Assembly (NCBI GenBank): GCA_030266325.1
Contig: JAJDHT010000002.1
Location: 52,551-116,550, forward strand
Origin: Ruminococcaceae bacterium OttesenSCG-928-I18
GTDB taxonomy: Bacteria; Bacillota; Clostridia; Oscillospirales; Ruminococcaceae
Direction of reading: 5' to 3'
DNA length: 64,000 nt
Under the pieces are notes generated by a model. That model worked only from the letters and a program-made list of their open reading frames with translations, ran no database searches and was not told the origin of the DNA. The translations under genes and the position numbers were made by a program. Shown here piece after piece: positions 1 through 64,000 of this stretch (within the stretch, counting starts at the first letter, position 1; the number at the start of each line of letters is the position of its first letter).

Positions 1-1107
1 GGCGAGCAAGAAAATCAGCGGAAGAGTCCAGGAAGAGAACCGGTCGAACATACCGCCGAGCAATATAGGGCTGATGGATGCCAAGGCATACCCCACGCAC
101 TGTGCGGCGCCCGAAATGCGGGCGGTCTGGACGGCGGAGGTCGTCCGAAGCCCGAAAAGGCACATGGCCAAGCTGAGGAAAGAGCCCGCGCCAAAACCGC
201 AGAATACTACACCCAGCACCAATATGAGTTGAGATTGCCCGAACAAAAAGCAGGATAAGCCGGTCAGATAAATGCAGGAAATCGTGAGAGAAAGCCATTT
301 TTGATGCCGAAGTTTTCCGGCCAACAGCGAAACGATGAGCGAACCCGGAATGCCCATCCACTGGAACAACGAGGCATAATAACCCGAAGTTTCGGCCGTG
401 AGGCCCTTAAACTGCAAAATAGAGGGCAACCACGCCACCAAACTGTAAAAAAGCAGGGATTGCAGCCCCATGTAGGCAGTGACGCTCCACGCCACGGGCG
501 AACGGAACAGGGACCTTCCCTTGCCTTCCGAGGCCGAAAGGGAAGAAGTTGACAATCCCCACTGAGACAACCAGATAACAAGGGCGAGGCAGACCGGCCA
601 AATCCAGATACTCAGTGCGCCGCGCCAGCCTGAGGTGAGTACCTGTGAGATGGGGATGCTGACGCCCGAAGCGACGCCCGAACCGAGCGCGACGCCGATG
701 GTGTAGACGGCGGTAAGCAATCCCACCTGCGTGGGGAATTTTGCCTTGATGATGCTGGGCAGCAGAACGTTGGCAAAGGTGATGCCGATACCCATCAGTG
801 CCGCCCCTGCAAAAAAGCCGGGCATACCGAGATAAGAGCGCATCAGAAGGCCACCGGCCAGTATCGCCAAGCCACACACCATCATGCGTCCGGCGCCGAA
901 TCGGTCGGCCAACCGGCCCATGAATGGGGAGGCCACCGCGAATGCGACCAGCGGAATGGTGGTGATCATACCCGCGATGGAGCTGGAAAGGCCGAGGTCA
1001 CTTTGAATCTGATGGATCAGCGAGCCCACCCCGGTGAGGGGTGAGCGCATAGTACACGAGACCAGCACAATGCCGGCCACAAGTAGCATCTTTTTATATT
1101 TGGCCAT
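1..1107 (-). CDS. MFS transporter, CynX/NimT-like (partial, 3' end outside window)
   Basis: The reverse strand is open from an ATG at 1107 to the window edge, giving at least 369 residues; the ORF track omits it because no stop is inside the window. The product starts MAKYKKMLLVAG and shows about eleven hydrophobic segments with an MFS loop-2/3 signature (FMGRLADRFGAGRMM). The layout resembles the CynX/NimT family of 12-helix importers or exporters of small anions and drugs in the inner membrane. The substrate cannot be read from sequence. It is transcribed alone from a promoter about 200 bases upstream, so it has a long leader. A generic drug/anion MFS call is safe; the CynX assignment is less so. 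Confidence 0.8.
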   Translation of the reverse strand, partial: MAKYKKMLLVAGIVLVSCTMRSPLTGVGSLIHQIQSDLGLSSSIAGMITTIPLVAFAVASPFMGRLADRFGAGRMMVCGLAILAGGLLMRSYLGMPGFFAGAALMGIGITFANVLLPSIIKAKFPTQVGLLTAVYTIGVALGSGVASGVSIPISQVLTSGWRGALSIWIWPVCLALVIWLSQWGLSTSSLSASEGKGRSLFRSPVAWSVTAYMGLQSLLFYSLVAWLPSILQFKGLTAETSGYYASLFQWMGIPGSLIVSLLAGKLRHQKWLSLTISCIYLTGLSCFLFGQSQLILVLGVVFCGFGAGSFLSLAMCLFGLRTTSAVQTARISGAAQCVGYALASISPILLGGMFDRFSSWTLPLIFLLA

Positions 1108-1288
1108 AGGCGGTTTCCTGCACTGTCCTTTCCCAGATAAGAGTGTCGCGCATCACGCGGGGATTCATCGTGAGCAGAAAGCATGCGTCTCATCCGCAGG
1201 TGTTGCGTGACAGCAGATGCTCTCCAGTAGTGTTTACATAACGGCGGCCCGTATGTTTCGGTAAAATGGGGATATAGGCCGGTTGGCG

Positions 1289-1336
1289 TTTCGCATATAC
1301 GAAAATATCATACAAAAAAGCGCCGGTTCCTGTCAA
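1289..1336 (-). promoter_or_regulatory. Promoter and palindromic operator of the MFS gene
   Basis: On the reverse strand there is TTGACA (1336-1331), an 18-base spacer, and TATGAT (1312-1307). The 16-base inverted repeat TTTCGCATATACGAAA (1289-1304) begins just after the -10 box, where a bound repressor would block initiation. The transcript would have a leader of roughly 190 bases. I could not match that leader to a known riboswitch. Confidence 0.6.
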
Positions 1337-1351
1337 TGTAAGCGGTTTGCG

Positions 1352-1471
1352 TGGAGTGTCCCGCCACGTTGTTTATCGAAGTATTTTTTCTGCCTTTCCC
1401 CCGCCAAAGGCGGGGGAAAGGCACCAGAACTTTTTGGGTAGTCTATTCAAAACGCCCTTGTGACACTCCCG
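1352..1471. repeat. Family A palindromic repeat, copy A1
   Basis: This copy begins with GGAGTGTCCCGCCACG, ends with TGACACTCCC, and has a GC-rich hairpin (CCCCCGCC / GGCGGGGG) in the middle. It is about 120 bases long and closely matches the copy at 7584-7702. It has no coding capacity. It ends about 60 bases before the start of the YdcF-like gene. The rest of the 1108-1531 gap holds the MFS promoter and nothing else I recognise. Confidence 0.8.
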
Positions 1472-1531
1472 GTTTGCGCTCCAGCGCAGGATTTGCTACA
1501 ATGGGGCTATTGTGTGCGGGGAGGGAAACAG

Positions 1532-2308
1532 ATGCTGAAAACGGTGGTCGTCTGGTTGCTGGCAGCCTGGTTTACGGCGGACAGCATTGCCATCACCCTG
1601 CGCAACCGGTGGAACGCAGGTACCCTGATGATGTGGTGTGCGAGCACCGGCCTCCTCCTGTATGGCGTTTTCCATACACCGGTCGACGCTTTTTTGGCCA
1701 CGGGTGTGGGTTTTGTCCTAAAGATACTGTTTTTTGTCGCACTGGCGCTTTTTGTGGGCCTTTTGTTTTTTATCGGCCTACAGGGGAGAAAAAGGGAAGC
1801 CAAGGGGGACGAAAAAGCCATCCTGGTATTGGGCGCAGGGCTGCGTAAAAAGCGTGTGAGCGATCTTTTGCGAAGGCGTCTTGTGGCCGCAAAAGAATGT
1901 TATATCGAAAATAAAGACGCCCGCCTTGTCGTGTCGGGCGGGCAGGGCCCGGGGGAGGAGATCACGGAGGCCGAGGCGATGGAACAGTGGTTGGTAAAGG
2001 CGGGTGTGCCCGCAGGCGACATCCTAAAAGAGGAAGAGAGCACATCGACCGAGACAAACCTGCTCTATTCCAAAACCCTGTTGCAACAGAGCGGTATTGG
2101 CCCCGAGCAGCCGGTGGCGATCGTGACGAACACCTTCCACTGTTACAGGGCCAAATGCTATGCAAAAAAGCTGGGGTACCGGGACGTGCGATGCGTTCCC
2201 GCTTCGATGAACGCCTCTACCTTTTTGGAAAACTACATGAGGGAAGCGCTCGCGCTTATCTATATGTGGCTTTTCCGAAGGGGAACGCGCCAGGAAAAAC
2301 AGAGCTAG
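1532..2308 (+). CDS. YdcF/DUF218 family membrane protein
   Basis: A 258-residue protein. The N-terminus has about three hydrophobic segments up to residue 100, followed by a DUF218 domain (AILVLGAGL near residue 105; GGQGPGEEITEAEAM; a TETN motif; VTNTFHCYRA). Family members such as SanA, ElyC and YdcF act at the cell envelope, and some bind S-adenosylmethionine or affect peptidoglycan and undecaprenyl-phosphate metabolism; the exact reaction is unsettled. The ATG at 1532 is chosen over the longer ORF because GGGAGGG lies a few bases before it and the membrane segment begins there. The gene converges with the next gene, overlapping it by four bases at the 3' ends. Confidence 0.8.
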   Translation: MLKTVVVWLLAAWFTADSIAITLRNRWNAGTLMMWCASTGLLLYGVFHTPVDAFLATGVGFVLKILFFVALALFVGLLFFIGLQGRKREAKGDEKAILVLGAGLRKKRVSDLLRRRLVAAKECYIENKDARLVVSGGQGPGEEITEAEAMEQWLVKAGVPAGDILKEEESTSTETNLLYSKTLLQQSGIGPEQPVAIVTNTFHCYRAKCYAKKLGYRDVRCVPASMNASTFLENYMREALALIYMWLFRRGTRQEKQS

Positions 2309-3045
2309 AGTTTCACTTCTTCGTCCTCGGCGTCGATCACATAGCGGGAAAAACGGAACGTGGGTGTGAAAACAAATCGTTTTCGGATTCCCCGCATGAA
2401 CTGGTTGGCGGAGATACCGACAAACAGGGCAAAAACGATGGTTCCGCCGCCGAGCCCGGGAAAACCCCCGATGACGAACCAGCCGAGCGCCAGGGAGGCG
2501 AAGAGGAGGAAGAGATCCAAAGAGGTGCGCAGATACTTGAAGGGGATGCCAAAGTGCTGGGAGACTTCCCGTGTGAAATAATCGAAGGGGTAGATGGGCA
2601 GCCTGCAACAGATAGTGACTGAGAGGCCGATGACAATGGTTAAAAAACCGGCGAGGAAATAGAGGATACGACCAACCAGCGTGCCGCTGGGCAGCGGGGC
2701 GAGAAGGAACGTATACAGATCAATGAGCCTTCCTGCCCCAAAGGCCACGACAAAGGTGAAAACATAGGCAAGCTTGATGCGGCGCATCAAGAGGATGAGG
2801 ATCGCGAGAAAGATGACATGGAACAAATTGGCCCAGGTGCCAAAGCTCAACTGTGGAAAAATCTGCCATAAGCTGTAATAAAATAGGTCTATGGTGGAAA
2901 AACCGAGGTCGCTTTTGGCCACGAGCACCACCGAGAGCGCCATGAGCGCAATGCCGACACACAACGCCAGTTCGCAGGAAATGCGCTTGGGAGCAGACGG
3001 GAGGTCAGGCCCCGAACCACTTTGTACAGAGGTGAAAGGCAGCAT
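2305..3045 (-). CDS. YczE/YitT-like integral membrane protein
   Basis: A 246-residue protein with about six to seven hydrophobic helices and a charged C-terminal tail (DAEDEEVKL). The pattern SDLGFSTIDLFYYSL, a second internal half with similar topology, and the length match the YczE/YyaS/YitT-type membrane proteins of Firmicutes, whose transport role is poorly defined. The start at 3045 has a strong GGAGGGAGGG site. The longer track ORF runs back through a terminator hairpin and is unlikely. A promoter and an intrinsic terminator lie upstream in the leader, which suggests attenuation control. Confidence 0.7.
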   Translation of the reverse strand: MLPFTSVQSGSGPDLPSAPKRISCELALCVGIALMALSVVLVAKSDLGFSTIDLFYYSLWQIFPQLSFGTWANLFHVIFLAILILLMRRIKLAYVFTFVVAFGAGRLIDLYTFLLAPLPSGTLVGRILYFLAGFLTIVIGLSVTICCRLPIYPFDYFTREVSQHFGIPFKYLRTSLDLFLLFASLALGWFVIGGFPGLGGGTIVFALFVGISANQFMRGIRKRFVFTPTFRFSRYVIDAEDEEVKL

Positions 3046-3103
3046 CAAGCCCTCCCTCCTTCCATTTATAAGAGTAGAAAAAAGAAAAATGAGCTTTTTG
3101 AGC

Positions 3104-3137
3104 AAAAAAACTCCTCCGTGCACTGCGGAGGAGTTTT
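3104..3137 (-). terminator. Leader terminator (possible attenuator) of the YczE-like gene
   Basis: On the reverse strand CTCCTCCG and CGGAGGAG form an 8-bp stem, extended by four A:T pairs, with a 7-base loop followed by seven T. It sits between the promoter (3160-3187) and the start codon (3045), only about 20 bases after the expected transcription start. Transcription must read through it for the gene to be expressed. Confidence 0.7.
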
Positions 3138-3159
3138 CGAATCCGTACTGCCGTATTTC

Positions 3160-3187
3160 AGTATACCGTCTTTGGCCGAACAGTCAA
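3160..3187 (-). promoter_or_regulatory. Promoter of the YczE-like gene
   Basis: On the reverse strand there is TTGACT (3187-3182), a 16-base spacer, and TATACT (3165-3160). Both boxes are close to the sigma-A consensus. A partial family A repeat end (near 3218-3247) lies just upstream of it. Confidence 0.65.
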
Positions 3188-3299
3188 GAGCGCAAAGGTC
3201 TGCGGGAGCGTACGTCATTAAAAACACATTTGGGACGCTCCCAAGGCTTGCCCCAGCCCTTTACATGGCCCCTATGTGTAGATAGGAACAAAGCAGAAG

Positions 3300-3899
3300 T
3301 TATTGTCCAAAGAGAAACAGCCTTTTTTCGAGGGGTTCGAACTTCTTTTCCCCCGGTGTTTCAGCCCTCTGCCCAAAAGGCATCTGAGAGTAGAGTTCCC
3401 ATGGCTCGGGCAGGTTCCACGCTTGCTTTACCGCCTCATTGATCAGCGGGTTATAGTGCTGCAGCGAGGCACCGATCTCCTTATCAGCGAGGGCAGTCCA
3501 TACGGCAAACTGCAGCATGCCGTTTTGTTGCAGCGCCCAAAGAGGAAATTGATCGGTGTATAGAGGATATTTTTGCATATATTCTCTGGTGACCGCCTCA
3601 TCGTCAAAGAAAAGGATGGAGCCGTGCCCCGCCTTAAAACCCGCCAGTTTCTTTTCGGTGCGTTCGCCAATATTGCTTCCGGGTTGTTTCTTCAGGGTCT
3701 CCAGTACAATGTCCCACAGCTTGTTGTGTTCCTCCCCGAGTAAAAGGACCATTCGGGTGCTTTGCATATTGTTGGCCGTGGGCAGGTTCATAATCAGTTC
3801 GCCAAGCAACCGTACCAGTTCCCGGTCGTCTATCGCAATCGGTTTGCCCAGCACGCGTATGCTTTGCCTTTTCCTAACCGCCTCGAGAAATTCACTCAT
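3300..3899 (-). CDS. Nitroreductase family protein (Frm2/YdgI-like)
   Basis: A 199-residue FMN-dependent nitroreductase-fold protein. It has an early RQSIRVLG motif (the RRSxRxF-type FMN phosphate contact), a central NLPTANNMQSTR segment (substrate and FMN contact), and a C-terminal EPWELYSQMPFGQ segment typical of the short nitroreductases related to yeast Frm2/Hbn1 and bacterial YdgI. It would be a cytoplasmic NAD(P)H-dependent reductase of nitro compounds or quinones; the true substrate is unknown. The start at 3899 is preceded by GAAAGGAG, and a reverse-strand TATAAT box lies near 3954-3959. It is monocistronic. Confidence 0.82.
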   Translation of the reverse strand: MSEFLEAVRKRQSIRVLGKPIAIDDRELVRLLGELIMNLPTANNMQSTRMVLLLGEEHNKLWDIVLETLKKQPGSNIGERTEKKLAGFKAGHGSILFFDDEAVTREYMQKYPLYTDQFPLWALQQNGMLQFAVWTALADKEIGASLQHYNPLINEAVKQAWNLPEPWELYSQMPFGQRAETPGEKKFEPLEKRLFLFGQ

Positions 3900-4014
3900 G
3901 GAAAACTCCTTTCCGGACAGTACCACGACGGGTTTGATCCTGTCCTTTCCCTATTATACTACAAAACGCAGTGGTAAGAGAAAAAAGTTGCCCGATGAAA
4001 AAATCTTTTAGGCC

Positions 4015-4135
4015 GGGGAGTGTACCCATCGCCTTGTTTATCGAGTATATTTCACGTATCCTCCCCCCGCCGAAGGCGGGGGGAGGATACGAAAACCTTC
4101 TGTATTTTTCATTAAAACATACGTGGGACACGCCC
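4015..4135. repeat. Family A palindromic repeat, copy A2
   Basis: The copy starts GGGGAGTGTACCC and ends GGGACACGCCC, with a long central hairpin (TATCCTCCCCCCGCC / GGCGGGGGGAGGATA). It shares ACCTTCTGTATTTTTCATT with copy A4. Its end is 17 bases before the -35 box of the metal-resistance promoter. Confidence 0.8.
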
Positions 4136-4151
4136 TTCAGGACGAAACGGG

Positions 4152-4180
4152 TTGACAAACAGGCAAAAGTGAGGTATATT
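4152..4180 (+). promoter_or_regulatory. Promoter of the heavy-metal export operon
   Basis: TTGACA (4152-4157), an exact 17-base spacer, and TATATT (4175-4180). This is one of the best sigma-A matches in the window, so tight control by a repressor would be expected. Confidence 0.8.
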
Positions 4181-4220
4181 ACAGATAAACAATTAAATGA
4201 TTGTTTAATTGTTTATCTGT
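4181..4220. promoter_or_regulatory. Operator with perfect 17-bp inverted arms, likely ArsR/CadC-type
   Basis: ACAGATAAACAATTAAA and its exact reverse complement are separated by 6 bases (TGATTG). It starts immediately after the -10 box. AT-rich palindromes at this position are typical of ArsR/SmtB metal sensors on cad/zia promoters. The ArsR-family gene at 6677-7048 is the obvious candidate binder; that link is inference. Confidence 0.7.
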
Positions 4221-4269
4221 TCGGCACATTGTTTTAAACTAAGGAAACGGGAAATAGGGGGAGAGTAGG

Positions 4270-4485
4270 ATGAAAAAGACATACAAGCTGGAAGATTTAG
4301 AATGTGCAAACTGTGCGGCAAAGATGGAGAATGCCCTCAATCAGCTGGAGGGGGTACATGCCAATATCCGCTTTATGCAGCAGAGCATGACATTCGAGGC
4401 GCCGGATGAGCAGTTTGACTCCCTGCTGAACCAGGCACAGAAACTGATGAGAAAAATAGAACCGGATGTAAGGGTGCTTGTTTAG
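4270..4485 (+). CDS. Heavy-metal-associated (HMA) domain protein, metallochaperone-like
   Basis: A 71-residue protein that is a single ferredoxin-like HMA domain. The metal site is CANC (residues 14-17), not the copper-type MxCxxC, which fits a Zn/Cd/Pb partner. It is 30 bases upstream of a P-type ATPase that lacks its own N-terminal HMA domain, so this is probably the missing metal-binding domain supplied as a separate peptide. It would deliver metal to, or regulate, the ATPase in the cytoplasm. GGGGGAGAGTAGG precedes the start. Confidence 0.85.
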   Translation: MKKTYKLEDLECANCAAKMENALNQLEGVHANIRFMQQSMTFEAPDEQFDSLLNQAQKLMRKIEPDVRVLV

Positions 4486-4515
4486 CAGTATACATCCCAG
4501 ACTGGGGATAAACCT

Positions 4516-6411
4516 ATGACAAAAAAGCAAAGAAAGAGACTGGTGCGTATTTTGGCGGCGCTTGCACTGTTCATCGTGGTGTTGTTTCTGCCACTGCAGG
4601 GAGTGCCGCAGCTGCTGGCCTATCTCGCCGTCTACTTGTTTATCGGCGGAGATATCCTGTGGCGTGCCGTACGGAACATCCTGCGCGGCCAGGTGTTCGA
4701 CGAAAATTTCCTGATGAGCGTTGCCACGGTGGGCGCATTTGCGCTGGGAGATTACAAAGAGGGCATTGCCGTCATGCTGTTTTACCAGGTGGGAGAGTGG
4801 TTTCAAAGTTATGCCGTGGGCAGGTCTCGCCGCTCGATTGCCGCGCTCATGGACATCCGCCCCGACCATGCCAACCTGTTGCTTGAGGACGGCAGCCTTT
4901 CCCAGCTTGCCCCCGAAGAGGTGGACAGCGGGAGCCGAATCGTGATAAAACCCGGCGAGAGGGTGCCTTTGGATGGTATTGTGGAAGAGGGTTCGTCCTC
5001 CCTTGACACCTCGGCGCTCACGGGAGAGTCCCTGCCACGAGAGACGGAGAAGGGCGGGGAAGTGATCAGCGGCAGCATCAACCTGACCGGGCTTCTCACC
5101 GTAAGAGTGACAAAAACCTATGGGCAATCCACGGTGGCAAGGATTCTGGAACTTGTGGAGAGCTCGGGGCAGAGGAAATCCAAGGCGGAAAATTTTATCA
5201 CCAAATTTGCCCGCTACTACACGCCGGCCGTCTGTCTGGCGGCGCTGGTCCTCGCGCTGCTTCCGCCCCTTCTTTTGGGGCAGTCCTTCGGCGTTTGGGT
5301 GTACCGCGCGCTCACCTTTCTCGTCATCTCCTGCCCCTGTGCGCTTGTCATTTCTATCCCCATGAGCATTTTCGGAGGGATCGGGGGCGCGTCGAAAGCG
5401 GGGGTGCTGATCAAGGGCGGCAACTATCTTGAGGCCTTGGCCAAGGCGGACACCCTTGTTTTCGACAAAACCGGTACCTTGACCGAGGGCAAGTTTGTGG
5501 TTACGCAGCAAAAACCCGTGGGGGTTTCTGCGGACGAGCTGCTGCAGTGGGCCGCCTATGCCGAGCAATACTCAAACCATCCCATTGCGCAGTCTGTGCG
5601 GGAGGCCTACGGGAAAACGGTTCAGACGCAGCGGATTACATCCGCTGAAGAACTGGCCGGATTTGGTGTGCGGGCCGTCGTAGACGGGGCGGAAGTCCTT
5701 GTGGGAAATGCGAAGTTGATGGCCGAGTATGAGATCGATATGGGCGAGGCGGCACGGCAGGGCGGGACGGTCATTCATGTGGCCAGAGAGGGCCGCTATG
5801 TGGGCTCCCTGCTGGCCGAAGACCTGCCCAAACCCGACGCCATTGAAGCCGTGGCAGACCTGCGGCGGCTGGGCGTGAAACAGATGGTGATGCTAACGGG
5901 CGACAGTGCGGAGGCCGGGCAAAAAGTGGCCGAGGGCCTCGGGCTGGATGGCGCCTATACCGGCCTGCTGCCTCAGGATAAGGTGGAAAAGGTGGAGCAA
6001 ATGCTGGAAGGGGAGCGGACAGGAACCCTCGCCTTTGTGGGGGACGGGGTGAACGACGCGCCGGTCCTCGCCAGGGCAGATGTCGGCATTGCCATGGGAG
6101 GCCTTGGCTCTGACGCGGCCATTGAGGCGGCCGACATTGTGATTATGACCGATGAACCGGCAAAAATACCCACGGCCATACGCATCAGCCGTAAGACTGT
6201 ATCCATCGTGCGCCAGAATATCGTGTTTGCCCTTGGGGTGAAAGGCATCGTGCTGATTTTGGGTGCGCTGGGTTTTGCCAGCATGTGGGCGGCCGTTTTC
6301 GCGGATGTTGGCGTGGCGTTCCTCGCTATACTCAACGCCATGAGGGCTTTGTACATCGAAAAGGCTCCTGCCGAAAACCAAACAGCGCAGCTGCAAAGGA
6401 AAGTCCCATAG
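4516..6411 (+). CDS. cadA: Heavy-metal P1B-type ATPase, Cd/Zn/Pb exporter class
   Basis: A 631-residue inner-membrane ATPase that pumps soft divalent metals out of the cell. Visible motifs in order are TGES (actuator), SCPCALVIS (metal-binding CPC in helix 6 of the family, P1B-2 class), DKTGTLTEG (phosphorylated Asp), NHPIAQSV (HP motif), MLTGD and GDGVNDAPVL (hinge). The protein begins directly with the first membrane segments and has no N-terminal HMA domain, so it is shorter than typical CadA (700 or more residues). That domain is encoded just upstream. The CPC motif favours Zn/Cd/Pb; a CPC motif with different helix-8 residues could also serve copper, so the metal needs a test. Confidence 0.9.
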   Translation: MTKKQRKRLVRILAALALFIVVLFLPLQGVPQLLAYLAVYLFIGGDILWRAVRNILRGQVFDENFLMSVATVGAFALGDYKEGIAVMLFYQVGEWFQSYAVGRSRRSIAALMDIRPDHANLLLEDGSLSQLAPEEVDSGSRIVIKPGERVPLDGIVEEGSSSLDTSALTGESLPRETEKGGEVISGSINLTGLLTVRVTKTYGQSTVARILELVESSGQRKSKAENFITKFARYYTPAVCLAALVLALLPPLLLGQSFGVWVYRALTFLVISCPCALVISIPMSIFGGIGGASKAGVLIKGGNYLEALAKADTLVFDKTGTLTEGKFVVTQQKPVGVSADELLQWAAYAEQYSNHPIAQSVREAYGKTVQTQRITSAEELAGFGVRAVVDGAEVLVGNAKLMAEYEIDMGEAARQGGTVIHVAREGRYVGSLLAEDLPKPDAIEAVADLRRLGVKQMVMLTGDSAEAGQKVAEGLGLDGAYTGLLPQDKVEKVEQMLEGERTGTLAFVGDGVNDAPVLARADVGIAMGGLGSDAAIEAADIVIMTDEPAKIPTAIRISRKTVSIVRQNIVFALGVKGIVLILGALGFASMWAAVFADVGVAFLAILNAMRALYIEKAPAENQTAQLQRKVP

Positions 6412-6423
6412 CGAAAGACGACA

Positions 6424-6454
6424 AAGGCCGCCGGCATTCCTTGCCGGCGGCCTT
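6424..6454 (+). terminator. Hairpin after the metal ATPase gene
   Basis: AAGGCCGCCGGCA pairs with TGCCGGCGGCCTT around a short loop, 12 bases after the stop codon. It has no long T run, so it may act as a terminator or as an mRNA-stabilising end. Further palindromes follow at about 6545-6570 and 6582-6601. Confidence 0.55.
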
Positions 6455-6638
6455 GCAGACGGAAGACAAAAGATAAGCGCGGACGCTTTCCCCTCCAAGA
6501 AGAGACCCTGCTTCGCGACGAAAAAGCTCCACAAATAATTACCACTGAAACGGCATGTATAGGCCGTTTCAGGAGGAGGTCAAGGGGACGCGTCCCCTTG
6601 CGGGTGTATGAGGGCAGGGCCCTCATAGCCTTTCAGGC

Positions 6639-6678
6639 AAGGCCCCCCGGCATAGCCGGGGGGCCTTGGGTCGTTTTT
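6639..6678 (+). terminator. Terminator between the convergent cad and arsR operons
   Basis: AAGGCCCCCCGGC pairs with GCCGGGGGGCCTT, followed by GGGTCGTTTTT on the forward strand. It lies at the 3' end of the reverse-strand regulator operon and would stop read-through from the metal operon into it. Confidence 0.65.
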
Positions 6679-7048
6679 AGCGTATGCCAACGTTGGGGCA
6701 GTTCATGGCGAATACATCGTCGATCATTCGGTGGATCAGTTCCGCTTCCTCCGTATCTGCCAGGGTGTAGTGCACCTCTTTGCCCACGCGGCGGCTTTTT
6801 ATGACACCGGTTTTTTTCAAAATGCGCAGGTGGTGGGAAACCGCCGGATCGCTCATGCCCACAGCCGCAGCGATGTTCGTGACGCACTCTTCGCTGTGGC
6901 ACAATACCCAAAGGATACGCAGTCTCGTTGCATCCGAAAGCTGTCCAAACACGTCGGCAGCCACGATGAAATCTCCCTCTTCGGGCATGCGGCGCAGCAC
7001 TTCCTGCAGGTGGCCTCCATGCTGGTGTGGTATCGACAGCTCAGCCAT
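6677..7048 (-). CDS. ArsR/SmtB-family metal-sensing repressor
   Basis: A 123-residue winged-helix protein. The core has LSDATRLRILWVL (helix 1-2), EECVTNIAAAVGMSDPAVSHHL (recognition helix), and a wing (RRVGKEVHYTLAD). ECVTNIA resembles the ELCVxDLA alpha-3 metal box of CadC/ArsR, with one of the usual two cysteines present. The C-terminal helix carries D/E/H residues (TEEAELIHRMIDD) as in alpha-5 sites of SmtB, and HQHGGH lies at the N-terminus. It probably represses the convergent metal operon through the palindrome at 4181-4220. It is the second gene of a two-regulator operon, 3 bases after the DtxR-type gene. Confidence 0.88.
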   Translation of the reverse strand: MAELSIPHQHGGHLQEVLRRMPEEGDFIVAADVFGQLSDATRLRILWVLCHSEECVTNIAAAVGMSDPAVSHHLRILKKTGVIKSRRVGKEVHYTLADTEEAELIHRMIDDVFAMNCPNVGIR

Positions 7049-7051
7049 CGC

Positions 7052-7504
7052 TTATCCCTTCTTTTTTTTCTTCTTTTTCTTTTTGTCTTCTTTTTTCTTT
7101 TCGTCCTCGTCGCCTTTCCTGGCAACTTTGGGCTGTATCTGATTTGTATAGTGGTCACGGATGCATTGAAAGCTGATTTCGCTGAGGGCGTGTTCCACTT
7201 CGCAGGCGTCCTCTGCGGCCACCTCTTTGGGAACGCCCAGGGCGGTCAGCATCGTGGTGAGCACCTGGTGCCGTTCCAAAATTTGTTCCGCTTTTTCCAG
7301 GCCGGATGCAGTCAGGGTCAGTTCACCGTTTCGGGCCATTTCGAGGTATCCGTCTCTGCGCAGGTTGTTGACGGCGCGGGACACACTTGGTTTGGAATAC
7401 TCCATATAGTGCGCGATGTCCACCGAGTGCACGACACCTTTCTCTCTTTTTAAAACGAGGATGGTTTCCAGATAGTCCTCTGCCGATTTGCGCAATGTTG
7501 CCAT
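7052..7504 (-). CDS. DtxR/MntR-family metalloregulator with poly-lysine tail
   Basis: A 150-residue protein. The N-terminal winged helix (SAEDYLETILVL; YSKPSVSRAVNNL) is followed by the dimer/metal domain with DACEVEHALS, matching the DtxR-type C/E/H ligand set more than the MntR E/E/H set. There is no SH3 domain. The last 20 residues are almost all K, D and E, ending in nine lysines. The start at 7504 follows GAGGGAG; the longer ORF adds an unsupported 15 residues. The A/G-rich lysine codons also form the ribosome site (GAAGGG) of the ArsR gene downstream. It likely responds to Fe, Mn or another divalent metal; the partner metal is inferred. Confidence 0.85.
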   Translation of the reverse strand: MATLRKSAEDYLETILVLKREKGVVHSVDIAHYMEYSKPSVSRAVNNLRRDGYLEMARNGELTLTASGLEKAEQILERHQVLTTMLTALGVPKEVAAEDACEVEHALSEISFQCIRDHYTNQIQPKVARKGDEDEKKKEDKKKKKKKKKG

Positions 7505-7583
7505 GGGCTCCGCTCCCTCTGTGCAGATTCTTTCCCTCAAGTATACCACGCAGGCACAGAAAACTCAAACGCATGGGCGGGCA

Positions 7584-7702
7584 GGGAGTGTGCCGCCACG
7601 TTGTTTATCGAAGTGTTTTCCTCCGCCTTTCCCCGCCGGAGGCGGAGGAAAGGTACCAGAACTTTTTGGGCAACCTATTCGAAACGCCCTTGGGACACTC
7701 CC
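7584..7702. repeat. Family A palindromic repeat, copy A3
   Basis: It starts GGGAGTGTGCCGCCACG and ends GGGACACTCCC, with an internal CTCCGCC/GGCGGAG hairpin. Large blocks are identical to copy A1 (for example ACCAGAACTTTTTGGG). It lies about 70 bases before the thioesterase start. Confidence 0.8.
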
Positions 7703-7774
7703 GGTGGGGATTGAGGTGTAAAAAGGACTGCCCCGCCACAAAGAGATATGGTATACTGTGACGGAGGTGAGCAG

Positions 7775-8170
7775 ATGAAAACCATAGAGGAGATCAGGGC
7801 GCATTTTCAGAAAGACCGCTTTGCTGCGAAACTGGGAATACAGATCGAAAGGGCCGGACAGGGCGAAGCGGTGTGCAGCGTGCAGGTGACGGAGGAGCAG
7901 AAGAATGCCCTGGGGCGCGTGCAGGGAGGTTTTCTTTTCACACTGGCCGATTTCACCTTCGCAGTGGCGGCCAACAGCCGCCAGATGGGTACGGTGACAC
8001 TGGACAGTCACATCCACTACCTTGCGGCACCGGCAGACGGCCGATTGACGGCGATGGCCGTCCCCAAAAGCACAGGCGGACGGATCTCCGTGTATGAGGT
8101 GTTCATCAGGGACGAACACGGGCAGGAGGTGGCCCTCATGACGGCCACAGGGTATAGAACCAGAGCCTGA
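7775..8170 (+). CDS. PaaI-type hotdog-fold thioesterase
   Basis: A 131-residue single hotdog domain. The motif NALGRVQGGFLFTLADFTFAVAAN is the family helix with the G-G and D residues that line the active site (compare HxxxxHGGxxxxLaD), followed by strands HIHYLAAPADGRLTA. Members hydrolyse acyl- or aryl-CoA thioesters in the cytoplasm; the phenylacetate link is only for the type member. The start at 7775 follows GGAGGTGAGCAG with ideal spacing, and TATACT lies at 7752-7757. It is monocistronic. Confidence 0.82.
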   Translation: MKTIEEIRAHFQKDRFAAKLGIQIERAGQGEAVCSVQVTEEQKNALGRVQGGFLFTLADFTFAVAANSRQMGTVTLDSHIHYLAAPADGRLTAMAVPKSTGGRISVYEVFIRDEHGQEVALMTATGYRTRA

Positions 8171-8227
8171 AAGAACCGAATATACCTGTTGTGGCGCATC
8201 ACATGAGTGTGCACCGCACGGTGCACA

Positions 8228-8259
8228 GCAAAAAATACCCGAAAACGGGTGTTTTTTGC
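8228..8259. terminator. Bidirectional terminator
   Basis: GCAAAAAATACCCG and CGGGTGTTTTTTGC form a stem around AAAA, with A and T runs on both sides. It serves the thioesterase gene on the forward strand and the 63-residue gene on the reverse strand. A GTGCACCG/CGGTGCAC palindrome precedes it (8211-8226). Confidence 0.8.
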
Positions 8260-8272
8260 CGTGGGGTGCTTG

Positions 8273-8464
8273 TCAGCTCAGAGTCTCACTCTCCAGAATG
8301 CTGCGCCCGGAGCTGATTTTTCGGTGCAACTGGTACAGTTCGTCCTCTTTTTCGTTGATCTTAGCCAACACCTCTTTGTATAAAACCAGCAAGTCTCCGG
8401 GTTGCAGCCCGCTCAGATCCCGGCTTTGGATGTAAAGCATGGCCAAATGTTCGTTGGTTCTCAT
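8273..8464 (-). CDS. Hypothetical 63-residue protein
   Basis: I do not recognise the family. The protein is mostly helical and charged (VLAKINEKEDELYQLHRKI), suggesting a short coiled coil, with no cysteine pairs or membrane segment. It is likely real: AAAGGAGGG precedes the ATG at good distance and a terminator follows the stop. A 37-residue zinc-ribbon gene lies about 100 bases upstream on the same strand. Confidence 0.6.
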   Translation of the reverse strand: MRTNEHLAMLYIQSRDLSGLQPGDLLVLYKEVLAKINEKEDELYQLHRKISSGRSILESETLS

Positions 8465-8568
8465 TGTGAAACCCTCCTTTTCGCATAGGATAAGGGTAAA
8501 CCGGAGCGAAAAAAAGAGAAGCCGGGCGAGAGACGGTCACCCTCGCGAGAAGGCCGGAAGTGGGGACG

Positions 8569-8682
8569 CTATTCCTCCGCCTCACTTATATTTTCTGCCG
8601 GGGCGAAGCAGACCGGGCACTTTTCGGGTTTCTCCTCACTTTCCCAGAGGTTGCCGCAGAGTTCACATTTCCACTTTTTCAT
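8569..8682 (-). CDS. Rubredoxin-like zinc-ribbon small protein (37 residues)
   Basis: It is too short for the ORF track. The product starts MKKWKCELCGNLWE and continues with PEKCPVCFAPA. The two CxxC pairs and the aromatic residue after the first pair match the rubredoxin-like domain found at the C-terminus of rubrerythrins. It may bind Fe or Zn and act as a small electron carrier or structural ribbon; it is shorter than true rubredoxin (about 52 residues). GGAGACGAAACGG precedes the ATG. Confidence 0.7.
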   Translation of the reverse strand: MKKWKCELCGNLWESEEKPEKCPVCFAPAENISEAEE

Positions 8683-8707
8683 CCGTTTCGTCTCCTTTTC
8701 CTTTATT

Positions 8708-8815
8708 CCCTACGAGTAGGGGTTTCATGTTTCATACCCCGCCTCTTGAGGCGGACCTGTCGGTCCGTGGCACCGATACCCCGTAGCCCAGCTGCGGGGA
8801 GTGCACTTCATTCAG
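8708..8815. repeat. Family B repeat, copy B1
   Basis: The copy has the family layout: CTACGAGTAGGGGTTTC, a CCCCGCC/GGCGG hairpin, CACCGATACCCCGTAG, CTGCGGGGAG and a terminal CTTCATT. It matches copies at 9584 and 12941. It fills the gap between two reverse-strand small genes. Confidence 0.75.
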
Positions 8816-9027
8816 ATTTCGATAAACCAGTCGGGCTTTGTGTAGTCCTGCCAGAGCTGCAAAGGCATGCCCGCCACAAGACAGGTATAACACCGCCCCT
8901 TTCCACGTATGGTTTTGCGTTTCAAAACCCTTCCGATGCGTACAAATTCACCTTGTAAATATACACCCACAGGGTCGTTGAATTTACTGGTGATGTCGTT
9001 GAGTACAACCACATTCTGCCGGCTCAT
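8812..9027 (-). CDS. Hypothetical 71-residue protein
   Basis: I do not recognise this protein. It is small and soluble, beginning MSRQNVVVLNDITSKF and rich in beta-type residues (GVYLQGEFVRIGRVLK), with one cysteine pair (CYTC). The start at 9027 follows GGAGGGTTTATT. A near-consensus promoter overlapped by a 41-base palindrome lies directly upstream, so it is probably a regulated single gene. Its stop lies at the edge of repeat copy B1. Confidence 0.6.
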   Translation of the reverse strand: MSRQNVVVLNDITSKFNDPVGVYLQGEFVRIGRVLKRKTIRGKGRCYTCLVAGMPLQLWQDYTKPDWFIEI

Positions 9028-9039
9028 AATAAACCCTCC

Positions 9040-9080
9040 ATATAGTAGTAATACAACAAAACGGTGTATTACTACTATAT
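9040..9080. promoter_or_regulatory. 41-bp palindrome (operator) over the promoter of the 71-residue gene
   Basis: ATATAGTAGTAATACA and its exact reverse complement flank a 9-base centre. The reverse-strand -10 box TATAGT (9079-9074) is inside one arm, and the -35 box TTTACA (9102-9097) is 17 bases further out. Transcription would start within the palindrome. The shape suits a GntR/YtrA-type repressor; no such gene is nearby. Confidence 0.6.
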
Positions 9081-9132
9081 ACGAACCCCGCCCTTTTGTA
9101 AAGAGGACGGGGTAAATTTCACAAATGGGGGG

Positions 9133-9381
9133 TTACTTCGAAACTTTTTTGACGATCCACAATAGAATGACGGAACCGAGAAGAGCCACAAAAATGCTCC
9201 ACAGGTTGAAACCGGTAACGCCTGTGCCGCCGAGCAGGCCGACAATAAGACCGCCGACAAATGCGCCTATGATGCCGACGATGATGTTGGTCAGGCAACC
9301 CATCTGTTTGTCGGTGTTCATGATTTTGCTGGCCAGCCAGCCGGCCAGCGCTCCAACGATGATCCAAGAAAGCAAACCCAT
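9133..9381 (-). CDS. GlsB/YeaQ/YmgE-family membrane protein
   Basis: An 82-residue protein with three glycine-rich membrane helices: LLSWIIVGALAGWLASKIM, then NIIVGIIGAFVGGLIVGLLGG, then a C-terminal helix ending KKVSK. This matches the transglycosylase-associated/GlsB stress-response family, which anchors the Asp23 envelope-stress protein in some Firmicutes. No Asp23 gene is seen here. The start at 9381 is preceded by GGAGGACAAGACA. The longer track ORF has no ribosome site. Confidence 0.85.
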   Translation of the reverse strand: MGLLSWIIVGALAGWLASKIMNTDKQMGCLTNIIVGIIGAFVGGLIVGLLGGTGVTGFNLWSIFVALLGSVILLWIVKKVSK

Positions 9382-9476
9382 TGTCTTGTCCTCCTGTATA
9401 AAATATTGCCTTATGTGAACAATACGAGGCAGAGGGCCCATTGTTGTCAAAAAGAGGACATTTTCGGGTCTGGCGA

Positions 9477-9758
9477 TCAGGCCCAAAAGAGCAAGAACAA
9501 AAACGCGGCGATGGAAAGCAGAAGACAGACGATGCCTGCGGCGAAGAGAAACCGGCTGAGATTGGCCGTGAAATTAGATGGATTACCCGCTGGTGGGGTC
9601 TCATGCCCCGCCCCTTGGGGCGGGCATGCCGGTTCCTGGCGCCGATACCCCGTAGTTTGCTGCGGGGAGCGCGCTTCATTTCGGGGCACGTATCGGCGGA
9701 TCAGTTCCCCAAGCACAACAAGTAGGAGGCCGAGCAACCCAAAGAGAAAAGCCAGCAT
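9477..9758 (-). CDS. Small two-helix membrane protein with a family B repeat inside it
   Basis: A 93-residue ORF starting MLAFLFGLLGLLLVVLGELI and ending in a second helix (FLFAAGIVCLLLSIAAFLFLLFWA). About 33 residues between the helices (from RNEARSPQQ to ETPPAG) are encoded entirely by repeat copy B2, without breaking the frame. AGGTGGTGATTCT precedes the ATG. Without the repeat the protein would be a roughly 60-residue two-helix peptide. The function is unknown, and whether the insertion is tolerated or inactivating cannot be told. Confidence 0.6.
   Translation of the reverse strand: MLAFLFGLLGLLLVVLGELIRRYVPRNEARSPQQTTGYRRQEPACPPQGAGHETPPAGNPSNFTANLSRFLFAAGIVCLLLSIAAFLFLLFWA
9584..9680. 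repeat. Family B repeat, copy B2 (inside an ORF)
   Basis: GGTGGGGTCTCATGCCCCGCC, GGCGGGCATGCC, CGCCGATACCCCGTAG, TGCTGCGGGGAGCGCGCTTCATT. It is nearly colinear with B1 and B3. It lies in frame in the reverse-strand ORF 9477-9758. Confidence 0.8.
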
Positions 9759-9888
9759 AGAATCACCACCTGCCTCATCCTAGCAGGCAAGTAGTGTCAA
9801 AAAATGACGAATGCTGTCGTTATGGCTGCCCCGTCCTGCGGCAAGGTACGATTTTACTCTGTTTATAAAAAGAGATTATTAAAGGGGC

Positions 9889-12255
9889 TTATATCTCTTT
9901 TTTGTGGATTTCGAGCGCGGCTTCCACAGATTTTCGCGCGTCCTTGACATAGTAGTCGGCACCGATCTTCATGGCAAAACTCTCGGTGAGCACGGCGCCG
10001 CCCACCATTACCTTACAGCTCAGGCCCTCTTCACGCAGAGCGGCGATGGTTTTCTCCATGGCGGGCAGGGTGGTGGTCATCAGTGCAGACAGGCCGACGA
10101 GTTTGGCGCCGTGCTCTTTGGCGGCGGCAACGATGGTTTGGGGGGGCACGTCCCTGCCCAGGTCGATGACGCGGAAGCCATAGTTTTCCAGCAGCACCTT
10201 CGCGATGTTTTTGCCGATGTCATGGATATCCCCCTGCACGGTGGCCACAATGACGGGGGGGCCGTCCAAATCCGACTGGCCGTATTGGTTGCGGATGACC
10301 TCGAAGGCCGCCTTGGCCGCCTCGGCCGAGGCGAGCAGCTGAGGCAGAAACAGAGTGCCTGCCTCAAAACCCTGGCCCACCGTGTCGAGCGCAGGCATCA
10401 TCTCTCCGTTGACCAAGGCGAGCCCCTCTGCGCCCTCTTCCAAAAGCCGCCGGGTTTCCGAGGCGGCCTCGGTGCGCAGGCCGGACTCAATGAGAGCGCG
10501 CAGGGGGGTGGCCCCTTTGTTTTTTGGGGTTGCGGCAGGGGACTCGGTCTCCCGGAAACGCCCGATATATCGCTGCGAGTCGGGGTCGAGGCCCATGAGA
10601 AGCTCGAAGGCGGCGATGGTGTCCATCATGTCGGATGCGCCGGGGTTGAGGATGGGAAGGTCGAGCCCCGCCCAGAGCGCGAGGTTGAGAAAGGTGCGGT
10701 TGACAAGCGGCCGGTTGGGCAGCCCGAAACTCACATTGCTGACGCCCAGCAGGGTTTTAAGACCGAGTGTTTCCTTGACAAGTAGGGTGGCCCGCAAGGT
10801 CTCCTCGGGTGTGGCGCCCCCGGCGCTCGCGGCGAGAGTCAGGCAGTCGATATAGACATCCTGCCTCTCCAGGCCGAAGCGGAGGGCCTGCAGAAGGATG
10901 TTTTCGGCGATGGCAAAACGCTCTTCGGCCGTTGCGGGAATGCCGCTTTCGTCCAGGGTGAGCCCGATGACGGCGGCGCCATACCGTTTACACAGCGGCA
11001 GGATGCTCTCCATCTTTTCGCGCTCGCCGCTGGTGGAGTTGACGAGGGGTTTGCCGTTGTAGACGCGCAGGGCGGCGGCCAGGGCGTCTGCGTTGGAACT
11101 GTCCAAAACAAGAGGCAGGTCGCAGACGGCCTGTACGGCCTTGACGGCCTTTGGCAGCAGCTGTACTTCATCCACGCCGGGCGCCCCGACGTTTACATCG
11201 AGAATGGCGGCACCGCTGCTCTCCTGCTCGGCGGCGAGGCTTTGCAGGTGGGAGAGGTCCCCGCTGGCAAGGGCCTGTTGTAAGCGCTTTTTGCCCGTGG
11301 GGTTGATCCTTTCCCCCACGGGGCGGATGCCGTCTATTGTGACGACCCGCGTGGCGCTGCTGAGAAGGCTTTGGGGTACATAGGCGGAGGGGGCGGGGCT
11401 GTGGTCCTGGACCAGGCGGGCCAGCGCTTTGATGAAATCCGGGTCTGTGCCGCAGCAGCCCCCGATAGCGGAAACTCCCAGATTCAGGTACCCCTCGCAC
11501 TCCCCGCAGAAAGCTTCGGCCGTGAGGTTGTATTGGCCGGTGAGCGGGTCGGGCAGGCCGGCGTTCGGCTTGACGAACACGGCGGTGTTCGCCGCTTTGC
11601 ACAGGCGCTTTGCCAGCGGCAGGATGGCACGGGGCCCGAGGGAGCAGTTGATCCCGAGGGCATCGGCACCGAGCGGGCCGAGGCTGGCCGCCATGGCCTC
11701 TACAGAGACCCCTGCGAAAGTGCGCCCATTTTCTTCGAAACTCATCGAGACGATGACGGGCAGAGTGCTGTGTTCCTTGGCGGCCAGCAGTGCGGCCCGC
11801 GCTTCGTACAGGTCGGTCATGGTCTCAATGGCGATGAGGTCGGCGCCGGCCTTTTCACCGGCAGCGGTCATTTCTGCAAAGAGGGAGTAAGCGTCCTCGA
11901 ACGCCAGTGTACCCGTGGGTTCCAGCAGTTCACCCAGCGGGCCAATATCCAGCGCCACGCGCGCGCCGGTTCCCTCGCAGGCTTTTTTTGCACAGGACAC
12001 CGCCGCCTGGATGACGGCGGACACGGTAAGGTCGCTCCCTGCAAGTTTTTTGGCATTGGCGCCGAAGGTGTTGGCGTAGACGATGTCGGCGCCGGCCTGA
12101 ATGTAGGCGCGGTGAATTTCGGTGAGCTTTTCGGGGGCGGTGAAGACCATCTCCTCGGGTCTTGCACCTGCGGCCAGCCCCGCGGCCTGCAACATGGTAC
12201 CCATGGCGCCGTCCAGCAAGGTGAAGCGGCCTTTTTTAAAGACTTGGTTTTCCAC
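9889..12255 (-). CDS. metH: Cobalamin-dependent methionine synthase (no activation domain)
   Basis: A 788-residue protein that transfers methyl from methyltetrahydrofolate to homocysteine through cobalamin. Domains in order: homocysteine methyltransferase barrel (residues about 1-290; zinc ligands in GINCSLG and GGCCGTDP), pterin-binding barrel (about 315-590; GERINPTGKK), B12 cap and B12-binding domain (about 600-788; the cobalamin-ligand motif DIHDIG). The SAM-binding activation domain found in E. coli MetH is absent, but the gene directly upstream encodes it. The GTG start at 12255 is preceded by AGAGGGGAACTACT and lies inside the end of the upstream gene (20-base overlap), so the two are translationally coupled. 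Confidence 0.93.
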   Translation of the reverse strand: MENQVFKKGRFTLLDGAMGTMLQAAGLAAGARPEEMVFTAPEKLTEIHRAYIQAGADIVYANTFGANAKKLAGSDLTVSAVIQAAVSCAKKACEGTGARVALDIGPLGELLEPTGTLAFEDAYSLFAEMTAAGEKAGADLIAIETMTDLYEARAALLAAKEHSTLPVIVSMSFEENGRTFAGVSVEAMAASLGPLGADALGINCSLGPRAILPLAKRLCKAANTAVFVKPNAGLPDPLTGQYNLTAEAFCGECEGYLNLGVSAIGGCCGTDPDFIKALARLVQDHSPAPSAYVPQSLLSSATRVVTIDGIRPVGERINPTGKKRLQQALASGDLSHLQSLAAEQESSGAAILDVNVGAPGVDEVQLLPKAVKAVQAVCDLPLVLDSSNADALAAALRVYNGKPLVNSTSGEREKMESILPLCKRYGAAVIGLTLDESGIPATAEERFAIAENILLQALRFGLERQDVYIDCLTLAASAGGATPEETLRATLLVKETLGLKTLLGVSNVSFGLPNRPLVNRTFLNLALWAGLDLPILNPGASDMMDTIAAFELLMGLDPDSQRYIGRFRETESPAATPKNKGATPLRALIESGLRTEAASETRRLLEEGAEGLALVNGEMMPALDTVGQGFEAGTLFLPQLLASAEAAKAAFEVIRNQYGQSDLDGPPVIVATVQGDIHDIGKNIAKVLLENYGFRVIDLGRDVPPQTIVAAAKEHGAKLVGLSALMTTTLPAMEKTIAALREEGLSCKVMVGGAVLTESFAMKIGADYYVKDARKSVEAALEIHKKEI

Positions 12256-12922
12256 AGTAGTTCCCCTCTTTTCTCTGTACACAGTTTTCGAAAAGGATGC
12301 AGTGGTCGCATCCGGCAAGTTTTCCCTCTACAGGGTGATCGGCGATGCCGAGCAGGGCGGTGATGCTTTTCCTGGGAAGTAAAATGCCGCTTTGGCTGAC
12401 CGAAAGGCCTATGGCGCGTGGCCCGTCGAGCAGGCGCAATAAATCACGCTGCAGCTCGATGGGCAGGTCGCCATAACCCGGCGAAAACCTTCCGGTGAGA
12501 AACTGCCCCTGTGTTTCTGTCTGCTGCCGCAGCTGCCTTTCCGCCTCGTTTGCATATTGCTCCGCCAGCGTAGAGGCGGCGGTGTCCATCAGGACAGCCA
12601 GCTCCACACTCGTGGCCTCCGCTTTGCGTATGGCGGCTTCGGGCCTCTGCCCGAGGGTGAGGGCCAAAAGAAGAACCGACGAGCACCCCGCCAGGTGCGC
12701 CGCAATGTCGCGGCCGGTGAGGGTGGTTTCACTTGTCCCCAGCCGCAGGCCGGCGCCAAGCGGGAAAGAGGCGTAGAGAAAGCGCGGTTTTGCCGCCTGC
12801 TGCACGGCATGGCAAGCCGCCGTAAGTTTTGCCTCTGTCTGCTCGTCGGCAGGTAAACCCCTATACCCCAGAGCGGAGAGAACCCCGGCGCGGTCTACAG
12901 GCAAAACGTTTTTGAATTGCAT
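12236..12922 (-). CDS. Methionine synthase activation-domain protein
   Basis: A 228-residue protein with the Met_synt_B12 activation fold: a central GRFSPGYGDLPIELQ (the RxSxGYxxxP SAM-contact region of MetH) and GLSVSQSGILLPRKSITALLGI. The C-terminus adds a cysteine cluster (CDHCILFENC, then C nine residues on) that may bind a metal or Fe-S centre. It would bind SAM and reductively re-methylate inactive cob(II)alamin on the adjacent MetH. The start at 12922 follows AAAGGAGAG; the longer ORF is translated repeat B3. The two genes form a split MetH operon. Confidence 0.87.
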   Translation of the reverse strand: MQFKNVLPVDRAGVLSALGYRGLPADEQTEAKLTAACHAVQQAAKPRFLYASFPLGAGLRLGTSETTLTGRDIAAHLAGCSSVLLLALTLGQRPEAAIRKAEATSVELAVLMDTAASTLAEQYANEAERQLRQQTETQGQFLTGRFSPGYGDLPIELQRDLLRLLDGPRAIGLSVSQSGILLPRKSITALLGIADHPVEGKLAGCDHCILFENCVQRKEGNYCGKPSL

Positions 12923-12940
12923 GGGGTCTCTCCTTTGCAT

Positions 12941-13035
12941 CCCGAGGGGCGGGGTCTCACACCCCGCCCCCCTGGGGCGGATGTGTGCTCCCATGACGCC
13001 GATACCCCGCAGATTGCTGCGGGGAGCGCTTCATT
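12941..13035. repeat. Family B repeat, copy B3
   Basis: GAGGGGCGGGGTCTCACACCC, GGGGCGGATGTGTGCTCCCATG, CGCCGATACCCCGCAG, TTGCTGCGGGGAGCGCTTCATT. It lies directly upstream of the methionine synthase activation gene. Confidence 0.8.
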
Positions 13036-13091
13036 CGGCGCCTTTTTGCATAGGTTCAGTATACACTGGAAAAGCGGCCACTGTAAAGCGC

Positions 13092-13144
13092 AGGGGGGAG
13101 GCCACATGAAATTTACCAGATAAACGACGCGACGGGGACACTCC
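13092..13144. repeat. Partial family A repeat, copy A6
   Basis: GCCACATGAAATTTACCAGATAAACGACGC through GGGGACACTCC matches one half of copy A4 (CACATGAAATGTACCCGATACACAACGCGG...GGGACACTCCC). It ends about 26 bases before the T-box promoter. Confidence 0.6.
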
Positions 13145-13169
13145 GGGAAAAGGGGAGGATATTTTTGTA

Positions 13170-13198
13170 TTGACAAGAGAAAAGCACTGTGATACTAT
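13170..13198 (+). promoter_or_regulatory. Promoter of the T-box/lyase transcript
   Basis: TTGACA (13170-13175), an exact 17-base spacer, and TACTAT (13193-13198). The leader RNA would start near 13205. Confidence 0.7.
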
Positions 13199-13203
13199 TA
13201 TCA

Positions 13204-13507
13204 CCATATTACAACGGCTGTGATGGAGACAAAGGCGTTGCCTATGCCGGAACCGTCTTTTGGGCGGACTAGAGATTCTGCGGTGGGTGCAAGCAGAACC
13301 CGTATGGCGCGTATCATTACACTCCGGAGCCGGTGTGCTGAAAAGACCGCTGAGTAGGCATGCCCGGGTGCCCCCGTTACAGGGCTAGGGTTCGCAGGAC
13401 CCGAAGAGTGACGGTGTATCAACATCGTAAGCAGGGTGGTACCGCGCAAGCGTTTTCGCTTTCGTCCCTTGAACAGAGGTCTGTTCGGGTGGCGGAAGTT
13501 TTTTTAT
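13204..13507 (+). promoter_or_regulatory. T-box leader, specifier codon probably UAC (tyrosine)
   Basis: The leader has the conserved T-box sequence AGGGTGGTACCGCG (13433-13446), which pairs with the uncharged tRNA acceptor end in the antiterminator. The distal stem I has AGAGATTCTGCGGTGGGTGCAAGCAGAA-type structure. On the 3' side of stem I, TAC (13318-13320) is followed by ACTCCGGAG, the usual spacing of a specifier codon before the GGAG element. UAC reads tyrosine tRNA. A GAACAG/CTGTTC stem followed by seven T (about 13470-13506) is the terminator. The neighbouring alternative ATT (Ile) fits the spacing less well. Confidence 0.8.
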
Positions 13508-13584
13508 GCCCAAAACCCGGCAGAGACACATTTGTTTTGCCCGCCTGCGAAGGGCACGCCAACACCGAGGACGGGGAGGAAATA

Positions 13585-15051
13585 ATGATGGCAGCAGAAG
13601 CGTACAACAAAATCGAGTTTTTTTCGGGGGACAGCATTCCGCTTGAAATGCATAAGGTGCGGATGGTACAGCGGCTCTACCTGCTGCCCATCGAAGAGCG
13701 CCTGGCGGCGATGCAGCAGGCGGGAAACAACACCTTTTTGCTGAAAAACCGCGATGTTTTTATCGACATGTTGACGGACAGCGGTGTGAACGCGATGAGC
13801 GAACAACAGTACGCCGCCATGCTGATGGCCGACGACAGCTACGCGGGCAGCGAGACCTTTTTCCGCCTGCAGAAGACGCTGCAGGAGATTTTTGGCAAAG
13901 AGTATTTCCTGCCCACCCACCAGGGGCGCGCCGCCGAAAACATTTTGGCGAACGCCTTTGTGACGTCCGGCAGCCACACCATGATGAACTATCACTTCAC
14001 CACCACGAAGGCGCATATTACGCGCCTTGGGGGAACCGTGCACGAGGTGACCACGGACGAAGTGCTGAACGTGGACAGCACCGAGCCATTTAAGGGGAAT
14101 ATCGACCTGCAAAAACTCAAGGCCACGATAGACGAAGTGGGCGCTGACAAGGTGGCCTTCGTGCGCATCGAGGCGGGCACAAACCTGGTTGGCGGGCAGC
14201 CGGTTTCCCTGCAGAATATGCGGGAAGTCTCGCAACTGTGCCGCCGTTTGGGCATCATGGTGGTGCTGGACGCGAGCCTTTTGGCCGACAACCTCTTTTT
14301 TATCAAGACGCGCGAAGAGGCCTGTCGGGAGAAATCCATTGCGGAAATCGTACTGGAGATGTCGCAGCTGATGGACATCATCTATTTCTCGGCGAGGAAA
14401 CTGGGTTGCGCACGCGGCGGCGGCATTCTCACCTCGAGTGAGGAACACTTCAAAAAAATGCGGACACTCGTAACCCTTTACGAAGGGTTTCTCACCTATG
14501 GCGGCATGTCTGTGCGCGAGATGGAGGCGCTTGCCGTGGGTATGCGCGAGACTTTGGACGTCCATGTCATCAGCCAGACGCCGCTGTATGTGGAGGCGCT
14601 TGGCAAGGAGCTCGACAAAAACGGGGTTCCCACGGTGAAGCCCTGGGGCGGGCTAGGCTGCCATGTGGACGCCACCCGGTTTGTGCAGGGCATTCCTCAG
14701 GACCAATACCCCGCGGGGGCTTTGGCCGCGGCCATTTTCATCACAGGCGGCATACGCGGCATGGAACGCGGCACCCTTTCGGAACAGCGCAACGAAGACG
14801 GCAGCGAACACCTGGCCGACATGGAACTGGTGCGCCTGGCTGTGCCGAAGCGGGTTTTCACCTACTCGCAGATTAAATACGTGGCCGACCGCGTTTCGTG
14901 GTTATACGAAAACCGCGAGCTGATTGGCGGGCTGGAATTTGAAGAGGAACCCGAGACCCTGCGCTTTTTCCTCGGCCGCTTGCGTCCCATAGGGGACTGG
15001 CAGGAAAAACTGGTGGCCAAGTTTAAAAAGGATATGCCCACCGGAGTGTAA
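13585..15051 (+). CDS. Tyrosine phenol-lyase/tryptophanase family PLP enzyme
   Basis: A 488-residue fold-type-I PLP enzyme. Family motifs: NTFLLKNRDVFIDMLTDSG (substrate and monovalent-cation region), PTHQGRAAENI (PLP phosphate region), NLVGGQPVSLQNM, DASLLADNLFFIK (PLP Asp), and SARKLGCARGGG (Schiff-base Lys). The family removes the side chain from tyrosine (to phenol) or tryptophan (to indole), releasing pyruvate and ammonia, and can run in reverse. Sequence alone does not settle the substrate; the tyrosine-type T-box favours tyrosine. The ATG at 13585 is preceded by GGGGAGGAAATA; the track ORF wrongly extends through the leader. Confidence 0.85.
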   Translation: MMAAEAYNKIEFFSGDSIPLEMHKVRMVQRLYLLPIEERLAAMQQAGNNTFLLKNRDVFIDMLTDSGVNAMSEQQYAAMLMADDSYAGSETFFRLQKTLQEIFGKEYFLPTHQGRAAENILANAFVTSGSHTMMNYHFTTTKAHITRLGGTVHEVTTDEVLNVDSTEPFKGNIDLQKLKATIDEVGADKVAFVRIEAGTNLVGGQPVSLQNMREVSQLCRRLGIMVVLDASLLADNLFFIKTREEACREKSIAEIVLEMSQLMDIIYFSARKLGCARGGGILTSSEEHFKKMRTLVTLYEGFLTYGGMSVREMEALAVGMRETLDVHVISQTPLYVEALGKELDKNGVPTVKPWGGLGCHVDATRFVQGIPQDQYPAGALAAAIFITGGIRGMERGTLSEQRNEDGSEHLADMELVRLAVPKRVFTYSQIKYVADRVSWLYENRELIGGLEFEEEPETLRFFLGRLRPIGDWQEKLVAKFKKDMPTGV

Positions 15052-15082
15052 AAAGACCTTGGGTTTCTCAAAAAGAAGAGAG

Positions 15083-15122
15083 GCGCCCTCCCGTTTTGCC
15101 GCGGGAGGGCGCTGCATTTTTG
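15083..15122 (+). terminator. Terminator of the lyase gene
   Basis: GCGCCCTCCCG pairs with CGGGAGGGCGC, followed by TGCATTTTTG, about 30 bases after the stop codon. Confidence 0.85.
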
Positions 15123-15136
15123 TTTGTTTTGGGATA

Positions 15137-15820
15137 CTACTTATTGCCCTTTTCGAAGAATGGCGCCAAGACCGCGGCGAAACCTGCAACGGTCATGGTT
15201 TGCAGGATGATTTTGCCCGGGCCCGTCACCTTGGTATCGAATACACTCTCGCCGCCGAAAAGCCAGTTTTTCACACCCTTGATCTCTTCAAGCTCCATCG
15301 TGCAGGTGTCTTCCATGAGGGCCAGGTTCCCTGTGCTGACGAGCATGCTTTGCCCCGGGGCCAGGTCGTATTCAACCGCATACCCGTCTATCTCGACAAA
15401 GACCGTGCCGTTGCCGGTGAGCTTTTGCATCACAAAACCCTCGCCGCCAAAAAGGCCGGTGCTAAATTTCTTTTGAAAATATATCTCGATCTCAACCCCC
15501 ATTTCGGAGGCCAAAAACGCACTTTTCTGGCAGATGATGCTTTTGCCGGGCGTGAGGGTGTAGGCGCGTATAGACCCTGTGAAGCTGGAGCCAAAGGCGA
15601 TCATCCCGGGCCCGCCCTCACAGGTATAGATGTTCTGAAAGATCGATTCACCGCCCAATACCCTTCCAAACATCTTGCCAATGCCCCCGCCCGCATTGGT
15701 GGACATCGCCATGTTGGGCGAGCACCAGGTCATAGACCCTTTTTCTGTTTTCATAGCTTCTCCGGGGTTCAGCTGGCACTCAACTACGGGCATGGGTTCA
15801 CCGATGATGTTGTATTCCAT
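15137..15820 (-). CDS. AIM24/TIGR00266-family protein
   Basis: A 227-residue protein of repeated beta-helix/TRAP-like strands. MEYNIIGEPMPVVECQL at the start, then GSMTWCSPNMAMSTNAGGG, and repeated LFGGEGFVMQKLTGNGTVFVE / GGESVFDTKVTGPGKIILQT units match the AIM24 (TIGR00266) family. Members are soluble and widespread, and their role is not established in bacteria. GAGGAAGAGA precedes the ATG. It converges with the lyase gene. Confidence 0.85.
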   Translation of the reverse strand: MEYNIIGEPMPVVECQLNPGEAMKTEKGSMTWCSPNMAMSTNAGGGIGKMFGRVLGGESIFQNIYTCEGGPGMIAFGSSFTGSIRAYTLTPGKSIICQKSAFLASEMGVEIEIYFQKKFSTGLFGGEGFVMQKLTGNGTVFVEIDGYAVEYDLAPGQSMLVSTGNLALMEDTCTMELEEIKGVKNWLFGGESVFDTKVTGPGKIILQTMTVAGFAAVLAPFFEKGNK

Positions 15821-15989
15821 TCTCTTCCTCCTTACTGTATGTTTACCGCCTGTGTCGGCCCTGAACTGTTTTCATTTTAGCATGCTGGTTTAAGCATAGC
15901 AACGCCAAGTATCACCATATAAAGCGGAATGTCACCATTTTCTGACATTTCATGTGAAAGGGTTTGATGCAGCCTATAAAGCCCGAAAG

Positions 15990-16027
15990 AAAAATCCCCT
16001 CTCCGCAAGGGTGTGCGGTGAGGGGGT
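15990..16027 (-). terminator. Terminator of cysK
   Basis: On the reverse strand CCCCTCACCGCA pairs with TGCGGAGAGGGG, then ATTTTTC follows. It lies about 100 bases beyond the cysK stop, with a family B fragment between. Confidence 0.7.
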
Positions 16028-16056
16028 TCGCTGCGATACTCTGGTGTTTCCATTCC

Positions 16057-16103
16057 CCACGAGCGGAGTCAACGACCTCGCCCCTTAGGGCGCTTCATTG
16101 GCT
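16057..16103. repeat. Family B repeat fragment, copy B6
   Basis: CCCCACGAGCGGAGTC, GACCTCGCCCC, then GGGCGCTTCATTGGC match the two ends of family B without the central hairpin region. Confidence 0.6.
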
Positions 16104-16129
16104 CTGCCGCGGGATCGGTTTACCCGGGT

Positions 16130-17053
16130 TTAGTAGATGCCCAGCGTGAGATACCGGTCGCCGCTGTCCGGCAGCAGGATCACAATATTTTTTTGGCTGT
16201 TTTCCGGCCGCGCGGCCAACTGCAACCCGGCCCACAAAGCCGCCCCTGAGGAAATGCCACACAAGAGCCCCTCCCGCCGGCAGAGGTCTTTCGCGGTTTT
16301 CATCGCCTCCTCGCTGGGTACATCCACAACTTCATCCACCACGGTGGCGTCATAGTTGCCGGGGATAAACCCTGCGCCGATCCCCTGTATTTTGTGTGCG
16401 CCAGGTGCCCCGCCCGTCAACACGGGGGACTCCTGCGGCTGAACAGCCACAATCTGCACCTCTTTTTTCTTTTGTTTGAGAAAACGCCCTACGCCGCTGA
16501 CGGTGCCTCCGCTGCCCACTCCCGCGACGAAGAGGTCCACTTTGCCGTCCAGGTCGTGCCATATTTCCGGCCCGGTGGTTTTTTCGTGGGCGGCGGGGTT
16601 GGCAGGGTTGTCGAACTGGCTTGGGACAAACGCGTTGGCCTTGTTGGCAATCTGTTTTGCCTTTTCGATGGCGCCCTTCATACCCTTTGTGCCTTCGGTC
16701 AGTACCAGCTCGGCACCATAGGCCTTCAGCATGGCGCGGCGCTCCTCGCTCATCGTTTCGGGCATGGTGAGGATCACCCGGTACCCCTTTGGCACGCCGA
16801 TATAGGCGAGACCGATTCCCGTATTGCCCGAGGTGGGCTCCACAATGGTCCCGCCGGGTTGCAGCTTCCCGCTTCGTTCAGCCTCCTGGATCATCTCTTT
16901 GGCGGCCCGGTCTTTCACACTTCCGGCGGGGTTGAGATATTCAAGTTTTGCATAGAGGGCGGCTTGTATCCCGGCGTCCTTTTCCATTTCGCTAAGGCGT
17001 GCAAGGGGAGTGTTTCCAACCAGTTCCTGTGTTTTCTTTATAGGCAAGGCCAT
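16130..17053 (-). CDS. cysK: Cysteine synthase (O-acetylserine sulfhydrylase)
   Basis: A 307-residue PLP enzyme that makes cysteine from O-acetylserine and sulfide in the cytoplasm. Motifs: NPAGSVKDRAA (PLP lysine), PTSGNTGIGLAY (substrate loop), GVGSGGTVSGVGRFLK (PLP phosphate loop), GISSGAALWAG. The C-terminus ends LGIY; the terminal Ile is the residue CysK uses to dock into partner proteins in other bacteria, although here a Tyr follows. The start at 17053 has AAAAGGAG. It is the second gene behind the Rrf2-type regulator, with a hairpin between them. Confidence 0.93.
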   Translation of the reverse strand: MALPIKKTQELVGNTPLARLSEMEKDAGIQAALYAKLEYLNPAGSVKDRAAKEMIQEAERSGKLQPGGTIVEPTSGNTGIGLAYIGVPKGYRVILTMPETMSEERRAMLKAYGAELVLTEGTKGMKGAIEKAKQIANKANAFVPSQFDNPANPAAHEKTTGPEIWHDLDGKVDLFVAGVGSGGTVSGVGRFLKQKKKEVQIVAVQPQESPVLTGGAPGAHKIQGIGAGFIPGNYDATVVDEVVDVPSEEAMKTAKDLCRREGLLCGISSGAALWAGLQLAARPENSQKNIVILLPDSGDRYLTLGIY

Positions 17054-17076
17054 ACCGTTCTCCTTTTTTAAAAATA

Positions 17077-17100
17077 CCCCCGCGGGGATACGCGGGGGTA
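17077..17100 (-). terminator. Intercistronic hairpin between the Rrf2 gene and cysK
   Basis: ACCCCCGCG and CGCGGGGGT form a 9-bp stem with a 6-base loop. On the reverse strand it is followed by ATTTTTAAAAAAGGAG. It could terminate part of the transcripts and set the cysK level relative to the regulator. Confidence 0.6.
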
Positions 17101-17113
17101 AAATATTTAACAC

Positions 17114-17551
17114 TCAGATGAGATCGTCGCTATCGGGGCTTTTTTTCTCGTTGTTCACGACATCTTCCAGGGTGATTCCATCCACATAATCGGCAATATG
17201 CTGGTACAACCCCTCCCAGACGGGCAGGGTAGAGCAAAATTCCGCGCGGGGACAGGGGTTCGGCACTACCTCGAGGCAGGACACGGGAGCGAGATTTCCC
17301 TCGGTAACACGCAATATTTCCCCGACCGTATACTGCGTGGGACGCCTTGCCAGCTTATAGCCCCCCTGTGGGCCGCGCACGCTGTGCAGATAGCCGGCTT
17401 TGGTGAGCTGGCTCACAATCTGCTCGAGGTATTTCATAGAGATTGCCTGGCGTTCCGCCACATCTTTCAGGGAGACATATTCTCCTGTATCATACAAAGA
17501 CAGGTCCACCATCAAGCGCAGCGCATACCTGCCTTTGGTTGAAATCTTCAT
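17114..17551 (-). CDS. Rrf2-family regulator with IscR-type cysteines
   Basis: A 145-residue winged-helix protein. MKISTKGRYALRLMVDL and VRGPQGGYKLAR are Rrf2 hallmarks. Three cysteines (SCLEVVPNPCPRAEFCST) lie where IscR binds its Fe-S cluster, with spacing 7 and 5 residues between them instead of the usual 5 and 5. CymR, the Rrf2 repressor of cysteine genes in Bacillus, lacks these cysteines, so this is an IscR-like sensor placed next to cysK. It probably regulates cysteine or Fe-S metabolism. GGGAGTTGGTAAC precedes the ATG. Confidence 0.87.
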   Translation of the reverse strand: MKISTKGRYALRLMVDLSLYDTGEYVSLKDVAERQAISMKYLEQIVSQLTKAGYLHSVRGPQGGYKLARRPTQYTVGEILRVTEGNLAPVSCLEVVPNPCPRAEFCSTLPVWEGLYQHIADYVDGITLEDVVNNEKKSPDSDDLI

Positions 17552-17646
17552 GTTACCAACTCCCATCTCACTATACCACAGACATGGTAGGAAAACAAGA
17601 AAAGCCACTGCCTGCCATATTCTAGCCTATACGGCCCCACATAAAC

Positions 17647-18414
17647 CTAATACCAATGCGCCGACAACCCTATGAGGGCGATGCCTGAGTAGTAGGTGAT
17701 CAGGTTGCCGGTTCTTAACCAGTGTAGGCGCTTTACGCCGAAGTATAAAAAAAGCAAAATCACATCGGAAACCAAAAACAAAACAGCGCCCACGGCGGTG
17801 AAAAGGCCAAGGCCCGAAAGAATACCGACACGGAACCCGCAGATGACCGCCTTGCTTGCCATCAGGCCGACAAGTGCCGTGTAGCTGTAGCCAAGCGGCC
17901 ACATCTTTTTCAGCCGGATTTTTCCCTTTTTGGACAAATAAAACAACAGAGCGACAAGCACGGCGGGAAAGATCAAATCCAACGGGCGGAAGGCCGCTTC
18001 GGTGAAAAAGAGGGTGCAAAAGAAAAGATGGGCGAGCAGGAAACAGAGGGAACCGGCCACGAAAGGTTTGGCGCGTACTTTTGAGTGGCTTTTGTTGGCA
18101 ATACCCAACAGGATATCGCCCGATGCGCAAAAGACAAGGGCCCCAAGCAAAAGCAGGTAGAGCAGAAATTCTCCGCGCTGGCCCGTGAGATAGGCCAAAA
18201 CCGAACCCAGCACGAACCCCGCGCTGAGCACGCCTTTGGCCACAGGATACCGGCGGCGCATCTTGCGCGCGACCCACAGAAGGACACAAAGCCCTGCAGT
18301 GTAGAGAAGAAGAAAAGCCAGCAAATAACCGGGTATGCCGCTTTGAGGGTCCAAGTGCAACGAGGGGGTGGCGCGCCCGCCAAGAAAGACCTCAATACCT
18401 AAAAATGCAGTCAA
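17647..18414 (-). CDS. YhhN-family membrane protein (lysoplasmalogenase-like)
   Basis: A 255-residue protein if it starts at the TTG at 18414; about eight hydrophobic helices. The paired acidic motifs FCASGDILLG and FLVSDVILL match YhhN/TMEM86, whose animal members cleave the vinyl-ether bond of lysoplasmalogens. Plasmalogens occur in anaerobic Clostridia, so that role is plausible. The start is uncertain: no ATG occurs between residue 1 of the 311-residue ORF and the first helix, an AGGAAAGG site precedes the TTG, and a reverse-strand TATACT (18466-18471) sits between the distant ATG and this TTG. Confidence 0.7.
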   Translation of the reverse strand: MTAFLGIEVFLGGRATPSLHLDPQSGIPGYLLAFLLLYTAGLCVLLWVARKMRRRYPVAKGVLSAGFVLGSVLAYLTGQRGEFLLYLLLLGALVFCASGDILLGIANKSHSKVRAKPFVAGSLCFLLAHLFFCTLFFTEAAFRPLDLIFPAVLVALLFYLSKKGKIRLKKMWPLGYSYTALVGLMASKAVICGFRVGILSGLGLFTAVGAVLFLVSDVILLFLYFGVKRLHWLRTGNLITYYSGIALIGLSAHWY

Positions 18415-18496
18415 CGCTCCACAGCCTTTCCTTCGACGATAGCGCAAAAAAAACAAGATGCAAGTAGTATACCATATCTTGGCCCACTTTGACAGA

Positions 18497-18532
18497 TAAA
18501 AAACAGCCCCCAAACCAGAAGATTTGGAGGCC
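18497..18532 (-). terminator. Terminator of the zinc-ribbon/DUF4870 gene
   Basis: On the reverse strand GCCTCCAAATC pairs with GTTTGGGGGC, followed by TGTTTTTTATC, about 100 bases after the stop at 18633. Confidence 0.7.
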
Positions 18533-18632
18533 GGAATGTCCGTTGGATACAGTGTCTGATGAAGGGTATGGGAACGCTTCACAGCGCCTTTTGCAGTTTG
18601 TTATGCGCTCAAAGGTGGTTTTGAGGAAAGGG

Positions 18633-19463
18633 TTAGTACTTTACCAGTTGAATCGTTCCGATGAGGGGCAAGGGCTGAAATTTTCCCGTGGCAGCATTGT
18701 AGATGCCCATAATCCAGAAAACCAAGAGGGCGATGCACACGATCATGGTGGGGATGTACAGCAAAAAGTAGCCAAGCAGGCTGCTTGCCACACTTAGGAT
18801 CACCTCACAAATGAGGAGCACCAAAGCCTGGTTGACATGAAATTTTGCATAGGGCGAATGTTGGGCGCTGATGGCGGGGACAAGGATAAGCACCCCCAAA
18901 TAGGCTAAAATGGCCATGTTTTTGTTTTTTTCTATGTCGGCCATCTGCTCGGGGTCATACAGCGGGCCATACCCCGCAGAGGAGGGAGGCGGCCCGGGAG
19001 GGGGAGGATACGCGCCCTGGCCAGGCTGTGCCGCGTAGTTCCCCTGTGGTGGGGGCGGTGGTGCCTGCCAGGCGCCCGAAGGCGCGGGGCCTGGCTGCGA
19101 TGGATTTTCGGGCGGCGGAGTATAGGCATAGCCCGTCTTCTCCCAGGGCGAGTGCCCCGCGGCAGGCGGCGGAGGGACCTGTGCCGCATTACTACTCTCC
19201 GTGGGTGCAGTATCTGTTGTAAACGAGGGAACCTCCGGCGCCGCAGGAGGAGTAAAAGTGAGGGAGGGCGAGGGGATATTTGCTGGAGAGTTTTGGGAAT
19301 CGCTGCTATCGAGAACGCCACCAAGCGTAAAATTCGGCTCTGTACTGGCTTCCGCCACAGCCTCTTTCGGTTCTTCCGGTGCCGGAGGAACCATTTTGCC
19401 ACAGTTCGAACACTGTAGCTGGTGTTCCTCAAGGACCGTTCCGCAGTAATAACAGCTTGGCAT
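18633..19463 (-). CDS. Zinc-ribbon, proline-rich linker, DUF4870-type membrane protein
   Basis: A 276-residue protein in three parts: an N-terminal zinc ribbon (CYYCGTVLEEHQLQCSNCG), a low-complexity linker of about 130 residues rich in Pro, Ser and Gly (PPPPPQGN, PPPPGPPP), and a C-terminal block of about three membrane helices (MAILAYLGVLILVPAIS; NQALVLLICEVI) as in DUF4870. The function is unknown; such proteins may scaffold at the membrane. The start at 19463 (MPSCYYC) follows GCGAGAG; the ATG at 19502 has no ribosome site. It is followed by a terminator, and another zinc-ribbon gene is upstream on the same strand. Confidence 0.75.
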   Translation of the reverse strand: MPSCYYCGTVLEEHQLQCSNCGKMVPPAPEEPKEAVAEASTEPNFTLGGVLDSSDSQNSPANIPSPSLTFTPPAAPEVPSFTTDTAPTESSNAAQVPPPPAAGHSPWEKTGYAYTPPPENPSQPGPAPSGAWQAPPPPPQGNYAAQPGQGAYPPPPGPPPSSAGYGPLYDPEQMADIEKNKNMAILAYLGVLILVPAISAQHSPYAKFHVNQALVLLICEVILSVASSLLGYFLLYIPTMIVCIALLVFWIMGIYNAATGKFQPLPLIGTIQLVKY

Positions 19464-19529
19464 AGATACACTCTCGCTTTCCGTTGGTATGATTTCCATC
19501 ATGCGGCATTTTTTACTTGAAAAACGGCA

Positions 19530-20039
19530 CTATTCGGGATCTTTCTCCTGCCGGGGCGGCTCGCCCATCCGTTTTCCACAAAGGCCGCAAAAGCGTGTTC
19601 CGGCGGGGTTTTGCGCCCCACAGTCCGGACAGACGGCCTCTTTTTCAGGTGCGATCCTTTCGCCGCATTCACGGCAAAATTTCACTTCTGTGGTATTAAA
19701 CGCCCCACAGCTTGGGCAGCGGCAGCTTTTATCATATGCCTGGCCGGTGCATTGCCTTTCGCGGGCTTCCTTTTCCTCCTGGAGACGTGTGACTTCCAGC
19801 TCTGCCATCCGCCGCTCATCATAGATTTTATGCAGTTTTTCCACTTCTAGGGGAAAGTCTCCCGCGCCGTTCTTTTCGTACAGCTTCCGGCCGATCTCCG
19901 CATAGACATCGTGTTCGCGTTTTTTTAGTTCCTTTAGTTTTTCCTGTGCTCGCTGATATTTCTTTTCGGGATCGTTAAAAGGCAACATGTCGCAAAACTC
20001 TTTAGCGGCCTCGCCCAGCCCGTCCAAAATCTCTTTCAA
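19530..20039 (-). CDS. Coiled-coil protein with two zinc ribbons
   Basis: A 169-residue protein. Residues 20-95 are highly charged and helical (coiled coil: YQRAQEKLKELKKREHDVY). The C-terminus has two CxxC-CxxC ribbons (CPSCGAFNTTEVKFCRECG and CPDCGAQNPAGTRFCGLCG). It is cytoplasmic and the partner is unknown. It lies just upstream of the other zinc-ribbon gene on the same strand, separated by about 65 bases, and likely co-transcribed. I do not recognise a named family. Confidence 0.75.
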   Translation of the reverse strand: MKEILDGLGEAAKEFCDMLPFNDPEKKYQRAQEKLKELKKREHDVYAEIGRKLYEKNGAGDFPLEVEKLHKIYDERRMAELEVTRLQEEKEARERQCTGQAYDKSCRCPSCGAFNTTEVKFCRECGERIAPEKEAVCPDCGAQNPAGTRFCGLCGKRMGEPPRQEKDPE

Positions 20040-20186
20040 AATACCTGCCTCCTGTTTTTGTTTTTGTGAAAAGATACTCTACCAATAAAACGAAGAAAGC
20101 GGGTGGATTGATTCAAAAAGACGCGGAAAAGGGAGCGCTGCTCTGAAAATAGAAAGTGGAGCCGAGTGCCTTCCGGTGCCCCTTGC

Positions 20187-21917
20187 TCAGTTTGGGTACT
20201 CCGGCTCGCACAGTTTTGCACCGCGCAGTTTCCTCTCCACCTCGGCGGCTGTGTGCAGCTGCAGGGTTTCATCGGCGAATCGCTTACATTCGCTGAAGCT
20301 GCAACTGTTGAGAATCCGCCGGGAGGACAGAACAAGGCCAGGGTTCACCGAAAACCCATCCAGGCCGAGCCCCAACAAAAGGGGGAGCACTTTTTCATAC
20401 CCCTGCGCTTCGCCACAGATGTTACAGGGAATGCCGTGGTGATGCGCCGCATCGACGGTCCACTTTACGAGACGTAAAACAGCCGGATGATACATGTGGT
20501 ACAGGTAGTTGAGGTCGGGGCTGCCACGATCTACCGCCAGGGTGAACTGGATCAAATCGTTGATTCCAATGCTAAAAAAATCCACCTCGGAAGCCAGCAC
20601 CTCGCTCAGAAGTGCCGAGGAGGGTACGCTGATGAGGATACCCACCGGAATCTGTTCGTCAAAAGGAACATCCTCCCGGCGCAGCTCATTTTTGATGGCT
20701 TCCAGCGCGGCCTTTGCATCCCGAAGCTCCTCCAGCGAAGAGATCATGGGAAAGATGATTTTGAGGCTTCCGTAGGCGGAGGCGCGCAAAAGCGCACGCA
20801 ATTGTGTGCGGAAAAAACTGGGACGGCCCAGGCACATGCGGATCCCCCTATAACCCATCATGGGGTTTTCCTCTTCCCGTGCCTTCAGGACAAGGGCGGG
20901 CCGGTTGCCACCGTCGTCAAAAGTGCGCACGACGGCGGCCTTCCCGTTCATCTTCTCGAGCAAGACCCGATATTCCCGCAGCTGGTCTTCCTCGCTGGGT
21001 AACGGGGTGTAGGAGATATGCAGGATTTCGGTGCGGTAAATGCCGATGGATTCTGCGTCTGCCGAGATGGCAGTGTCCACTTCCTCGAGCTGCCCGACAT
21101 TGGCGCTGAGCTCGACGCGCCGCCCGTCCGTCGTGATGGTGGGCCTGCCTCTGAACAGCTGTGCCTGTTCGCGTTTTTCAAAGAGGGTGTCCGCGCGGCT
21201 GCGCAGCATCTCAATCTCGGATTTATCGGGGTTGACCCAGATTTCCCCGCTCTCCCCATCGAGAGCGAGCACGTCCCCTTCCTCCACACACTCCAGGATG
21301 CCTGTGGCGCCCACAACAGCCGGAACGCCCAGCGTGCGGGAGAGAATGGACATGTGGCTGGAATAGCCTCCCGTTTCGCAGACGATGCCCTCCAGGCGGC
21401 TGATGTCCAAATTGGCAAGGTCGCCCGGAGTGAGCGCATGGGCCACCACGATGGTGGGACGGTCGAGGTGGGAGGCCTCCGCTACGGGCATACCCATCAT
21501 CTCCCGCAGCAGTTGGTCTCGTAAGTTGAAAACATCCTCGGCCCGTTGGCGCATATATTCGTTGTCCATCTCGAGGAAGCTGCGTGCCAACTCCCCAAAC
21601 TGCAAGGTGACGGCGTATTCGGCCGACAGGCTGCGCAAACGGATATTCTCCTTGGTGGGACGGATGACCGCCTCTTCGTCCTGCAGCATCATGGCATAGG
21701 CGTCGAAGATAGCCGCTTCGCCGTCGCCCAGGCGCAGGGCAGTTTTGGCACGAAGGTCATTGTTCTTGTTTAGGATATTGGCAAGCGCCGTATCGAAACG
21801 ATCAATTTCTATTTCGGGCCTTCCGCTTTTACGCGGCACATAGTCTTGGGTGAGTGCCGGCTGCCACATCAGTGCCTGGGCGATGCCAATTCCAGCAGAC
21901 ACACCGGTCCCTTTCAT
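20187..21917 (-). CDS. ptsI: PEP-protein phosphotransferase, PTS enzyme I
   Basis: A 576-residue protein, the normal enzyme I length. It takes phosphate from phosphoenolpyruvate and passes it to HPr. Motifs: MKGTGVSAGIGIA at the N-terminus, GGYSSHMSILSR (phosphorylated His domain), GIYRTEILH (PEP-binding Arg), and FFSIGINDLIQFTLAVDR plus GIPCNICGEAQ in the C-terminal barrel. The start at 21917 has GGGAGG 8 bases upstream. The 716-residue track ORF adds residues translated from repeat sequence, so it is wrong. No HPr or EII genes are nearby. The N-terminus (MSILSR for AIMAR) is normal variation. Confidence 0.9.
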   Translation of the reverse strand: MKGTGVSAGIGIAQALMWQPALTQDYVPRKSGRPEIEIDRFDTALANILNKNNDLRAKTALRLGDGEAAIFDAYAMMLQDEEAVIRPTKENIRLRSLSAEYAVTLQFGELARSFLEMDNEYMRQRAEDVFNLRDQLLREMMGMPVAEASHLDRPTIVVAHALTPGDLANLDISRLEGIVCETGGYSSHMSILSRTLGVPAVVGATGILECVEEGDVLALDGESGEIWVNPDKSEIEMLRSRADTLFEKREQAQLFRGRPTITTDGRRVELSANVGQLEEVDTAISADAESIGIYRTEILHISYTPLPSEEDQLREYRVLLEKMNGKAAVVRTFDDGGNRPALVLKAREEENPMMGYRGIRMCLGRPSFFRTQLRALLRASAYGSLKIIFPMISSLEELRDAKAALEAIKNELRREDVPFDEQIPVGILISVPSSALLSEVLASEVDFFSIGINDLIQFTLAVDRGSPDLNYLYHMYHPAVLRLVKWTVDAAHHHGIPCNICGEAQGYEKVLPLLLGLGLDGFSVNPGLVLSSRRILNSCSFSECKRFADETLQLHTAAEVERKLRGAKLCEPEYPN

Positions 21918-22049
21918 CCCAGGCCTCCCTTCATGTGGGCGGTAAACGGTTTGCCCATGGGGTGTTAAAAATGCGCACATTTGACTATTATAATAGTATA
22001 TCACTCTTTCTGCGCGCGGGCAATCCCACAATGCAGCAAAATCACATGA

Positions 22050-22198
22050 AGTTGGGCAGTGCCCCAAGGAACGGGGTGTCAAACCCCACCAGCGGGAATG
22101 AAATATACAGAAGGTTTTCGTGCTCTGCGCCCGCCGAAGGCGGGGCAGAGCACATGAAATGTACCCGATACACAACGCGGTGGGACACTCCCCGAAGT
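22050..22198. repeat. Family A repeat copy A4 (inverted), with a B-like end
   Basis: Read on the reverse strand it begins GGGAGTGTCCCACCGCG and runs through a TGCTCTGCCCCGCC/GGCGGGCGCAGAGCA hairpin and ACCTTCTGTATATTTCATT, as in A2. Its other end carries GGTGGGGTTTGACACCCCG, which resembles the start of family B. It occupies most of the gap between ptsI and alr and ends 9 bases before the alr -35 box. Confidence 0.75.
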
Positions 22199-22206
22199 GA
22201 GCCAGG

Positions 22207-22235
22207 TGGACATCTCCCTGTGCCTCGTGTATAAT
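22207..22235 (+). promoter_or_regulatory. Promoter of alr
   Basis: TGGACA (22207-22212), 17-base spacer, TATAAT (22230-22235). It starts directly after repeat copy A4. Confidence 0.75.
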
Positions 22236-22272
22236 AACGGATAGTTTTTTTCTGTAGAGTAGAGAGGTGCTC

Positions 22273-23445
22273 ATGGACAATTTATCCGAGAAATACCGCG
22301 TTTGGGTCGAAGTCGATCTCGACAAACTTTGTTCCAACTATCGCCAGATGGCAAAGCGTGCCCGCGCGAAGGTGATGCCGGTTGTGAAGGCGGACGCCTA
22401 TGGCCACGGCGCCGTACGTGTGGCAAAAACCCTGCAGGCGGAAGAGGCAGTGCGGCAGTTTGCTGTCGTGACCCAGGAGGAGGCCATCGCCCTGAGAAAA
22501 GGGGGCGTAGAAGGCCTTGTGCTGCTGATGGGCATTGCGCCAAAAGACAGCATTCCTGCCCTGCAAACGGCCGATATCACGCTGTGTGTCCCCAATCTAG
22601 AGATAGCGAAGAGGTATTCCGATGCGGCGCAGGGCAAGCCACTAAAAATACACTTGAAATTGGACACGGGGATGGGGCGCCTCGGCATGCGCGAGGAAAA
22701 CGCCATAGAGGAATCTCTTGCCATCGCGCAGTTGCCTGGTCTGCATATAGAGGGTATCTTTACGCAGATGTCCTCTTCGGACCTTCCCGGAGAAGACCCG
22801 TTCACAATGGGCCAGTACGAGTGTTTTAAGCGTGTGATTGAGGCGCTGGAGGAAAAGGGTCTGTCGATCCCGCTGCACCACTGTGCCAACAGCGCCGCCA
22901 CGATGGGTTTTGACGGTATCCACTGGGACATGGTGCGCAATGGCCTGAGTTTGTATGGCTACCAAAGCCGGGAAGAGGACCTTGGCATCGAACTCAGGCC
23001 CATCCTGAGCTGGGGCAGTAGCATCGTGCAGTGCAAAACGGTGCCCGGCGGAGCGAGCGTCGGGTATGACAGGGGGTACAAAGCCGAGGGAGAAAAACGC
23101 ATTGCCACGGTTCCTCTTGGGTATGCAGACGGTCTTTCCCATGGGCTTTCTCTGGGCAAAGGGGCCTTTTTGGTGCGCGGGAAAAAGGCCCCTATTGTGG
23201 GGAAAATTTGTATGGACATGTGCATGCTGGACGTGACGGGCATAGAGGGCGCACAGCCGGGCGACCTGGTTACTGTTTTGGGTGAGGATGGCCCCGAGAT
23301 GATTTCCGCCGATGACCTGGCCGGACCGCTGGACACAATATCCTACGAGATACTGTGCGGTATAGGAAAGCGTGTGCCCCGCCTCTACCGGCAAAAAGGG
23401 GTTCTAGAAAAAGACACCCCCTATTGGTGTGGGTACGAAGGGTAA
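22273..23445 (+). CDS. alr: Alanine racemase
   Basis: A 390-residue fold-type-III PLP enzyme that makes D-alanine for peptidoglycan. Motifs: VVKADAYGHGAVRVA (Schiff-base Lys), KLDTGMGRLGM, HCANSAA, MVRNGLSLYG, and SVGYDRGY (catalytic Tyr). The ATG at 22273 is preferred over the GTG at 22267 because AGAGGTG is at a better distance. It is transcribed alone from the TGGACA/TATAAT promoter. Confidence 0.93.
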   Translation: MDNLSEKYRVWVEVDLDKLCSNYRQMAKRARAKVMPVVKADAYGHGAVRVAKTLQAEEAVRQFAVVTQEEAIALRKGGVEGLVLLMGIAPKDSIPALQTADITLCVPNLEIAKRYSDAAQGKPLKIHLKLDTGMGRLGMREENAIEESLAIAQLPGLHIEGIFTQMSSSDLPGEDPFTMGQYECFKRVIEALEEKGLSIPLHHCANSAATMGFDGIHWDMVRNGLSLYGYQSREEDLGIELRPILSWGSSIVQCKTVPGGASVGYDRGYKAEGEKRIATVPLGYADGLSHGLSLGKGAFLVRGKKAPIVGKICMDMCMLDVTGIEGAQPGDLVTVLGEDGPEMISADDLAGPLDTISYEILCGIGKRVPRLYRQKGVLEKDTPYWCGYEG

Positions 23446-23518
23446 AATTACTCCTATTCGATGATAAAGATAAAGCTGCCCGCCGGCTCGGGGGGGGGGG
23501 CAGCGCCCCCTATACGTA

Positions 23519-23554
23519 AAAATGCCCAAGGCCAAAAGCGGCCTTGGGCATTGC
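23519..23554 (-). terminator. Terminator of the cold shock gene
   Basis: AATGCCCAAGGCC pairs with GGCCTTGGGCATT; on the reverse strand TTTTT follows. An 11-base G run (23490-23500) lies between this and alr; I see no gene there. Confidence 0.85.
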
Positions 23555-23567
23555 TGCTGAAAAGGAT

Positions 23568-23780
23568 TTATGCGGGAACTACGTTGATAGCACGCAGTTT
23601 GCTAGCGTTTTTAGGATCTTGTTCCACATCGTAGGTGACGTGCTGTCCCTCGGCGAGGGTTTTAAAGCCGTCCGTCATGATGCTGGAAAAATGCACGAAC
23701 ACATCTTCACTTCCGTCGTCGTTAGAGATAAAGCCATACCCTTTGCTTTCATTGAACCATTTCACAGTACCGTTGTTCAT
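23568..23780 (-). CDS. Cold shock protein, CspA family
   Basis: A 70-residue single cold-shock domain. RNP1-type KGYGFISN and RNP2-type VFVHFSSI are both present; it starts [17 protein letters not shown]. It binds single-stranded RNA and acts as an RNA chaperone. A TTTGGAGG site precedes the start. The 220-base region upstream (23781-24006) has no gene and is AT-rich, fitting a long csp-type leader; I cannot define its structure. Confidence 0.93.
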
Positions 23781-24006
23781 CTGGAGCCTCCAAAAAATTT
23801 TTTGTATCTAAACACACAAAAACACACATACTTGCCGCCATCCAATGAAGCAAAGGCAAACAAATACATGTGAGTCAATGTCGCATTTAGATTACTCGTT
23901 TAGCTTAACAGATTCATGAGAGAATGTCAAATAATATGGGGTGGAAAAAAATCGGGGACCTCATTAAGAGACAAGAAAGGGAAGGGGGGGCGGGTTCGGC
24001 CGGGGG

Positions 24007-24699
24007 TTATCCGCGATGGTTCTTCTCGGTCACTTCCAGTATTTTCAGTGTTTTCTCTTTTACAGTAAATTTGATCTCACAACCGGCGAACACAAAGCCG
24101 TACACACGCCCGGGGTCATCGTGATAGGAGGGGCGCGGGTCCTTAGCAAGCAAATCCAGCAGTACTTGTCGTTTGCCCTGTGGCAAAGCGGAAAGCTGTT
24201 CCTGCGCTGCTTCAACATGCAAAACAGAGGCGGGGGCCTCGGCGGCAAAACCGCCGCTGGCGTTTGGAAGGCAGTCCACATAGGGAAGATAGGGTTTTAT
24301 GTCATAGATGGGGGTTCCGTCCATCATGTCGGCGCCCAGTACATGCAGGATGGGGCCAAGGGAGGGACTTGTTTCGATGCGTACAAGGCGGACGCTGGAC
24401 AACCCGATGGCATTGGGGCGATAGGGGGAACGGCTGGCGAACACCCCGACGCGCGCATTGCCGCCCAGCCGGGGCGGCCGAACCGTAGGAGACCACGTTT
24501 CCCTCTTTGCCTCACTGAACCCCCAAAGAAGCCAGATATGGGAGAATTCACAGAGCCCCCGCAGGGCCTCGGGAACCCGGAAGTCGGGCTCGAACACGAC
24601 GGTGGCGCTGAGCCCCTCCACAAGGTTGCTCTGGCGTGGGATCCCGAATTTGGTGGGAAAGTCGTTATGGATTTTGGCGATGGTAACTAGTTTTTCCAC
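24007..24699 (-). CDS. trmO: tRNA (N6-threonylcarbamoyladenosine37-N6)-methyltransferase TrmO
   Basis: A 230-residue protein that methylates t6A37 of tRNAs reading ACY using SAM. TsaA domain motifs: IHNDFPTKFGIPRQ, LRGLCEFSHIWLLWGF, GVFASRSPYRPNAIGLS (the SAM-binding signature), DMMDGTPIYDIKPYLPY. A C-terminal extension ends in an RVYGF region as in E. coli TrmO. A GTG start at 24699 is chosen: AAAGGGG precedes it, and a promoter (TGGAAA, 16 bases, TATACT at 24748-24743) places the transcript start just upstream, too late for the longer ORF. Confidence 0.87.
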   Translation of the reverse strand: MEKLVTIAKIHNDFPTKFGIPRQSNLVEGLSATVVFEPDFRVPEALRGLCEFSHIWLLWGFSEAKRETWSPTVRPPRLGGNARVGVFASRSPYRPNAIGLSSVRLVRIETSPSLGPILHVLGADMMDGTPIYDIKPYLPYVDCLPNASGGFAAEAPASVLHVEAAQEQLSALPQGKRQVLLDLLAKDPRPSYHDDPGRVYGFVFAGCEIKFTVKEKTLKILEVTEKNHRG

Positions 24700-24838
24700 G
24701 ATGTTGCCCCTTTTTGCCACAAGGTTCATGCGGTGCAAAAACAGTATACCATAGAAAAGTGAGTTTTCCATTTCTTTCGCGCCCAAGAAGGCGGCAGAAA
24801 GTGGTATAATAAAGGAAAGAGGTAAAGGAGAAAAACGG

Positions 24839-25036
24839 GTGAGCAAGGCATTTGTTCAAGAGGGCGAAGAGTGGGGTTTCTGCAGGGAAAAGAGAGAGCA
24901 TTGCCTGTTTGTGAGAGAGGATGGAAGCTGCCGAAGGAAGACCTGTGTCGTGGATGGAAGCAAGAGAGGGCAAGGCCCGAAAGAAGAGGAGAGGCAAAAC
25001 GAAGGACCCCCGCAGGCCGGCGAAGAGAAAGCCTGA
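24839..25036 (+). CDS. Small cysteine-containing protein (65 residues)
   Basis: I do not recognise a named family. It has a GTG start at 24839 with AAAGGAG upstream, and TATAAT at 24805-24810. The first 40 residues hold four cysteines (WGFCREKREHC and GSCRRKTC), a pattern that suits a small metal-binding fold. The last 25 residues are charged and low complexity (KRGQGPKEEERQNE). It is followed about 70 bases later by the OsmC-like gene and may be in the same operon. Confidence 0.55.
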   Translation: MSKAFVQEGEEWGFCREKREHCLFVREDGSCRRKTCVVDGSKRGQGPKEEERQNEGPPQAGEEKA

Positions 25037-25103
25037 ACCACTGTGCGCAGCAGATTTTCGAGGAAAACAAGAAACGACAGGGAAACAGGAAGGAGTGGTA
25101 AAG

Positions 25104-25547
25104 ATGACACTGACAACCAAGGCCTCTGTAAAGAAACTGGCGGATGGCAAGCAGGTGGAAGCGGATTTCCATGGTTTAAAAATGATCTTTGATGAGTCGA
25201 AGCAGGACGGGGGTACGGGACTTGGGCCCAGCCCGATGAAGGTGCTGCTGGCCAGCATGGGCGCATGCCAGACGATGACCGCCCACTCGATTGCAAAAAA
25301 GATGCGCATAGAACTTACGCATTTTTCGGTGGAGCTGGAGGGAGATTTGGACTCGGAGGCGCTCGAACAAAAGGAGGGCGCGCCCAGGGGCTTTACGCAG
25401 GTGCGCTACCATTTCCATGTGCAGACAGAGGCCCCGAGGGAAAAGGTGGAGCGGCTGATCCGCCTTGTGGAGGAGTATTGCCCGGTGGAGAACACGCTGC
25501 GCAATGAGGTGAAATTGGTTCGCAGTGGGCTGAGCATAGAAAAGTAG
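25104..25547 (+). CDS. OsmC/Ohr-family protein
   Basis: A 147-residue protein. The two family cysteines are seen in GACQTMTAHSIA and EEYCPVENTL; together with an early Arg/Glu they form the peroxidase site in OsmC/Ohr. LGPSPMKVLLASM is the usual lead-in helix. It likely reduces organic hydroperoxides or belongs to the less characterised YhfA branch. The start at 25104 follows AGGAGTGGTAAAG; the track ORF joins unrelated upstream sequence. Confidence 0.85.
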   Translation: MTLTTKASVKKLADGKQVEADFHGLKMIFDESKQDGGTGLGPSPMKVLLASMGACQTMTAHSIAKKMRIELTHFSVELEGDLDSEALEQKEGAPRGFTQVRYHFHVQTEAPREKVERLIRLVEEYCPVENTLRNEVKLVRSGLSIEK

Positions 25548-25653
25548 AGTGTTTTTCTTCGCTCACATGTAACAGAATGTATGAGGAACGTTCCTTACGG
25601 TTCTTGTGTGTGGCGCAAGAGCCGTTTTATAATGGGAGCAAGAGGTGATAGCC

Positions 25654-25968
25654 ATGATGCCGGTACAAGCCTTAAGTTCCAGTGAATCTGCCTTTCGGCT
25701 TTTTGTGGAGGATGTAAACACGACAAAGGACTTCAAAGAACTCCTGCAAAAAGTGGATGCGTATTTGGAGTCCCTGAAGAAGACCGAAGAGGAAAAACGC
25801 AAGGAACAGGAAGAGGAACTGGAAGAGCGCGCAAAGAACAAAAGGCTGATGGATCTGCGTATGCGCATCGCGACACTGCAGACCAAGGTGGCCATGGGAA
25901 ACGAAAATGCGCAGGCCGAATTGTCCGCCGCAAAAAACGAGCTCTTTTTGATGTTGCTTTTCGGTTGA
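25654..25968 (+). CDS. Hypothetical coiled-coil protein (104 residues)
   Basis: I do not recognise this protein. It is almost wholly helical, with a strongly charged centre (KKTEEEKRKEQEEELEERAKNKR), then a heptad-like segment (LRMRIATLQTKVAMG), and a hydrophobic end (ELFLMLLFG). AAGAGGTGATAGCC precedes the ATG at 25654. A promoter, TTGTGT (25604-25609), 18 bases, TATAAT (25628-25633), is directly upstream, so it is likely expressed alone. Confidence 0.6.
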   Translation: MMPVQALSSSESAFRLFVEDVNTTKDFKELLQKVDAYLESLKKTEEEKRKEQEEELEERAKNKRLMDLRMRIATLQTKVAMGNENAQAELSAAKNELFLMLLFG

Positions 25969-25969
25969 T

Positions 25970-26200
25970 TCCCACGAGTGGGATCTCATATCCCGCCCCC
26001 TGGGGCGGATGTATACTCCCATGGCGCCGCAAGAGCGTAGAGCAGCAGTTGAATCGATAGAGGCCCATGCTGTGAAAAGGCAATGGACTGTGCCAACCGG
26101 GGACCAGAGAGCCGTGGTGGCACAGTTTTTCTTTTTCCCCACGAGTGAGGTCTGCGACCCGGCCGCTTTGCTGCGGGCAGGGCGCTTCCTTGGTCTTGTA
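25970..26200. repeat. Two family B fragments (B4, B5) in the intergenic region
   Basis: B4 (about 25972-26032) has CCCACGAGTGGGATCTCAT, CCCGCCCCCTGGGGCGGATG and ACTCCCATGGCGCC. B5 (about 26138-26195) has CCCCACGAGTGAGGTC, then GCTTTGCTGCGGGCAGGGCGCTTCCTT. They look like the left and right ends of one element with about 100 unrelated bases between. The 25969-26281 gap holds nothing else I recognise. Confidence 0.65.
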
Positions 26201-26281
26201 AAGAGGACAAAACGTATTTATGTGAGTTTGTGGAAATTCTCTGCGGGACGTGTTATGATGGCAAAAAAGGAGGGCGTGAAT

Positions 26282-26509
26282 ATGCAGACATTTGCAGATT
26301 TTGAAAAATGGATGGAAGACGATGGGGTGTCGCGGGAGATTGGGCAGATTGCCAGTGAGGCCGCCATGGAATACATCCGGGCGGGCAAAGCGGATTCCCT
26401 GACGGCAGAGCAACAGGAAGCGGTATTCAACCTGTCCATCCGCATTTCGAGCCAGGTGGCGGCAGGGCTGCTCAAAGCCTATCACGAGTGGACGGGCCGG
26501 CAGGCATAA
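26282..26509 (+). CDS. Hypothetical 75-residue protein
   Basis: I do not recognise this protein. It is acidic and all-helical (MQTFADFEKWMEDDGVSREIG, then RISSQVAAGLLKAYHEW), with no cysteine or membrane segment. The start at 26282 is chosen because AAGGAGGGCGTGAAT lies just before it; the longer ORF is mostly repeat sequence. Confidence 0.55.
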   Translation: MQTFADFEKWMEDDGVSREIGQIASEAAMEYIRAGKADSLTAEQQEAVFNLSIRISSQVAAGLLKAYHEWTGRQA

Positions 26510-26518
26510 GTAATACTA

Positions 26519-26690
26519 GTATTCGATGGAAAAGTCGATAACCTTTCCATCGAATGCTGTGGCAAAAACGCCACAGCGCGTCTCATGCAAAAATTCTGTC
26601 AAAAACAAAGAGACATTTTTGACGAATTTTAGGATAAGGCAGAAAGGAAGCGCCCTGCCCGCAGCAAGCTGTGGGCAGGGCGCTTCCTTT
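26519..26690. terminator. Three hairpins between convergent genes
   Basis: ATTCGATGGAAA/TTTCCATCGAAT (26520-26553), GCTGTGGC/GCCACAGC (26555-26576), and AAGGAAGCGCCCTGCCC/GGGCAGGGCGCTTCCTT (26646-26690). The last, on the reverse strand, is a likely terminator for the MATE gene and carries the GGGCGCTTCCTT end seen in family B. Confidence 0.55.
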
Positions 26691-26721
26691 GCTGTAAAAA
26701 CGGCAGAAGTCAAATTGGGCA

Positions 26722-28095
26722 TCAGCCGTTGTCAAGACGAGGATGGAGCAGGTCGTCCTCTTTGATCTTCTTGCGGTGATCCAGATAGAAGAGGAAAACC
26801 AGGCATAAAACCAGGGAGACGAGAGAGGAGACGGGCGCCGCCCAGCCGATGACGAACAAAGTGGGGTTTGGTAAGCTGGTGAGCACGAAAGACAGCGGGA
26901 TGCGCACCGCAAAGGTGGCGATGAGGCTGTGTGTCAGGGTAAACCAAGAGCGGCCGCAGCTGTTAAAATACCCGTTCATACAGAAGACGAAACTGACGGC
27001 GGCGCAGTCGAAAATATAGGAGCGCAGATATTCGGCCGCCAGCGCAACCACGGCGGGGTCCAGCGAGAAGATGCCGGCCAGTGTCTCGGGGATTATCTGG
27101 CAGAGCACCACGAAGCAGACAGAGGGGAGGAAAGCCATCATGCAGCTGTACCACATGCTTTGCCTTGAGCGTTTTGGTTTTCCTGCGCCCAGGTTCTGTG
27201 CCGATACCGTGGCCACCGCCGCGCAAAAGGCGAAGTTTGGGATAAACAGGAACGTGACCATTTTCTCCACGATGCCCGCGGCAGCCGAATAATTGAGGCC
27301 CAGCCGGTTGATGATGGCGGTGATGAAGAGAAAGGAGACCGAAACGAGCGCGTTTTGCAGCGCCACCGGTCCGCCTATTTTGAGGGTTTTAAGGCTGAGG
27401 TCTTTGTGAAAACGCACATCCTTCCGTTCGATGTGAAACCCGAGGCCCTTCCGCTTGATGTACAAAAGAGCGAAGAAGACGCTGCCCGCCTGCGCAATGG
27501 TGGTGGCGATGCCAGCGCCCAGCGCGCCCATGCCAAAACCACTGACCAAAACAAGGTCCAAAATGATGTTGATAGCACAGGCGACGGCCACGAACAGGAA
27601 GGGGGTTTTCGTGTTACCCACGCCCATCAGCATGCTGGCGATGACATTGTAGCTGAAGATGAAAACAATACCCAGAGAACAGACAAACAGATACTGCCGT
27701 GTCATCGCAATTGCCTCGGGTGGGGTTTGCATGGCGTGGATGATGGGCCCGTTGAAGAGGAGGAGGAAAGCCGTGAGGATTACGGCAAGTGTCCCGAAAA
27801 GAGGCATGGCCGTGCCTGTGGACTGGGAGAGCTTTTGCCGGTTCCCCTCGCCATAATACTGTCCCACCAAAACGGTGGTTCCCGTGGCAAACCCGATAAT
27901 GGTTTGCGTGAACATCGTCATGATCTGGCTGCCGATGGTGACGGCCGAGACGTCCGCCGTGGTGGCAAAATTGCCCACCACAAACAGGTCCACCGCGCCG
28001 TACAGGTTTTGAAGCAGGAGCCCCAGCATATAGGGTCCCACAAACCGTAAAAGATGTTTCGTAATGCTGCCGCTTGTAAAACTTGCCGATTCCAT
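26722..28095 (-). CDS. MATE-family multidrug/sodium antiporter
   Basis: A 457-residue inner-membrane protein with twelve hydrophobic segments in two similar halves. SITKHLLRFVGPYMLGLLLQNLYGAVDLFVVGNF is the typical MATE N-terminal helix pair, and NFAFCAAVATVSAQNLGAGKPKRS matches the mid-protein signature. It exports cationic compounds by Na+ or H+ exchange; the substrate is unknown. It starts at 28095 after a short leader. It is monocistronic. Confidence 0.88.
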   Translation of the reverse strand: MESASFTSGSITKHLLRFVGPYMLGLLLQNLYGAVDLFVVGNFATTADVSAVTIGSQIMTMFTQTIIGFATGTTVLVGQYYGEGNRQKLSQSTGTAMPLFGTLAVILTAFLLLFNGPIIHAMQTPPEAIAMTRQYLFVCSLGIVFIFSYNVIASMLMGVGNTKTPFLFVAVACAINIILDLVLVSGFGMGALGAGIATTIAQAGSVFFALLYIKRKGLGFHIERKDVRFHKDLSLKTLKIGGPVALQNALVSVSFLFITAIINRLGLNYSAAAGIVEKMVTFLFIPNFAFCAAVATVSAQNLGAGKPKRSRQSMWYSCMMAFLPSVCFVVLCQIIPETLAGIFSLDPAVVALAAEYLRSYIFDCAAVSFVFCMNGYFNSCGRSWFTLTHSLIATFAVRIPLSFVLTSLPNPTLFVIGWAAPVSSLVSLVLCLVFLFYLDHRKKIKEDDLLHPRLDNG

Positions 28096-28237
28096 AAACC
28101 TTTTTGATTCTCCTCGTTTTTTCTTTATCCTAGCAATATTCTATGATATCGTTACGGGCAGACGCATTCGCGCTGTACACTTGGGGCAAAATTGTCTGCC
28201 GGTGGCACAGAGGCCAGGCGTCTGCATGAAATTGGAG

Positions 28238-29986
28238 TTATTCGGGAATCTCACGCACCGTGCCGTGCTGGGTGTCTACCGAGATGAGGATGCCGTCCTT
28301 GATTTTTGAGGTGGCGCCGGTGGCGCCGACGATGACCGGCTTTCCGAGCGTGAGCCCCACGATGGCCGCATGGCTGCTCAGGCCGCCCTCCTCGGTGATT
28401 ACGGCGGCAGATTCCCGCATGGCGGAAAGCATCTCGTTCGAGGTGGAGGGTACGACGAGAATGTCGCCGTGTTTGAATTTTCCCTCGAGTTCGGCGGGGT
28501 CCACAATGACGCAGGAGCGGCCGATGGCGTTGTCGTCCCCGATGCCGGCCCCGGTGAGCAGTGCGTTGCCCACAAGATGCGCCTTCATCATGTTGGTGGT
28601 GCCCGAGACCCCGACGGGCACACCGGCCGTGATCACCAAAAGGTCCCCATCTTTTACAAGCCCGGCTTTTTTTGCCGCGGCGACGGAGAGGCTGATCATG
28701 GCGTCGGTGTTTTCAGCAAAGGGCATGAGGATGGGTATGATACCCCAGGAGAGAGCCAGCTGCCTGCAGACCCTGTGGTCCATGACACAGGCGATGATGG
28801 GGGTGTCGGGACGGTATTTGCTGAGCATCCGCGCGGTCTCACCGCTCTGGGTCACGGTGACAATGGCGTCGGCGCGGATGTCGAGTGCGGTTTGACAGGT
28901 GGCGTGCGCCACGGCATCGGTGACGGTGAGCCGGTTTTCCTCTTTGAAGTGGGCTTTAAACAGTTTTTGGTAGGAGATATCACTCTCCGTGCGTTCTGCG
29001 ATGGCGGCCATCGTGCGTACCGATTCGACCGGGTATTTACCCGCTGCCGTCTCCCCGCTGAGCATTATGGCGGAGGTGCCGTCATAGATGGCGTTGGCCA
29101 CGTCGGTGATCTCCGCGCGGGTGGGGCGGGGGTTTTCCATCATACTCTCCAGCATCTGCGTGGCCGTGATGGCCGGCCGCCCGCTGCTGTAGCAGCGCTC
29201 GATGAGCTTTTTCTGGAGGATGGGAATCTCGGTAAAGTCAATTTCGACGCCCATGTCTCCGCGGGCCACCATGATGCCGTCGGACACCGCGAGAATCTCG
29301 TCGATGTTGGAGACACCCTGCTGGTTTTCTATTTTTGCGATGATGCGGATGCCCTCGCCACCGTTTGCATCCAAAAGCCCACGGATATCCAGGATGTCCC
29401 GCGCCGAGCGCGTGAAGGAGGCGGCGACGAAATCGAAGCCCTGCTCCACGCCGAAAAGCAGGTCGGCACGGTCGACAGAGGAGAGATAGGGAAGAGAGAG
29501 GGAGACGCCGGGCACATTCACGCTTTTGTGGTCGGAGATCGGCCCGCTGTTGAGTACCTCACAGAGGATTTCCTCCCCGTGGATTTCCGATACACGCAGC
29601 TCGATCAGGCCATCGTCTAAAAGGATATTCGTCCCGATCGAAACATCCTCATAGAGGTTTTTAAAGGTGATGGAAGCTACGGTTTCGTCCCCCACAACCT
29701 CGCGGGGCGTCAGCACAAACTTTTGGCCCGCTGTGAGCTGGGCGACGCCTTTGGCAAAAGTGCCGAGGCGGATTTCGGGCCCCTTCGTGTCCAAAAGGGC
29801 CGCGACAGGCAGGTTGAGCGCCGTACGCTGCGTTTTCAGCTTCTCGAGGCGGCCCTTGTGTTCCTCATGGCTGCCGTGGGAAAAGTTATACCTCGCCACA
29901 TTCATACCGGCCAGGATCATCTCCCGCAGGACATCTTCCCTGTCGGTGGCGGGGCCGAGCGTGCAGACGATTTTTGTCTTTCGCAT
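28238..29986 (-). CDS. pyk: Pyruvate kinase with C-terminal PEP-utilising domain
   Basis: A 582-residue glycolytic enzyme (PEP + ADP to pyruvate + ATP). MRKTKIVCTLGPATD, NVARYNFSHGSHEEH, GDMGVEI, and QMLESMMENPRPTRAEITDVANAIYDGT are core motifs. The extra C-terminal domain (ITEEGGLSSHAAIVGLTLG) is the phospho-His-like PEP-utiliser domain seen in Bacillus and many Clostridia; its role is unclear. Promoter: TTGCAG (30067-30062), 17 bases, TATAAT (30044-30039). It is divergent from deoB. Confidence 0.95.
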   Translation of the reverse strand: MRKTKIVCTLGPATDREDVLREMILAGMNVARYNFSHGSHEEHKGRLEKLKTQRTALNLPVAALLDTKGPEIRLGTFAKGVAQLTAGQKFVLTPREVVGDETVASITFKNLYEDVSIGTNILLDDGLIELRVSEIHGEEILCEVLNSGPISDHKSVNVPGVSLSLPYLSSVDRADLLFGVEQGFDFVAASFTRSARDILDIRGLLDANGGEGIRIIAKIENQQGVSNIDEILAVSDGIMVARGDMGVEIDFTEIPILQKKLIERCYSSGRPAITATQMLESMMENPRPTRAEITDVANAIYDGTSAIMLSGETAAGKYPVESVRTMAAIAERTESDISYQKLFKAHFKEENRLTVTDAVAHATCQTALDIRADAIVTVTQSGETARMLSKYRPDTPIIACVMDHRVCRQLALSWGIIPILMPFAENTDAMISLSVAAAKKAGLVKDGDLLVITAGVPVGVSGTTNMMKAHLVGNALLTGAGIGDDNAIGRSCVIVDPAELEGKFKHGDILVVPSTSNEMLSAMRESAAVITEEGGLSSHAAIVGLTLGKPVIVGATGATSKIKDGILISVDTQHGTVREIPE

Positions 29987-30141
29987 GATATACCTCCCCG
30001 GTGTGCGTACAAACGGTCAGACCATAAGTCTCTTTGGTATTATAGCTTCCGGTGCGCAATACTGCAAGTTGTGGTATACTAAAAAAATAGTAGTGGAACG
30101 TAAATAAGCGAGGACCTTTGTGGGAAAAACCGGAGGAAAAA

Positions 30142-31311
30142 ATGAAAAAGCGTGTCTTTTTAATGGTGCTGGACAGTTTTGGCATCGGCGGGGCCGACGA
30201 TGCCGCCGCATACGGGGACGAGGGTAGCAACACGCTGGCGGCCATTGCCAAAAGTGCTCAGTGGAACGTGCCAAACCTCACGGGCCTGGGGCTATTTCAA
30301 ATAGATGGTGTGGTGCCGTCTTCCCCGCCTCAGAAGGCAGGGGGAGCCTATGGGAGGCTTGTGGAGCTGAGCGCCGGAAAAGACACGACGGTGGGGCACT
30401 GGGAGTTGGCCGGGCTAGTGAGCCAAAAGCCGCTGCCCACCTATCCGAAGGGCTTGCCGAGGGAGATGCTGGAGGCCTTTGAGAGAAAAATTGGGCGCAA
30501 GACCTTGTGCGGGCTGCCCTATTCGGGCACACAGGTTTTGCGTGACTACGGAGCCGAGCACATGAAAACGGGATTTCCCATCGTGTACACCAGCGCCGAC
30601 AGTGTCTTCCAGATAGCGGGGCATGAGGGGATCCTGCCTGTTGCGGAATTGTACGAAATGTGCGAGACGGCGAGAGAGATGCTGCAGGGAGAGTGGGGCG
30701 TGGGGCGTGTGATTGCCCGCCCGTTTGAAGGGGATGCCCCCGAGACCTTTCGTCGCACGGCCCGAAGGCATGACTATTCCTTGCCCCCGCCGGGGGAGAC
30801 CCTGCTCGATGTGCTGGCGGCCGCCGGCCAGGACGTGATTGGCGTGGGAAAGATCGGCGACATTTTTGCGGGCAGGGGTGTCACCGAGGTGTTGAAGACC
30901 TCTGGCAACCGCGACGGCATGGAGAAGACATCGGCGCTTGTGAACCGTGATTTTGAGGGGCTATGTTTTGTGAATTTGGTGGATTTCGACATGATATACG
31001 GTCATCGCAACGATGTGCACGGATATGCGAAGGCAATGAGCGAATTTGACGACTGGCTTGGCGGATTTCTGCCAAGGCTGCGACCCGAAGACCTCTTGCT
31101 GATCACAGCCGACCATGGCTGCGACCCCTCCACACCATCGACCGACCACAGCCGGGAAAATGTGCCCCTGCTTGTGGCGGGGACAAGCATAAAACCCGGC
31201 AGCAACTTCGGCACAAAACCATGCTTTGGCTGTGTGGCAAACACCGTGGCGGCCTATCTGGAAGTGAAAAGCGACCTGGAAGGGGAAAACCTGTTGCCGT
31301 ATATAACATAG
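30142..31311 (+). CDS. deoB: Phosphopentomutase
   Basis: A 389-residue alkaline-phosphatase-fold enzyme that interconverts (deoxy)ribose 1- and 5-phosphate in nucleoside salvage. Metal-site motifs: LDSFGIGGADDA, GKDTTVGHWE (nucleophile Thr), DIFAGRGVTEV, ITADHGCDPST and DHSRENVPLL. CGGAGGAAAAA precedes the ATG at 30142. No other nucleoside genes are adjacent. Confidence 0.95.
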   Translation: MKKRVFLMVLDSFGIGGADDAAAYGDEGSNTLAAIAKSAQWNVPNLTGLGLFQIDGVVPSSPPQKAGGAYGRLVELSAGKDTTVGHWELAGLVSQKPLPTYPKGLPREMLEAFERKIGRKTLCGLPYSGTQVLRDYGAEHMKTGFPIVYTSADSVFQIAGHEGILPVAELYEMCETAREMLQGEWGVGRVIARPFEGDAPETFRRTARRHDYSLPPPGETLLDVLAAAGQDVIGVGKIGDIFAGRGVTEVLKTSGNRDGMEKTSALVNRDFEGLCFVNLVDFDMIYGHRNDVHGYAKAMSEFDDWLGGFLPRLRPEDLLLITADHGCDPSTPSTDHSRENVPLLVAGTSIKPGSNFGTKPCFGCVANTVAAYLEVKSDLEGENLLPYIT

Positions 31312-31469
31312 ACCTGCCGCAGGTTTCGGGGAGAAAGGAAGCGCCGGATTTGGACAATGCTATATTGGACAATACTATAATGGAAATAAGGCACTTTTGA
31401 AGAAAGTAAAGAACCGCGCTCGTTTTGGTAACAGAAGGAAAACTACACAAAGCGAGGAGGTTATGGAGA

Positions 31470-31586
31470 ATGCATATGATCGTGACGCTGATGATGGCCG
31501 TTATGGTTTTCGCCTCAATCCTCATCCTGACGGCAAAAGAAACAGAAGGAAAGGCGAACCGGCCCGACAACCATGTGGAATCTTAA
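31470..31586 (+). CDS. Small membrane peptide (38 residues)
   Basis: It is below the ORF-track cutoff and in another frame from the track ORF 31397-31594. The product is one membrane helix (MIVTLMMAVMVFASILILTA) followed by a charged tail (KETEGKANRPDNHVES). GAGGAGG lies 9 bases upstream. A directly repeated TGGACAAT-CTATA motif at about 31350-31380, with a TATAAT, may be its promoter. I cannot assign a function. Confidence 0.5.
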   Translation: MHMIVTLMMAVMVFASILILTAKETEGKANRPDNHVES

Positions 31587-31659
31587 CAAGGTAGCATTCC
31601 ATAAGGGATAGGACATGGCCAGCTAGCAGCCGGGGCCAAAGCAGCAAAGCTTCCATATG

Positions 31660-31711
31660 AGAGTGCTGGCAGTTGTGGATAGATCACAGCTGCCGGTGCT
31701 TTTCTTTTTGT
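31660..31711 (+). terminator. Long hairpin terminator
   Basis: GTGCTGGCAGTTGTG pairs with CACAGCTGCCGGTGC (one mismatch), followed by TTTTCTTTTTG. It ends the small-peptide transcript about 75 bases after its stop. The segment 31587-31660 holds no gene I can recognise. Confidence 0.75.
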
Positions 31712-31823
31712 CGATTGCGGTGAAAGAGGAAGCGGTCAAGTAATAATGTAAAAGGATTTGATACAAAATGAAAATCAGCTTTCCACTGTTGAGAGACGGA
31801 AAGCTGATTTTCATCAATGATTC

Positions 31824-31899
<76 letters not shown>

Positions 31900-31907
31900 C
31901 TGCAAAA

Positions 31908-31984
31908 TGGCGACCCGGATGGGACTTGAACCCACGGCCTCTAGCGTGACAGGCTAGCGTTCTAACCAACTGAACTACCGGGCC
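31908..31984 (-). tRNA. tRNA-Asp (GTC)
   Basis: Reverse strand: acceptor GGCCCGG/CCGGGTC, anticodon arm CTAGC-CTGTCAC-GCTAG with anticodon GTC, T arm GTGGG-TTCAAGT-CCCAT, encoded CCA. It is 8 bases from tRNA-Thr, in a tRNA cluster. Confidence 0.95.
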
Positions 31985-32016
31985 GTAACCGCACAAAATA
32001 TGATTTTGCACGGCTT

Positions 32017-32063
32017 TGGCAGGGGCAGAAGGATTTGAACCCTCGGCACGCGGTTTTGGAGAC
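32017..32063 (-). other. Prophage attachment site: 3' part of a tRNA-Trp gene
   Basis: On the reverse strand GTCTCCAAAACCG (Trp anticodon loop, CCA), the T arm GAGGG-TTCAAAT-CCTTC, the 3' acceptor strand TGCCCCT, G and CCA are all present. The matching 5' acceptor AGGGGCA and a proper D arm are missing from the upstream 70 bases, and the anticodon stem has a mismatch. The integrase gene begins about 90 bases away. This is the host-side remnant left when a phage integrates at a tRNA anticodon arm; the intact copy is expected at the other prophage end. Confidence 0.75.
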
Positions 32064-32098
32064 TGGCACAAATCCGCCTACCATGCGGCTTTGCGGCG

Positions 32099-32121
32099 TT
32101 AGAGCCACACTTAGAGCCACA
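32099..32121. repeat. Tandem 11-bp repeat near the attachment site
   Basis: TTAGAGCCACA occurs twice, 12 bases apart, between the att site and the integrase stop. It could be an integrase arm-type binding site. Confidence 0.4.
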
Positions 32122-32151
32122 TCGGTCTTTTCAGACAACGATGTTATTATA

Positions 32152-33288
32152 CTATACGGACTCTTCTTTTGCAATATTTGTTTCGCTTTTTTCCACGAAA
32201 CTGTTCAACTTATTCCGAGCGTCTTCAATCGTGTTGTCAGTGGTGTGGGTGTAAATCTTACTCGTTACTCGAATGTCTGAGTGGCCCATTAAATAACGAG
32301 CCACGTTGATCGGCACGCCCGCGTCTTGTAAATCTGTACAGTAGGTATGCCTAAGACAATAGGGGACTAAATCGGGGGCCACAACACTAAGCTGTATACG
32401 GTTTCGGTAGAGCGTGGCTCCCAGGTAGATGTCGAGTGACCGTTTGAAGTTGTGCCAGAAACTCACCATGCTCCGTTCAATGTGCCGTTTGCCCGACTGG
32501 GGTTTTGTAACAACAGGGTCAAATGGGCCTCTCTGTGCAGAACGTAGGTGGGGGAGAAGTGTGTCGGGAATCGGAATATCGCGAACGCCAGCGTCGCTTT
32601 TTGGTTTTCCGATTTCGGTGGTGTGAGACTTCATCGCCTGTTCGACGTGAATGATCTTTTTCTCAAGGTCAACATGCCGCCAATCGAGAGCACGGGTCTC
32701 GCCAGGGCGCAAACCGCAATAGAGCATAAGTTTCACCCAGAGTCCCGCAGGATGTGTCTCTGCCACAGCGAGGATGGCTTTGCGCTCTGCGTCGGTGATG
32801 CTGCGGTGAGTGCCTTCTTTGGCTGCAGGAAGTTCAAGGTATTCGGCAGGATTCTTTGGGATGAGGCCGGAAGCGTGTGCCCTGCGGAACATGCCACGAA
32901 GAGTGTCCCGCAACTTTTTTAGATCAGACTTACTTTTGCCAGAGCGGGAGTTGATGATTTTTTGAAGCTGGACATCTTTGATATTCTTGATTTGATTCTT
33001 TCCGATTGCGGGAACGATTACCCCATCGATCAAGCCTCGGTATCGTTTGTATTGGGCCTCTCCTACTATCGGGCGCTTGTAAACCTCTAGCCACTCTTCC
33101 GCCCACTTTTTGACAGTCATGCTGCTCGATACGCCGGTCTCACCTTGCTTTAACTGTTCCTCATAACGAGCTGCTTTTTTATCGGCCTCTTTTTGGCTGA
33201 CCTTGCTCTTGCGTTCATAGCGCACGCCATCGAAAATGAATGTAGACCGAAAGTAGCCGCCTTTGGGTGGCTCTTTCTTTTTGGGCAT
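32152..33288 (-). CDS. int: Phage tyrosine-family site-specific integrase
   Basis: A 378-residue tyrosine recombinase that inserts and excises the prophage. The N-terminus has an AP2-like arm-binding domain (GGYFRSTFIFDGVRYERKSK), then a core-binding SAM-like domain, and a catalytic domain with LYCGLRPGETRALDW (Arg I), CLRHTYCTDL (His-x-x-Arg region), MGHSDIRVT and the final Tyr in KIYTHTT. The start at 33288 (MPKKKE) follows GAGGAGGTGATAAAG. Its 3' end faces the tRNA-Trp fragment, the classic int-att arrangement. Confidence 0.93.
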   Translation of the reverse strand: MPKKKEPPKGGYFRSTFIFDGVRYERKSKVSQKEADKKAARYEEQLKQGETGVSSSMTVKKWAEEWLEVYKRPIVGEAQYKRYRGLIDGVIVPAIGKNQIKNIKDVQLQKIINSRSGKSKSDLKKLRDTLRGMFRRAHASGLIPKNPAEYLELPAAKEGTHRSITDAERKAILAVAETHPAGLWVKLMLYCGLRPGETRALDWRHVDLEKKIIHVEQAMKSHTTEIGKPKSDAGVRDIPIPDTLLPHLRSAQRGPFDPVVTKPQSGKRHIERSMVSFWHNFKRSLDIYLGATLYRNRIQLSVVAPDLVPYCLRHTYCTDLQDAGVPINVARYLMGHSDIRVTSKIYTHTTDNTIEDARNKLNSFVEKSETNIAKEESV

Positions 33289-33301
33289 CTTTATCACCTC
33301 C

Positions 33302-33745
33302 TCAATGATAAAAAGAGAGCTCCAGCAACCTTGCATCAACATTGTGCGTGTCCACGTTCAAACATTCAGCCATTTCGACATAGGTGAGTTCCAAGTCCCT
33401 GTACATCGGTGCGCCACCCAGCCAAAAGTGCAGGGCGAACTTGTCAGCACTATTCTCGTAGCGGCCAGGCTCCATAAACGTACGGCTGTCCATGAAAGCC
33501 CGATTGAGTCCTTGGTGCCGGAAGTGATGGCCCAGTTCGTGGGAACACACAAAGAATCTCACATGCCACGGTAAATCGTCTGCGAGGAAGATAAACGGAA
33601 AATCTCTGATCTTTGTGTACATGCCGCGCATTTCAAGCAAGGGCTGCTCGACGACGGTAATGCCTTCCTGGTGGGCGACAACAAATGGGTCACGCGTGCC
33701 GTATTGGCTTGTTATACGTTCCGCGTGTGCTATTATTTCACTCAT
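33302..33745 (-). CDS. ImmA/IrrE-family metallopeptidase
   Basis: A 147-residue zinc protease with the HELGHH motif and a downstream ENSADKFALHFW glutamate region. In ICEBs1 and many phages this partner cleaves the repressor to induce excision. It overlaps the repressor gene by 4 bases (ATGA), so the two are co-translated. Confidence 0.9.
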   Translation of the reverse strand: MSEIIAHAERITSQYGTRDPFVVAHQEGITVVEQPLLEMRGMYTKIRDFPFIFLADDLPWHVRFFVCSHELGHHFRHQGLNRAFMDSRTFMEPGRYENSADKFALHFWLGGAPMYRDLELTYVEMAECLNVDTHNVDARLLELSFYH

Positions 33746-34158
33746 TCGTCCTTTTTCTCCTTCTCCATCTGACGAGCCATGGTGACGCCGGTGGTCAGCG
33801 CTGACCTCAGCGCCGCAATTGCTTCGGGGCTGGCAGGCTTGCCGTCCAACATAAGCGTGGAGGATGAAGCGGGTGATATATTGGACAGCAGCATATCGAC
33901 CTCTTCGTCGATGGAAATTTCGGAGGGGGTGGATTCCGCCTCGGTGCGGCCCTCCGCGTCTTCAAGACCAAGAAGATAGCCCGGCGTGGTTCTGAGAACT
34001 TTCGCCAGCGGTCTGATAACGTCGATCGGCATCTTTTCGATATCTCCGTTCTCATAACGGAATATTGTTGAGCGCGACACGCCAAGTTTATCGGCTACAA
34101 CGTCGGCAGACATGTCGAGCTCTTTTCGTCTTGCTTTTATTCTCTCCGCGGTAGTCAT
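33742..34158 (-). CDS. Phage repressor, XRE-type helix-turn-helix
   Basis: A 138-residue protein. Residues 5-60 form an HTH (MSADVVADKLGVSRSTIFRYENGDIEKM) followed by PGYLLGLED, typical of CI/ImmR-like repressors. The C-terminus is acidic and ends KEKKDE, with no LexA-type peptidase dyad; inactivation is therefore likely by the neighbouring ImmA-type protease. Its promoter carries an operator in the -35 region, allowing autoregulation. Confidence 0.88.
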   Translation of the reverse strand: MTTAERIKARRKELDMSADVVADKLGVSRSTIFRYENGDIEKMPIDVIRPLAKVLRTTPGYLLGLEDAEGRTEAESTPSEISIDEEVDMLLSNISPASSSTLMLDGKPASPEAIAALRSALTTGVTMARQMEKEKKDE

Positions 34159-34192
34159 AGTCTTTCACCTCGTATAATAGGGAAGTACCTTT

Positions 34193-34335
34193 ATTATATC
34201 CGATATGTCGCATTATTGCAACCAGTAAAGTTGCACAAACTGGGACAAGTTTTCTTGTCGCTTTTTCGCCACAATTAAGTGTTGCGTTACAGCGACCGCT
34301 GTGATATGATAAACCCATAGTCGCAATAACGCTAC
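34193..34335. promoter_or_regulatory. Lysogeny switch: divergent promoters with three operators
   Basis: Repressor promoter on the reverse strand: TTGCAA (34221-34216), 17 bases, TATAAT (34198-34193). Early promoter on the forward strand: TTGCGT (34282-34287), 17 bases, TATGAT (34305-34310). Three 16-bp sites fit GTyGCnnnnnnGCnAC: GTCGCATTATTGCAAC (34207-34222), GTTGCGTTACAGCGAC (34281-34296), and GTCGCAATAACGCTAC (34320-34335). The first two cover the -35 boxes of the two promoters; the third is just after the early start. Confidence 0.8.
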
Positions 34336-34353
34336 CTACGAGGAGGTGTGAAC

Positions 34354-34560
34354 ATGACAGATGTGAAGGCTTTGGTAGGTATAATGGAACAACGCGGCAA
34401 ATCCAAGAGGGCGACTGCGAAGGCGCTAAAAATCAATAGAACAACGCTATACCGCAAGCTTGAGGGCGAAGGAAAATCCTTCACAGTGGGAGAGGTTCGA
34501 GAGCTCATCGATTTTCTCGGCCTGACTCGGGACGAGGTGTACGCAATTTTTTTGTCTTAA
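34354..34560 (+). CDS. Small HTH protein (Cro-like or Fis-like)
   Basis: A 68-residue DNA-binding protein; KSKRATAKALKINRTTLYRKLEGEGKSFTVGEVRELIDFLGL is a helix-turn-helix with a downstream XRE-style helix. It is the first gene of the early rightward operon and is flanked by operators on both sides. A Cro-type antirepressor role is likely. GAGGAGGTGTGAAC precedes the ATG. Confidence 0.75.
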   Translation: MTDVKALVGIMEQRGKSKRATAKALKINRTTLYRKLEGEGKSFTVGEVRELIDFLGLTRDEVYAIFLS

Positions 34561-34562
34561 TG

Positions 34563-34578
34563 GTCGCATTTACGCTAC
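34563..34578. promoter_or_regulatory. Fourth operator copy
   Basis: GTCGCATTTACGCTAC fits the same 16-bp pattern as the three sites in the switch. It lies immediately after the Cro-like gene and before the next early genes. Confidence 0.6.
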
Positions 34579-34598
34579 CATCAGAACGGAGTAAACCT

Positions 34599-34721
34599 GT
34601 GAACATACCCGTCGGCAGCATCACCATTTCACCTGAAAGCGGCCTCAGTGATGGATTCGGACTCCGCAATTTTTCCGGGTCCTCTTACCGAAATGCCCAA
34701 CAGCATATACGCGGCCTATGA
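34599..34721 (+). CDS. Possible 40-residue early peptide
   Basis: A GTG start with CGGAGTAAACCT upstream reads VNIPVGSITISPESG and ends at 34721. It is too short for the track. No family is recognised; it is listed because it fills the gap between two early genes with a reasonable ribosome site. Confidence 0.3.
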   Translation: MNIPVGSITISPESGLSDGFGLRNFSGSSYRNAQQHIRGL

Positions 34722-34753
34722 GGACGCTAAAGAAGTAACCAGAGGTATTGACC

Positions 34754-35005
34754 ATGACCAACACAGAGGCAGTTCGTTTCCTGCTCACCATATACCCCGA
34801 ATACAAGGGCATGCTGCTGTTCAACACAAAAGACCTAGCCCGAGTCTACATGCGAGGTAACGAACGGAAAATGCGTGAGTTTTTGATTAAGAATTCTGTT
34901 CCATTCTACCTCGCTGATACTGGCAGCAAACGGTACAACATCTACGAGGTTCAGGAAGAAGTGACCCGAACCCGCTGGGCGCAGAAAGGAGTTTCTGATG
35001 ACTAA
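34754..35005 (+). CDS. Small phage protein, excisionase-like fold possible
   Basis: An 83-residue protein. LFNTKDLARVYMRGNERKMREFLIKN followed by GSKRYNIYEVQEEV resembles the short winged-helix of excisionase/MerR-like phage proteins, which read DNA and bind near att sites. That is a fold guess, not an identification. AGAGGTATTGACC precedes the start. It overlaps the next gene by 8 bases. Confidence 0.55.
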   Translation: MTNTEAVRFLLTIYPEYKGMLLFNTKDLARVYMRGNERKMREFLIKNSVPFYLADTGSKRYNIYEVQEEVTRTRWAQKGVSDD

Positions 35006-35171
35006 GCCAGTGACTCGATCTATACAAACCCTACTGTTCATCATCATCATTGCACTGATATGCCTGCCCATGAAATCGCTGATAGCGTGGTCGCTGGTAA
35101 TATGGGCGGCCGGGTATTGGATAAATAGGCTGGAAAGGAGGGAGAAAAATGGAAAACCTACAAGAACATGA
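34998..35171 (+). CDS. Small phage membrane protein (57 residues)
   Basis: It is below the track cutoff. The ATG at 34998 (AGAAAGGAGTTTCTG upstream) gives two hydrophobic stretches (TLLFIIIIALICLPM and SLIAWSLVIWAAGYWI) and a basic tail (NRLERREKNGKPTRT). It overlaps genes on both sides, as in compact phage operons. The function is unknown. Confidence 0.55.
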   Translation: MTKPVTRSIQTLLFIIIIALICLPMKSLIAWSLVIWAAGYWINRLERREKNGKPTRT

Positions 35172-35379
35172 TGTGTATAACGGCAACCCCATCATGATAT
35201 CGGTATCCCTTGTTGAATACCGGGACCTGGTCTGGTTCAAGGCAACGGCCGGTGGAGATCTGGACGCACTATACACCGAAAGTTTACGGTTAAGTGCTCG
35301 TATTGCAGAACTGGAAGCAGAATTGGCCGAAAAAGAAAAACCCGCCAGTGCTTACGACACTGACGAGTCGGGTGTATAA
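35149..35379 (+). CDS. Hypothetical phage protein (76 residues)
   Basis: AAGGAGGG precedes the ATG. The C-terminal half is a coiled coil (ESLRLSARIAELEAELAEKEK), and the N-terminus (IMISVSLVEYRDLVWFKA) is of the kind found in small phage early proteins. No function is assigned. Confidence 0.65.
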   Translation: MENLQEHDVYNGNPIMISVSLVEYRDLVWFKATAGGDLDALYTESLRLSARIAELEAELAEKEKPASAYDTDESGV

Positions 35380-35435
35380 AGCTGGGGAAACTTTATCCAC
35401 GCCCTCATTATACAAAGAATTGAGGTAAAAATCAA

Positions 35436-35897
35436 ATGGAAAACAAAATGACCGTAACCCTGACGATGGACGAGGGAACAACAGCGTTGCTGCAGCGCGT
35501 AGCCGAGGGACTAGAACGGATGCATGATCAAAATGGCACAAATAGTGCTGCAGTTAATAACACACAAGCGTATCAGACCACAGTGAATAATTCGCTAGTC
35601 TCAGAAACAGCAGTGCCGTCAACTGCAGCACCTCAGCCCACTGTGCAACCTGTTCAGGCCGCGCCTGTGCCGCCGGTGGCACCGCAGCCGGTTGCACAGC
35701 CGACAATACCGACGACCGAAAGGACGTACGCCCTGGATGATCTGGCGCGGGCGGGAGCAAGCCTGATGGACACAGGCAAAAGCGGAGAGGCGATGGCCCT
35801 GCTGGGCCAGTTCGGAATTCAGACTTTGACGCAATTGCCGCCTGAACGCTACGGCGAATATGCTACCGCATTGCGGGGACTGGGGGCGAAAATCTGA
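35436..35897 (+). CDS. Hypothetical phage protein with Pro/Ala/Val-rich linker
   Basis: A 153-residue protein: a short N-terminal helix (MTVTLTMDEGTTALLQRVAEGLER), a low-complexity linker rich in P, A, V, Q and T (PVPPVAPQPVAQP), and a C-terminal helical domain (AGASLMDTGKSGEAMALLGQFGI). Similar proteins begin the replication module in other Firmicutes phages. The role is unknown. Confidence 0.65.
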   Translation: MENKMTVTLTMDEGTTALLQRVAEGLERMHDQNGTNSAAVNNTQAYQTTVNNSLVSETAVPSTAAPQPTVQPVQAAPVPPVAPQPVAQPTIPTTERTYALDDLARAGASLMDTGKSGEAMALLGQFGIQTLTQLPPERYGEYATALRGLGAKI

Positions 35898-36085
35898 TGA
35901 GAGACAAATTTGTGTTGTTTGCGCCGGGCCCTGCGGATAGTGACAGAAAGGGTGTTGTGCGCCTGACGCCCAACTGCTATGAGAAAGTGGCAGTGCTGAA
36001 ACAAGAGACCGGCATCAGCATGGGGCGGATCATTGAGCAGTGTATCGACTTTGCCCTGGAACACATGGAGGATGACGATGCCTGA
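35897..36085 (+). CDS. Small phage protein, ribbon-helix-helix-like
   Basis: A 62-residue protein. VVRLTPNCYEKVAVLKQETGISMGRIIEQCIDFAL is a strand followed by two helices, as in Arc/MetJ-type DNA-binding proteins. It overlaps both neighbours by one or a few bases. Confidence 0.6.
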   Translation: MRDKFVLFAPGPADSDRKGVVRLTPNCYEKVAVLKQETGISMGRIIEQCIDFALEHMEDDDA

Positions 36086-37226
36086 TAGACACGCGAAGCT
36101 CTCGCCCTCATCAGCGGAGCGGTGGATGAACTGCCCGGGGTCGGTAAAACTGACCGCGGACATGCCGGACACCGTGAGCGAGTATGCCGAGGCAGGGCGC
36201 TTGGCCCATTCCATCGGTGAACTGAAACTGAGAAAGCGGTTCCTTACAGGCGTGGGCAAAAAGACCTATGACAAAAAGATGGCCGAGTATGCCGCCCTCC
36301 CACTGTATGCGCCGGAGATGCTGCACACGACGGATGAATACCTGGAATACATCGAAGAGCTATACACTGGCCGCCCTGCCAAGCCCTATATGGTGGTGGA
36401 AAAGGAAGTTGACCTTTCGGACTTCATCCCTGAGGCGTTTGGTACCGCCGACTGTATCTTGATTGGCGGCGGCGTGATGGACGTGGTGGACTACAAACAC
36501 GGCCAAGGTGTACCCGTTGCCGCAGAGGACAATGCGCAGATGAAGTGCTACGCCCTGGGCGCACTGATGGCATACCGGCTGTTTTACGACATTGGCACAG
36601 TGAACCTGCACATTGTGCAGCCCCGGAATGGCGGAACCCAAAGCTGGAGCCTCACCCGGGATGAGCTGATTGACTGGGGGGTGCAGGTGCTACGGCCGGC
36701 GGCCAAAGAAGCATTCGAGGGCAGCGACCGTTTCCAGGAGGGTGAGCACTGCCGGTTTTGTAAAGCCAAGGCCACCTGCAAGGCCCGCAGCGATGTGTTC
36801 ACCGCGCTGGAAGACTTTGGGGAAAAGGCCCCGGAGCTCCTGAGTAATGAGGAGATCGGCGGGATTTTGGAAATTGGCCAGAGACTGAAAAAGTGGGTGT
36901 CCGACCTGGAAGAGTACAGCCTGGCCGCAGTGCTGCGAGGTGAGGAGATCCCCGGGTGGAAGGTTGTGGCTGGACGAAGCGTACGCAGTTTTGTTGACAC
37001 CGAGGCGGCCTTCGAGTCACTGAAAGAAGCCGGGGTGGAGACCGAACTGCTGTATGAGCGCAAACCCCTGAGCCTGGCACAGCTGGAAAAAATGCTGGGC
37101 AAAAAGAAATTCGGAGAGCTGGTGGGTGACCACATCGTGACTCCGATGGGCAAACCCACTCTAGTAGTGCAGAGTGACAAGCGCCCACCCTACAGCACGG
37201 CAGAGGAGGACTTCAAAAATGGCTGA
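36078..37226 (+). CDS. DUF2800 phage nuclease, Cas4/AddB-like
   Basis: A 382-residue protein. It starts HAKLSPSSAERWMNCPGSVKL and has the PD-(D/E)xK-type core FGTADCILIGGGVMDVVDYKHG. A late CRFCKAKATC plus the early Cys suggests a four-cysteine Fe-S cluster as in Cas4 and AddB. It is probably a recombination or end-processing nuclease paired with the DUF2815 protein. The start is ATG 36078, overlapping the previous gene. Confidence 0.85.
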   Translation: MPDRHAKLSPSSAERWMNCPGSVKLTADMPDTVSEYAEAGRLAHSIGELKLRKRFLTGVGKKTYDKKMAEYAALPLYAPEMLHTTDEYLEYIEELYTGRPAKPYMVVEKEVDLSDFIPEAFGTADCILIGGGVMDVVDYKHGQGVPVAAEDNAQMKCYALGALMAYRLFYDIGTVNLHIVQPRNGGTQSWSLTRDELIDWGVQVLRPAAKEAFEGSDRFQEGEHCRFCKAKATCKARSDVFTALEDFGEKAPELLSNEEIGGILEIGQRLKKWVSDLEEYSLAAVLRGEEIPGWKVVAGRSVRSFVDTEAAFESLKEAGVETELLYERKPLSLAQLEKMLGKKKFGELVGDHIVTPMGKPTLVVQSDKRPPYSTAEEDFKNG

Positions 37227-37425
37227 CGTCATCTACACACCTGATGGCAAGGGGCACCCGATGCTTGGGCCGGATGACTTTACCCAGCTGATTAAGGACT
37301 ATGCCGGTAGAGACGCCGCCCAGTATGTGGCACGGTTGCAGGAGGAAGTGAACGATCTACAGGAAGAAGTAGAGGGATTGGAAGAAAAATTGAGTTGCCT
37401 GATTGAAAATTGGCCCGACGAATGA
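37219..37425 (+). CDS. Small coiled-coil phage protein
   Basis: A 68-residue protein with ARLQEEVNDLQEEVEGLEEKLSCLIENW as a clear heptad coiled coil. It overlaps the DUF2800 gene end. It is possibly an accessory subunit; no function is known. Confidence 0.6.
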   Translation: MADVIYTPDGKGHPMLGPDDFTQLIKDYAGRDAAQYVARLQEEVNDLQEEVEGLEEKLSCLIENWPDE

Positions 37426-37439
37426 AAAGGAGAGCAAAA

Positions 37440-38066
37440 ATGTCAAACCCTAATCCGACCCATGTAGTGACCGGAAAAGTTCGATTTTCTTACGCCCATG
37501 TGTTCCAGCCCTATTCCCAGAACCAGGGGCAGGAGCCGAAGTACAGCACGACCATACTGGTACCAAAGACAGACGCCCAGACAAAAGCCCTGATTGACGC
37601 CGCAGTGCAGGCAGCGATACAGGCGGGGGCCAACAAATTCGGCGCCCAGTGGCCACCCCAGCCCAACATCTGCATACACGACGGTGACGGCGTTCGGCCC
37701 AACACCGGCGCGCCATTCAGCGAGGAATGCAAAGGGCACTGGGTGTTCACGGCAAAGAGCAAGGATCAGCCGAAAGTGGTAGACGCAAGTATGCAGCCCA
37801 TCATTAACCCCGGGGATTTTTACAGTGGATGCTACGGCCGTGTATCGGTGGACTTCTACCCGTACAACTCCAATGGCCGCAAGGGGATTGGCTGCGGCCT
37901 GCAGAATGTACAGAAGCTGGAAGACGGGCAGCCGCTTGGCAACCGCACCACAGCTGAGGACGACTTTGGCGAAACAGCACCCGTGGTGGGCCAGCCCCAG
38001 ATGGCGCCGAATCCCTACGCAGTCCCCGCGGCACAACCGAACCCCTACGCAGTGCCTGGACAGTAA
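37440..38066 (+). CDS. DUF2815 phage protein, single-strand DNA-binding candidate
   Basis: A 208-residue protein with VTGKVRFSYAHVFQPY and YSTTILVPKTD at the start and a disordered tail with repeated NPYAVP. DUF2815 proteins sit beside DUF2800 nucleases and family A polymerases in phage replication modules and are thought to act as recombination or SSB-type proteins. AAAGGAGAGCAAAA precedes the ATG. Confidence 0.82.
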   Translation: MSNPNPTHVVTGKVRFSYAHVFQPYSQNQGQEPKYSTTILVPKTDAQTKALIDAAVQAAIQAGANKFGAQWPPQPNICIHDGDGVRPNTGAPFSEECKGHWVFTAKSKDQPKVVDASMQPIINPGDFYSGCYGRVSVDFYPYNSNGRKGIGCGLQNVQKLEDGQPLGNRTTAEDDFGETAPVVGQPQMAPNPYAVPAAQPNPYAVPGQ

Positions 38067-38093
38067 AATACAAACACACTTGAGGAGGAGACC

Positions 38094-40085
38094 ATGAAAA
38101 CTATGAACATCGATTTGGAAACCTTCTCAAGCGTGGATATTAAATCCGCGGGATTGTACGCCTATGTGCAATCCCCGGATTTTCAAGTTATGCTGTTCGC
38201 GTATTCCCCGGATGGCGGGCCTGTCTCTGTTGTAGATCTGATGAACGGGGAAAGCCTACCCGGGGACGTGGTGACTTTTCTGTTTGACCCCGAGTGCCGC
38301 AAGATTGCCTACAATGCGGCTTTTGAGTGGTATTGCCTCTCGAAGTATTTCAGTCTGGACGAAAAAAGCCGCAACGCGTGGCTGACCCATTGGCGTGACA
38401 CCATGCTGCACGGGCTGTATTGTGGTTTCCCCGCGGGACTGGACGCTGTGGGGAAGGCTTTGAGCCTACCCGAGGTACAGCAGAAGCTCAGCACCGGGAA
38501 ATCTTTGATACGAACCTTTTGCGTTCCATGCAAGCCCTGCAAAAGTAACGGGGGGCGCACCCGCACCCTTCCGAAGCACGAACCTGAAAAGTGGGAACTG
38601 TTCAAAACCTACAACGCCCAGGACGTGGCCACAGAAATGGAAGTTGCAATACGGCTGGCCCCTTGGCCGGTGCCGGAAGAGATACAGGAGCAATGGGTGA
38701 CCGACCAAATCAACAACGCCCGTGGCGTGGCAATAGACCGAAAGCTGGTAGCCGGTGCCCTGGCCTTGGGCGAAAAGGTGAAGGTCGTGATGACGGCAGA
38801 GGCCAAGGCCCTGACCGGCCTTGAAAACCCCAACAGCGTGGCGCAGCTGAAAGACTGGCTGACAAAGGAAACCGGTGAAGACATACCCAATCTGCAGAAG
38901 GCTACTGTGGAAGACCTACTGGCGGGTGAAGTTACCAGCGCCAACGCGCGGCGCATGCTCGAGATTCGACAGGAACTGGGCAAGACCAGCACGAAAAAAT
39001 ATGACGCCATGGCCGCTGCCGTGTGTGAGGATGGCAGGGTACGAGGCCTCTTACAGTTCTATGGAGCCAACAGAACGGGCCGGTGGGCGGGCAGGATTAT
39101 TCAGCCGCAGAATCTTCCAAGAACCTATCTGCCCATGCCCATGCAGAAACTTGCACGTGAGCTGGTACAGGGCGAAAAACTGGACGCTTTGCGGATGGTG
39201 TTTGGCAGCGTGACAGACACCCTGTCCCAACTTATCCGCACGGCTTTAGTACCGGCGCCGGGGCATGTGTTCCTTGATGCTGACTTTTCTGCCATCGAGG
39301 CGAGGGTGCTGGCTTGGCTGGCAGGGGAAGAGTGGCGGCTGGAAGTGTTCCGCACCCACGGGAAAATCTATGAGGCCAGCGCCAGCCAGATGTTCGGTGT
39401 GCCGCTGAGTCTGATTGTGAAGGGTAACCCCGAGTATGCACTGCGGCAGCGCGGCAAGGTGGCTGAGCTGGCGCTAGGATACCAGGGCAGTATTCCGGCT
39501 CTGACACAGATGGACACCAGCAAGACATTGACCGAAGAGGAGAAGCCGGGGATTGTGCAGCAGTGGCGAGCGGCCAACAAGCAGATTGTATCGCTGTGGT
39601 ACCGGGTGCAGACCGCCGCCATACACACAGTACGAACCGGGCAGCCGACAAATGTACGAGGAATAGGTTTTGCCCTGGTAGGGGCGGTGGGCAGTGAGGA
39701 GTACTTCATGACGATTACACTGCCAAGCAGCAGGAAGCTGTTTTACTGTAGGCCGAGGATCGTGCCAGGCAAGTATGGTGACGCTATCAGCTACTGGGGT
39801 ATGAACCAGACCAGCAAAAAATGGTGCCCGCTGGAAACCTACGGCGGAAAGCTGGTGGAGAACATCACGCAGGCCATTGCGCGGGACTGCCTGGCCGAGG
39901 CGATCACCCGGCTGGAAGCGGCAGGATACCCCGTGGTGTTCCATGTTCATGACGAGGTGGTAGTGGAATACAAGGATGACCGGCTGCAGGAAATTGTTGA
40001 GATCATGAGTAAGCCGATGCCCTGGGCCCCCGACCTACCGCTGGGAGCAGATGGCTGGGTGGGAGAGTTTTTTACGAAAGATTAG
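38094..40085 (+). CDS. Phage DNA polymerase, family A
   Basis: A 663-residue protein. The 3'-5' exonuclease part begins MNIDLETFSSVD, and polymerase motifs are A (DADFSAIEARVLAWLAG), B (RGKVAELALGYQG) and C (HVHDEVVVEY). It replicates phage DNA and is a typical member of Firmicutes phage modules with DUF2815 and VapE. TGAGGAGGAG precedes the start. Confidence 0.92.
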   Translation: MKTMNIDLETFSSVDIKSAGLYAYVQSPDFQVMLFAYSPDGGPVSVVDLMNGESLPGDVVTFLFDPECRKIAYNAAFEWYCLSKYFSLDEKSRNAWLTHWRDTMLHGLYCGFPAGLDAVGKALSLPEVQQKLSTGKSLIRTFCVPCKPCKSNGGRTRTLPKHEPEKWELFKTYNAQDVATEMEVAIRLAPWPVPEEIQEQWVTDQINNARGVAIDRKLVAGALALGEKVKVVMTAEAKALTGLENPNSVAQLKDWLTKETGEDIPNLQKATVEDLLAGEVTSANARRMLEIRQELGKTSTKKYDAMAAAVCEDGRVRGLLQFYGANRTGRWAGRIIQPQNLPRTYLPMPMQKLARELVQGEKLDALRMVFGSVTDTLSQLIRTALVPAPGHVFLDADFSAIEARVLAWLAGEEWRLEVFRTHGKIYEASASQMFGVPLSLIVKGNPEYALRQRGKVAELALGYQGSIPALTQMDTSKTLTEEEKPGIVQQWRAANKQIVSLWYRVQTAAIHTVRTGQPTNVRGIGFALVGAVGSEEYFMTITLPSSRKLFYCRPRIVPGKYGDAISYWGMNQTSKKWCPLETYGGKLVENITQAIARDCLAEAITRLEAAGYPVVFHVHDEVVVEYKDDRLQEIVEIMSKPMPWAPDLPLGADGWVGEFFTKD

Positions 40086-40114
40086 AAAAACCCCGCCCGG
40101 TGAGGGGCGGGGTA
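40086..40114 (-). terminator. Terminator of the coiled-coil repeat gene
   Basis: On the reverse strand ACCCCGCCCC pairs with GGGCGGGGT, followed by TTTTTC. It separates the convergent polymerase gene from the reverse-strand gene. Confidence 0.75.
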
Positions 40115-40119
40115 GCATA

Positions 40120-40602
40120 TCAGTTGTTCGCGACTTTCATTTCAAGCGTTGAGATACGGTTGCCGTGGTCCTCCACTTTGTCTTCAAGTTCTACGACAGC
40201 TTCGTGCCGTGCTACAGCGTTTGGCAGGTTCTCGTTTAGAAGTTTAACCTGCTTGTCGTAGTTTTGATAGAGATTGCTGATGTCACCGTGTATTTTCTCA
40301 AACCCTTCGCGCATTTCTTCCCGCAATTCAGCGGTTTCTGCCTGCGCTTTCGTGAGACCGTCGCGCATTTCTTCCCGCAGTCCAGCGGTTTCTGCCTGCG
40401 CTTTCGTGAGACCTTCGCGCATTTCTGCCCGCAGTCCAGCAGTTTCTGCCTGCGCCTTCGTGAGACCTTCGCGCATTTCTGCCCGCAGTCCAGCAGTTTC
40501 TGCCTGCGCTTTCGTGAGACCGTCGCGCATTTCTTCCCGCAGTTCAGCCGTTTCTGCCTGCATGTGCTCAAGCATCTGCAAAATCTTCTCTTCGTTGTTC
40601 AT
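40120..40602 (-). CDS. Coiled-coil protein with five 20-residue repeats
   Basis: A 160-residue protein. The unit LTKAQAETAGLRAEMREG recurs about five times with a 60-base period, varying at only a few residues. The ends are NNEEKILQMLEHMQ and a C-terminal helical region. The regular helix suggests a rod or multimer. It has its own promoter, TTGCTT (40660-40655), 17 bases, TATAAT (40637-40632). It lies against phage transcription, next to a surface-protein gene. The function is unknown; the gene may be a prophage cargo. Confidence 0.75.
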   Translation of the reverse strand: MNNEEKILQMLEHMQAETAELREEMRDGLTKAQAETAGLRAEMREGLTKAQAETAGLRAEMREGLTKAQAETAGLREEMRDGLTKAQAETAELREEMREGFEKIHGDISNLYQNYDKQVKLLNENLPNAVARHEAVVELEDKVEDHGNRISTLEMKVANN

Positions 40603-40693
40603 AGTACTTCCCCCTCCACTAGCGTACACCTATTATACAGTACACCCCTGTGGGAAGCAACACGAAAAGGACAAAGCAGAGTCATGCGAAATC

Positions 40694-42475
40694 TTAATGT
40701 ATAATCTTGCGGCGGAGAATGAGTAGCGCCGTACAGGCGAGACCGAGAGTGGTGAAGAGCGCCAGCGGTGCATTGTCCCCCGTTTGGGGGCTGGTGTGGC
40801 CTCTTTGAGTGACATTTGCAGCAACCACTGGTACAGCAGCACGGGCCCCGCGCTGCACAATGAAAGTGTAGCTTGCTGTCCCGGTTGTGAACCCCACTTT
40901 TATCGTGTGCTCACCGTCGGGCAGGGTGGCAAGGTAGTCGGCATATAGCTGGATGATGACGCTACCTCGGTAAAAATTGCCAACGCCCGGTATCAATAAA
41001 GTATCGGGGCCTTCGGCAAAAGTCTGGAGGTACTGTTCGTCAATAGAAACCCACTGTACGTCCTCCAGGCTGACGTCCGAATAGCGCAGCCAAAGGTCGG
41101 TTCCCTGATCCGGATCATATACATTGTCGTCAGCGCTAGGCCCGCTTTTAAATATAGGACTCGCAAGACTTACGTCAGGGGTGAATTTTCTTGCGATGAG
41201 CGAGAAGTCCATATCATTACTATAAAACTCACCGTCAGACAGGTTTACTGTATGTGACAGGTGACTATACCCCCCTTGTGCCGGTACGAGAACCGTATAG
41301 GTACCGGCACTTAAATATAAAAACATAAAGGCGCCCCTCTCATTTGTCCTTGTACTTGCTATCACAATATCATCTTGCAATAACAGCACCTCACAATTGG
41401 TTCTAACAACAGACGCATTTACAACCCGCCCCACAATTGTGCCACTGCCCAGCCCCATGTTCATGTTGACTATGATGTTCCCGCCGCTCACGGTAATGGT
41501 CTGCTGTTTACTCAAACCCACCTCAACCGCTTCGCTGTATAAAGTGTAGGTACCATTCGGTATACCCGTGAAGATGAATTCATCGTTGGCGTCTGTCATG
41601 GTTGTCTTATCGATGCCATTGCCAATTATTGTTACGGAGACATCACGATGAAGCTGAGAGGAAACAACCTTCGCGGTGCCCGATACCGTGTATGTGGCGG
41701 GCGGCGTGCCCTTTTGGGGATATAGGGGGCAGGAGGAGCCCGCTGACGTCGCCATTACAGTATCGCGTGCCTCATTGTAGTACGCCCCGCCATAGCTGCC
41801 CTCGGGCACCACAACGGTGTAGTTTAAGCCGCTCGTCAGATTGCTAAACGTGTACATGCCGCCCGAAACGTCGGTAACACCTTCCGCCACCTTCTTGTTC
41901 GTCTCATCATACAGCACCACCGTCGCGCCCCCCAGCGGCCCGCCCGTCGTGATACCATCGTGGGGTTCAAATACAAGCACGATAATGGAGGCCGCGGGCA
42001 ATACTGGGGACATCAACGTGGTTCCCATCATGTTGCTGCCTGCGCTGAGAACACCGCCATCGGTCCCGGATGCACAGTCAGGGTCGCACTCGTGGGTGCA
42101 GGGCACTTCAGCCACATAACCGCAGGCGCTGTCATGTTCGGTATGGGCACAGGGTGTGCCCGCCACGGATGCCGCGTAGCCGCAAGCGGGGTCATGCTTG
42201 TGGCTAGCCGGGTCATAGGAGCAGTTTACTCCGTCAGGGCCACAGCTCTCGTCATGAACATGCACGAATGTGCAGGGCTTCTCAGGTACCTCAGCAATAT
42301 AACCACAGTCCTCGTCGTGGGCATGGTTGCAGGGTACGGCCTCGACATAGCCGCAATCCTCGTCATGTGCGTGGAAACAAGGGGCGGTTGCCCCCGGCCC
42401 ATTCTCCGCAAACACCGGCGCACCCACGCTGAATACCAAAATAATAGCAGCGAGAAGTGATAGTGCCTTTTTCAT
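40694..42475 (-). CDS. LPXTG-type surface protein with His/Cys repeats (prophage cargo)
   Basis: A 593-residue protein. Signal peptide (MKKALSLLAAIILVFSVGAPVFA); residues about 30-145 hold six variants of CxHxHDEDCGY; then three carboxypeptidase-regulatory/CnaB-like beta domains (GATVVLYDETNKKVAEGVTD; GTIVGRVVNAS), an X2-like Ig domain, and a C-terminal sorting signal SPQTGDNAPLALF with hydrophobic segment and RRK. Sortase would join it to peptidoglycan. The His/Cys repeats may bind zinc. Own promoter: TTGTCC (42576-42571), 17 bases, TAAAGT (42553-42548). CAAGGAGG precedes the ATG. Confidence 0.85.
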   Translation of the reverse strand: MKKALSLLAAIILVFSVGAPVFAENGPGATAPCFHAHDEDCGYVEAVPCNHAHDEDCGYIAEVPEKPCTFVHVHDESCGPDGVNCSYDPASHKHDPACGYAASVAGTPCAHTEHDSACGYVAEVPCTHECDPDCASGTDGGVLSAGSNMMGTTLMSPVLPAASIIVLVFEPHDGITTGGPLGGATVVLYDETNKKVAEGVTDVSGGMYTFSNLTSGLNYTVVVPEGSYGGAYYNEARDTVMATSAGSSCPLYPQKGTPPATYTVSGTAKVVSSQLHRDVSVTIIGNGIDKTTMTDANDEFIFTGIPNGTYTLYSEAVEVGLSKQQTITVSGGNIIVNMNMGLGSGTIVGRVVNASVVRTNCEVLLLQDDIVIASTRTNERGAFMFLYLSAGTYTVLVPAQGGYSHLSHTVNLSDGEFYSNDMDFSLIARKFTPDVSLASPIFKSGPSADDNVYDPDQGTDLWLRYSDVSLEDVQWVSIDEQYLQTFAEGPDTLLIPGVGNFYRGSVIIQLYADYLATLPDGEHTIKVGFTTGTASYTFIVQRGARAAVPVVAANVTQRGHTSPQTGDNAPLALFTTLGLACTALLILRRKIIH

Positions 42476-42622
42476 AATTTCCTCCTTGTGCACAAAAAGA
42501 CTAAAGACTGCCGACTAGCATGACACGCCAACATAATACCTAATAAAACTTTACCACACTACACAGCTACGGACAAGTACCAATTTTGACGCTGAACCCA
42601 TTAACTGAAAAGGAGCCTTCGT

Positions 42623-45040
42623 ATGCTTCAAAACGACCGAATGATCAGGATATCAGCGGCTGGGAGCCGCTACGCCGCCCGCTGGCCCGCGCAGGAGCTG
42701 TGCTTGGAAGAGTTCTACCGTCGCCTTGAATCGCCCAGCCGGGGAACCGAGAGCCGGGCGGCTTACCTGGCCCTGCCCAAGCGCAAGCAGGATGAACTCA
42801 AAGACGTGGGGGGCTTTGTGGGCGGAACCTTGGCCGGGGAGGTGCGCAAGGCCCATGCCGTGACCGGCCGCGACCTCATCACCCTGGACATGGATCGCGT
42901 TGCTGCCGGGGGCACAGCGGACATCCGGCGGCGGATGCACGCCCTGCCCTGCGGCTGGGCGTTGTACTCGACGCGCAAGCACGGCCCTGAGGCACCGAGG
43001 CTGCGGGCCGTCATCACCCTGGATCGTACCGTGAGCGCCGACGAATATGAGCCTCTGGCCCGGAGAATCGCACAGGTGATCGACACCGAGATGTACATCT
43101 TCGACCCTACCACCTTTCAGGCCGTGCGGCTGATGTACTGGCCAAGCTGCTGCAGCGACGGAGAATACATCTTCGAGTACGAGGACAAGCCCCTGCTTTC
43201 GGCTGACGGTCTGCTGGCGCAGTATGCCGACTGGACGGATGCCGCCGCATGGCCACGCTGCCCCGGCGAAGCGGAGGCGCTGCACAAAAGCGCTGAGAAG
43301 GCCGAGGACCCCACAAGCAAGGGTGGTATCGTGGGCGCGTTCTGCAGATCCTACAATATATATAAGGTAATAAAAGAGATCCTCCCCGGAATATATGAGC
43401 CTTGCGATGGCCATGACGGCCGGTATACCTTTTTGGGCGGCAGCACTACAGGCGGCGCCGTGGTGTATGGCGATGGGCTGTACCTCTACAGTCACCACGC
43501 CACCGACCCCGCGGGCGGGCGCCTGTGCAATGCCTTTGATCTTGTGCGCCTGCACAAGTTCGGTGAGCTGGATGACACCCCAGCCATCAAGCCCGGCACG
43601 CCGGTGAACAAGCTGCCAAGCTATGTGGCCATGTGCAGGATGGCGATGGAGGACTCCAAGGTTTCCGTCCTCATGGCCCGGGAAGATTTCGCAGACTCCG
43701 GCGCGCCGGAAGAAGATGCTGAGGCCAATCTTGACTGGGCACTACGCCTGACACGCAACTCTTCCGGCCAATACGAAAAGACCTACCAAAACCTCGCATT
43801 GCTTCTTGAACATCACCCAAAGCTGCGCGACAGGATCAAGTTTGACGCCTTTGCCGACAGGATCATCGGCGTAGCGCCGCTACCGTGGGGTGAACGGGAG
43901 GACGCTGAAGGTGATTTCATGTGGTCTGACGCGGATGACAACGGACTAAAAATCTTTGTCGAACAGACCTTGCGTTTTCGTGCCCCGGAGATCATCAACG
44001 TGGCGCTGTCTTCCCATTTTGCGGCGCACAGCTTTAACCCCGTGACCGATTACCTTAGCACCCTGAAATGGGACGGTACGCCACGCCTTGATACCATTTT
44101 CTCCGACTACCTTGGAGCGGAGGACGACGAGCACACCCGTACAGTGGCGCGCAAGTCCTTTGTGGCGGCAGTGGCCAGGGCATTTGTTCCCGGAACGAAA
44201 TTTGACAATATGACCACCATCATCAGCGAAAAAGAGGGGATCGGGAAAAGCACCCTGCTGGACAAGATGTCACGCGGCTGGTTCAACGACAACATGATCA
44301 CCTTTGAGGGAAACAAGGCCAGTGAGGCTTTACAAGGCGCATGGATCATCGAAGTGGCCGAGATGCACGCACTGGCAAAGACAGACATCAACCGAATCAA
44401 GCAGTTCCTCTCCCAGCGGGAGGACATCTATCGACGTGCCTATGGCCGCCGTACCGAGTGGCACCCGCGGCGGTGCGTCTTCTTCGGAACAGGGAACGAC
44501 ACAGAATACATCAGCGACGCCGTCGGGGGCCGCAGGCACTGGGCGGTGGACGCGGGGCTGCACCCACCAAAGAAAAGCGTGTTCAGAGATTTGGACGACG
44601 AAGTGGATCAGATATGGGCGGAAGCTGTGATGCGCTGGCGGATGGGTGAGCCCTTGTACCTGGACGCTGCACAGGAAAATCGGGCCTCCGTGGCGCGCGA
44701 TGCGCACCGAGCCAAAGACCCCCGGGCCGGGGAGATCATAGATTTTGTGGAGCGAGAAGTACCGGAGGACTGGGTCGACTGGCCCACCGAACGAAGGCGT
44801 ATCTACTGGGGCAGCCCCCCTCCGAAGGAAGTGAAAACCGTTCAGAGGATGACCATATGCGCCTCAGAGGTGTGGTGTGAGCTATTCGGAAAATCGATCG
44901 CTGATTTCAACCCTCGCGAAGCGGCCGCCATCAACAACACCCTGAGGGCCATGTCCAGATGGGAAAGGAAGGGCGCAGGTCGTGTGGGGCCGGAACGAAA
45001 AGTCGTCAAACATTTTGCACGAAAAAAGGGGCGCAAATAG
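42623..45040 (+). CDS. VapE-family phage primase/helicase
   Basis: An 805-residue protein. The N-terminal half is a primase-type domain (TGRDLITLDMDRVAAG), and the C-terminal half is the virulence-associated E helicase, with Walker A EGIGKSTLLDKM and ASEALQGAWIIEVAEMHAL. It primes and unwinds phage DNA with the family A polymerase upstream. AAAGGAG precedes the ATG. Confidence 0.88.
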   Translation: MLQNDRMIRISAAGSRYAARWPAQELCLEEFYRRLESPSRGTESRAAYLALPKRKQDELKDVGGFVGGTLAGEVRKAHAVTGRDLITLDMDRVAAGGTADIRRRMHALPCGWALYSTRKHGPEAPRLRAVITLDRTVSADEYEPLARRIAQVIDTEMYIFDPTTFQAVRLMYWPSCCSDGEYIFEYEDKPLLSADGLLAQYADWTDAAAWPRCPGEAEALHKSAEKAEDPTSKGGIVGAFCRSYNIYKVIKEILPGIYEPCDGHDGRYTFLGGSTTGGAVVYGDGLYLYSHHATDPAGGRLCNAFDLVRLHKFGELDDTPAIKPGTPVNKLPSYVAMCRMAMEDSKVSVLMAREDFADSGAPEEDAEANLDWALRLTRNSSGQYEKTYQNLALLLEHHPKLRDRIKFDAFADRIIGVAPLPWGEREDAEGDFMWSDADDNGLKIFVEQTLRFRAPEIINVALSSHFAAHSFNPVTDYLSTLKWDGTPRLDTIFSDYLGAEDDEHTRTVARKSFVAAVARAFVPGTKFDNMTTIISEKEGIGKSTLLDKMSRGWFNDNMITFEGNKASEALQGAWIIEVAEMHALAKTDINRIKQFLSQREDIYRRAYGRRTEWHPRRCVFFGTGNDTEYISDAVGGRRHWAVDAGLHPPKKSVFRDLDDEVDQIWAEAVMRWRMGEPLYLDAAQENRASVARDAHRAKDPRAGEIIDFVEREVPEDWVDWPTERRRIYWGSPPPKEVKTVQRMTICASEVWCELFGKSIADFNPREAAAINNTLRAMSRWERKGAGRVGPERKVVKHFARKKGRK

Positions 45041-45319
45041 GTGAAACCACAGAGGAAATTGAACGATTACAAGCGATTACAACGGTTACGTTTTGTAACC
45101 GAAAAAAGCGAGTGGTTGCAAAAACGGTTTCAGAATATATCTCTGTCCTATGATAGATATTGGACTCTGTAACTAAGTAACCATTGTAACCAATATCCAG
45201 AGACTTAGTTAAATTAGAGGATTTAGGCAGAGGGTGTAGGTGCCTACACCTGCCTAATACGCCTAATTGCAGGTATCTATACGTATGTGTGCGAGGCAGT
45301 TACAAAGGAGGATTGCAAT
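45041..45319. other. Repeat-rich non-coding stretch, possible origin or regulatory region
   Basis: It has several close copies of GTTAC/GTAAC (GATTACAAGCGATTACAACGGTTAC, TTTTGTAACC, CTAAGTAACCATTGTAACC) and a perfect inverted repeat GGTGTAGG-TG-CCTACACC (45233-45250). No credible ORF. It lies between the VapE and nuclease genes. Confidence 0.45.
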
Positions 45320-45562
45320 ATGAAAACGCCGACAGATTTTCTTTGGAAGGGTTTGGACTTTGGCAGGTTTGCGGTAGTGGCCGTATGGCCGCAGGACAGG
45401 AGGCAGGCAGTAATACTGATGCGGAGCCGCCGCCCTGCAGATGATCCAAAACCGTGGTGTGTTGCATACCGGGGGAGCGGATATTACTGTGAGACCCCCG
45501 ATGAGGCGTTTGCATACTGTGCGCACCGGGGGTTTGCGACGGAGGTGTCTCCAGATGCTTGA
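45320..45562 (+). CDS. Hypothetical phage protein (80 residues)
   Basis: Starts MKTPTDFLWKGLDFG, with GSGYYCETPDEAFAYCAHRG toward the end. AAAGGAGGATTGCAAT precedes the ATG. It overlaps the VRR-NUC gene by 8 bases. No family is known to me. Confidence 0.65.
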   Translation: MKTPTDFLWKGLDFGRFAVVAVWPQDRRQAVILMRSRRPADDPKPWCVAYRGSGYYCETPDEAFAYCAHRGFATEVSPDA

Positions 45563-45836
45563 AAAAGATATTGAGAGGCGCATGGCCAAAATGGTGAAGG
45601 ACCGGGGCGGGCTGTGCTACAAATTCACAAGTCCCGGCAGCCCGGGTGTTCCTGACCGGATTGTCATCACACCGGATGGCCGGGTGTACTTCGTAGAATT
45701 GAAAACGACAATCGGCAGCGCGCAGAAGATTCAGACCTGGCGGATGGAAGAGATGCGAAAGCGAGGAGCCGAGGTGCGACTGCTGAAAGGTCTGGACGCC
45801 GTGAAGGCGTTTGTGGAGGAGGTGATGCCCAAGTGA
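45555..45836 (+). CDS. VRR-NUC domain nuclease
   Basis: A 93-residue protein. GSPGVPDRIVITPDGRVYFVELKT holds the PD-(D/E)xK core of the VRR-NUC family. In phages it accompanies a SNF2-type helicase and acts as a structure-specific nuclease. The start is 45555; the next gene begins at the stop (GTGA overlap). Confidence 0.88.
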   Translation: MLEKDIERRMAKMVKDRGGLCYKFTSPGSPGVPDRIVITPDGRVYFVELKTTIGSAQKIQTWRMEEMRKRGAEVRLLKGLDAVKAFVEEVMPK

Positions 45837-47209
45837 TATTCAATCCGCACGATTACCAGAAGCACTGTATCGACAAGGTGATTGAGATGCCGGCGTTGGC
45901 GCTGTGGCTTGATATGGGTTTGGGCAAGACAGTCATTGTGCTGACCGCCATCAATGAGCTGAAGTACAACCGGCTGCAGGTGCATAAGGTGCTTGTTGTG
46001 GCGCCAAAGAAGGTGGCAGAGGCAACCTGGCAGGTAGAAGCGAAGAAATGGGACCACCTGAGGCTACTGCGGTTTTCTGCCGTAATGGGCACGGCCAAAC
46101 AGCGAGAACGAGCCCTGGCGGTGGCGGCGGATGTGTATGTGATGGGCCGGGACAATGTGGACTGGCTGGTGCAATATTACCGCAACGATTGGCCCTTTGA
46201 CATGGTCGTTTTGGACGAAAGCAGCAGTTTCAAAAACCCGCAGTCGAAGAGGTTTAAGCGAATGAAGGCAGTGCGGCCGCATATCCACAGGATGGTGGAA
46301 TTGACTGGCACGCCGTCGCCTCAGGGCCTCATTGACCTGTGGGCGCAGATCTTCCTGCTGGATGGCGGGCAGAGACTGGGGCGGACGCTGGGCAGCTTTA
46401 GGGACAACTACTTCCTGCCGGACAAACGCAACGCGGAGCGGGTGTTCACCTACAAGCCCCGTGGGGGCGCTGAACAGACGGTGAAGGAATTGCTTTCGGA
46501 CATCTGCATCTCGATGAAGGCGGAGGACTACTTGAGCTTGCCGGAGAAGATGGAGAACGATATCCCGGTGGTGCTGGACCCGGCTGCAGACAAAGCATAT
46601 ACGCGACTCGAGAGGGACATGCTGCTGATGGTGGAAGAGGAGATGGTAACGGCCGGGACGGCGGGGGTGCTTTCGAACAAGCTGCTGCAGCTGTGTAATG
46701 GGGCGTTGTACGACGATGAGGGTCAGGCGCATGAAATCCACAAGTGTAAGCTGGAGGCATTTCTGGAACTGGTGGAGAGCCTCTGCGGACAGCATGCTTT
46801 GGTGTTCTACGCCTACAGGCATGACAGGGACAGGATATTGCAGGCGCTGGGCAAGAGGGCGAATGTGCGGTGCCTGGAGGGGCCGCAGGACGCGGAGGAC
46901 TGGAATGCCGGGAAAGTGGAGATCCTTTTGGCACATCCGGCCAGTTGTGCCTATGGGCTGAACCTGCAAGAGGGCGGGCGGCATGTGATCTGGTTTGGCC
47001 TGTGCTGGAGTCTTGAGCTAACCCAACAGGCGAATGCCCGGTTGTATCGGCAGGGGCAGAAGATGCCTGTGATCGTCCACCGCCTCATTGTGCAAGGTGG
47101 CCGTGACCAGGACGTCGTGGCGGCACTGGAGAGCAAGGACGATGTGCAGGAGAGCCTGCTGCAGAGTTTGAAGGCGAGGATTGCAGCTGTGAAGGGAGGC
47201 AGACGATGA
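45833..47209 (+). CDS. SNF2-family phage helicase
   Basis: A 458-residue protein. Walker A LDMGLGKTVIVL, DEAH-box-like VVLDESSSFKNP, TGTPSPQGL and a C-terminal SNF2 motif (ANARLYRQGQKMPVIVHRL). It starts at GTG, with GGAGGTGATGCC upstream, overlapping the VRR-NUC stop. It is an ATP-dependent DNA translocase; its pairing with VRR-NUC suggests replication-fork or recombination work. Confidence 0.9.
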   Translation: MIFNPHDYQKHCIDKVIEMPALALWLDMGLGKTVIVLTAINELKYNRLQVHKVLVVAPKKVAEATWQVEAKKWDHLRLLRFSAVMGTAKQRERALAVAADVYVMGRDNVDWLVQYYRNDWPFDMVVLDESSSFKNPQSKRFKRMKAVRPHIHRMVELTGTPSPQGLIDLWAQIFLLDGGQRLGRTLGSFRDNYFLPDKRNAERVFTYKPRGGAEQTVKELLSDICISMKAEDYLSLPEKMENDIPVVLDPAADKAYTRLERDMLLMVEEEMVTAGTAGVLSNKLLQLCNGALYDDEGQAHEIHKCKLEAFLELVESLCGQHALVFYAYRHDRDRILQALGKRANVRCLEGPQDAEDWNAGKVEILLAHPASCAYGLNLQEGGRHVIWFGLCWSLELTQQANARLYRQGQKMPVIVHRLIVQGGRDQDVVAALESKDDVQESLLQSLKARIAAVKGGRR

Positions 47210-47243
47210 CAGCAGAAAAGCCACCCTCTGCTGAGGATGGCCC

Positions 47244-47507
47244 CTACTTGTAAATCTCTTTTCTGTGACCGATGTTGACAAAAAGGATAACCAGAGCGTC
47301 ATCGTGAATCCTCGCTAACAGTCGGTAATCGCCGACGCGATATCGCCAGAATCCCTTCATATCGCCAACAAGCGCTTTCCCAAACGCCCTGGGATTTTCG
47401 CAGTCCACGAGATGCTTTTCGATCCACCCGTAAACCAGTGCAGCAGTTTGCCTATCCATCTTTGCTAGTTGCTTAGCCGCTACCGGGGAGTAGTCTACGG
47501 CATACAT
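47244..47507 (-). CDS. RelE/ParE-family toxin
   Basis: An 87-residue protein. VAAKQLAKMDRQTAALVYGWI and RYRVGDYRLLARI with HRKEIY at the end are RelE motifs. RelE types cut mRNA on the ribosome; ParE types act on gyrase. The start overlaps the antitoxin stop. It lies against the phage direction. Confidence 0.85.
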   Translation of the reverse strand: MYAVDYSPVAAKQLAKMDRQTAALVYGWIEKHLVDCENPRAFGKALVGDMKGFWRYRVGDYRLLARIHDDALVILFVNIGHRKEIYK

Positions 47508-47725
47508 CACTTGATCCCCAGCATTTTCCCGACTTCCTCATGGGAGTATGTCCGGGTAGGGGGATTGGCCTCATACTCAGCAATAAGTTTCAGGTCATAT
47601 TCATCTTCCAGTTTCTCAAAAAAGGCTTCCTTTACAGCCTCGGACAGACTTACCCCGTGCAGGTTGGCATAGCTTTCCATCATAGCCTTCTCCTGGTCGG
47701 AGACACGTAATGATACATGAGCCAT
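47507..47725 (-). CDS. Ribbon-helix-helix antitoxin
   Basis: A 72-residue protein beginning MAHVSLRVSDQEKAMMESYANLHG; the strand-helix-helix start is RHH and the end (TRTYSHEEVGKMLGIK) is the toxin-binding tail of DUF6290/RelB-like antitoxins. GGTGGTGTCACA precedes the ATG. The two genes form a standard antitoxin-toxin operon. Confidence 0.85.
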   Translation of the reverse strand: MAHVSLRVSDQEKAMMESYANLHGVSLSEAVKEAFFEKLEDEYDLKLIAEYEANPPTRTYSHEEVGKMLGIK

Positions 47726-47808
47726 TGTGACACCACCTTTCTGTATCACATTGTAACACAATTGGTGGTTGAAGATCAACCACACACAGCAAAAACAAGG
47801 AGGAACAT

Positions 47809-48285
47809 ATGACTAAAGACGAACTGAACCGTGTCCGCAAAATGGGGATCGCCATAAAGGCAAAACAGATGGAGGCGGAATTCCTGCGGGATATAGCCGG
47901 GAAAGCCACCAGCACCATATCTGCCACAAAAGCAAGTGGAACGAGCCGCCGCAGCAGGGTGGAAGATGCTGTGGTCGCGCTTGTGGACTTGGAGGTGGAG
48001 ATTGACCAACAGATACTGGAATTCAAGGATATCCGCCTGCAGGCGGCCATGGAGATTAACAAGCTGAAAAGCACCGAAGAACGGGTTGTGCTTCAAATGC
48101 GGTATTTGGCCTGCAGGAAGTGGGAAGATATTGCGGATGATTTGGGGTATAGCGTCCAACATATTTACAGGTTGCATGGCTGCGCCCTTGAAAAGATGAG
48201 AGTAAATGAGAGTAAAAAATGTGATAAAGTATATGTGGGTAAGAGTCCACACAGCGATGCTGAGGAGACAGACCATGACAGCTGA
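47809..48285 (+). CDS. DUF1492/ArpU-like late transcription regulator
   Basis: A 158-residue protein. MRYLACRKWEDIADDLGYSVQHIYRLHGCALEKM is a sigma-region-4 type HTH, after a helical N-terminus. Such proteins lie before phage head genes and are thought to activate late transcription. It is placed correctly here. AAGGAGGAACAT precedes the ATG. Confidence 0.8.
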   Translation: MTKDELNRVRKMGIAIKAKQMEAEFLRDIAGKATSTISATKASGTSRRSRVEDAVVALVDLEVEIDQQILEFKDIRLQAAMEINKLKSTEERVVLQMRYLACRKWEDIADDLGYSVQHIYRLHGCALEKMRVNESKKCDKVYVGKSPHSDAEETDHDS

Positions 48286-48709
48286 CCAGTTTGTCCGGAA
48301 ATACAATCGTGCGGCGGCCGATATCGGCCTGATCCATTCCGTGACGTTGCAGCCGCCGGAGGGCACGAGCGATCCGCAGAACTGTGATGTAGTCGCGAGT
48401 GGTGGTGGCGTCAGCTTCCTGCTGTCGGTGGAGAACGGCCTGCTGTATGACCTGACTGTCCTGGCGCCGGTGGGCGGTAACGTCGAAGCCTGTCTCGTCA
48501 TCTTCCATCTGGTGATGGGGATAGCGGCGGGGATTTCAAAGAAAGCCTGCAACGGTGCATTGCGGCGTCTTGGGTTCTATGACAGCCGGTTCCTTCACGG
48601 CACCAAGACCCGGATTCGTGGCTATGCGGCCGAGGTTCGGGTCACGACACTGCTGGATATGAAGCACGTCATGTTCCAGCTTTTGAAACAGAGAGGACGA
48701 TCAGGATGA
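48275..48709 (+). CDS. Hypothetical phage protein (144 residues)
   Basis: Starts MTADQFVRKYNRAAADIG; the middle is hydrophobic (EACLVIFHLVMGIAAGIS) and the end basic. GAGGAGACAGACC precedes the ATG. No Walker motif is present, so it is not the missing terminase ATPase. Unknown function. Confidence 0.6.
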   Translation: MTADQFVRKYNRAAADIGLIHSVTLQPPEGTSDPQNCDVVASGGGVSFLLSVENGLLYDLTVLAPVGGNVEACLVIFHLVMGIAAGISKKACNGALRRLGFYDSRFLHGTKTRIRGYAAEVRVTTLLDMKHVMFQLLKQRGRSG

Positions 48710-49830
48710 TCCTTCACATGTGCCCGGTATGCCGACACCCCATTCCACAGCAGCAGCGGTATTGCCTGCAGTGTACCGATAGGGCCCAGCAGGATAGAGC
48801 AGAACAGCGAGCGGCAAGCTCGCGAAGGTATAACGCGCAACGCGATGGGAAGTACATGACGTTCTATCAGTCTCGCGAATGGAAGGTGCTGCGACAGCAG
48901 CTTCTCAGCGAGAGAGGGTATCGCTGCGAGGGCGAAGGATGTAACGACATCGCTGTAGAAGTACACCATACCCACCCATTGGACACACCGAACGGTTGGG
49001 CGAGACGACTAGACCCTACTAACTGTAGGATTTTGTGCACAAGATGCCACAATTTCCACCACAAAAGATTCGGTGGTGCAGGGCGGGGACAAATGAGACC
49101 GGGGGGTGCTTGTTACGTTGGCATTGACCTGTCGAGCGGAGGTGATCTTACAAGCATTGCGTTGGATTTTGACATTACCGATATGGTGAATACCCTGCCC
49201 ATAGAGATTCCACCGGCTGACACCCCCCAGCCGGTGAGCTATCTCTACTCCCACAGCTTCATGCCCAAAGGACGGTTGGATGAGCATATCAAAACAGACT
49301 TCGCACCGTACGACGAGTGGGCCAATGAGGGGCTCATCACCATCACCGGCGGGGACAGCGATTTCAAAAATGACTACAAATTCATCGTAAACCACCTGCG
49401 CGAGATCCAGGAGAAATATGACCTCACGTTTTTGGGAATCGCCTATGATCCACATAACGCGGATGCTTTTCTCTCCGACCTGGAAGAGTTCGGCGCGCCC
49501 TTGCTCGAGGTGAAACAGAGCGCTCGGTACTTGAACGACGCGACCGAGGATATCCGGCTGGAAATTAAGTCGGGGCGTACCCTGCACGACCGAAGAAACG
49601 CTCTGCTGACCTGGAGCATGGCCAACGCCAAAACTACAAAGAACAGTTTCGGGGAGATCAAAGTCGATAAGGAACCCACGGCCAGGAAGAAACGGATTGA
49701 CCCGGTGGACGCCTGTATTGACGCCCGGACCATGCGTATCAAGATGCCGCAGGGAATCGATGCCGCGGCCGAGATGGAAAAATACCTCGAAAGGATGGGG
49801 TGGAAAAAAACAGATGCCGAACCTATTTAA
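48706..49830 (+). CDS. HNH endonuclease fused to the nuclease domain of terminase large subunit
   Basis: A 374-residue fusion. Residues 1-125 are a phage HNH endonuclease: CPVCRHPIP zinc pair, CEGEGCNDIAVEVHHTHPL, NCRILCTRCHNFHH. Residues about 133-374 match the C-terminal RNase H-like nuclease of HK97-type TerL: CYVGIDLSSGGDLTSIA, LGIAYDPHNADAFLSDLEEFG, and DPVDACIDARTM. The TerL ATPase half (Walker A/B) and a small terminase, normally encoded between HNH and this domain, are absent. The frame is continuous, consistent with an internal deletion. It overlaps the previous gene end by 4 bases. Confidence 0.85.
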   Translation: MILHMCPVCRHPIPQQQRYCLQCTDRAQQDRAEQRAASSRRYNAQRDGKYMTFYQSREWKVLRQQLLSERGYRCEGEGCNDIAVEVHHTHPLDTPNGWARRLDPTNCRILCTRCHNFHHKRFGGAGRGQMRPGGACYVGIDLSSGGDLTSIALDFDITDMVNTLPIEIPPADTPQPVSYLYSHSFMPKGRLDEHIKTDFAPYDEWANEGLITITGGDSDFKNDYKFIVNHLREIQEKYDLTFLGIAYDPHNADAFLSDLEEFGAPLLEVKQSARYLNDATEDIRLEIKSGRTLHDRRNALLTWSMANAKTTKNSFGEIKVDKEPTARKKRIDPVDACIDARTMRIKMPQGIDAAAEMEKYLERMGWKKTDAEPI

Positions 49831-51145
49831 ATCTTTCACCGGGGCAATGGGTGGGTTTTTTAAGAACCTGACCAAATCCGGACGCCGGGAAATCATGACT
49901 CTCAATGAACTCATCGATTTTCTGAACCTGAGCGGTGTACCACGGGGCAAGCTGTCCGAAGCCACCTATTTCGCCTGCCTCAAAATCCTGTCGGAGAGCG
50001 TGGGAAAACTTCCGCTGCATCTCATGCAGCACCAGAAAAACGGGGGAGTGGACAAGGCCCGAGACCACCCCCTGTATTTCATCCTCAAGACTCGGCCCAA
50101 TCCATACATGACGTCGACTTCTTTCTGGGCTACTGTGGAAATCAACCGAAACCATTACGGCAACGCCTACGTGCTCATCAATAACCTCGGCAGTCCAAAA
50201 GATACCACACTGTGGATCCTCGACCCGACAAAAGTCCGTGTGTGGTGGGATGACGCGAAGATGCTCTCGACTGTTTCGGATGTGTGGTACCTCTACCACG
50301 CCCCCGACGGGAAAACCTACAAGTTTTCCAGTAGTCAGATCTTGCACTTTAAAACTTCCACGTCTTTCGATGGGATTACCGGTCTTTCGGTCAGCGAGAT
50401 TCTGGCCACCACCTTAAAGGGCGCGCAAAAAGCTCAGGATCTCGTTAACAAAATGTACGAGACCGGGTTCGTGGCAAAGGCGGTCGTGCAATATACCGGA
50501 GGCTTGAACGATGAGAACGCCAAAATATTCTCAAAGCAAATCGAGGATTTTGCTCTCGGGAAAGATGAGGACCTCAGGGCCATCATCCCCCTGCCGTATG
50601 GCGCACAGCTGAATCCCCTGAACATGAAGTTCACCGATGCCGAATACATGGCCGTCCGTAAACACACCGCCCTGCAGATCGCCGCGGCCTTCGGTATCAA
50701 GCCCAACCAGATTAACGACTACGAAAAAGCGAGCTATGCCAGCGCAGAAGCGCAGCAGCTCGCTTTTTACGTGGATACTCTTCTCTTCATCCTCAAACAG
50801 TATGAGGAGGAAACTACGTTCAAGCTGCTCGGGAAGGATGAATGTGCCAAAAAGGGCTTGCACTGGAAGTTCAACGTGTCGGTCATCCTTCGTGCCGACC
50901 AAAAAACACAGATAGAGACGCTCCGCATGGGCGTTGCGGGCTTCATCTATACACCGAACGAGGCGAGGGCGATGCTAGATAAACCGGCCCTGCCGGGCGG
51001 AGATCAGCTTGTCGGTAACGGATCTACCATCCCACTCACCAAAGTAGGCGACCAGTACCCGGCGGGAGGAGGTGAATCGATTAATGAATACGGAAAAAGG
51101 AATCATCCGGAAAGCAGCACAGGTGGGCCTGAAACAGGTCGATGA
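49814..51145 (+). CDS. HK97-family portal protein
   Basis: A 443-residue protein. It begins MPNLFKSFTGAMGGF; AYVLINNLGSPKDTTLW, HFKTSTSFDGITGLSV and QIAAAFGIKPNQINDY are portal motifs. It forms the DNA entry ring of the capsid. The ATG at 49814 lies within the end of the fusion gene. Confidence 0.92.
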   Translation: MPNLFKSFTGAMGGFFKNLTKSGRREIMTLNELIDFLNLSGVPRGKLSEATYFACLKILSESVGKLPLHLMQHQKNGGVDKARDHPLYFILKTRPNPYMTSTSFWATVEINRNHYGNAYVLINNLGSPKDTTLWILDPTKVRVWWDDAKMLSTVSDVWYLYHAPDGKTYKFSSSQILHFKTSTSFDGITGLSVSEILATTLKGAQKAQDLVNKMYETGFVAKAVVQYTGGLNDENAKIFSKQIEDFALGKDEDLRAIIPLPYGAQLNPLNMKFTDAEYMAVRKHTALQIAAAFGIKPNQINDYEKASYASAEAQQLAFYVDTLLFILKQYEEETTFKLLGKDECAKKGLHWKFNVSVILRADQKTQIETLRMGVAGFIYTPNEARAMLDKPALPGGDQLVGNGSTIPLTKVGDQYPAGGGESINEYGKRNHPESSTGGPETGR

Positions 51146-51821
51146 GAAGGATCTGGCGAAAATTAACCAGATGGCCTTGCGAACCCTGACCGCCGAGGAG
51201 GTTTTTGTGTTCAAATTGGCCATGTGTGATAACGAAATCGACCGTACACATGAAGCCTTCACGGCAAAAACCCTCACACAACTCGCGGCACTCTACGTGG
51301 GCCGGACCATCATCGCTGACCATGAACGCTCTACGCATAACCAGTGCGCCCGAATCTTCGACACGGAAGTGATCTCCGCTGCCGGCCAAACCGGCATCGG
51401 TGAGACATACAGCCAACTGGTAGCGCATTGCTACATGCTGAGGAACCCCGGTACCGAGGCAATGATCGCCGATATCGAAGGCGGGATCAAAAAAGAAGTC
51501 AGCGTTGGCTGCCGGATCGGCGCCGCTGTCTGCTCTGTGTGCGGTACGGATAACGTCAAAACTTGGTGCGATCATATCCCCGGTAAAGACTACGATGGCG
51601 AAAAATGCCATTTCCTGCTCGAAGGTGCCAAAGACGCCTATGAGGTGTCGTTCGTGGCTGTGCCTGCCCAGCCTAGGGCTGGTGTCATCAAAGCCTATGG
51701 CGCCCAGCCACCCGCGGGTACTGACGAACCGGATCCTGAAACAGAAAAAAACGAAGAACTCGCCGAAAGACAGCTCGAACTCAATCTCGCAGCTGCATTT
51801 CTATCATCCACAGATGTATAA
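51084..51821 (+). CDS. Prohead protease-like protein
   Basis: A 245-residue protein. The DHERS segment and KKEVSVG carry the His and Ser expected for the U35/HK97 prohead protease fold, but an unusual CxxC-rich insert (CSVCGTDNVKTWCDH) follows. EVSFVAVPAQPRAG closes the domain. It processes the capsid scaffold. GGGAGGAGG precedes the ATG at 51084, which overlaps the portal gene. Confidence 0.82.
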   Translation: MNTEKGIIRKAAQVGLKQVDEKDLAKINQMALRTLTAEEVFVFKLAMCDNEIDRTHEAFTAKTLTQLAALYVGRTIIADHERSTHNQCARIFDTEVISAAGQTGIGETYSQLVAHCYMLRNPGTEAMIADIEGGIKKEVSVGCRIGAAVCSVCGTDNVKTWCDHIPGKDYDGEKCHFLLEGAKDAYEVSFVAVPAQPRAGVIKAYGAQPPAGTDEPDPETEKNEELAERQLELNLAAAFLSSTDV

Positions 51822-51844
51822 CCCTGAAGGAGGTAATTGTACAC

Positions 51845-52984
51845 ATGAACGCTACAATGAAAGATCTTCTCGTGAAAATGCGGGCAAAACACAAAGAGGC
51901 CGACGCCGCTCACGTGGCTGGGGACAAGGACAAGACCGCGGCACTGCTGGTGGAATTCAACACACTGAAAGAGGAGTACGACGTCGCCGAACAGCTGTTC
52001 CAGGCCGAAAAGGCCCTCGTGCCGGATTTCAAAGAGGCCGAGGCCAAAGCAAAGGCCGGGTTCGAAGGGCAGACCGAGAACGGATATACACTCATCGGGA
52101 AAATTCTGCGCGGAAAACAACTGAGCGACAAAGAGGCTGCCCTGATCGTTGACGGTACCGACGGCGAAAACTACCTCATCCCCGAAGATGTGCGCCTCGA
52201 TATCATCGAACTGCGTAAGCAGTACAAGAGCGCCAAAGACCTTGTCACCGTCATCCCCACCGCGTCCATGACCGGCGGCTTCAACTTCGAGGCGGGCGGC
52301 ATCACAGGCCTGCAGGAGTTCGATGACGGCGACGATATCCCCGTGAGCGATCAGCCCAAATTTGAGCGCAAACCCTTCCGCATCGCGCTCAAAGGGAAAC
52401 TGATTCCTGTTTCCAATGTCCTGCAACAGGTGGAGAAGGCGGGGCTTTTGGCCTACATCAATGCCTGGTTTGTGAAAAATGCCATGTTCAGCGAGAACAA
52501 GGATATTTTCGACACCCTGAAAGACGGCCTCACCGCCAAGAGCATCAAGGGTCTGGATCAGCTGCGCAAGGCGATGAACAAGGATCTTGATCCCTCCGCT
52601 AAAGTGGGCGCAAAGATCGTCACGAACCAGACCGGTTTCGACCTGATGGACGAGGAAAAGGACGAAAACGGCCGCGGGCTGCTGCAGCCGGATCCGGTTA
52701 ATCCTACCGTCCTCAAATTCAAAGGGTACCCCATCGAAGTGTTCTCCGACAGCGAGCTACCTAACATCACCAGCACCACCAAGGCTCCGCTGTTCTTCGG
52801 CGCCATCGATGCTGCCGACTACTTCATCGACCTGATGGGGCTCCAGTTCGCGTCTTCCGAACATTTCCTGTTCGGGAAAAACCAGACCGCGCTGCGCGTG
52901 ATCGAAGGGTACGACAACCTGCAGGCCGATATCGGCGCGATCTTCTACGCAGGATTCGAAGCGAAACCGGTCACCACACCGTAA
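51845..52984 (+). CDS. HK97-type major capsid protein
   Basis: A 379-residue protein. An N-terminal coiled delta domain (residues 1-75, rich in K, E and A) is followed by the HK97 fold, with PEDVRLDIIELRKQYKSAKDL at the cleavage and N-arm region and FFGAIDAADYFIDLMGLQF near the end. GAAGGAGGT precedes the ATG. Confidence 0.93.
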   Translation: MNATMKDLLVKMRAKHKEADAAHVAGDKDKTAALLVEFNTLKEEYDVAEQLFQAEKALVPDFKEAEAKAKAGFEGQTENGYTLIGKILRGKQLSDKEAALIVDGTDGENYLIPEDVRLDIIELRKQYKSAKDLVTVIPTASMTGGFNFEAGGITGLQEFDDGDDIPVSDQPKFERKPFRIALKGKLIPVSNVLQQVEKAGLLAYINAWFVKNAMFSENKDIFDTLKDGLTAKSIKGLDQLRKAMNKDLDPSAKVGAKIVTNQTGFDLMDEEKDENGRGLLQPDPVNPTVLKFKGYPIEVFSDSELPNITSTTKAPLFFGAIDAADYFIDLMGLQFASSEHFLFGKNQTALRVIEGYDNLQADIGAIFYAGFEAKPVTTP

Positions 52985-53000
52985 CCCAGGGAGGTGCCAC

Positions 53001-53330
53001 ATGGCCGACAATACTGAGCCTGCAGAGGAGCTCCGGCCCGTGACTCTCCAGGAGGCCCGAGACTTTTGCAGCGACGATATCCAGGACGAGGCGAATGATC
53101 GGACGCTCACCATGCTCATCAAGGCGGCCGACCGGTACCTGCAGGACGCACTGGGAAAAGAGTACGATATAGACGACGAGAGGGCCAAGTTGTTGGCCCT
53201 CTCACTCGTTGACGAATGGTACAACGCCGGGGCCAAAACACAAAAGGTCAGCGCGAGTATCGAAAAAATGAAGTCCGATTTCCTGTTTCAGATTCGTGTC
53301 GGCGCGAAAGGGGCGCAGGAAAATGGCTAG
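53001..53330 (+). CDS. Head-tail connector (gp6/gp15-like)
   Basis: A 109-residue all-helical protein (TLQEARDFCSDDIQDE; AADRYLQDALGK; LLALSLVDEWY) matching phage head-tail connector family gp6. AGGGAGGTGCCAC precedes the ATG. Confidence 0.82.
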   Translation: MADNTEPAEELRPVTLQEARDFCSDDIQDEANDRTLTMLIKAADRYLQDALGKEYDIDDERAKLLALSLVDEWYNAGAKTQKVSASIEKMKSDFLFQIRVGAKGAQENG

Positions 53331-53625
53331 GCGTAAGCCCATCCAGGTACAGGCCTGCAACGAGGACGGCGAATGGGGGCATTTCGCCAATTGCCGCGCG
53401 GATATTACCGGCACCGGCGGTAGTGAGTACAACGCCGCAGGCGCTGAACAGGCATCGTTCCAGAAAAGGTTTCGCGTGAAGTACCACAAAAGCCTGGCAA
53501 ACCTCATCCCCCAGGCCACGCGCATCGTCTTCGATGAGAAAATGTACGACGTGGTCGCCATCGACGATTTCGAAGAACGGCATATCGAGCTCGTGTTCAG
53601 AACGGAGGCACGGCATGGCAGATAG
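53323..53625 (+). CDS. Head closure/adaptor protein
   Basis: A 100-residue beta-rich protein (GEWGHFANCRADITGTGG; RFRVKYHKSL; FEERHIELVFRTEAR) of the SPP1 gp16-like head-tail joining type. It overlaps the previous gene by 8 bases. Confidence 0.75.
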   Translation: MARRKPIQVQACNEDGEWGHFANCRADITGTGGSEYNAAGAEQASFQKRFRVKYHKSLANLIPQATRIVFDEKMYDVVAIDDFEERHIELVFRTEARHGR

Positions 53626-54010
53626 GACGGTCGGGCCTGATGGATTCGCCGCCGCGATCGGCAGCATCCTCCAGGAGTACGGTTCCGATGTTGTGGACGG
53701 TACAAAAGTTCTGACCGACAAGGTGGCAAAAAAAACCGTCTCGACACTTAAAAAGACCAGCCCCGTGGGACCCGGGAAAAGAGGCAAGAGGTATCGTACC
53801 AGATGGACCTCTACGGAACAGATCAGCAGCGTTTTTGGAAAGGTCGTGGCCGTACACAACACCAAGGCAGGGCTTACACATCTTACTGAACATGGACACC
53901 AGCTGCGCCAGGGTGGACGCACTCGCGCCATCCCCCACATCGCACCTGCAGAAAAACAGGCCGTTCAGGAGTTCGAAGAAGGACTGGAGAAGGTGATTCA
54001 GAATGGCTGA
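53615..54010 (+). CDS. HK97 gp10-like minor head/tail protein
   Basis: A 131-residue protein. VAKKTVSTLKKTSPVGPGKRGKRYRTRW and TEHGHQLRQGGRTRAIPHIAPAEKQ are the standard gp10 motifs. It connects head and tail. ACGGAGGCACGGC precedes the ATG. Confidence 0.87.
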   Translation: MADRTVGPDGFAAAIGSILQEYGSDVVDGTKVLTDKVAKKTVSTLKKTSPVGPGKRGKRYRTRWTSTEQISSVFGKVVAVHNTKAGLTHLTEHGHQLRQGGRTRAIPHIAPAEKQAVQEFEEGLEKVIQNG

Positions 54011-54347
54011 GTACATGTCTTGGGCTGAATGCGCCGACACAAAAGAGTGGCTAGAACAGACCGGCATCCGCACCACAGAGGCTTCCTTCCGCACCCCGCC
54101 TGCGTTCCCATACCAGACCTTCTTCGAATTTTGGGAGACGCAGGGCCCCGATATGGTGCCCGGCGCATTGCAACTCGTGGAAATTCACGTTGACCAGTAC
54201 CAGGAGACAAAAAACCGTGATCATGAGCATTTACTCGAAGACCTCCTCGCACAGGAAGGGGTCAATTACACAAAAGAACGTACGTGGGTCGACACTGAAA
54301 AAATGTGGCAGACCGCGTACGAATTCTCACTTTTTAAGAAAGGGTGA
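54003..54347 (+). CDS. Tail completion/minor capsid-tail protein
   Basis: A 114-residue protein with QTFFEFWETQGPDMVPG and EHLLEDLLAQEGVNYTKERTW. Its position between gp10-like and tail tube genes fits the tail terminator/completion slot. Motif support is weak. Confidence 0.7.
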   Translation: MAEYMSWAECADTKEWLEQTGIRTTEASFRTPPAFPYQTFFEFWETQGPDMVPGALQLVEIHVDQYQETKNRDHEHLLEDLLAQEGVNYTKERTWVDTEKMWQTAYEFSLFKKG

Positions 54348-54352
54348 CAAAA

Positions 54353-54934
54353 ATGGCTGAACCTAAACGCATCATCCTCGGTAGCGGGCATTTCTATGTT
54401 GCTGAGTACGATGCAGCACAAACCACACTGCCGACCGACAGCGAAATCGAAAAACCCGAAAACCGCCTCGGGTTTGCCAAGGGCGGCGCGGAGCTGGAAT
54501 ACAAACCCAGTTTCTACGAGGCCAAAGACGATCTTGGTCGCGTCGCAAAACAGATCATGACTGAGGAAGAGGCACTCATGAAGTCCGGCGTGATGACACT
54601 GAACGCGTCTACCCTTGAGCGCCTTAGCAGCACCGCACGTATTGACAGCTCTGCCCCAACCGGCAAACGCATCGTCAAGATCGGCGGCATCGGGAACCAG
54701 AACGGGAAAAAATACGTTATCCGGTTCCACCACGTCGACAAGGCTGACGGAGATATCCGCATCACCATCGTCGGCAACAACCAGGCCGGTTTCACCATGG
54801 CCTTCGAGCCCGACAAGGAAACGGTTGTCGATGTCGAGTTTAAGGCCCTGCCCATGGATGACGAGGGTACCCTCATCATCTACGAGGAATCCGACCCGAC
54901 AACCGATCCTGAGCCTGATCCTGAGGAGCCCTAA
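54353..54934 (+). CDS. Major tail (tube) protein
   Basis: A 193-residue protein. IILGSGHFYVAEYD at the start, KGGAELEYKPSFYEAKDDLG, and VDVEFKALPMDDEGTLIIYEE at the end are typical of the phage tail tube family. The last residues are acidic and proline-rich (DPTTDPEPDPEEP). AAAGGGTGACAAAA precedes the ATG. Confidence 0.85.
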   Translation: MAEPKRIILGSGHFYVAEYDAAQTTLPTDSEIEKPENRLGFAKGGAELEYKPSFYEAKDDLGRVAKQIMTEEEALMKSGVMTLNASTLERLSSTARIDSSAPTGKRIVKIGGIGNQNGKKYVIRFHHVDKADGDIRITIVGNNQAGFTMAFEPDKETVVDVEFKALPMDDEGTLIIYEESDPTTDPEPDPEEP

Positions 54935-54945
54935 AATATTACGGT

Positions 54946-54969
54946 CGCGCCCGGACAACTCCGGGCGCG
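54946..54969. terminator. Hairpin after the tail tube gene
   Basis: CGCGCCCGG pairs with CCGGGCGCG around ACAACT, 11 bases after the stop. It may limit transcription into the following reverse-strand cargo gene. It has no clear T run. Confidence 0.4.
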
Positions 54970-55050
54970 GCTGCATAGATTCTACATCCCTGCGCAAGGG
55001 GTGGAATTGTTCAAAGAGACATTCTTCCCCCTGCTATTGAGCACTCGCCC

Positions 55051-56667
55051 TTATGGCTGTGTTTCGATGATATTTATTCGAAATGTGCCTGTCGCTGTGT
55101 CTCCATTGTCATTCGTCGCTTTAGCAGAAATGGAATAGGTCGCAGCGACATTTGCATCAACCGTTGCATGCGCATTTCCGTTTGCGTCTACTACTATCGC
55201 AGGATCACTGGATGTCCAGGTGATCTCTTTCCCCTCAAAGGAACCCCAGGCTGTAGCTGTCAGCGCCACAACCTCCCCGGTGCTTTTGTTTAGATAAACC
55301 CTATCCGACGGCACTTCAATGCCTCCGAGAATAACCACCTCTACCAAGGTAGTTGCGATGTAGGTCGCTCCATAGGTTCCGGTTACTGACGCTGTCAAAG
55401 TAACTTCGCCTTCCTGGCGACCCGTCATATTTCCATGTTCGTCTATCATTACGAAACTTTCATTACTAACAGCGTAGTAGGGTTTTTGGTTTATCGCGTC
55501 GCCTGTGGTGTCAGCGACGGGGTGAGCTATCAGTTCGTCAATGTAAGCGTAGTATTTTGGCTTTGCGAAGGATATTCCTCCCAGAGGAATATCCGCTCTC
55601 ACGGTGACGTTGAGGAAAGCGAAGAGAGCAATACCTCTATCACCACCACCAGTCGTAGCATTAAAGGATGCTGCAACGGTGACGGGAGAGTTATCTGGGG
55701 TTTCTTTGAGGCCCGTTATGAGAGCGTCAGTCGAGGAGGAAGCCTGGTCTACTCTCACATTGTCCCCCCAGACCTCAACTTTCAAGTTGCTCACTGGAAC
55801 TTTCTTGATTTCTTTATGATTCGAATCCAAAAACATATAGCTCGCATTCGCTGTTTCGCCTACGCGAATATCCAGGGAAGTAGGGTCTACTACCAGGTAA
55901 GATGCCTCAGTAGTTATATACCACTTGTCGGCAGTAAAAGCCTCGTCGACACCATTTATACGCGTAGAGTGACTTGCTACCCCGGGAGGAGAAGAAGACA
56001 TTTTAAAGGCATTCTCTCTGATTTGTAAGTAGTAGATGTCTGCGAGAGCATTTCTACCGTCCACCGTTGAATTTAACACATCATCAAAGGTGGATGAGCT
56101 GTCTGCTACTGCCGCCTTCACCTCCACCGGCACAAAGGCAAATGTGGAACCTAGCAAGGTGAGGCAGAGGAGGAAGGAGAAAAGTCCTTTGAGTTTTTTA
56201 CGGTACCGGATAGCCAATACCAATAGTCCCACCGCCGCCAAGGCCAATATGCTTAGCAAAGCCAGAGGTGAATCGTCTCCTGTCTGGGGCGAAGTATGCC
56301 TTGCTGTGGCAGATTGGCTCACTGCCCCAGGCACTGTAGCAACCAAAGAAAACTCCTTCATCTCACCAGAGGCAAGTGCCCCTGTAGAGATGGACGTTGC
56401 ACCAGATTGAAGAACAAGCCCCTCAGGTAAGGTCAAGGCTAGCGATACGTCTTCCATATTCATTTGGTTGGTGTTGGTCACCTGCACCTTGATGTTGACC
56501 GTATCTCCTGATACATAGTCCGTTTTATCTGTGGTTAAATCTACCGTGATACCGTATTGCGTGACTGTTTCTGCCTGCACTGTGGTGGGCATAAAACAGA
56601 AGATAGCCACGACTACAAGCAGTATGACAGTTGCAATTAACGGAAATCTCCTTTTACTCGCTGACAT
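55051..56667 (-). CDS. Surface protein with internal sorting signal and a second export signal (prophage cargo)
   Basis: A 538-residue protein. Signal peptide (FPLIATVILLVVVAIFCFMP), then a DUF11-like adhesion domain (ITVDLTTDKTDYVSGDTVNIKVQV) of about 110 residues. A sorting signal SPQTGDDSPLALL plus helix and RYRKK lies at about residues 125-160, not at the end. It is directly followed by a second hydrophobic segment (LFSFLLCLTLLGSTFAFVPVEVKA) like a signal peptide, then about 340 residues of Ig-like (BIG_2) domains, with no C-terminal anchor. GGGAGGGG precedes the ATG at 56667. It has its own promoter. Confidence 0.75.
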   Translation of the reverse strand: MSASKRRFPLIATVILLVVVAIFCFMPTTVQAETVTQYGITVDLTTDKTDYVSGDTVNIKVQVTNTNQMNMEDVSLALTLPEGLVLQSGATSISTGALASGEMKEFSLVATVPGAVSQSATARHTSPQTGDDSPLALLSILALAAVGLLVLAIRYRKKLKGLFSFLLCLTLLGSTFAFVPVEVKAAVADSSSTFDDVLNSTVDGRNALADIYYLQIRENAFKMSSSPPGVASHSTRINGVDEAFTADKWYITTEASYLVVDPTSLDIRVGETANASYMFLDSNHKEIKKVPVSNLKVEVWGDNVRVDQASSSTDALITGLKETPDNSPVTVAASFNATTGGGDRGIALFAFLNVTVRADIPLGGISFAKPKYYAYIDELIAHPVADTTGDAINQKPYYAVSNESFVMIDEHGNMTGRQEGEVTLTASVTGTYGATYIATTLVEVVILGGIEVPSDRVYLNKSTGEVVALTATAWGSFEGKEITWTSSDPAIVVDANGNAHATVDANVAATYSISAKATNDNGDTATGTFRINIIETQP

Positions 56668-56694
56668 AAAACCCCTCCCTATCACCGAAATCCC

Positions 56695-56736
56695 TTCGAA
56701 CACGTTCATTTTAACAGTTCGAACACTGTATGTAAA
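56695..56736 (-). promoter_or_regulatory. Promoter of the second surface-protein gene with paired repeats
   Basis: Reverse strand: TTTACA (56736-56731), 17 bases, TAAAAT (56713-56708). TTCGAACAC occurs at 56695-56703 and 56718-56726, on both sides of the -10 box, 23 bases apart. The region 56740-56890 is strongly AT-rich compared with the phage genes around it and contains no gene. Confidence 0.6.
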
Positions 56737-56899
56737 ATAAAAAAAACAAGATAGATTGTTAATTGTTGCTCAGATGTTTTAAAGTTACGTGACAGCAGCG
56801 ATACTTAGTTGATTTTTGTAAAAGATTGATTCGAATTTCTTGGTTTAAATAATTGCCCCTTTCTTCTGCTTTGGAGGAAGGGGAAGGAGGCCTGCAAAG

Positions 56900-57232
56900 A
56901 TGGCAGATAGATTTTTTAGCTTCAAAAAAGCGAAACCGTCACTTTTTACGATCGAGCTGATCGATGGAAAGAAACTGCTCGTTAAAATGCCAAAGAAAAG
57001 AGTGTTTGAGCAGATGTCTGCGCTTGATGAACTGGATGAAAAAGGCGCGAGCGTGGACGAGCAGATGCTCGCCATCAGTTGTGTCCTGGCGGAAATACTC
57101 TCAAACAACATGTCCGGAATGCAGTTCAGCGCCGACGATATCGATGAGATGTTCGATTTTGAGGATAAAATGAACCTGTTCCGGGAATACCAAGAGTTCA
57201 TGTCTTCCGTCACTGAAACAAACCCAAACTAA
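56900..57232 (+). CDS. Tail assembly chaperone (gpG-type)
   Basis: A 110-residue protein. MADRFFSFKKAKPSLFTIEL, KRVFEQMSALDELDEKG and DIDEMFDFEDKMNLFREYQEF. It is located just before the tape measure gene, as lambda gpG is. The last codons contain the slippery heptamer CCCAAAC followed at once by TAA. GAAGGGGAAGGAGG precedes the ATG. Confidence 0.82.
   Translation: MADRFFSFKKAKPSLFTIELIDGKKLLVKMPKKRVFEQMSALDELDEKGASVDEQMLAISCVLAEILSNNMSGMQFSADDIDEMFDFEDKMNLFREYQEFMSSVTETNPN
57223..57229 (+). other. Programmed -1 ribosomal frameshift site
   Basis: C CCA AAC in the zero frame is an X XXY YYZ heptamer directly before the zero-frame TAA. Slipping by -1 joins the chaperone to the open frame that continues to 57507, giving a product of about 202 residues. 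Confidence 0.65.
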
Positions 57233-57507
57233 AACTCCCTCATTACCCCGTCCCCAGTAAGGAGGGAGAGATTTTTCCAATATTCACCAAAGGGGAAAAA
57301 TTGGTCATCGACTACACCGGACTTAACATCATAGATATCCAGGAGATGGACCTCGATATCTATTTGTTTTTTCGCCGGGAAGCTTACATCCATTTCCATA
57401 GCCAGACAAAGGAAGGACGCGACTACCTTCAGAACTGCTTTAGGATTGATCAGACTCGTCCTGACCGGACAGCGTTGCGTGAGAATTTTGGAAAGAAGGA
57501 GGGATAG
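57229..57507 (+). CDS. Frameshifted extension of the tail assembly chaperone (T part)
   Basis: This frame is open from 57217 to 57507 but has no good start: the ORF tool used a TTG at 57301. It encodes KLPHYPVPSKEGEIFPIFTKG, then DYTGLNIIDIQEMDLDIYLFFRREAYIHF. In lambda-like phages the chaperone G and its -1 extension T (GT) load the tape measure protein. The slippery site and the overlap support this. A start within AAGGAGGGAGAG-ATT is a weaker alternative. Confidence 0.65.
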   Translation, partial: LKLPHYPVPSKEGEIFPIFTKGEKLVIDYTGLNIIDIQEMDLDIYLFFRREAYIHFHSQTKEGRDYLQNCFRIDQTRPDRTALRENFGKKEG

Positions 57508-57509
57508 GT

Positions 57510-60500
57510 ATGGCTAGGGGAGCCATTAAAGGTATCGTTGTTGAGATCGGCGGCAAGGCCGACAAGCTGATCCGCGTCCTCAGTGATGTGGAAAAAAAGT
57601 CAAAGGGCCTCCAAAGTGAACTGAAGAACGTGGATCGACTCCTTAAATTTGATCCCAAAAATACCGAACTCCTGTCCCAAAAACAAAAAATTCTCGCCAA
57701 TGCCATCAAGGAAACCAAAAACAAGCTGGACACGCTCAAAGAGGCCGAAAAACAGGTGCAGGCACAGTTCGAGCGCGGCGAAGTGTCGGAGGAAGCATAC
57801 CGGGGCCTCCAACAGGAAATCATCGAAACTGAGCAGAAACTGAAATCGCTTACCAAACAGCAGCAGGACTTTGGCAGCGTGGCTGCCCAGCAGGTGGCCG
57901 TTGCCGGAGAATCGGTAAGGGCTTTTGGCGACGGTATGCAGACGGTGGGCCGCGCTATGATGCCCGTCACCGGGGCCGTGGTCGGGCTCGGGACCGCTGC
58001 CGCGGGTACCGCGATTGGGTTTGAGTCCGCGTTCGCTGGCGTACAAAAAACTGTCGACGCCACCGATCAAGAATTTGCCGTGCTTCGTGAGGATATACGA
58101 GGGATGGCTCTCGAAATGCCGCAGTCGGCTGAGGCCATCGCTGGCGTCGCTGAGGCCGCTGGACAGCTGGGCGTCGGTGTTGAGGATATCGAGGAATTCA
58201 CCAGAACCATGGTCATGCTGGGGGATACCACCAACCTTAGCTCCGAGGAGGCGGCCACGGCTATCGCACGCTTCACCAACATCACCGGCACTTCACACAC
58301 CGAAGTCGACAATTTTGGCTCTTCCCTCGTTGCCCTGGGTAACTCATCCGCGGCTACCGAATCGGATATCCTCTCTATGGCCACCAACCTCGCCGCCGCT
58401 GGGAGTCAGGTCGGAATGACGGACGCTGAAATCCTCGCCATGTCCGCTACCCTGTCCTCCCTTGGCCTCGAAGCTCAAGCCGGCGGCTCCGCATTCTCAC
58501 GGGTTATGAAACAAATGGCCACCGATGTGGAGCTGGGCGGTGGAAACATCGAAAACTTCGCCGAAGTCGCCGGCATGTCCGTCCAGGAATTCTCAGACCT
58601 GTTCAATAACGATGCCATGGGCGCTCTCAATGCTTTCCTTCTCGGACTTGGCGATACCGAAAGCATGGGCATGTCTACCATCGCCATGCTGGATGAAATG
58701 GGCATCACTGAACTGCGCATGAGTGATGCCCTCATGCGTACATCCGGATCCAATGACCTGCTCACTAGATCTCTGGAAACCTCCAGAACCGCGTGGGATG
58801 AAAACAACGCGCTTGCTACGGAAGCGGAAACACGATACCAAACAACCGAGAGCCAGCTCCTCATGCTCAAAAACCAGCTGGTTGATGTGGCCATCAGTTT
58901 TGGAGACGTCATGCTTCCGGTCATTCGCGATGTGGTCAACTGGCTGAAAAATCTCGTCGCACAACTGGGCACCCTAAGCCCCGAAACGAAAAAAACCATC
59001 GTCATCGTTGCGGCTGTTGTGGCGGCCATCGGCCCGCTTCTACTCATTCTGGGAAAGGTCATCTCGACCATTGGTACCATCATGACCATGGCACCCAAGA
59101 TCGTGAGCACCATCAAGTTGGTGGGTACTGCTTTCAAGGGCCTTGGCGCCGCGATGGCCGCCAACCCGGTCGGTCTCATCATCGCCGCTATCGTCGCTCT
59201 CATCGCTATCCTCGTGCTCGCATACAATAAATGTGAGTGGTTCCGGGAAATGGTCAACGATGCCTTCGCTCAGATCAAAGTGGCCATCCAGAACGCGATC
59301 CAGGCGGCAAAACCTGTCATCGATCAACTCATCCAGTCGTTCCAGAACCTCATGGAGGCTCTGCGCCCTGTCATCGAATTCATCGCCTCCTATGTCATAT
59401 CCATTTTTAGAGGCCTTGCGGCCGCTATCACACCCGTCATCGCCGCTATTAAAAACGTTATCGATTTTGTCACAAACATCATCAACGCTTTCAAAGCTCT
59501 CCTCCAGGGGGATCTCGACGGTTTCGTCCAGTACATACAGGCTGCTCTGCAAAATGTTTGGCAGTTCATCCAGAATATCGTCGACGCCATTGTGACCTAC
59601 GTCGTGACTTTCCTCGAAAGCATGGGCATCGACGTCAAAACCATTTTTCAGAATATCTGGCAGGCTATTGTCGGGTTCTTTTCCGGGATCGGGCAGTGGT
59701 TCGCCGACCGATTCACCGAGGCCCGCGATGGGATCGCGCTCGTGTTCTCCACCATCGGCACTTGGTTCGCCGCGCGTTGGGAGGATATTAAAGCGGCGTT
59801 TGCCGCCGTGGGTACCTGGTTCCAAACGGTCTTCCAGACCGCGTTCGACAACATCGTCTTCGTCTTCCAGGCAATCGGCGAGTGGTTCGCCGCGCGTTGG
59901 ACCGACATCACGACCGCGCTGGCTCTCGTGGGATCTTGGTTTCTCAATATGTTCCAGACCGCTTACAACAACGTGCTCAGCGTGTTCCAGGCCATCGGCG
60001 CTTGGTTTGCCGCAAGGTGGGCTGATATTCGTGCCGCTCTCGCTACTGTCGCCTCCTGGTTCCTCAATATGTTCCAGAACGCTTACAACAACGTGGTTAG
60101 GGTCTTTCAGGCCATCGGCGCTTGGTTCGCAGCTCGTTGGGCCGATATTAAGGCCGCCCTCGCTAATGTGGCGTCTTGGTTTTTGACTACTTTTACAAAC
60201 GCATATAACAACGTTAAGGCGGCCTTTCAGGCCATCGGTTCTTGGTTCAGTGCCCGCTACAACGACATCACCAATGCCATGAGCGGGATAGCAAGCTTTT
60301 TTGGAAATGTGTTCAACCAGGCTTGGGAAAACGTTAAGAGCGCGTTCTCCGGTGTGACTGCCTTCTTCCAAGGAATCTACGACACCATCACGGGAATCTT
60401 CAGCAACATCGCCAACTCCGTCAAGAACGCCATCAGCGGCGCCGTTGACTCCGCTAATAGCGTTCAGGCAGGAAGTGCATCCGTCAGAGCTATGGCTACA

Positions 60501-60767
60501 GGCGGCGTGCTGCGTAACGGCATGGCTGTCGTCGCTGAGGCCGGCGCACCCGAACTCATCGAAATGGTGAACGGTGAAGCTATCGTTACCCCGCTCACCA
60601 ACCGCGGTCCGGTTCCTGTTTCCGCCTCCGCCGGTGCTACCGCCTCGGGCGTCGTCTTGCATCAAAGCAATGCCTTCTTTAGCCCCAAAGCTCTCGACCC
60701 CGCTGAAACCGCCAGGCTGAACCGCCGCGCTACTCAGCGCACCGTCCTTCAACTTCGAAAGGGGTAG
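57510..60767 (+). CDS. Tape measure protein with 40-residue repeats
   Basis: A 1085-residue protein. The N-terminal coiled coil (residues 20-110; EKKSKGLQSELKNVDRLLKF), a transmembrane-like central segment (VAAIGPLLLILGKVI and IIAAIVALIAILVL), and a region of about five 40-residue units (FQAIGAWFAARWADIKAAL; 59747-60346, 120-base period) are visible. It sets tail length; 1085 residues suggest roughly 160 nm by the usual 0.15 nm per residue. GGAGGGATAGGT precedes the ATG. Confidence 0.92.
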   Translation: MARGAIKGIVVEIGGKADKLIRVLSDVEKKSKGLQSELKNVDRLLKFDPKNTELLSQKQKILANAIKETKNKLDTLKEAEKQVQAQFERGEVSEEAYRGLQQEIIETEQKLKSLTKQQQDFGSVAAQQVAVAGESVRAFGDGMQTVGRAMMPVTGAVVGLGTAAAGTAIGFESAFAGVQKTVDATDQEFAVLREDIRGMALEMPQSAEAIAGVAEAAGQLGVGVEDIEEFTRTMVMLGDTTNLSSEEAATAIARFTNITGTSHTEVDNFGSSLVALGNSSAATESDILSMATNLAAAGSQVGMTDAEILAMSATLSSLGLEAQAGGSAFSRVMKQMATDVELGGGNIENFAEVAGMSVQEFSDLFNNDAMGALNAFLLGLGDTESMGMSTIAMLDEMGITELRMSDALMRTSGSNDLLTRSLETSRTAWDENNALATEAETRYQTTESQLLMLKNQLVDVAISFGDVMLPVIRDVVNWLKNLVAQLGTLSPETKKTIVIVAAVVAAIGPLLLILGKVISTIGTIMTMAPKIVSTIKLVGTAFKGLGAAMAANPVGLIIAAIVALIAILVLAYNKCEWFREMVNDAFAQIKVAIQNAIQAAKPVIDQLIQSFQNLMEALRPVIEFIASYVISIFRGLAAAITPVIAAIKNVIDFVTNIINAFKALLQGDLDGFVQYIQAALQNVWQFIQNIVDAIVTYVVTFLESMGIDVKTIFQNIWQAIVGFFSGIGQWFADRFTEARDGIALVFSTIGTWFAARWEDIKAAFAAVGTWFQTVFQTAFDNIVFVFQAIGEWFAARWTDITTALALVGSWFLNMFQTAYNNVLSVFQAIGAWFAARWADIRAALATVASWFLNMFQNAYNNVVRVFQAIGAWFAARWADIKAALANVASWFLTTFTNAYNNVKAAFQAIGSWFSARYNDITNAMSGIASFFGNVFNQAWENVKSAFSGVTAFFQGIYDTITGIFSNIANSVKNAISGAVDSANSVQAGSASVRAMATGGVLRNGMAVVAEAGAPELIEMVNGEAIVTPLTNRGPVPVSASAGATASGVVLHQSNAFFSPKALDPAETARLNRRATQRTVLQLRKG

Positions 60768-60776
60768 TAGAAACCT

Positions 60777-61637
60777 ATGCGCAGACGTGTGGAGTTTGTG
60801 AATGAGGACAACTTGATCCTCAGCGCGGATTACAATCAATATTCCCCAGTTCGACTTCTGAAAATCGAGGGCGTGACTGCCATCACCAACAGTGTGGTCA
60901 CTACAGATAACTCTATGATCGATGGCTCTACACATCAGGGTACTACTACAAAAGAACGACATATCGAATTGACCTTCGAAATGTTCGAAAACTACAAACA
61001 AATTCGTGATATCCTCTATCTCGTTTTTAAACCGAAAACTACGGGGACCTTCTACTACACGGAAAACGGCGAGACTAGGAGGATCCAATACGAACCCGAG
61101 GATATCGACATCGATAACGAGGGTGTCGTTCGGAATATCGTGGTGTCTCTCAAATGCACCGATCCCTATTTCGAGGCCTTGGACGAGACTGTCGTCGATA
61201 TGGCCGCCTGGGATGCACTCTTTGAATTTGAACATGAATTCCTTGAGGAGGGCGAGGAACTCGCGACGCGAATCGCGGAAATCATCAAAGAGGTGCCGAA
61301 CGAAAGCGCTGCGAAAAATTTGGGTATTACGGTTCAGTTCACCGCCGAGGGTCCCGTCTTCGCGCCCGCTATCTACCATCTTGAAAGCGGAGATTTCGCT
61401 CGCGTTGCGGTTGATTTGATGGCGGGGGACTCGGTGGTCTATACCACGCATACGAATAACAAAAAGGTGTTCCTCTTCCAGGGCGGTGAAAAACGAGAGG
61501 TCAATGAACTGCTTGACGAAGATAGTGAGTTCATTCAGCTTGGCCCTAAGAAAAATACCTTGAAATATGACGCGGATTCTGGGATTGAGTACCTCAACGT
61601 CCAGATCATCTACCGGTTTAAGTTCGCGGGGGTGTAG
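60777..61637 (+). CDS. Distal tail (Dit-like) protein
   Basis: A 286-residue protein. FVNEDNLILSADYNQYSPVRLLKIEGV, ERHIELTFEMFENYKQIRDILY, and VSLKCTDPYFEALDET are the Dit/siphovirus tail component motifs. It forms the ring between tail tube and baseplate. The start is ATG 60777; the tape measure stops nearby. Confidence 0.85.
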   Translation: MRRRVEFVNEDNLILSADYNQYSPVRLLKIEGVTAITNSVVTTDNSMIDGSTHQGTTTKERHIELTFEMFENYKQIRDILYLVFKPKTTGTFYYTENGETRRIQYEPEDIDIDNEGVVRNIVVSLKCTDPYFEALDETVVDMAAWDALFEFEHEFLEEGEELATRIAEIIKEVPNESAAKNLGITVQFTAEGPVFAPAIYHLESGDFARVAVDLMAGDSVVYTTHTNNKKVFLFQGGEKREVNELLDEDSEFIQLGPKKNTLKYDADSGIEYLNVQIIYRFKFAGV

Positions 61638-61641
61638 AGAT

Positions 61642-62724
61642 ATGAATGACTATACCGCTCAGCGTAACAAGCCGATTCGCGTTTACTCTCCTCAGCTTCT
61701 TTTTCAGGGCATCATTGAAGATCATGACTCCCTGCTGTGGAAACGGCGCTATTACGAACCGGGAGAGTTTGAACTGAAAGCCCCCATCACCGACCACAAC
61801 CGTAACCTTCTCAGACCTGGGAACATCCTCACTCTGCGCAATGCGGGTGAGGCCATGTTCATCGAGGACTTGGAAAATGAGGATACCAGCAACGCCAAAC
61901 AACTCGTGCGCGCAGGACGGGCACTCTCGGCCTATTTCGATTTTCGTCGGATCGGGACGCCTTTAAACCCTACGGCCTATTTCTCTGGGCCCGTCGAAGA
62001 CGCGATGCACTTCCTCATAAACTTTTGCGCGCCCTTGCCTCTTGTCGAGTTGGGCAACGTTCAGGGGTTCCCTGAAGTGGTCGAGTTCCAGGCTACTATG
62101 AAGAACCTGTCCTCCTACCTCACTAAGCTGAGCCGCGCGTCGGGGATCGGGTACCGACTTCGCCCGGACTTTAAACAGAAAAAACTCTTCTTTGAGACTT
62201 ACAAAGGCGTCGATCGTACCCTGTCTCAAGGCGTTAATTCTCGCGTCATCTTCTCCGAGGCGTATGAAAACTTGAACGAGGTTCGGTATCGATACAACGA
62301 TCAGCTCTTCGCGACAGAGGTGGTGGTGGGCGGCGAAGGTGAAGGCACCGATCGCGTCTATGTCACGATCGGTGGGGGATCCGGTCTACAGCTCCGGCAG
62401 GGCTTCTGCGACGCTAAAGACCTGCGTAGCGATAACCTCTCACCGGCTCAATATCGGGCCAACCTCCGGCAAAGAGGGCTTGAATGGATGGCGGGACACT
62501 GCATTAACGAAAGCCTCGAGTTCAAAACCGACCCTACCGTTAATTTTAACTACCGCGAACATTACGATCTCGGGGATCTCGTGACCGCTGAAAAAAGAGA
62601 GTGGGAACAGCAAGTGGACCAGCGTCTTACTGAATTACAGGAAACCTATGAGCATGGAGGTATGTCGGTCGACCCCACCATGGGGGATCCGCTGCCTGAA
62701 TCTATTGATTGGAGGGATGAATAG
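61642..62724 (+). CDS. Gp37-like siphovirus baseplate/tail protein
   Basis: A 360-residue protein. FQGIIEDHDSLLWKRRYYEPGEFELKAP and LTKLSRASGIGYRLRPDFKQKKLFFETYKG match the ReqiPepy6 Gp37-like family, a tail hub protein. TAGAGAT precedes the ATG; the ribosome site is weak because it follows the Dit stop closely. Confidence 0.85.
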   Translation: MNDYTAQRNKPIRVYSPQLLFQGIIEDHDSLLWKRRYYEPGEFELKAPITDHNRNLLRPGNILTLRNAGEAMFIEDLENEDTSNAKQLVRAGRALSAYFDFRRIGTPLNPTAYFSGPVEDAMHFLINFCAPLPLVELGNVQGFPEVVEFQATMKNLSSYLTKLSRASGIGYRLRPDFKQKKLFFETYKGVDRTLSQGVNSRVIFSEAYENLNEVRYRYNDQLFATEVVVGGEGEGTDRVYVTIGGGSGLQLRQGFCDAKDLRSDNLSPAQYRANLRQRGLEWMAGHCINESLEFKTDPTVNFNYREHYDLGDLVTAEKREWEQQVDQRLTELQETYEHGGMSVDPTMGDPLPESIDWRDE

Positions 62725-63824
62725 TGGCTTCGAGAACTTCGTATTTTTGGAATTCCCGCGATCGTGATCGCGTCTATGACGCCGCCAGTTTCGAGGATTG
62801 GCTTATGCCGTTCTTCACCACGGGCGTGTTTAATGGGTGCTTCTCGGTCAGCGCCAACGACAATATGTCCGTCACACTGGTAGGGGGGCCTCTTGAGGTC
62901 AACAACCAACGGTGCGGCTTCGTTAACATCGGCGGGAAGGTCATGAAACAGGTCGGGGAGGAAGTGTTCGATGTGCCCACGGCGAGCGGGAATCTCTCTC
63001 GCATCGATCGCGTTGTCCTTCGCTGTGACAGGATCAGTCGAGATCTCTACCCACTCTATGTGGTGGGGAACTTTTCAAACAACCCCGCCCCGCCTCCTCT
63101 GGTTCGGGAACACGGTATCTACGACCTCTCTGTGTGTCAGGTGCATGTGGATCCCGGGGTGATTAAGATCACACAGGACAAGATCCAGGATGAACGCATG
63201 GATCCCGATGTGTGTGGCTGGGTGGCAGCGACTGTGGATGAAATTGATTTCTCCCAAATTACTGCACAGTTTGACGCCTTCTTCAGCATGTACTCGGAAA
63301 TGATCTCCGAGCAGTATCAAATATACCTCGCGCTGATCGATGGCAAAGTTGACGACGCTCAGGACGCCTACAACGCTTTCGTCGACCGGATGAACAGCTA
63401 CGAGGTGACCGCACAAGCTGAGTTCGAGGCCTGGGTCGCGTCTCTGAAGGACATCCTTGATGAGGAAGTGGCGGGACACCTGCAGCTTGAAATCGAAGAA
63501 TTACAAGCGCACGTCCCTGTGGCGAATATCGGTACTGTCGATTGCTCTCACGTGACGGATCAGAAGTTCCCAGTCTGCATCATCGGTGCCGCGGAATGGG
63601 CGTTTGGGTTCGGTGGGGCTGGTCTCGGGCCCTTTGGTGGCACGAACCTTTCTACCGTTCAGGCGGGCTACGAGTATGACGGGGCCGGCAGCATTTCCGT
63701 CACCGTGCCGCAGGCCTTTGCTGCTTTCACCAATTCTGCGCCCGTCGGTGAGAACCAGTTCTCTTTCTATCCCGATGATACAACCATCAACACTACTACC
63801 CTGCTCTTGCAGGTACAAAACTAA
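62724..63824 (+). CDS. Upper baseplate/receptor-binding candidate protein
   Basis: A 366-residue protein beginning GTG at 62724 (GGAGGGATGAATA upstream). SVSANDNMSVTLVGGPLEVNNQRCGFVN, then NLSRIDRVVLRCDR, are the phage baseplate upper protein motifs; a helical central region and a Gly-rich beta C-terminus follow. Position after Gp37 fits host recognition. Confidence 0.75.
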   Translation: MASRTSYFWNSRDRDRVYDAASFEDWLMPFFTTGVFNGCFSVSANDNMSVTLVGGPLEVNNQRCGFVNIGGKVMKQVGEEVFDVPTASGNLSRIDRVVLRCDRISRDLYPLYVVGNFSNNPAPPPLVREHGIYDLSVCQVHVDPGVIKITQDKIQDERMDPDVCGWVAATVDEIDFSQITAQFDAFFSMYSEMISEQYQIYLALIDGKVDDAQDAYNAFVDRMNSYEVTAQAEFEAWVASLKDILDEEVAGHLQLEIEELQAHVPVANIGTVDCSHVTDQKFPVCIIGAAEWAFGFGGAGLGPFGGTNLSTVQAGYEYDGAGSISVTVPQAFAAFTNSAPVGENQFSFYPDDTTINTTTLLLQVQN

Positions 63825-63835
63825 GGAGGTCTCTA

Positions 63836-64000
63836 ATGGCAATTAAGCACATAGATCGGGGCACTCTTGCCTGGGATGAAGACATCAATGAGAACTTTGA
63901 TGACTGTATGCCCATATCTGAATACGACCCCCCCGAACAAGGACAAACGACGGGGCCGGTCGCACGGGCCGGGGGCATCAAACCCTTCTTTTCCCAAAAA
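63836..64000 (+). CDS. Phage tail-region protein (partial, continues past window)
   Basis: Open from the ATG at 63836 (AAGGAGGTCTCTA upstream) to the window edge, giving 55 residues (MAIKHIDRGTLAWDEDIN...). It probably belongs to tail fibre or base proteins. The product cannot be named from this fragment. Confidence 0.6.
   Translation, partial: MAIKHIDRGTLAWDEDINENFDDCMPISEYDPPEQGQTTGPVARAGGIKPFFSQK

Follow-up and report, generated by a model that had tools for sequence, protein, structure and literature searches.

A candidate two-product surface-protein precursor with an internal sorting signal, encoded in a Ruminococcaceae prophage

How should one understand a surface protein that carries its sorting signal in the middle of the chain and a second export signal behind it? 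The question is raised by a gene at positions 55051-56667 of the window, by which we mean the whole 64,000-nucleotide stretch analysed here, taken from contig JAJDHT010000002.1 of Ruminococcaceae bacterium OttesenSCG-928-I18. An earlier sequence-only reading of the window had noticed this order of elements and offered two outcomes: either both signals work and one gene yields two products, or the protein is a membrane hairpin with both of its domains outside. On balance, we favour reading the protein as a precursor of two surface products, with a portable N-terminal module of Clostridia as its basis.

The gene and its prophage setting

The gene is one uninterrupted open reading frame of 552 codons if counted from an upstream ATG at 56709, or 538 from the ATG at 56667; the latter has the Shine-Dalgarno-like sequence GGGAGGGG about 4 nt upstream. 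Residue numbers throughout are those of the 538-residue version. No good terminator was found downstream of the gene. Its features, with the basis of each assignment, are as follows.

55051-56667, minus strand: gene, 538 residues plus stop, ATG at 56667
56708-56736, minus strand: promoter-like site TTTACA-17-TAAAAT, with TG before the second hexamer (consensus match only)
56572-56667, minus strand: signal peptide 1, residues 1-32, ending TTVQA (AxA-type site by rule)
56323-56571, minus strand: DUF11/Ig-type domain, residues ~33-115 (Pfam PF01345; beta sandwich in the model)
56275-56292, minus strand: sorting motif SPQTGD, residues 126-131 (motif and anchor models)
56206-56268, minus strand: first membrane helix (helix 1), residues ~134-154 (hydropathy, helix in the model)
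56185-56208, minus strand: basic, predicted cytoplasmic loop RYRKKLKG, residues 154-161 (sequence)
56104-56184, minus strand: second signal-peptide-like segment (segment 2), residues 162-188 (hydropathy, AxA)
55054-56103, minus strand: passenger with Ig-like parts, residues 189-538 (Big_2, model)

Behind the N-terminal Sec signal peptide, the first domain scores 28.2 bits against PF01345 (DUF11), above the Pfam gathering threshold of 24.6. Segment 2 ends VEVKA-AVA-D, where rule-based assignment gives possible cuts after A185 or A188. The Ig-like typing of the passenger, which spans some 350 residues, is weak, its Big_2 match of 19.9 bits lying below the cut-off of 22.8. An AlphaFold model of the protein, built with six rows, contains a helix at 8-24, a beta sandwich at 33-111 (pLDDT ~70-84) and helices at 134-154 and 160-176; the passenger is poorly modelled except for its last domain (pLDDT ~70-77).

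The gene is surrounded by phage genes, of which the following are relevant here.

32152-33342: integrase
36033-47209: replication genes
40694-42493, minus strand: second antisense surface-protein gene, between phage DNA polymerase and primase
48706-63824: terminase, head and tail genes
54344-54934: major tail protein
54935-56899, no strand assigned: insertion within the tail operon, lacking in 12 related viral contigs
56900-57232: small tail gene

The 55051-56667 gene thus lies antisense between the major tail protein and the small tail gene. In all 12 related viral contigs the next gene begins 15-134 nt behind the tail gene, while here the distance is 1965 nt. Judged from this gene order, the gene is prophage cargo (a putative moron), and the sequence-only reading is to be corrected in this respect. 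A search of four other genomes of the same genus gave no full-module match, which fits a mobile cargo gene, and no relatives of the whole protein were found in phage records or viral contigs. The product of the second antisense gene, at 40694-42493, has a signal peptide, His/Cys-rich repeats and SdrD_B/SpaA and CarboxypepD_reg domains, and is an ordinary sortase substrate with a C-terminal SPQTGD anchor. A prophage bearing two genes with sorting signals likely changes the surface of its lysogen.

The internal sorting signal

The LPXTG-like SPQTG with helix and basic tail that had been recognised by eye in mid-chain stands up to comparison with anchor models. The PxTG motif, the helix and the basic residues follow one another in the order of a sortase substrate (SPQTGD-helix-RYRKK), and the region scores above the cut-off against two NCBIfam models, LPXTG_anchor (19.4, cut-off 15.9) and srtB_target (19.1, cut-off 18.15); against Pfam PF00746 it scores 13.2, below the cut-off of 20. 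The source genome contains three sortase-like genes over cut-off and 11 sites coding for PQTGD, compared with one for the reversed pattern. Of the 11, seven are C-terminal signals of the ordinary kind, located 30-36 residues ahead of the stop; two have no helix behind them and one is placed early in a short ORF. The gene at 55051-56667 holds the only site at which a helix and basic residues are followed by a second export signal. The flanks of this internal signal, TSPQTGDDSPLALL, agree with those found around a standard one, TSPQTGDNAPLALF. In the source genome SPQTGD is the usual sorting motif, and it is the one in the C-terminal signals. We also observed a short ORF (L156, G000:C13:39912) whose N-terminal part holds PQTGD and a helix and which continues as a long acidic tail; it may be a broken sortase substrate or some other odd arrangement.

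Sorting signals normally lie at the very C-terminus, and this counts against a sortase step here: 412 codons separate the motif from the stop, so that it does not occupy the C-terminal position of a sorting signal. A review indeed defines the LPXTG sorting signal as a C-terminal motif (PMC5817068). Like LPXTG sortase substrates (PF00746 / TIGR01167), then, the protein has an N-terminal signal peptide, PxTG, a helix and basic residues; unlike them, it carries the motif ~410 residues before the stop and goes on to another export signal and then to a passenger.

A recurrent N-terminal module in Clostridia

The sequence-only reading had proposed a search for the same two-signal order in other Clostridia. 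That order recurs in 36 modules, distributed over 35 ORFs, 18 or more genera and three families of Clostridia, and with the ORF intact in the window the two-signal layout is confirmed. The module counts are lower bounds, since scoring covered, for each genome, just the candidates that came out best at first look. A profile built from six modules (A1) found the module in many genera of the window's own family and, in a phylum-wide sample, no full module outside it; a wider profile built from 21 modules (A2) found it in two further families of the same class. Some modules lie in single-contig genomes (2.7 and 4.4 Mb). Named genomes scanned with three modules as queries gave five loci, from uncultured Clostridia, one of which is a Ruminococcus sp. 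Paralogues lie close together in two genomes, G801 and G1161.

Several traits are conserved across the modules. The loop between the helices measures 6-15 residues and has a mean net charge of +4.6, with a minimum of +3, over all 36. The first charged residue is acidic in 33/34 cases after signal peptide 1, basic in 35/36 after helix 1 and again acidic in 29/36 after segment 2. By the positive-inside rule, this charge pattern would place both domains outside. An AxA-type site stands behind segment 2 in 35/36 members, the exception being L100, but shuffled windows give 28.2, so that composition supplies much of this signal. A stronger test, given the score of the shuffles on plain AxA, is to ask for AxA and then D/E within four residues. 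This combination is seen in 33/34 cases at signal peptide 1, in 1/36 at helix 1 and in 29/36 at segment 2, for which shuffles gave 19.0 (sd 2.7, maximum 27 in 5000 runs), a comparison that ignores the kinship of the members and in which the AxA part is partly carried by Ala-rich composition. In hydrophobicity, segment 2 ranks below helix 1 (paired p = 0.0009) and does not differ from signal peptide 1 (p = 0.18).

Cysteine is found in segment 2 in 32/36 members, compared with 17/34 for signal peptide 1 and 9/36 for helix 1, and sits near the cytoplasmic end of the segment. A reading of segment 2 as a lipoprotein signal was rejected: the Cys is where the hydrophobic stretch begins, and in most members the residue preceding it is Leu, Val or Ile. 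The LIGC of G801 is lipobox-like, but its tandem paralogue has LIGS.

The PxTG motif is present in 23 of the 36 modules and altered or absent in the other 13. Since the sorting signal is thus optional, the second signal rather than the sorting signal is the core of the design, and sortase action would not be general. The sequence-only reading was right to state both outcomes, two products or a hairpin; comparison moves the weight from the sorting signal to the second signal. Among the 22 module genomes searched, 21 contain sortase-like genes; only G801 has none, and all three of its modules lack PxTG. Loss of sortase as an explanation for loss of PxTG was nevertheless rejected, as it is true of G801 only and the other 21 genomes have sortase-like genes.

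The passengers behind the module are unrelated to one another. They include GH115, VWA with TSP3 repeats, lipase-like, subtilase, M4 peptidase, tyrosine phosphatase and InlB-type repeat proteins as well as unknown ones, and they range from small examples (~185 residues) to those of ORFs of up to 2877 residues (L104, with a subtilase domain). The long Ig-like region described earlier for the second half is consequently apt, if weakly so, for the protein in the window, but not for the family, where enzymes and adhesins take its place. Common to these unrelated passengers is a beta-hairpin directly behind the putative cut. When profiles were trained without the passenger group under test, the hairpin tile ranked first in 27 of 36 members (2.2 expected), and in the AlphaFold model of a family member, which likewise has the sandwich and then two helices, it has a pLDDT of 82-86, the rest of the passenger not being confident. 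The 55051-56667 protein itself has no clear hairpin behind the putative cut (rank 6 of 10 tiles), which counts against the reading favoured here. That a hairpin past the cut is conserved suggests a binding partner for the passenger that all members share; perhaps, at a guess, the Ig domain.

One further locus, L104 of G278, follows the two-signal plan with a first domain that is cohesin-like by eye instead of DUF11, followed by a FIVAR match.

One product or two

The events proposed for the precursor are these. Signal peptide 1 would start Sec export and then be removed, the DUF11/Ig domain would pass outside, and helix 1 would act as a stop-transfer sequence, leaving the basic loop in the cytoplasm. 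Segment 2 would then restart export and signal peptidase I would cut at its AxA site, so freeing the passenger outside the cell as a protein in its own right; in the case studied this is the Ig-like region, in other members an enzyme or adhesin. The N-terminal piece would remain membrane-held; in members with PxTG, such as the one described here, sortase would move its Ig domain to the wall.

That two-signal export is physically possible follows from mammalian IGSF1, which is processed on the same plan: a single ORF encodes Ig domains and an internal signal sequence, and signal peptidase cuts the protein into two halves (PMC9162367). The authors of that work know of no other cellular protein processed in this way (PMC9162367). 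IGSF1 works alike in being cut at an internal signal; it differs in being unrelated, eukaryotic, without sortase and a single gene. In the Clostridia, an internal signal with a signal-peptidase site behind a stop-transfer helix is a family-wide pattern, as judged by rule. FbcH of Bradyrhizobium, the cytochrome b/c1 precursor, is likewise split in two at an internal signal sequence, but the resulting proteins are respiratory subunits, with no portable module that carries unrelated passengers and no sorting signal. SlpA of Clostridioides difficile is one surface precursor that gives two surface subunits which stay together; it is cut outside the cell by the protease Cwp84 and lacks both a second signal and a membrane hairpin within the chain. 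DUF11 / NEW3-type domains, for their part, are mostly repeats in secreted or C-terminally anchored proteins, unlike the single DUF11 domain that here precedes an internal hairpin.

The individual parts, DUF11, LPXTG signals and internal signal peptides, are therefore known. None of the Pfam, NCBIfam and PHROG matches inspected belongs to a family that covers the module as a whole, and the open-licence literature yielded no bacterial case of an internal LPXTG, an internal sorting signal or a second signal peptide. The earlier remark that no named family has this plan agrees with our failure to find a named bacterial one. There is a fair chance that the module merits its own family name, and in Clostridia one gene probably yields two surface proteins along a route that seemingly has no name.

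The main rival to a cut precursor is a protein in which both segments stay in the membrane as helices, with the loop inside, the Ig domain and passenger outside, and the PxTG a relic or unused. The charge pattern and the pair of helices fit such a protein as well, PxTG is absent or altered in 13/36 modules, including those of the sortase-free genome, and a membrane tether would suit surface enzymes. An uncut hairpin needs no conserved signal-peptidase site, yet AxA with a following acidic residue is found at segment 2 in 29/36 members, as at signal peptide 1 (33/34) and unlike helix 1 (1/36), and the hydrophobicity of segment 2 is that of a signal peptide, lower than that of helix 1. This conserved signal-peptidase pattern speaks against the uncut protein and leads us to favour cleavage; we regard the absence of a cut as possible but doubtful. 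It is improbable, in our view, that the Ig domain serves instead as a membrane-tethered helper near the translocon, aiding the folding or passage of large passengers, whatever becomes of it later, before cleavage at segment 2 frees them. In favour of such a helper, passengers are large, in ORFs of up to 2877 residues, and unrelated, and structural comparison places the TRAP-beta subunits of the eukaryotic translocon nearest to the Ig domain. Many structures resemble an Ig fold, however, arrestins and complement also turning up here; nothing links the domain to the bacterial translocon, and small passengers of ~185 residues also occur.

There is, lastly, the suspicion that a sortase substrate was fused by chance to a downstream gene for a secreted protein, or that the assembly is in error, the arrangement having no selected meaning. 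Internal signals can arise by fusion, and part of the sequences come from draft genomes. Against this stand the recurrence of the module, 36 times over 18 or more genera and in part in single-contig genomes, and the homologous helix-loop-segment unit and common beta-hairpin across different passengers. The sequence-only reading had named homologues with the two halves as separate genes as the sign of an artefact; these were looked for and no split gene was found. Small SP-DUF11-TM genes of 165-191 residues in G278, G224 and G391 were considered as split homologues and rejected, as they adjoin no passenger. Chance fusion or misassembly is already refuted at the level of the family, and we attach next to no credence to it. 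As a separate observation, a small SP-DUF11-TM gene lies directly upstream of a gene that is SPFH-like by eye at three loci (L103, L106 and L150); the two, seen in three genomes of one genus, are likely a separate conserved pair.

If segment 2 is cut, as we favour, Clostridia have a standard route from one gene to two exported proteins, used for many enzymes and adhesins. Such proteins are today probably annotated as single LPXTG surface proteins, and large catalytic parts would therefore be placed wrongly, as anchored instead of free or the reverse. The common beta-hairpin behind the cut also poses the question of whether both products stay together. They might do so if, once the precursor is cut, the hairpin at the passenger's new N-terminus binds back to the Ig domain held in the wall or membrane, so that enzymes and adhesins are displayed non-covalently and 1:1; we put this capture in cis forward tentatively, as rather unlikely. 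At one locus (L139, G1109 contig C27) a 1246-residue ORF carries the complete two-signal module twice, and from its sequence three products would be predicted, the middle one anchored at its C-terminus.
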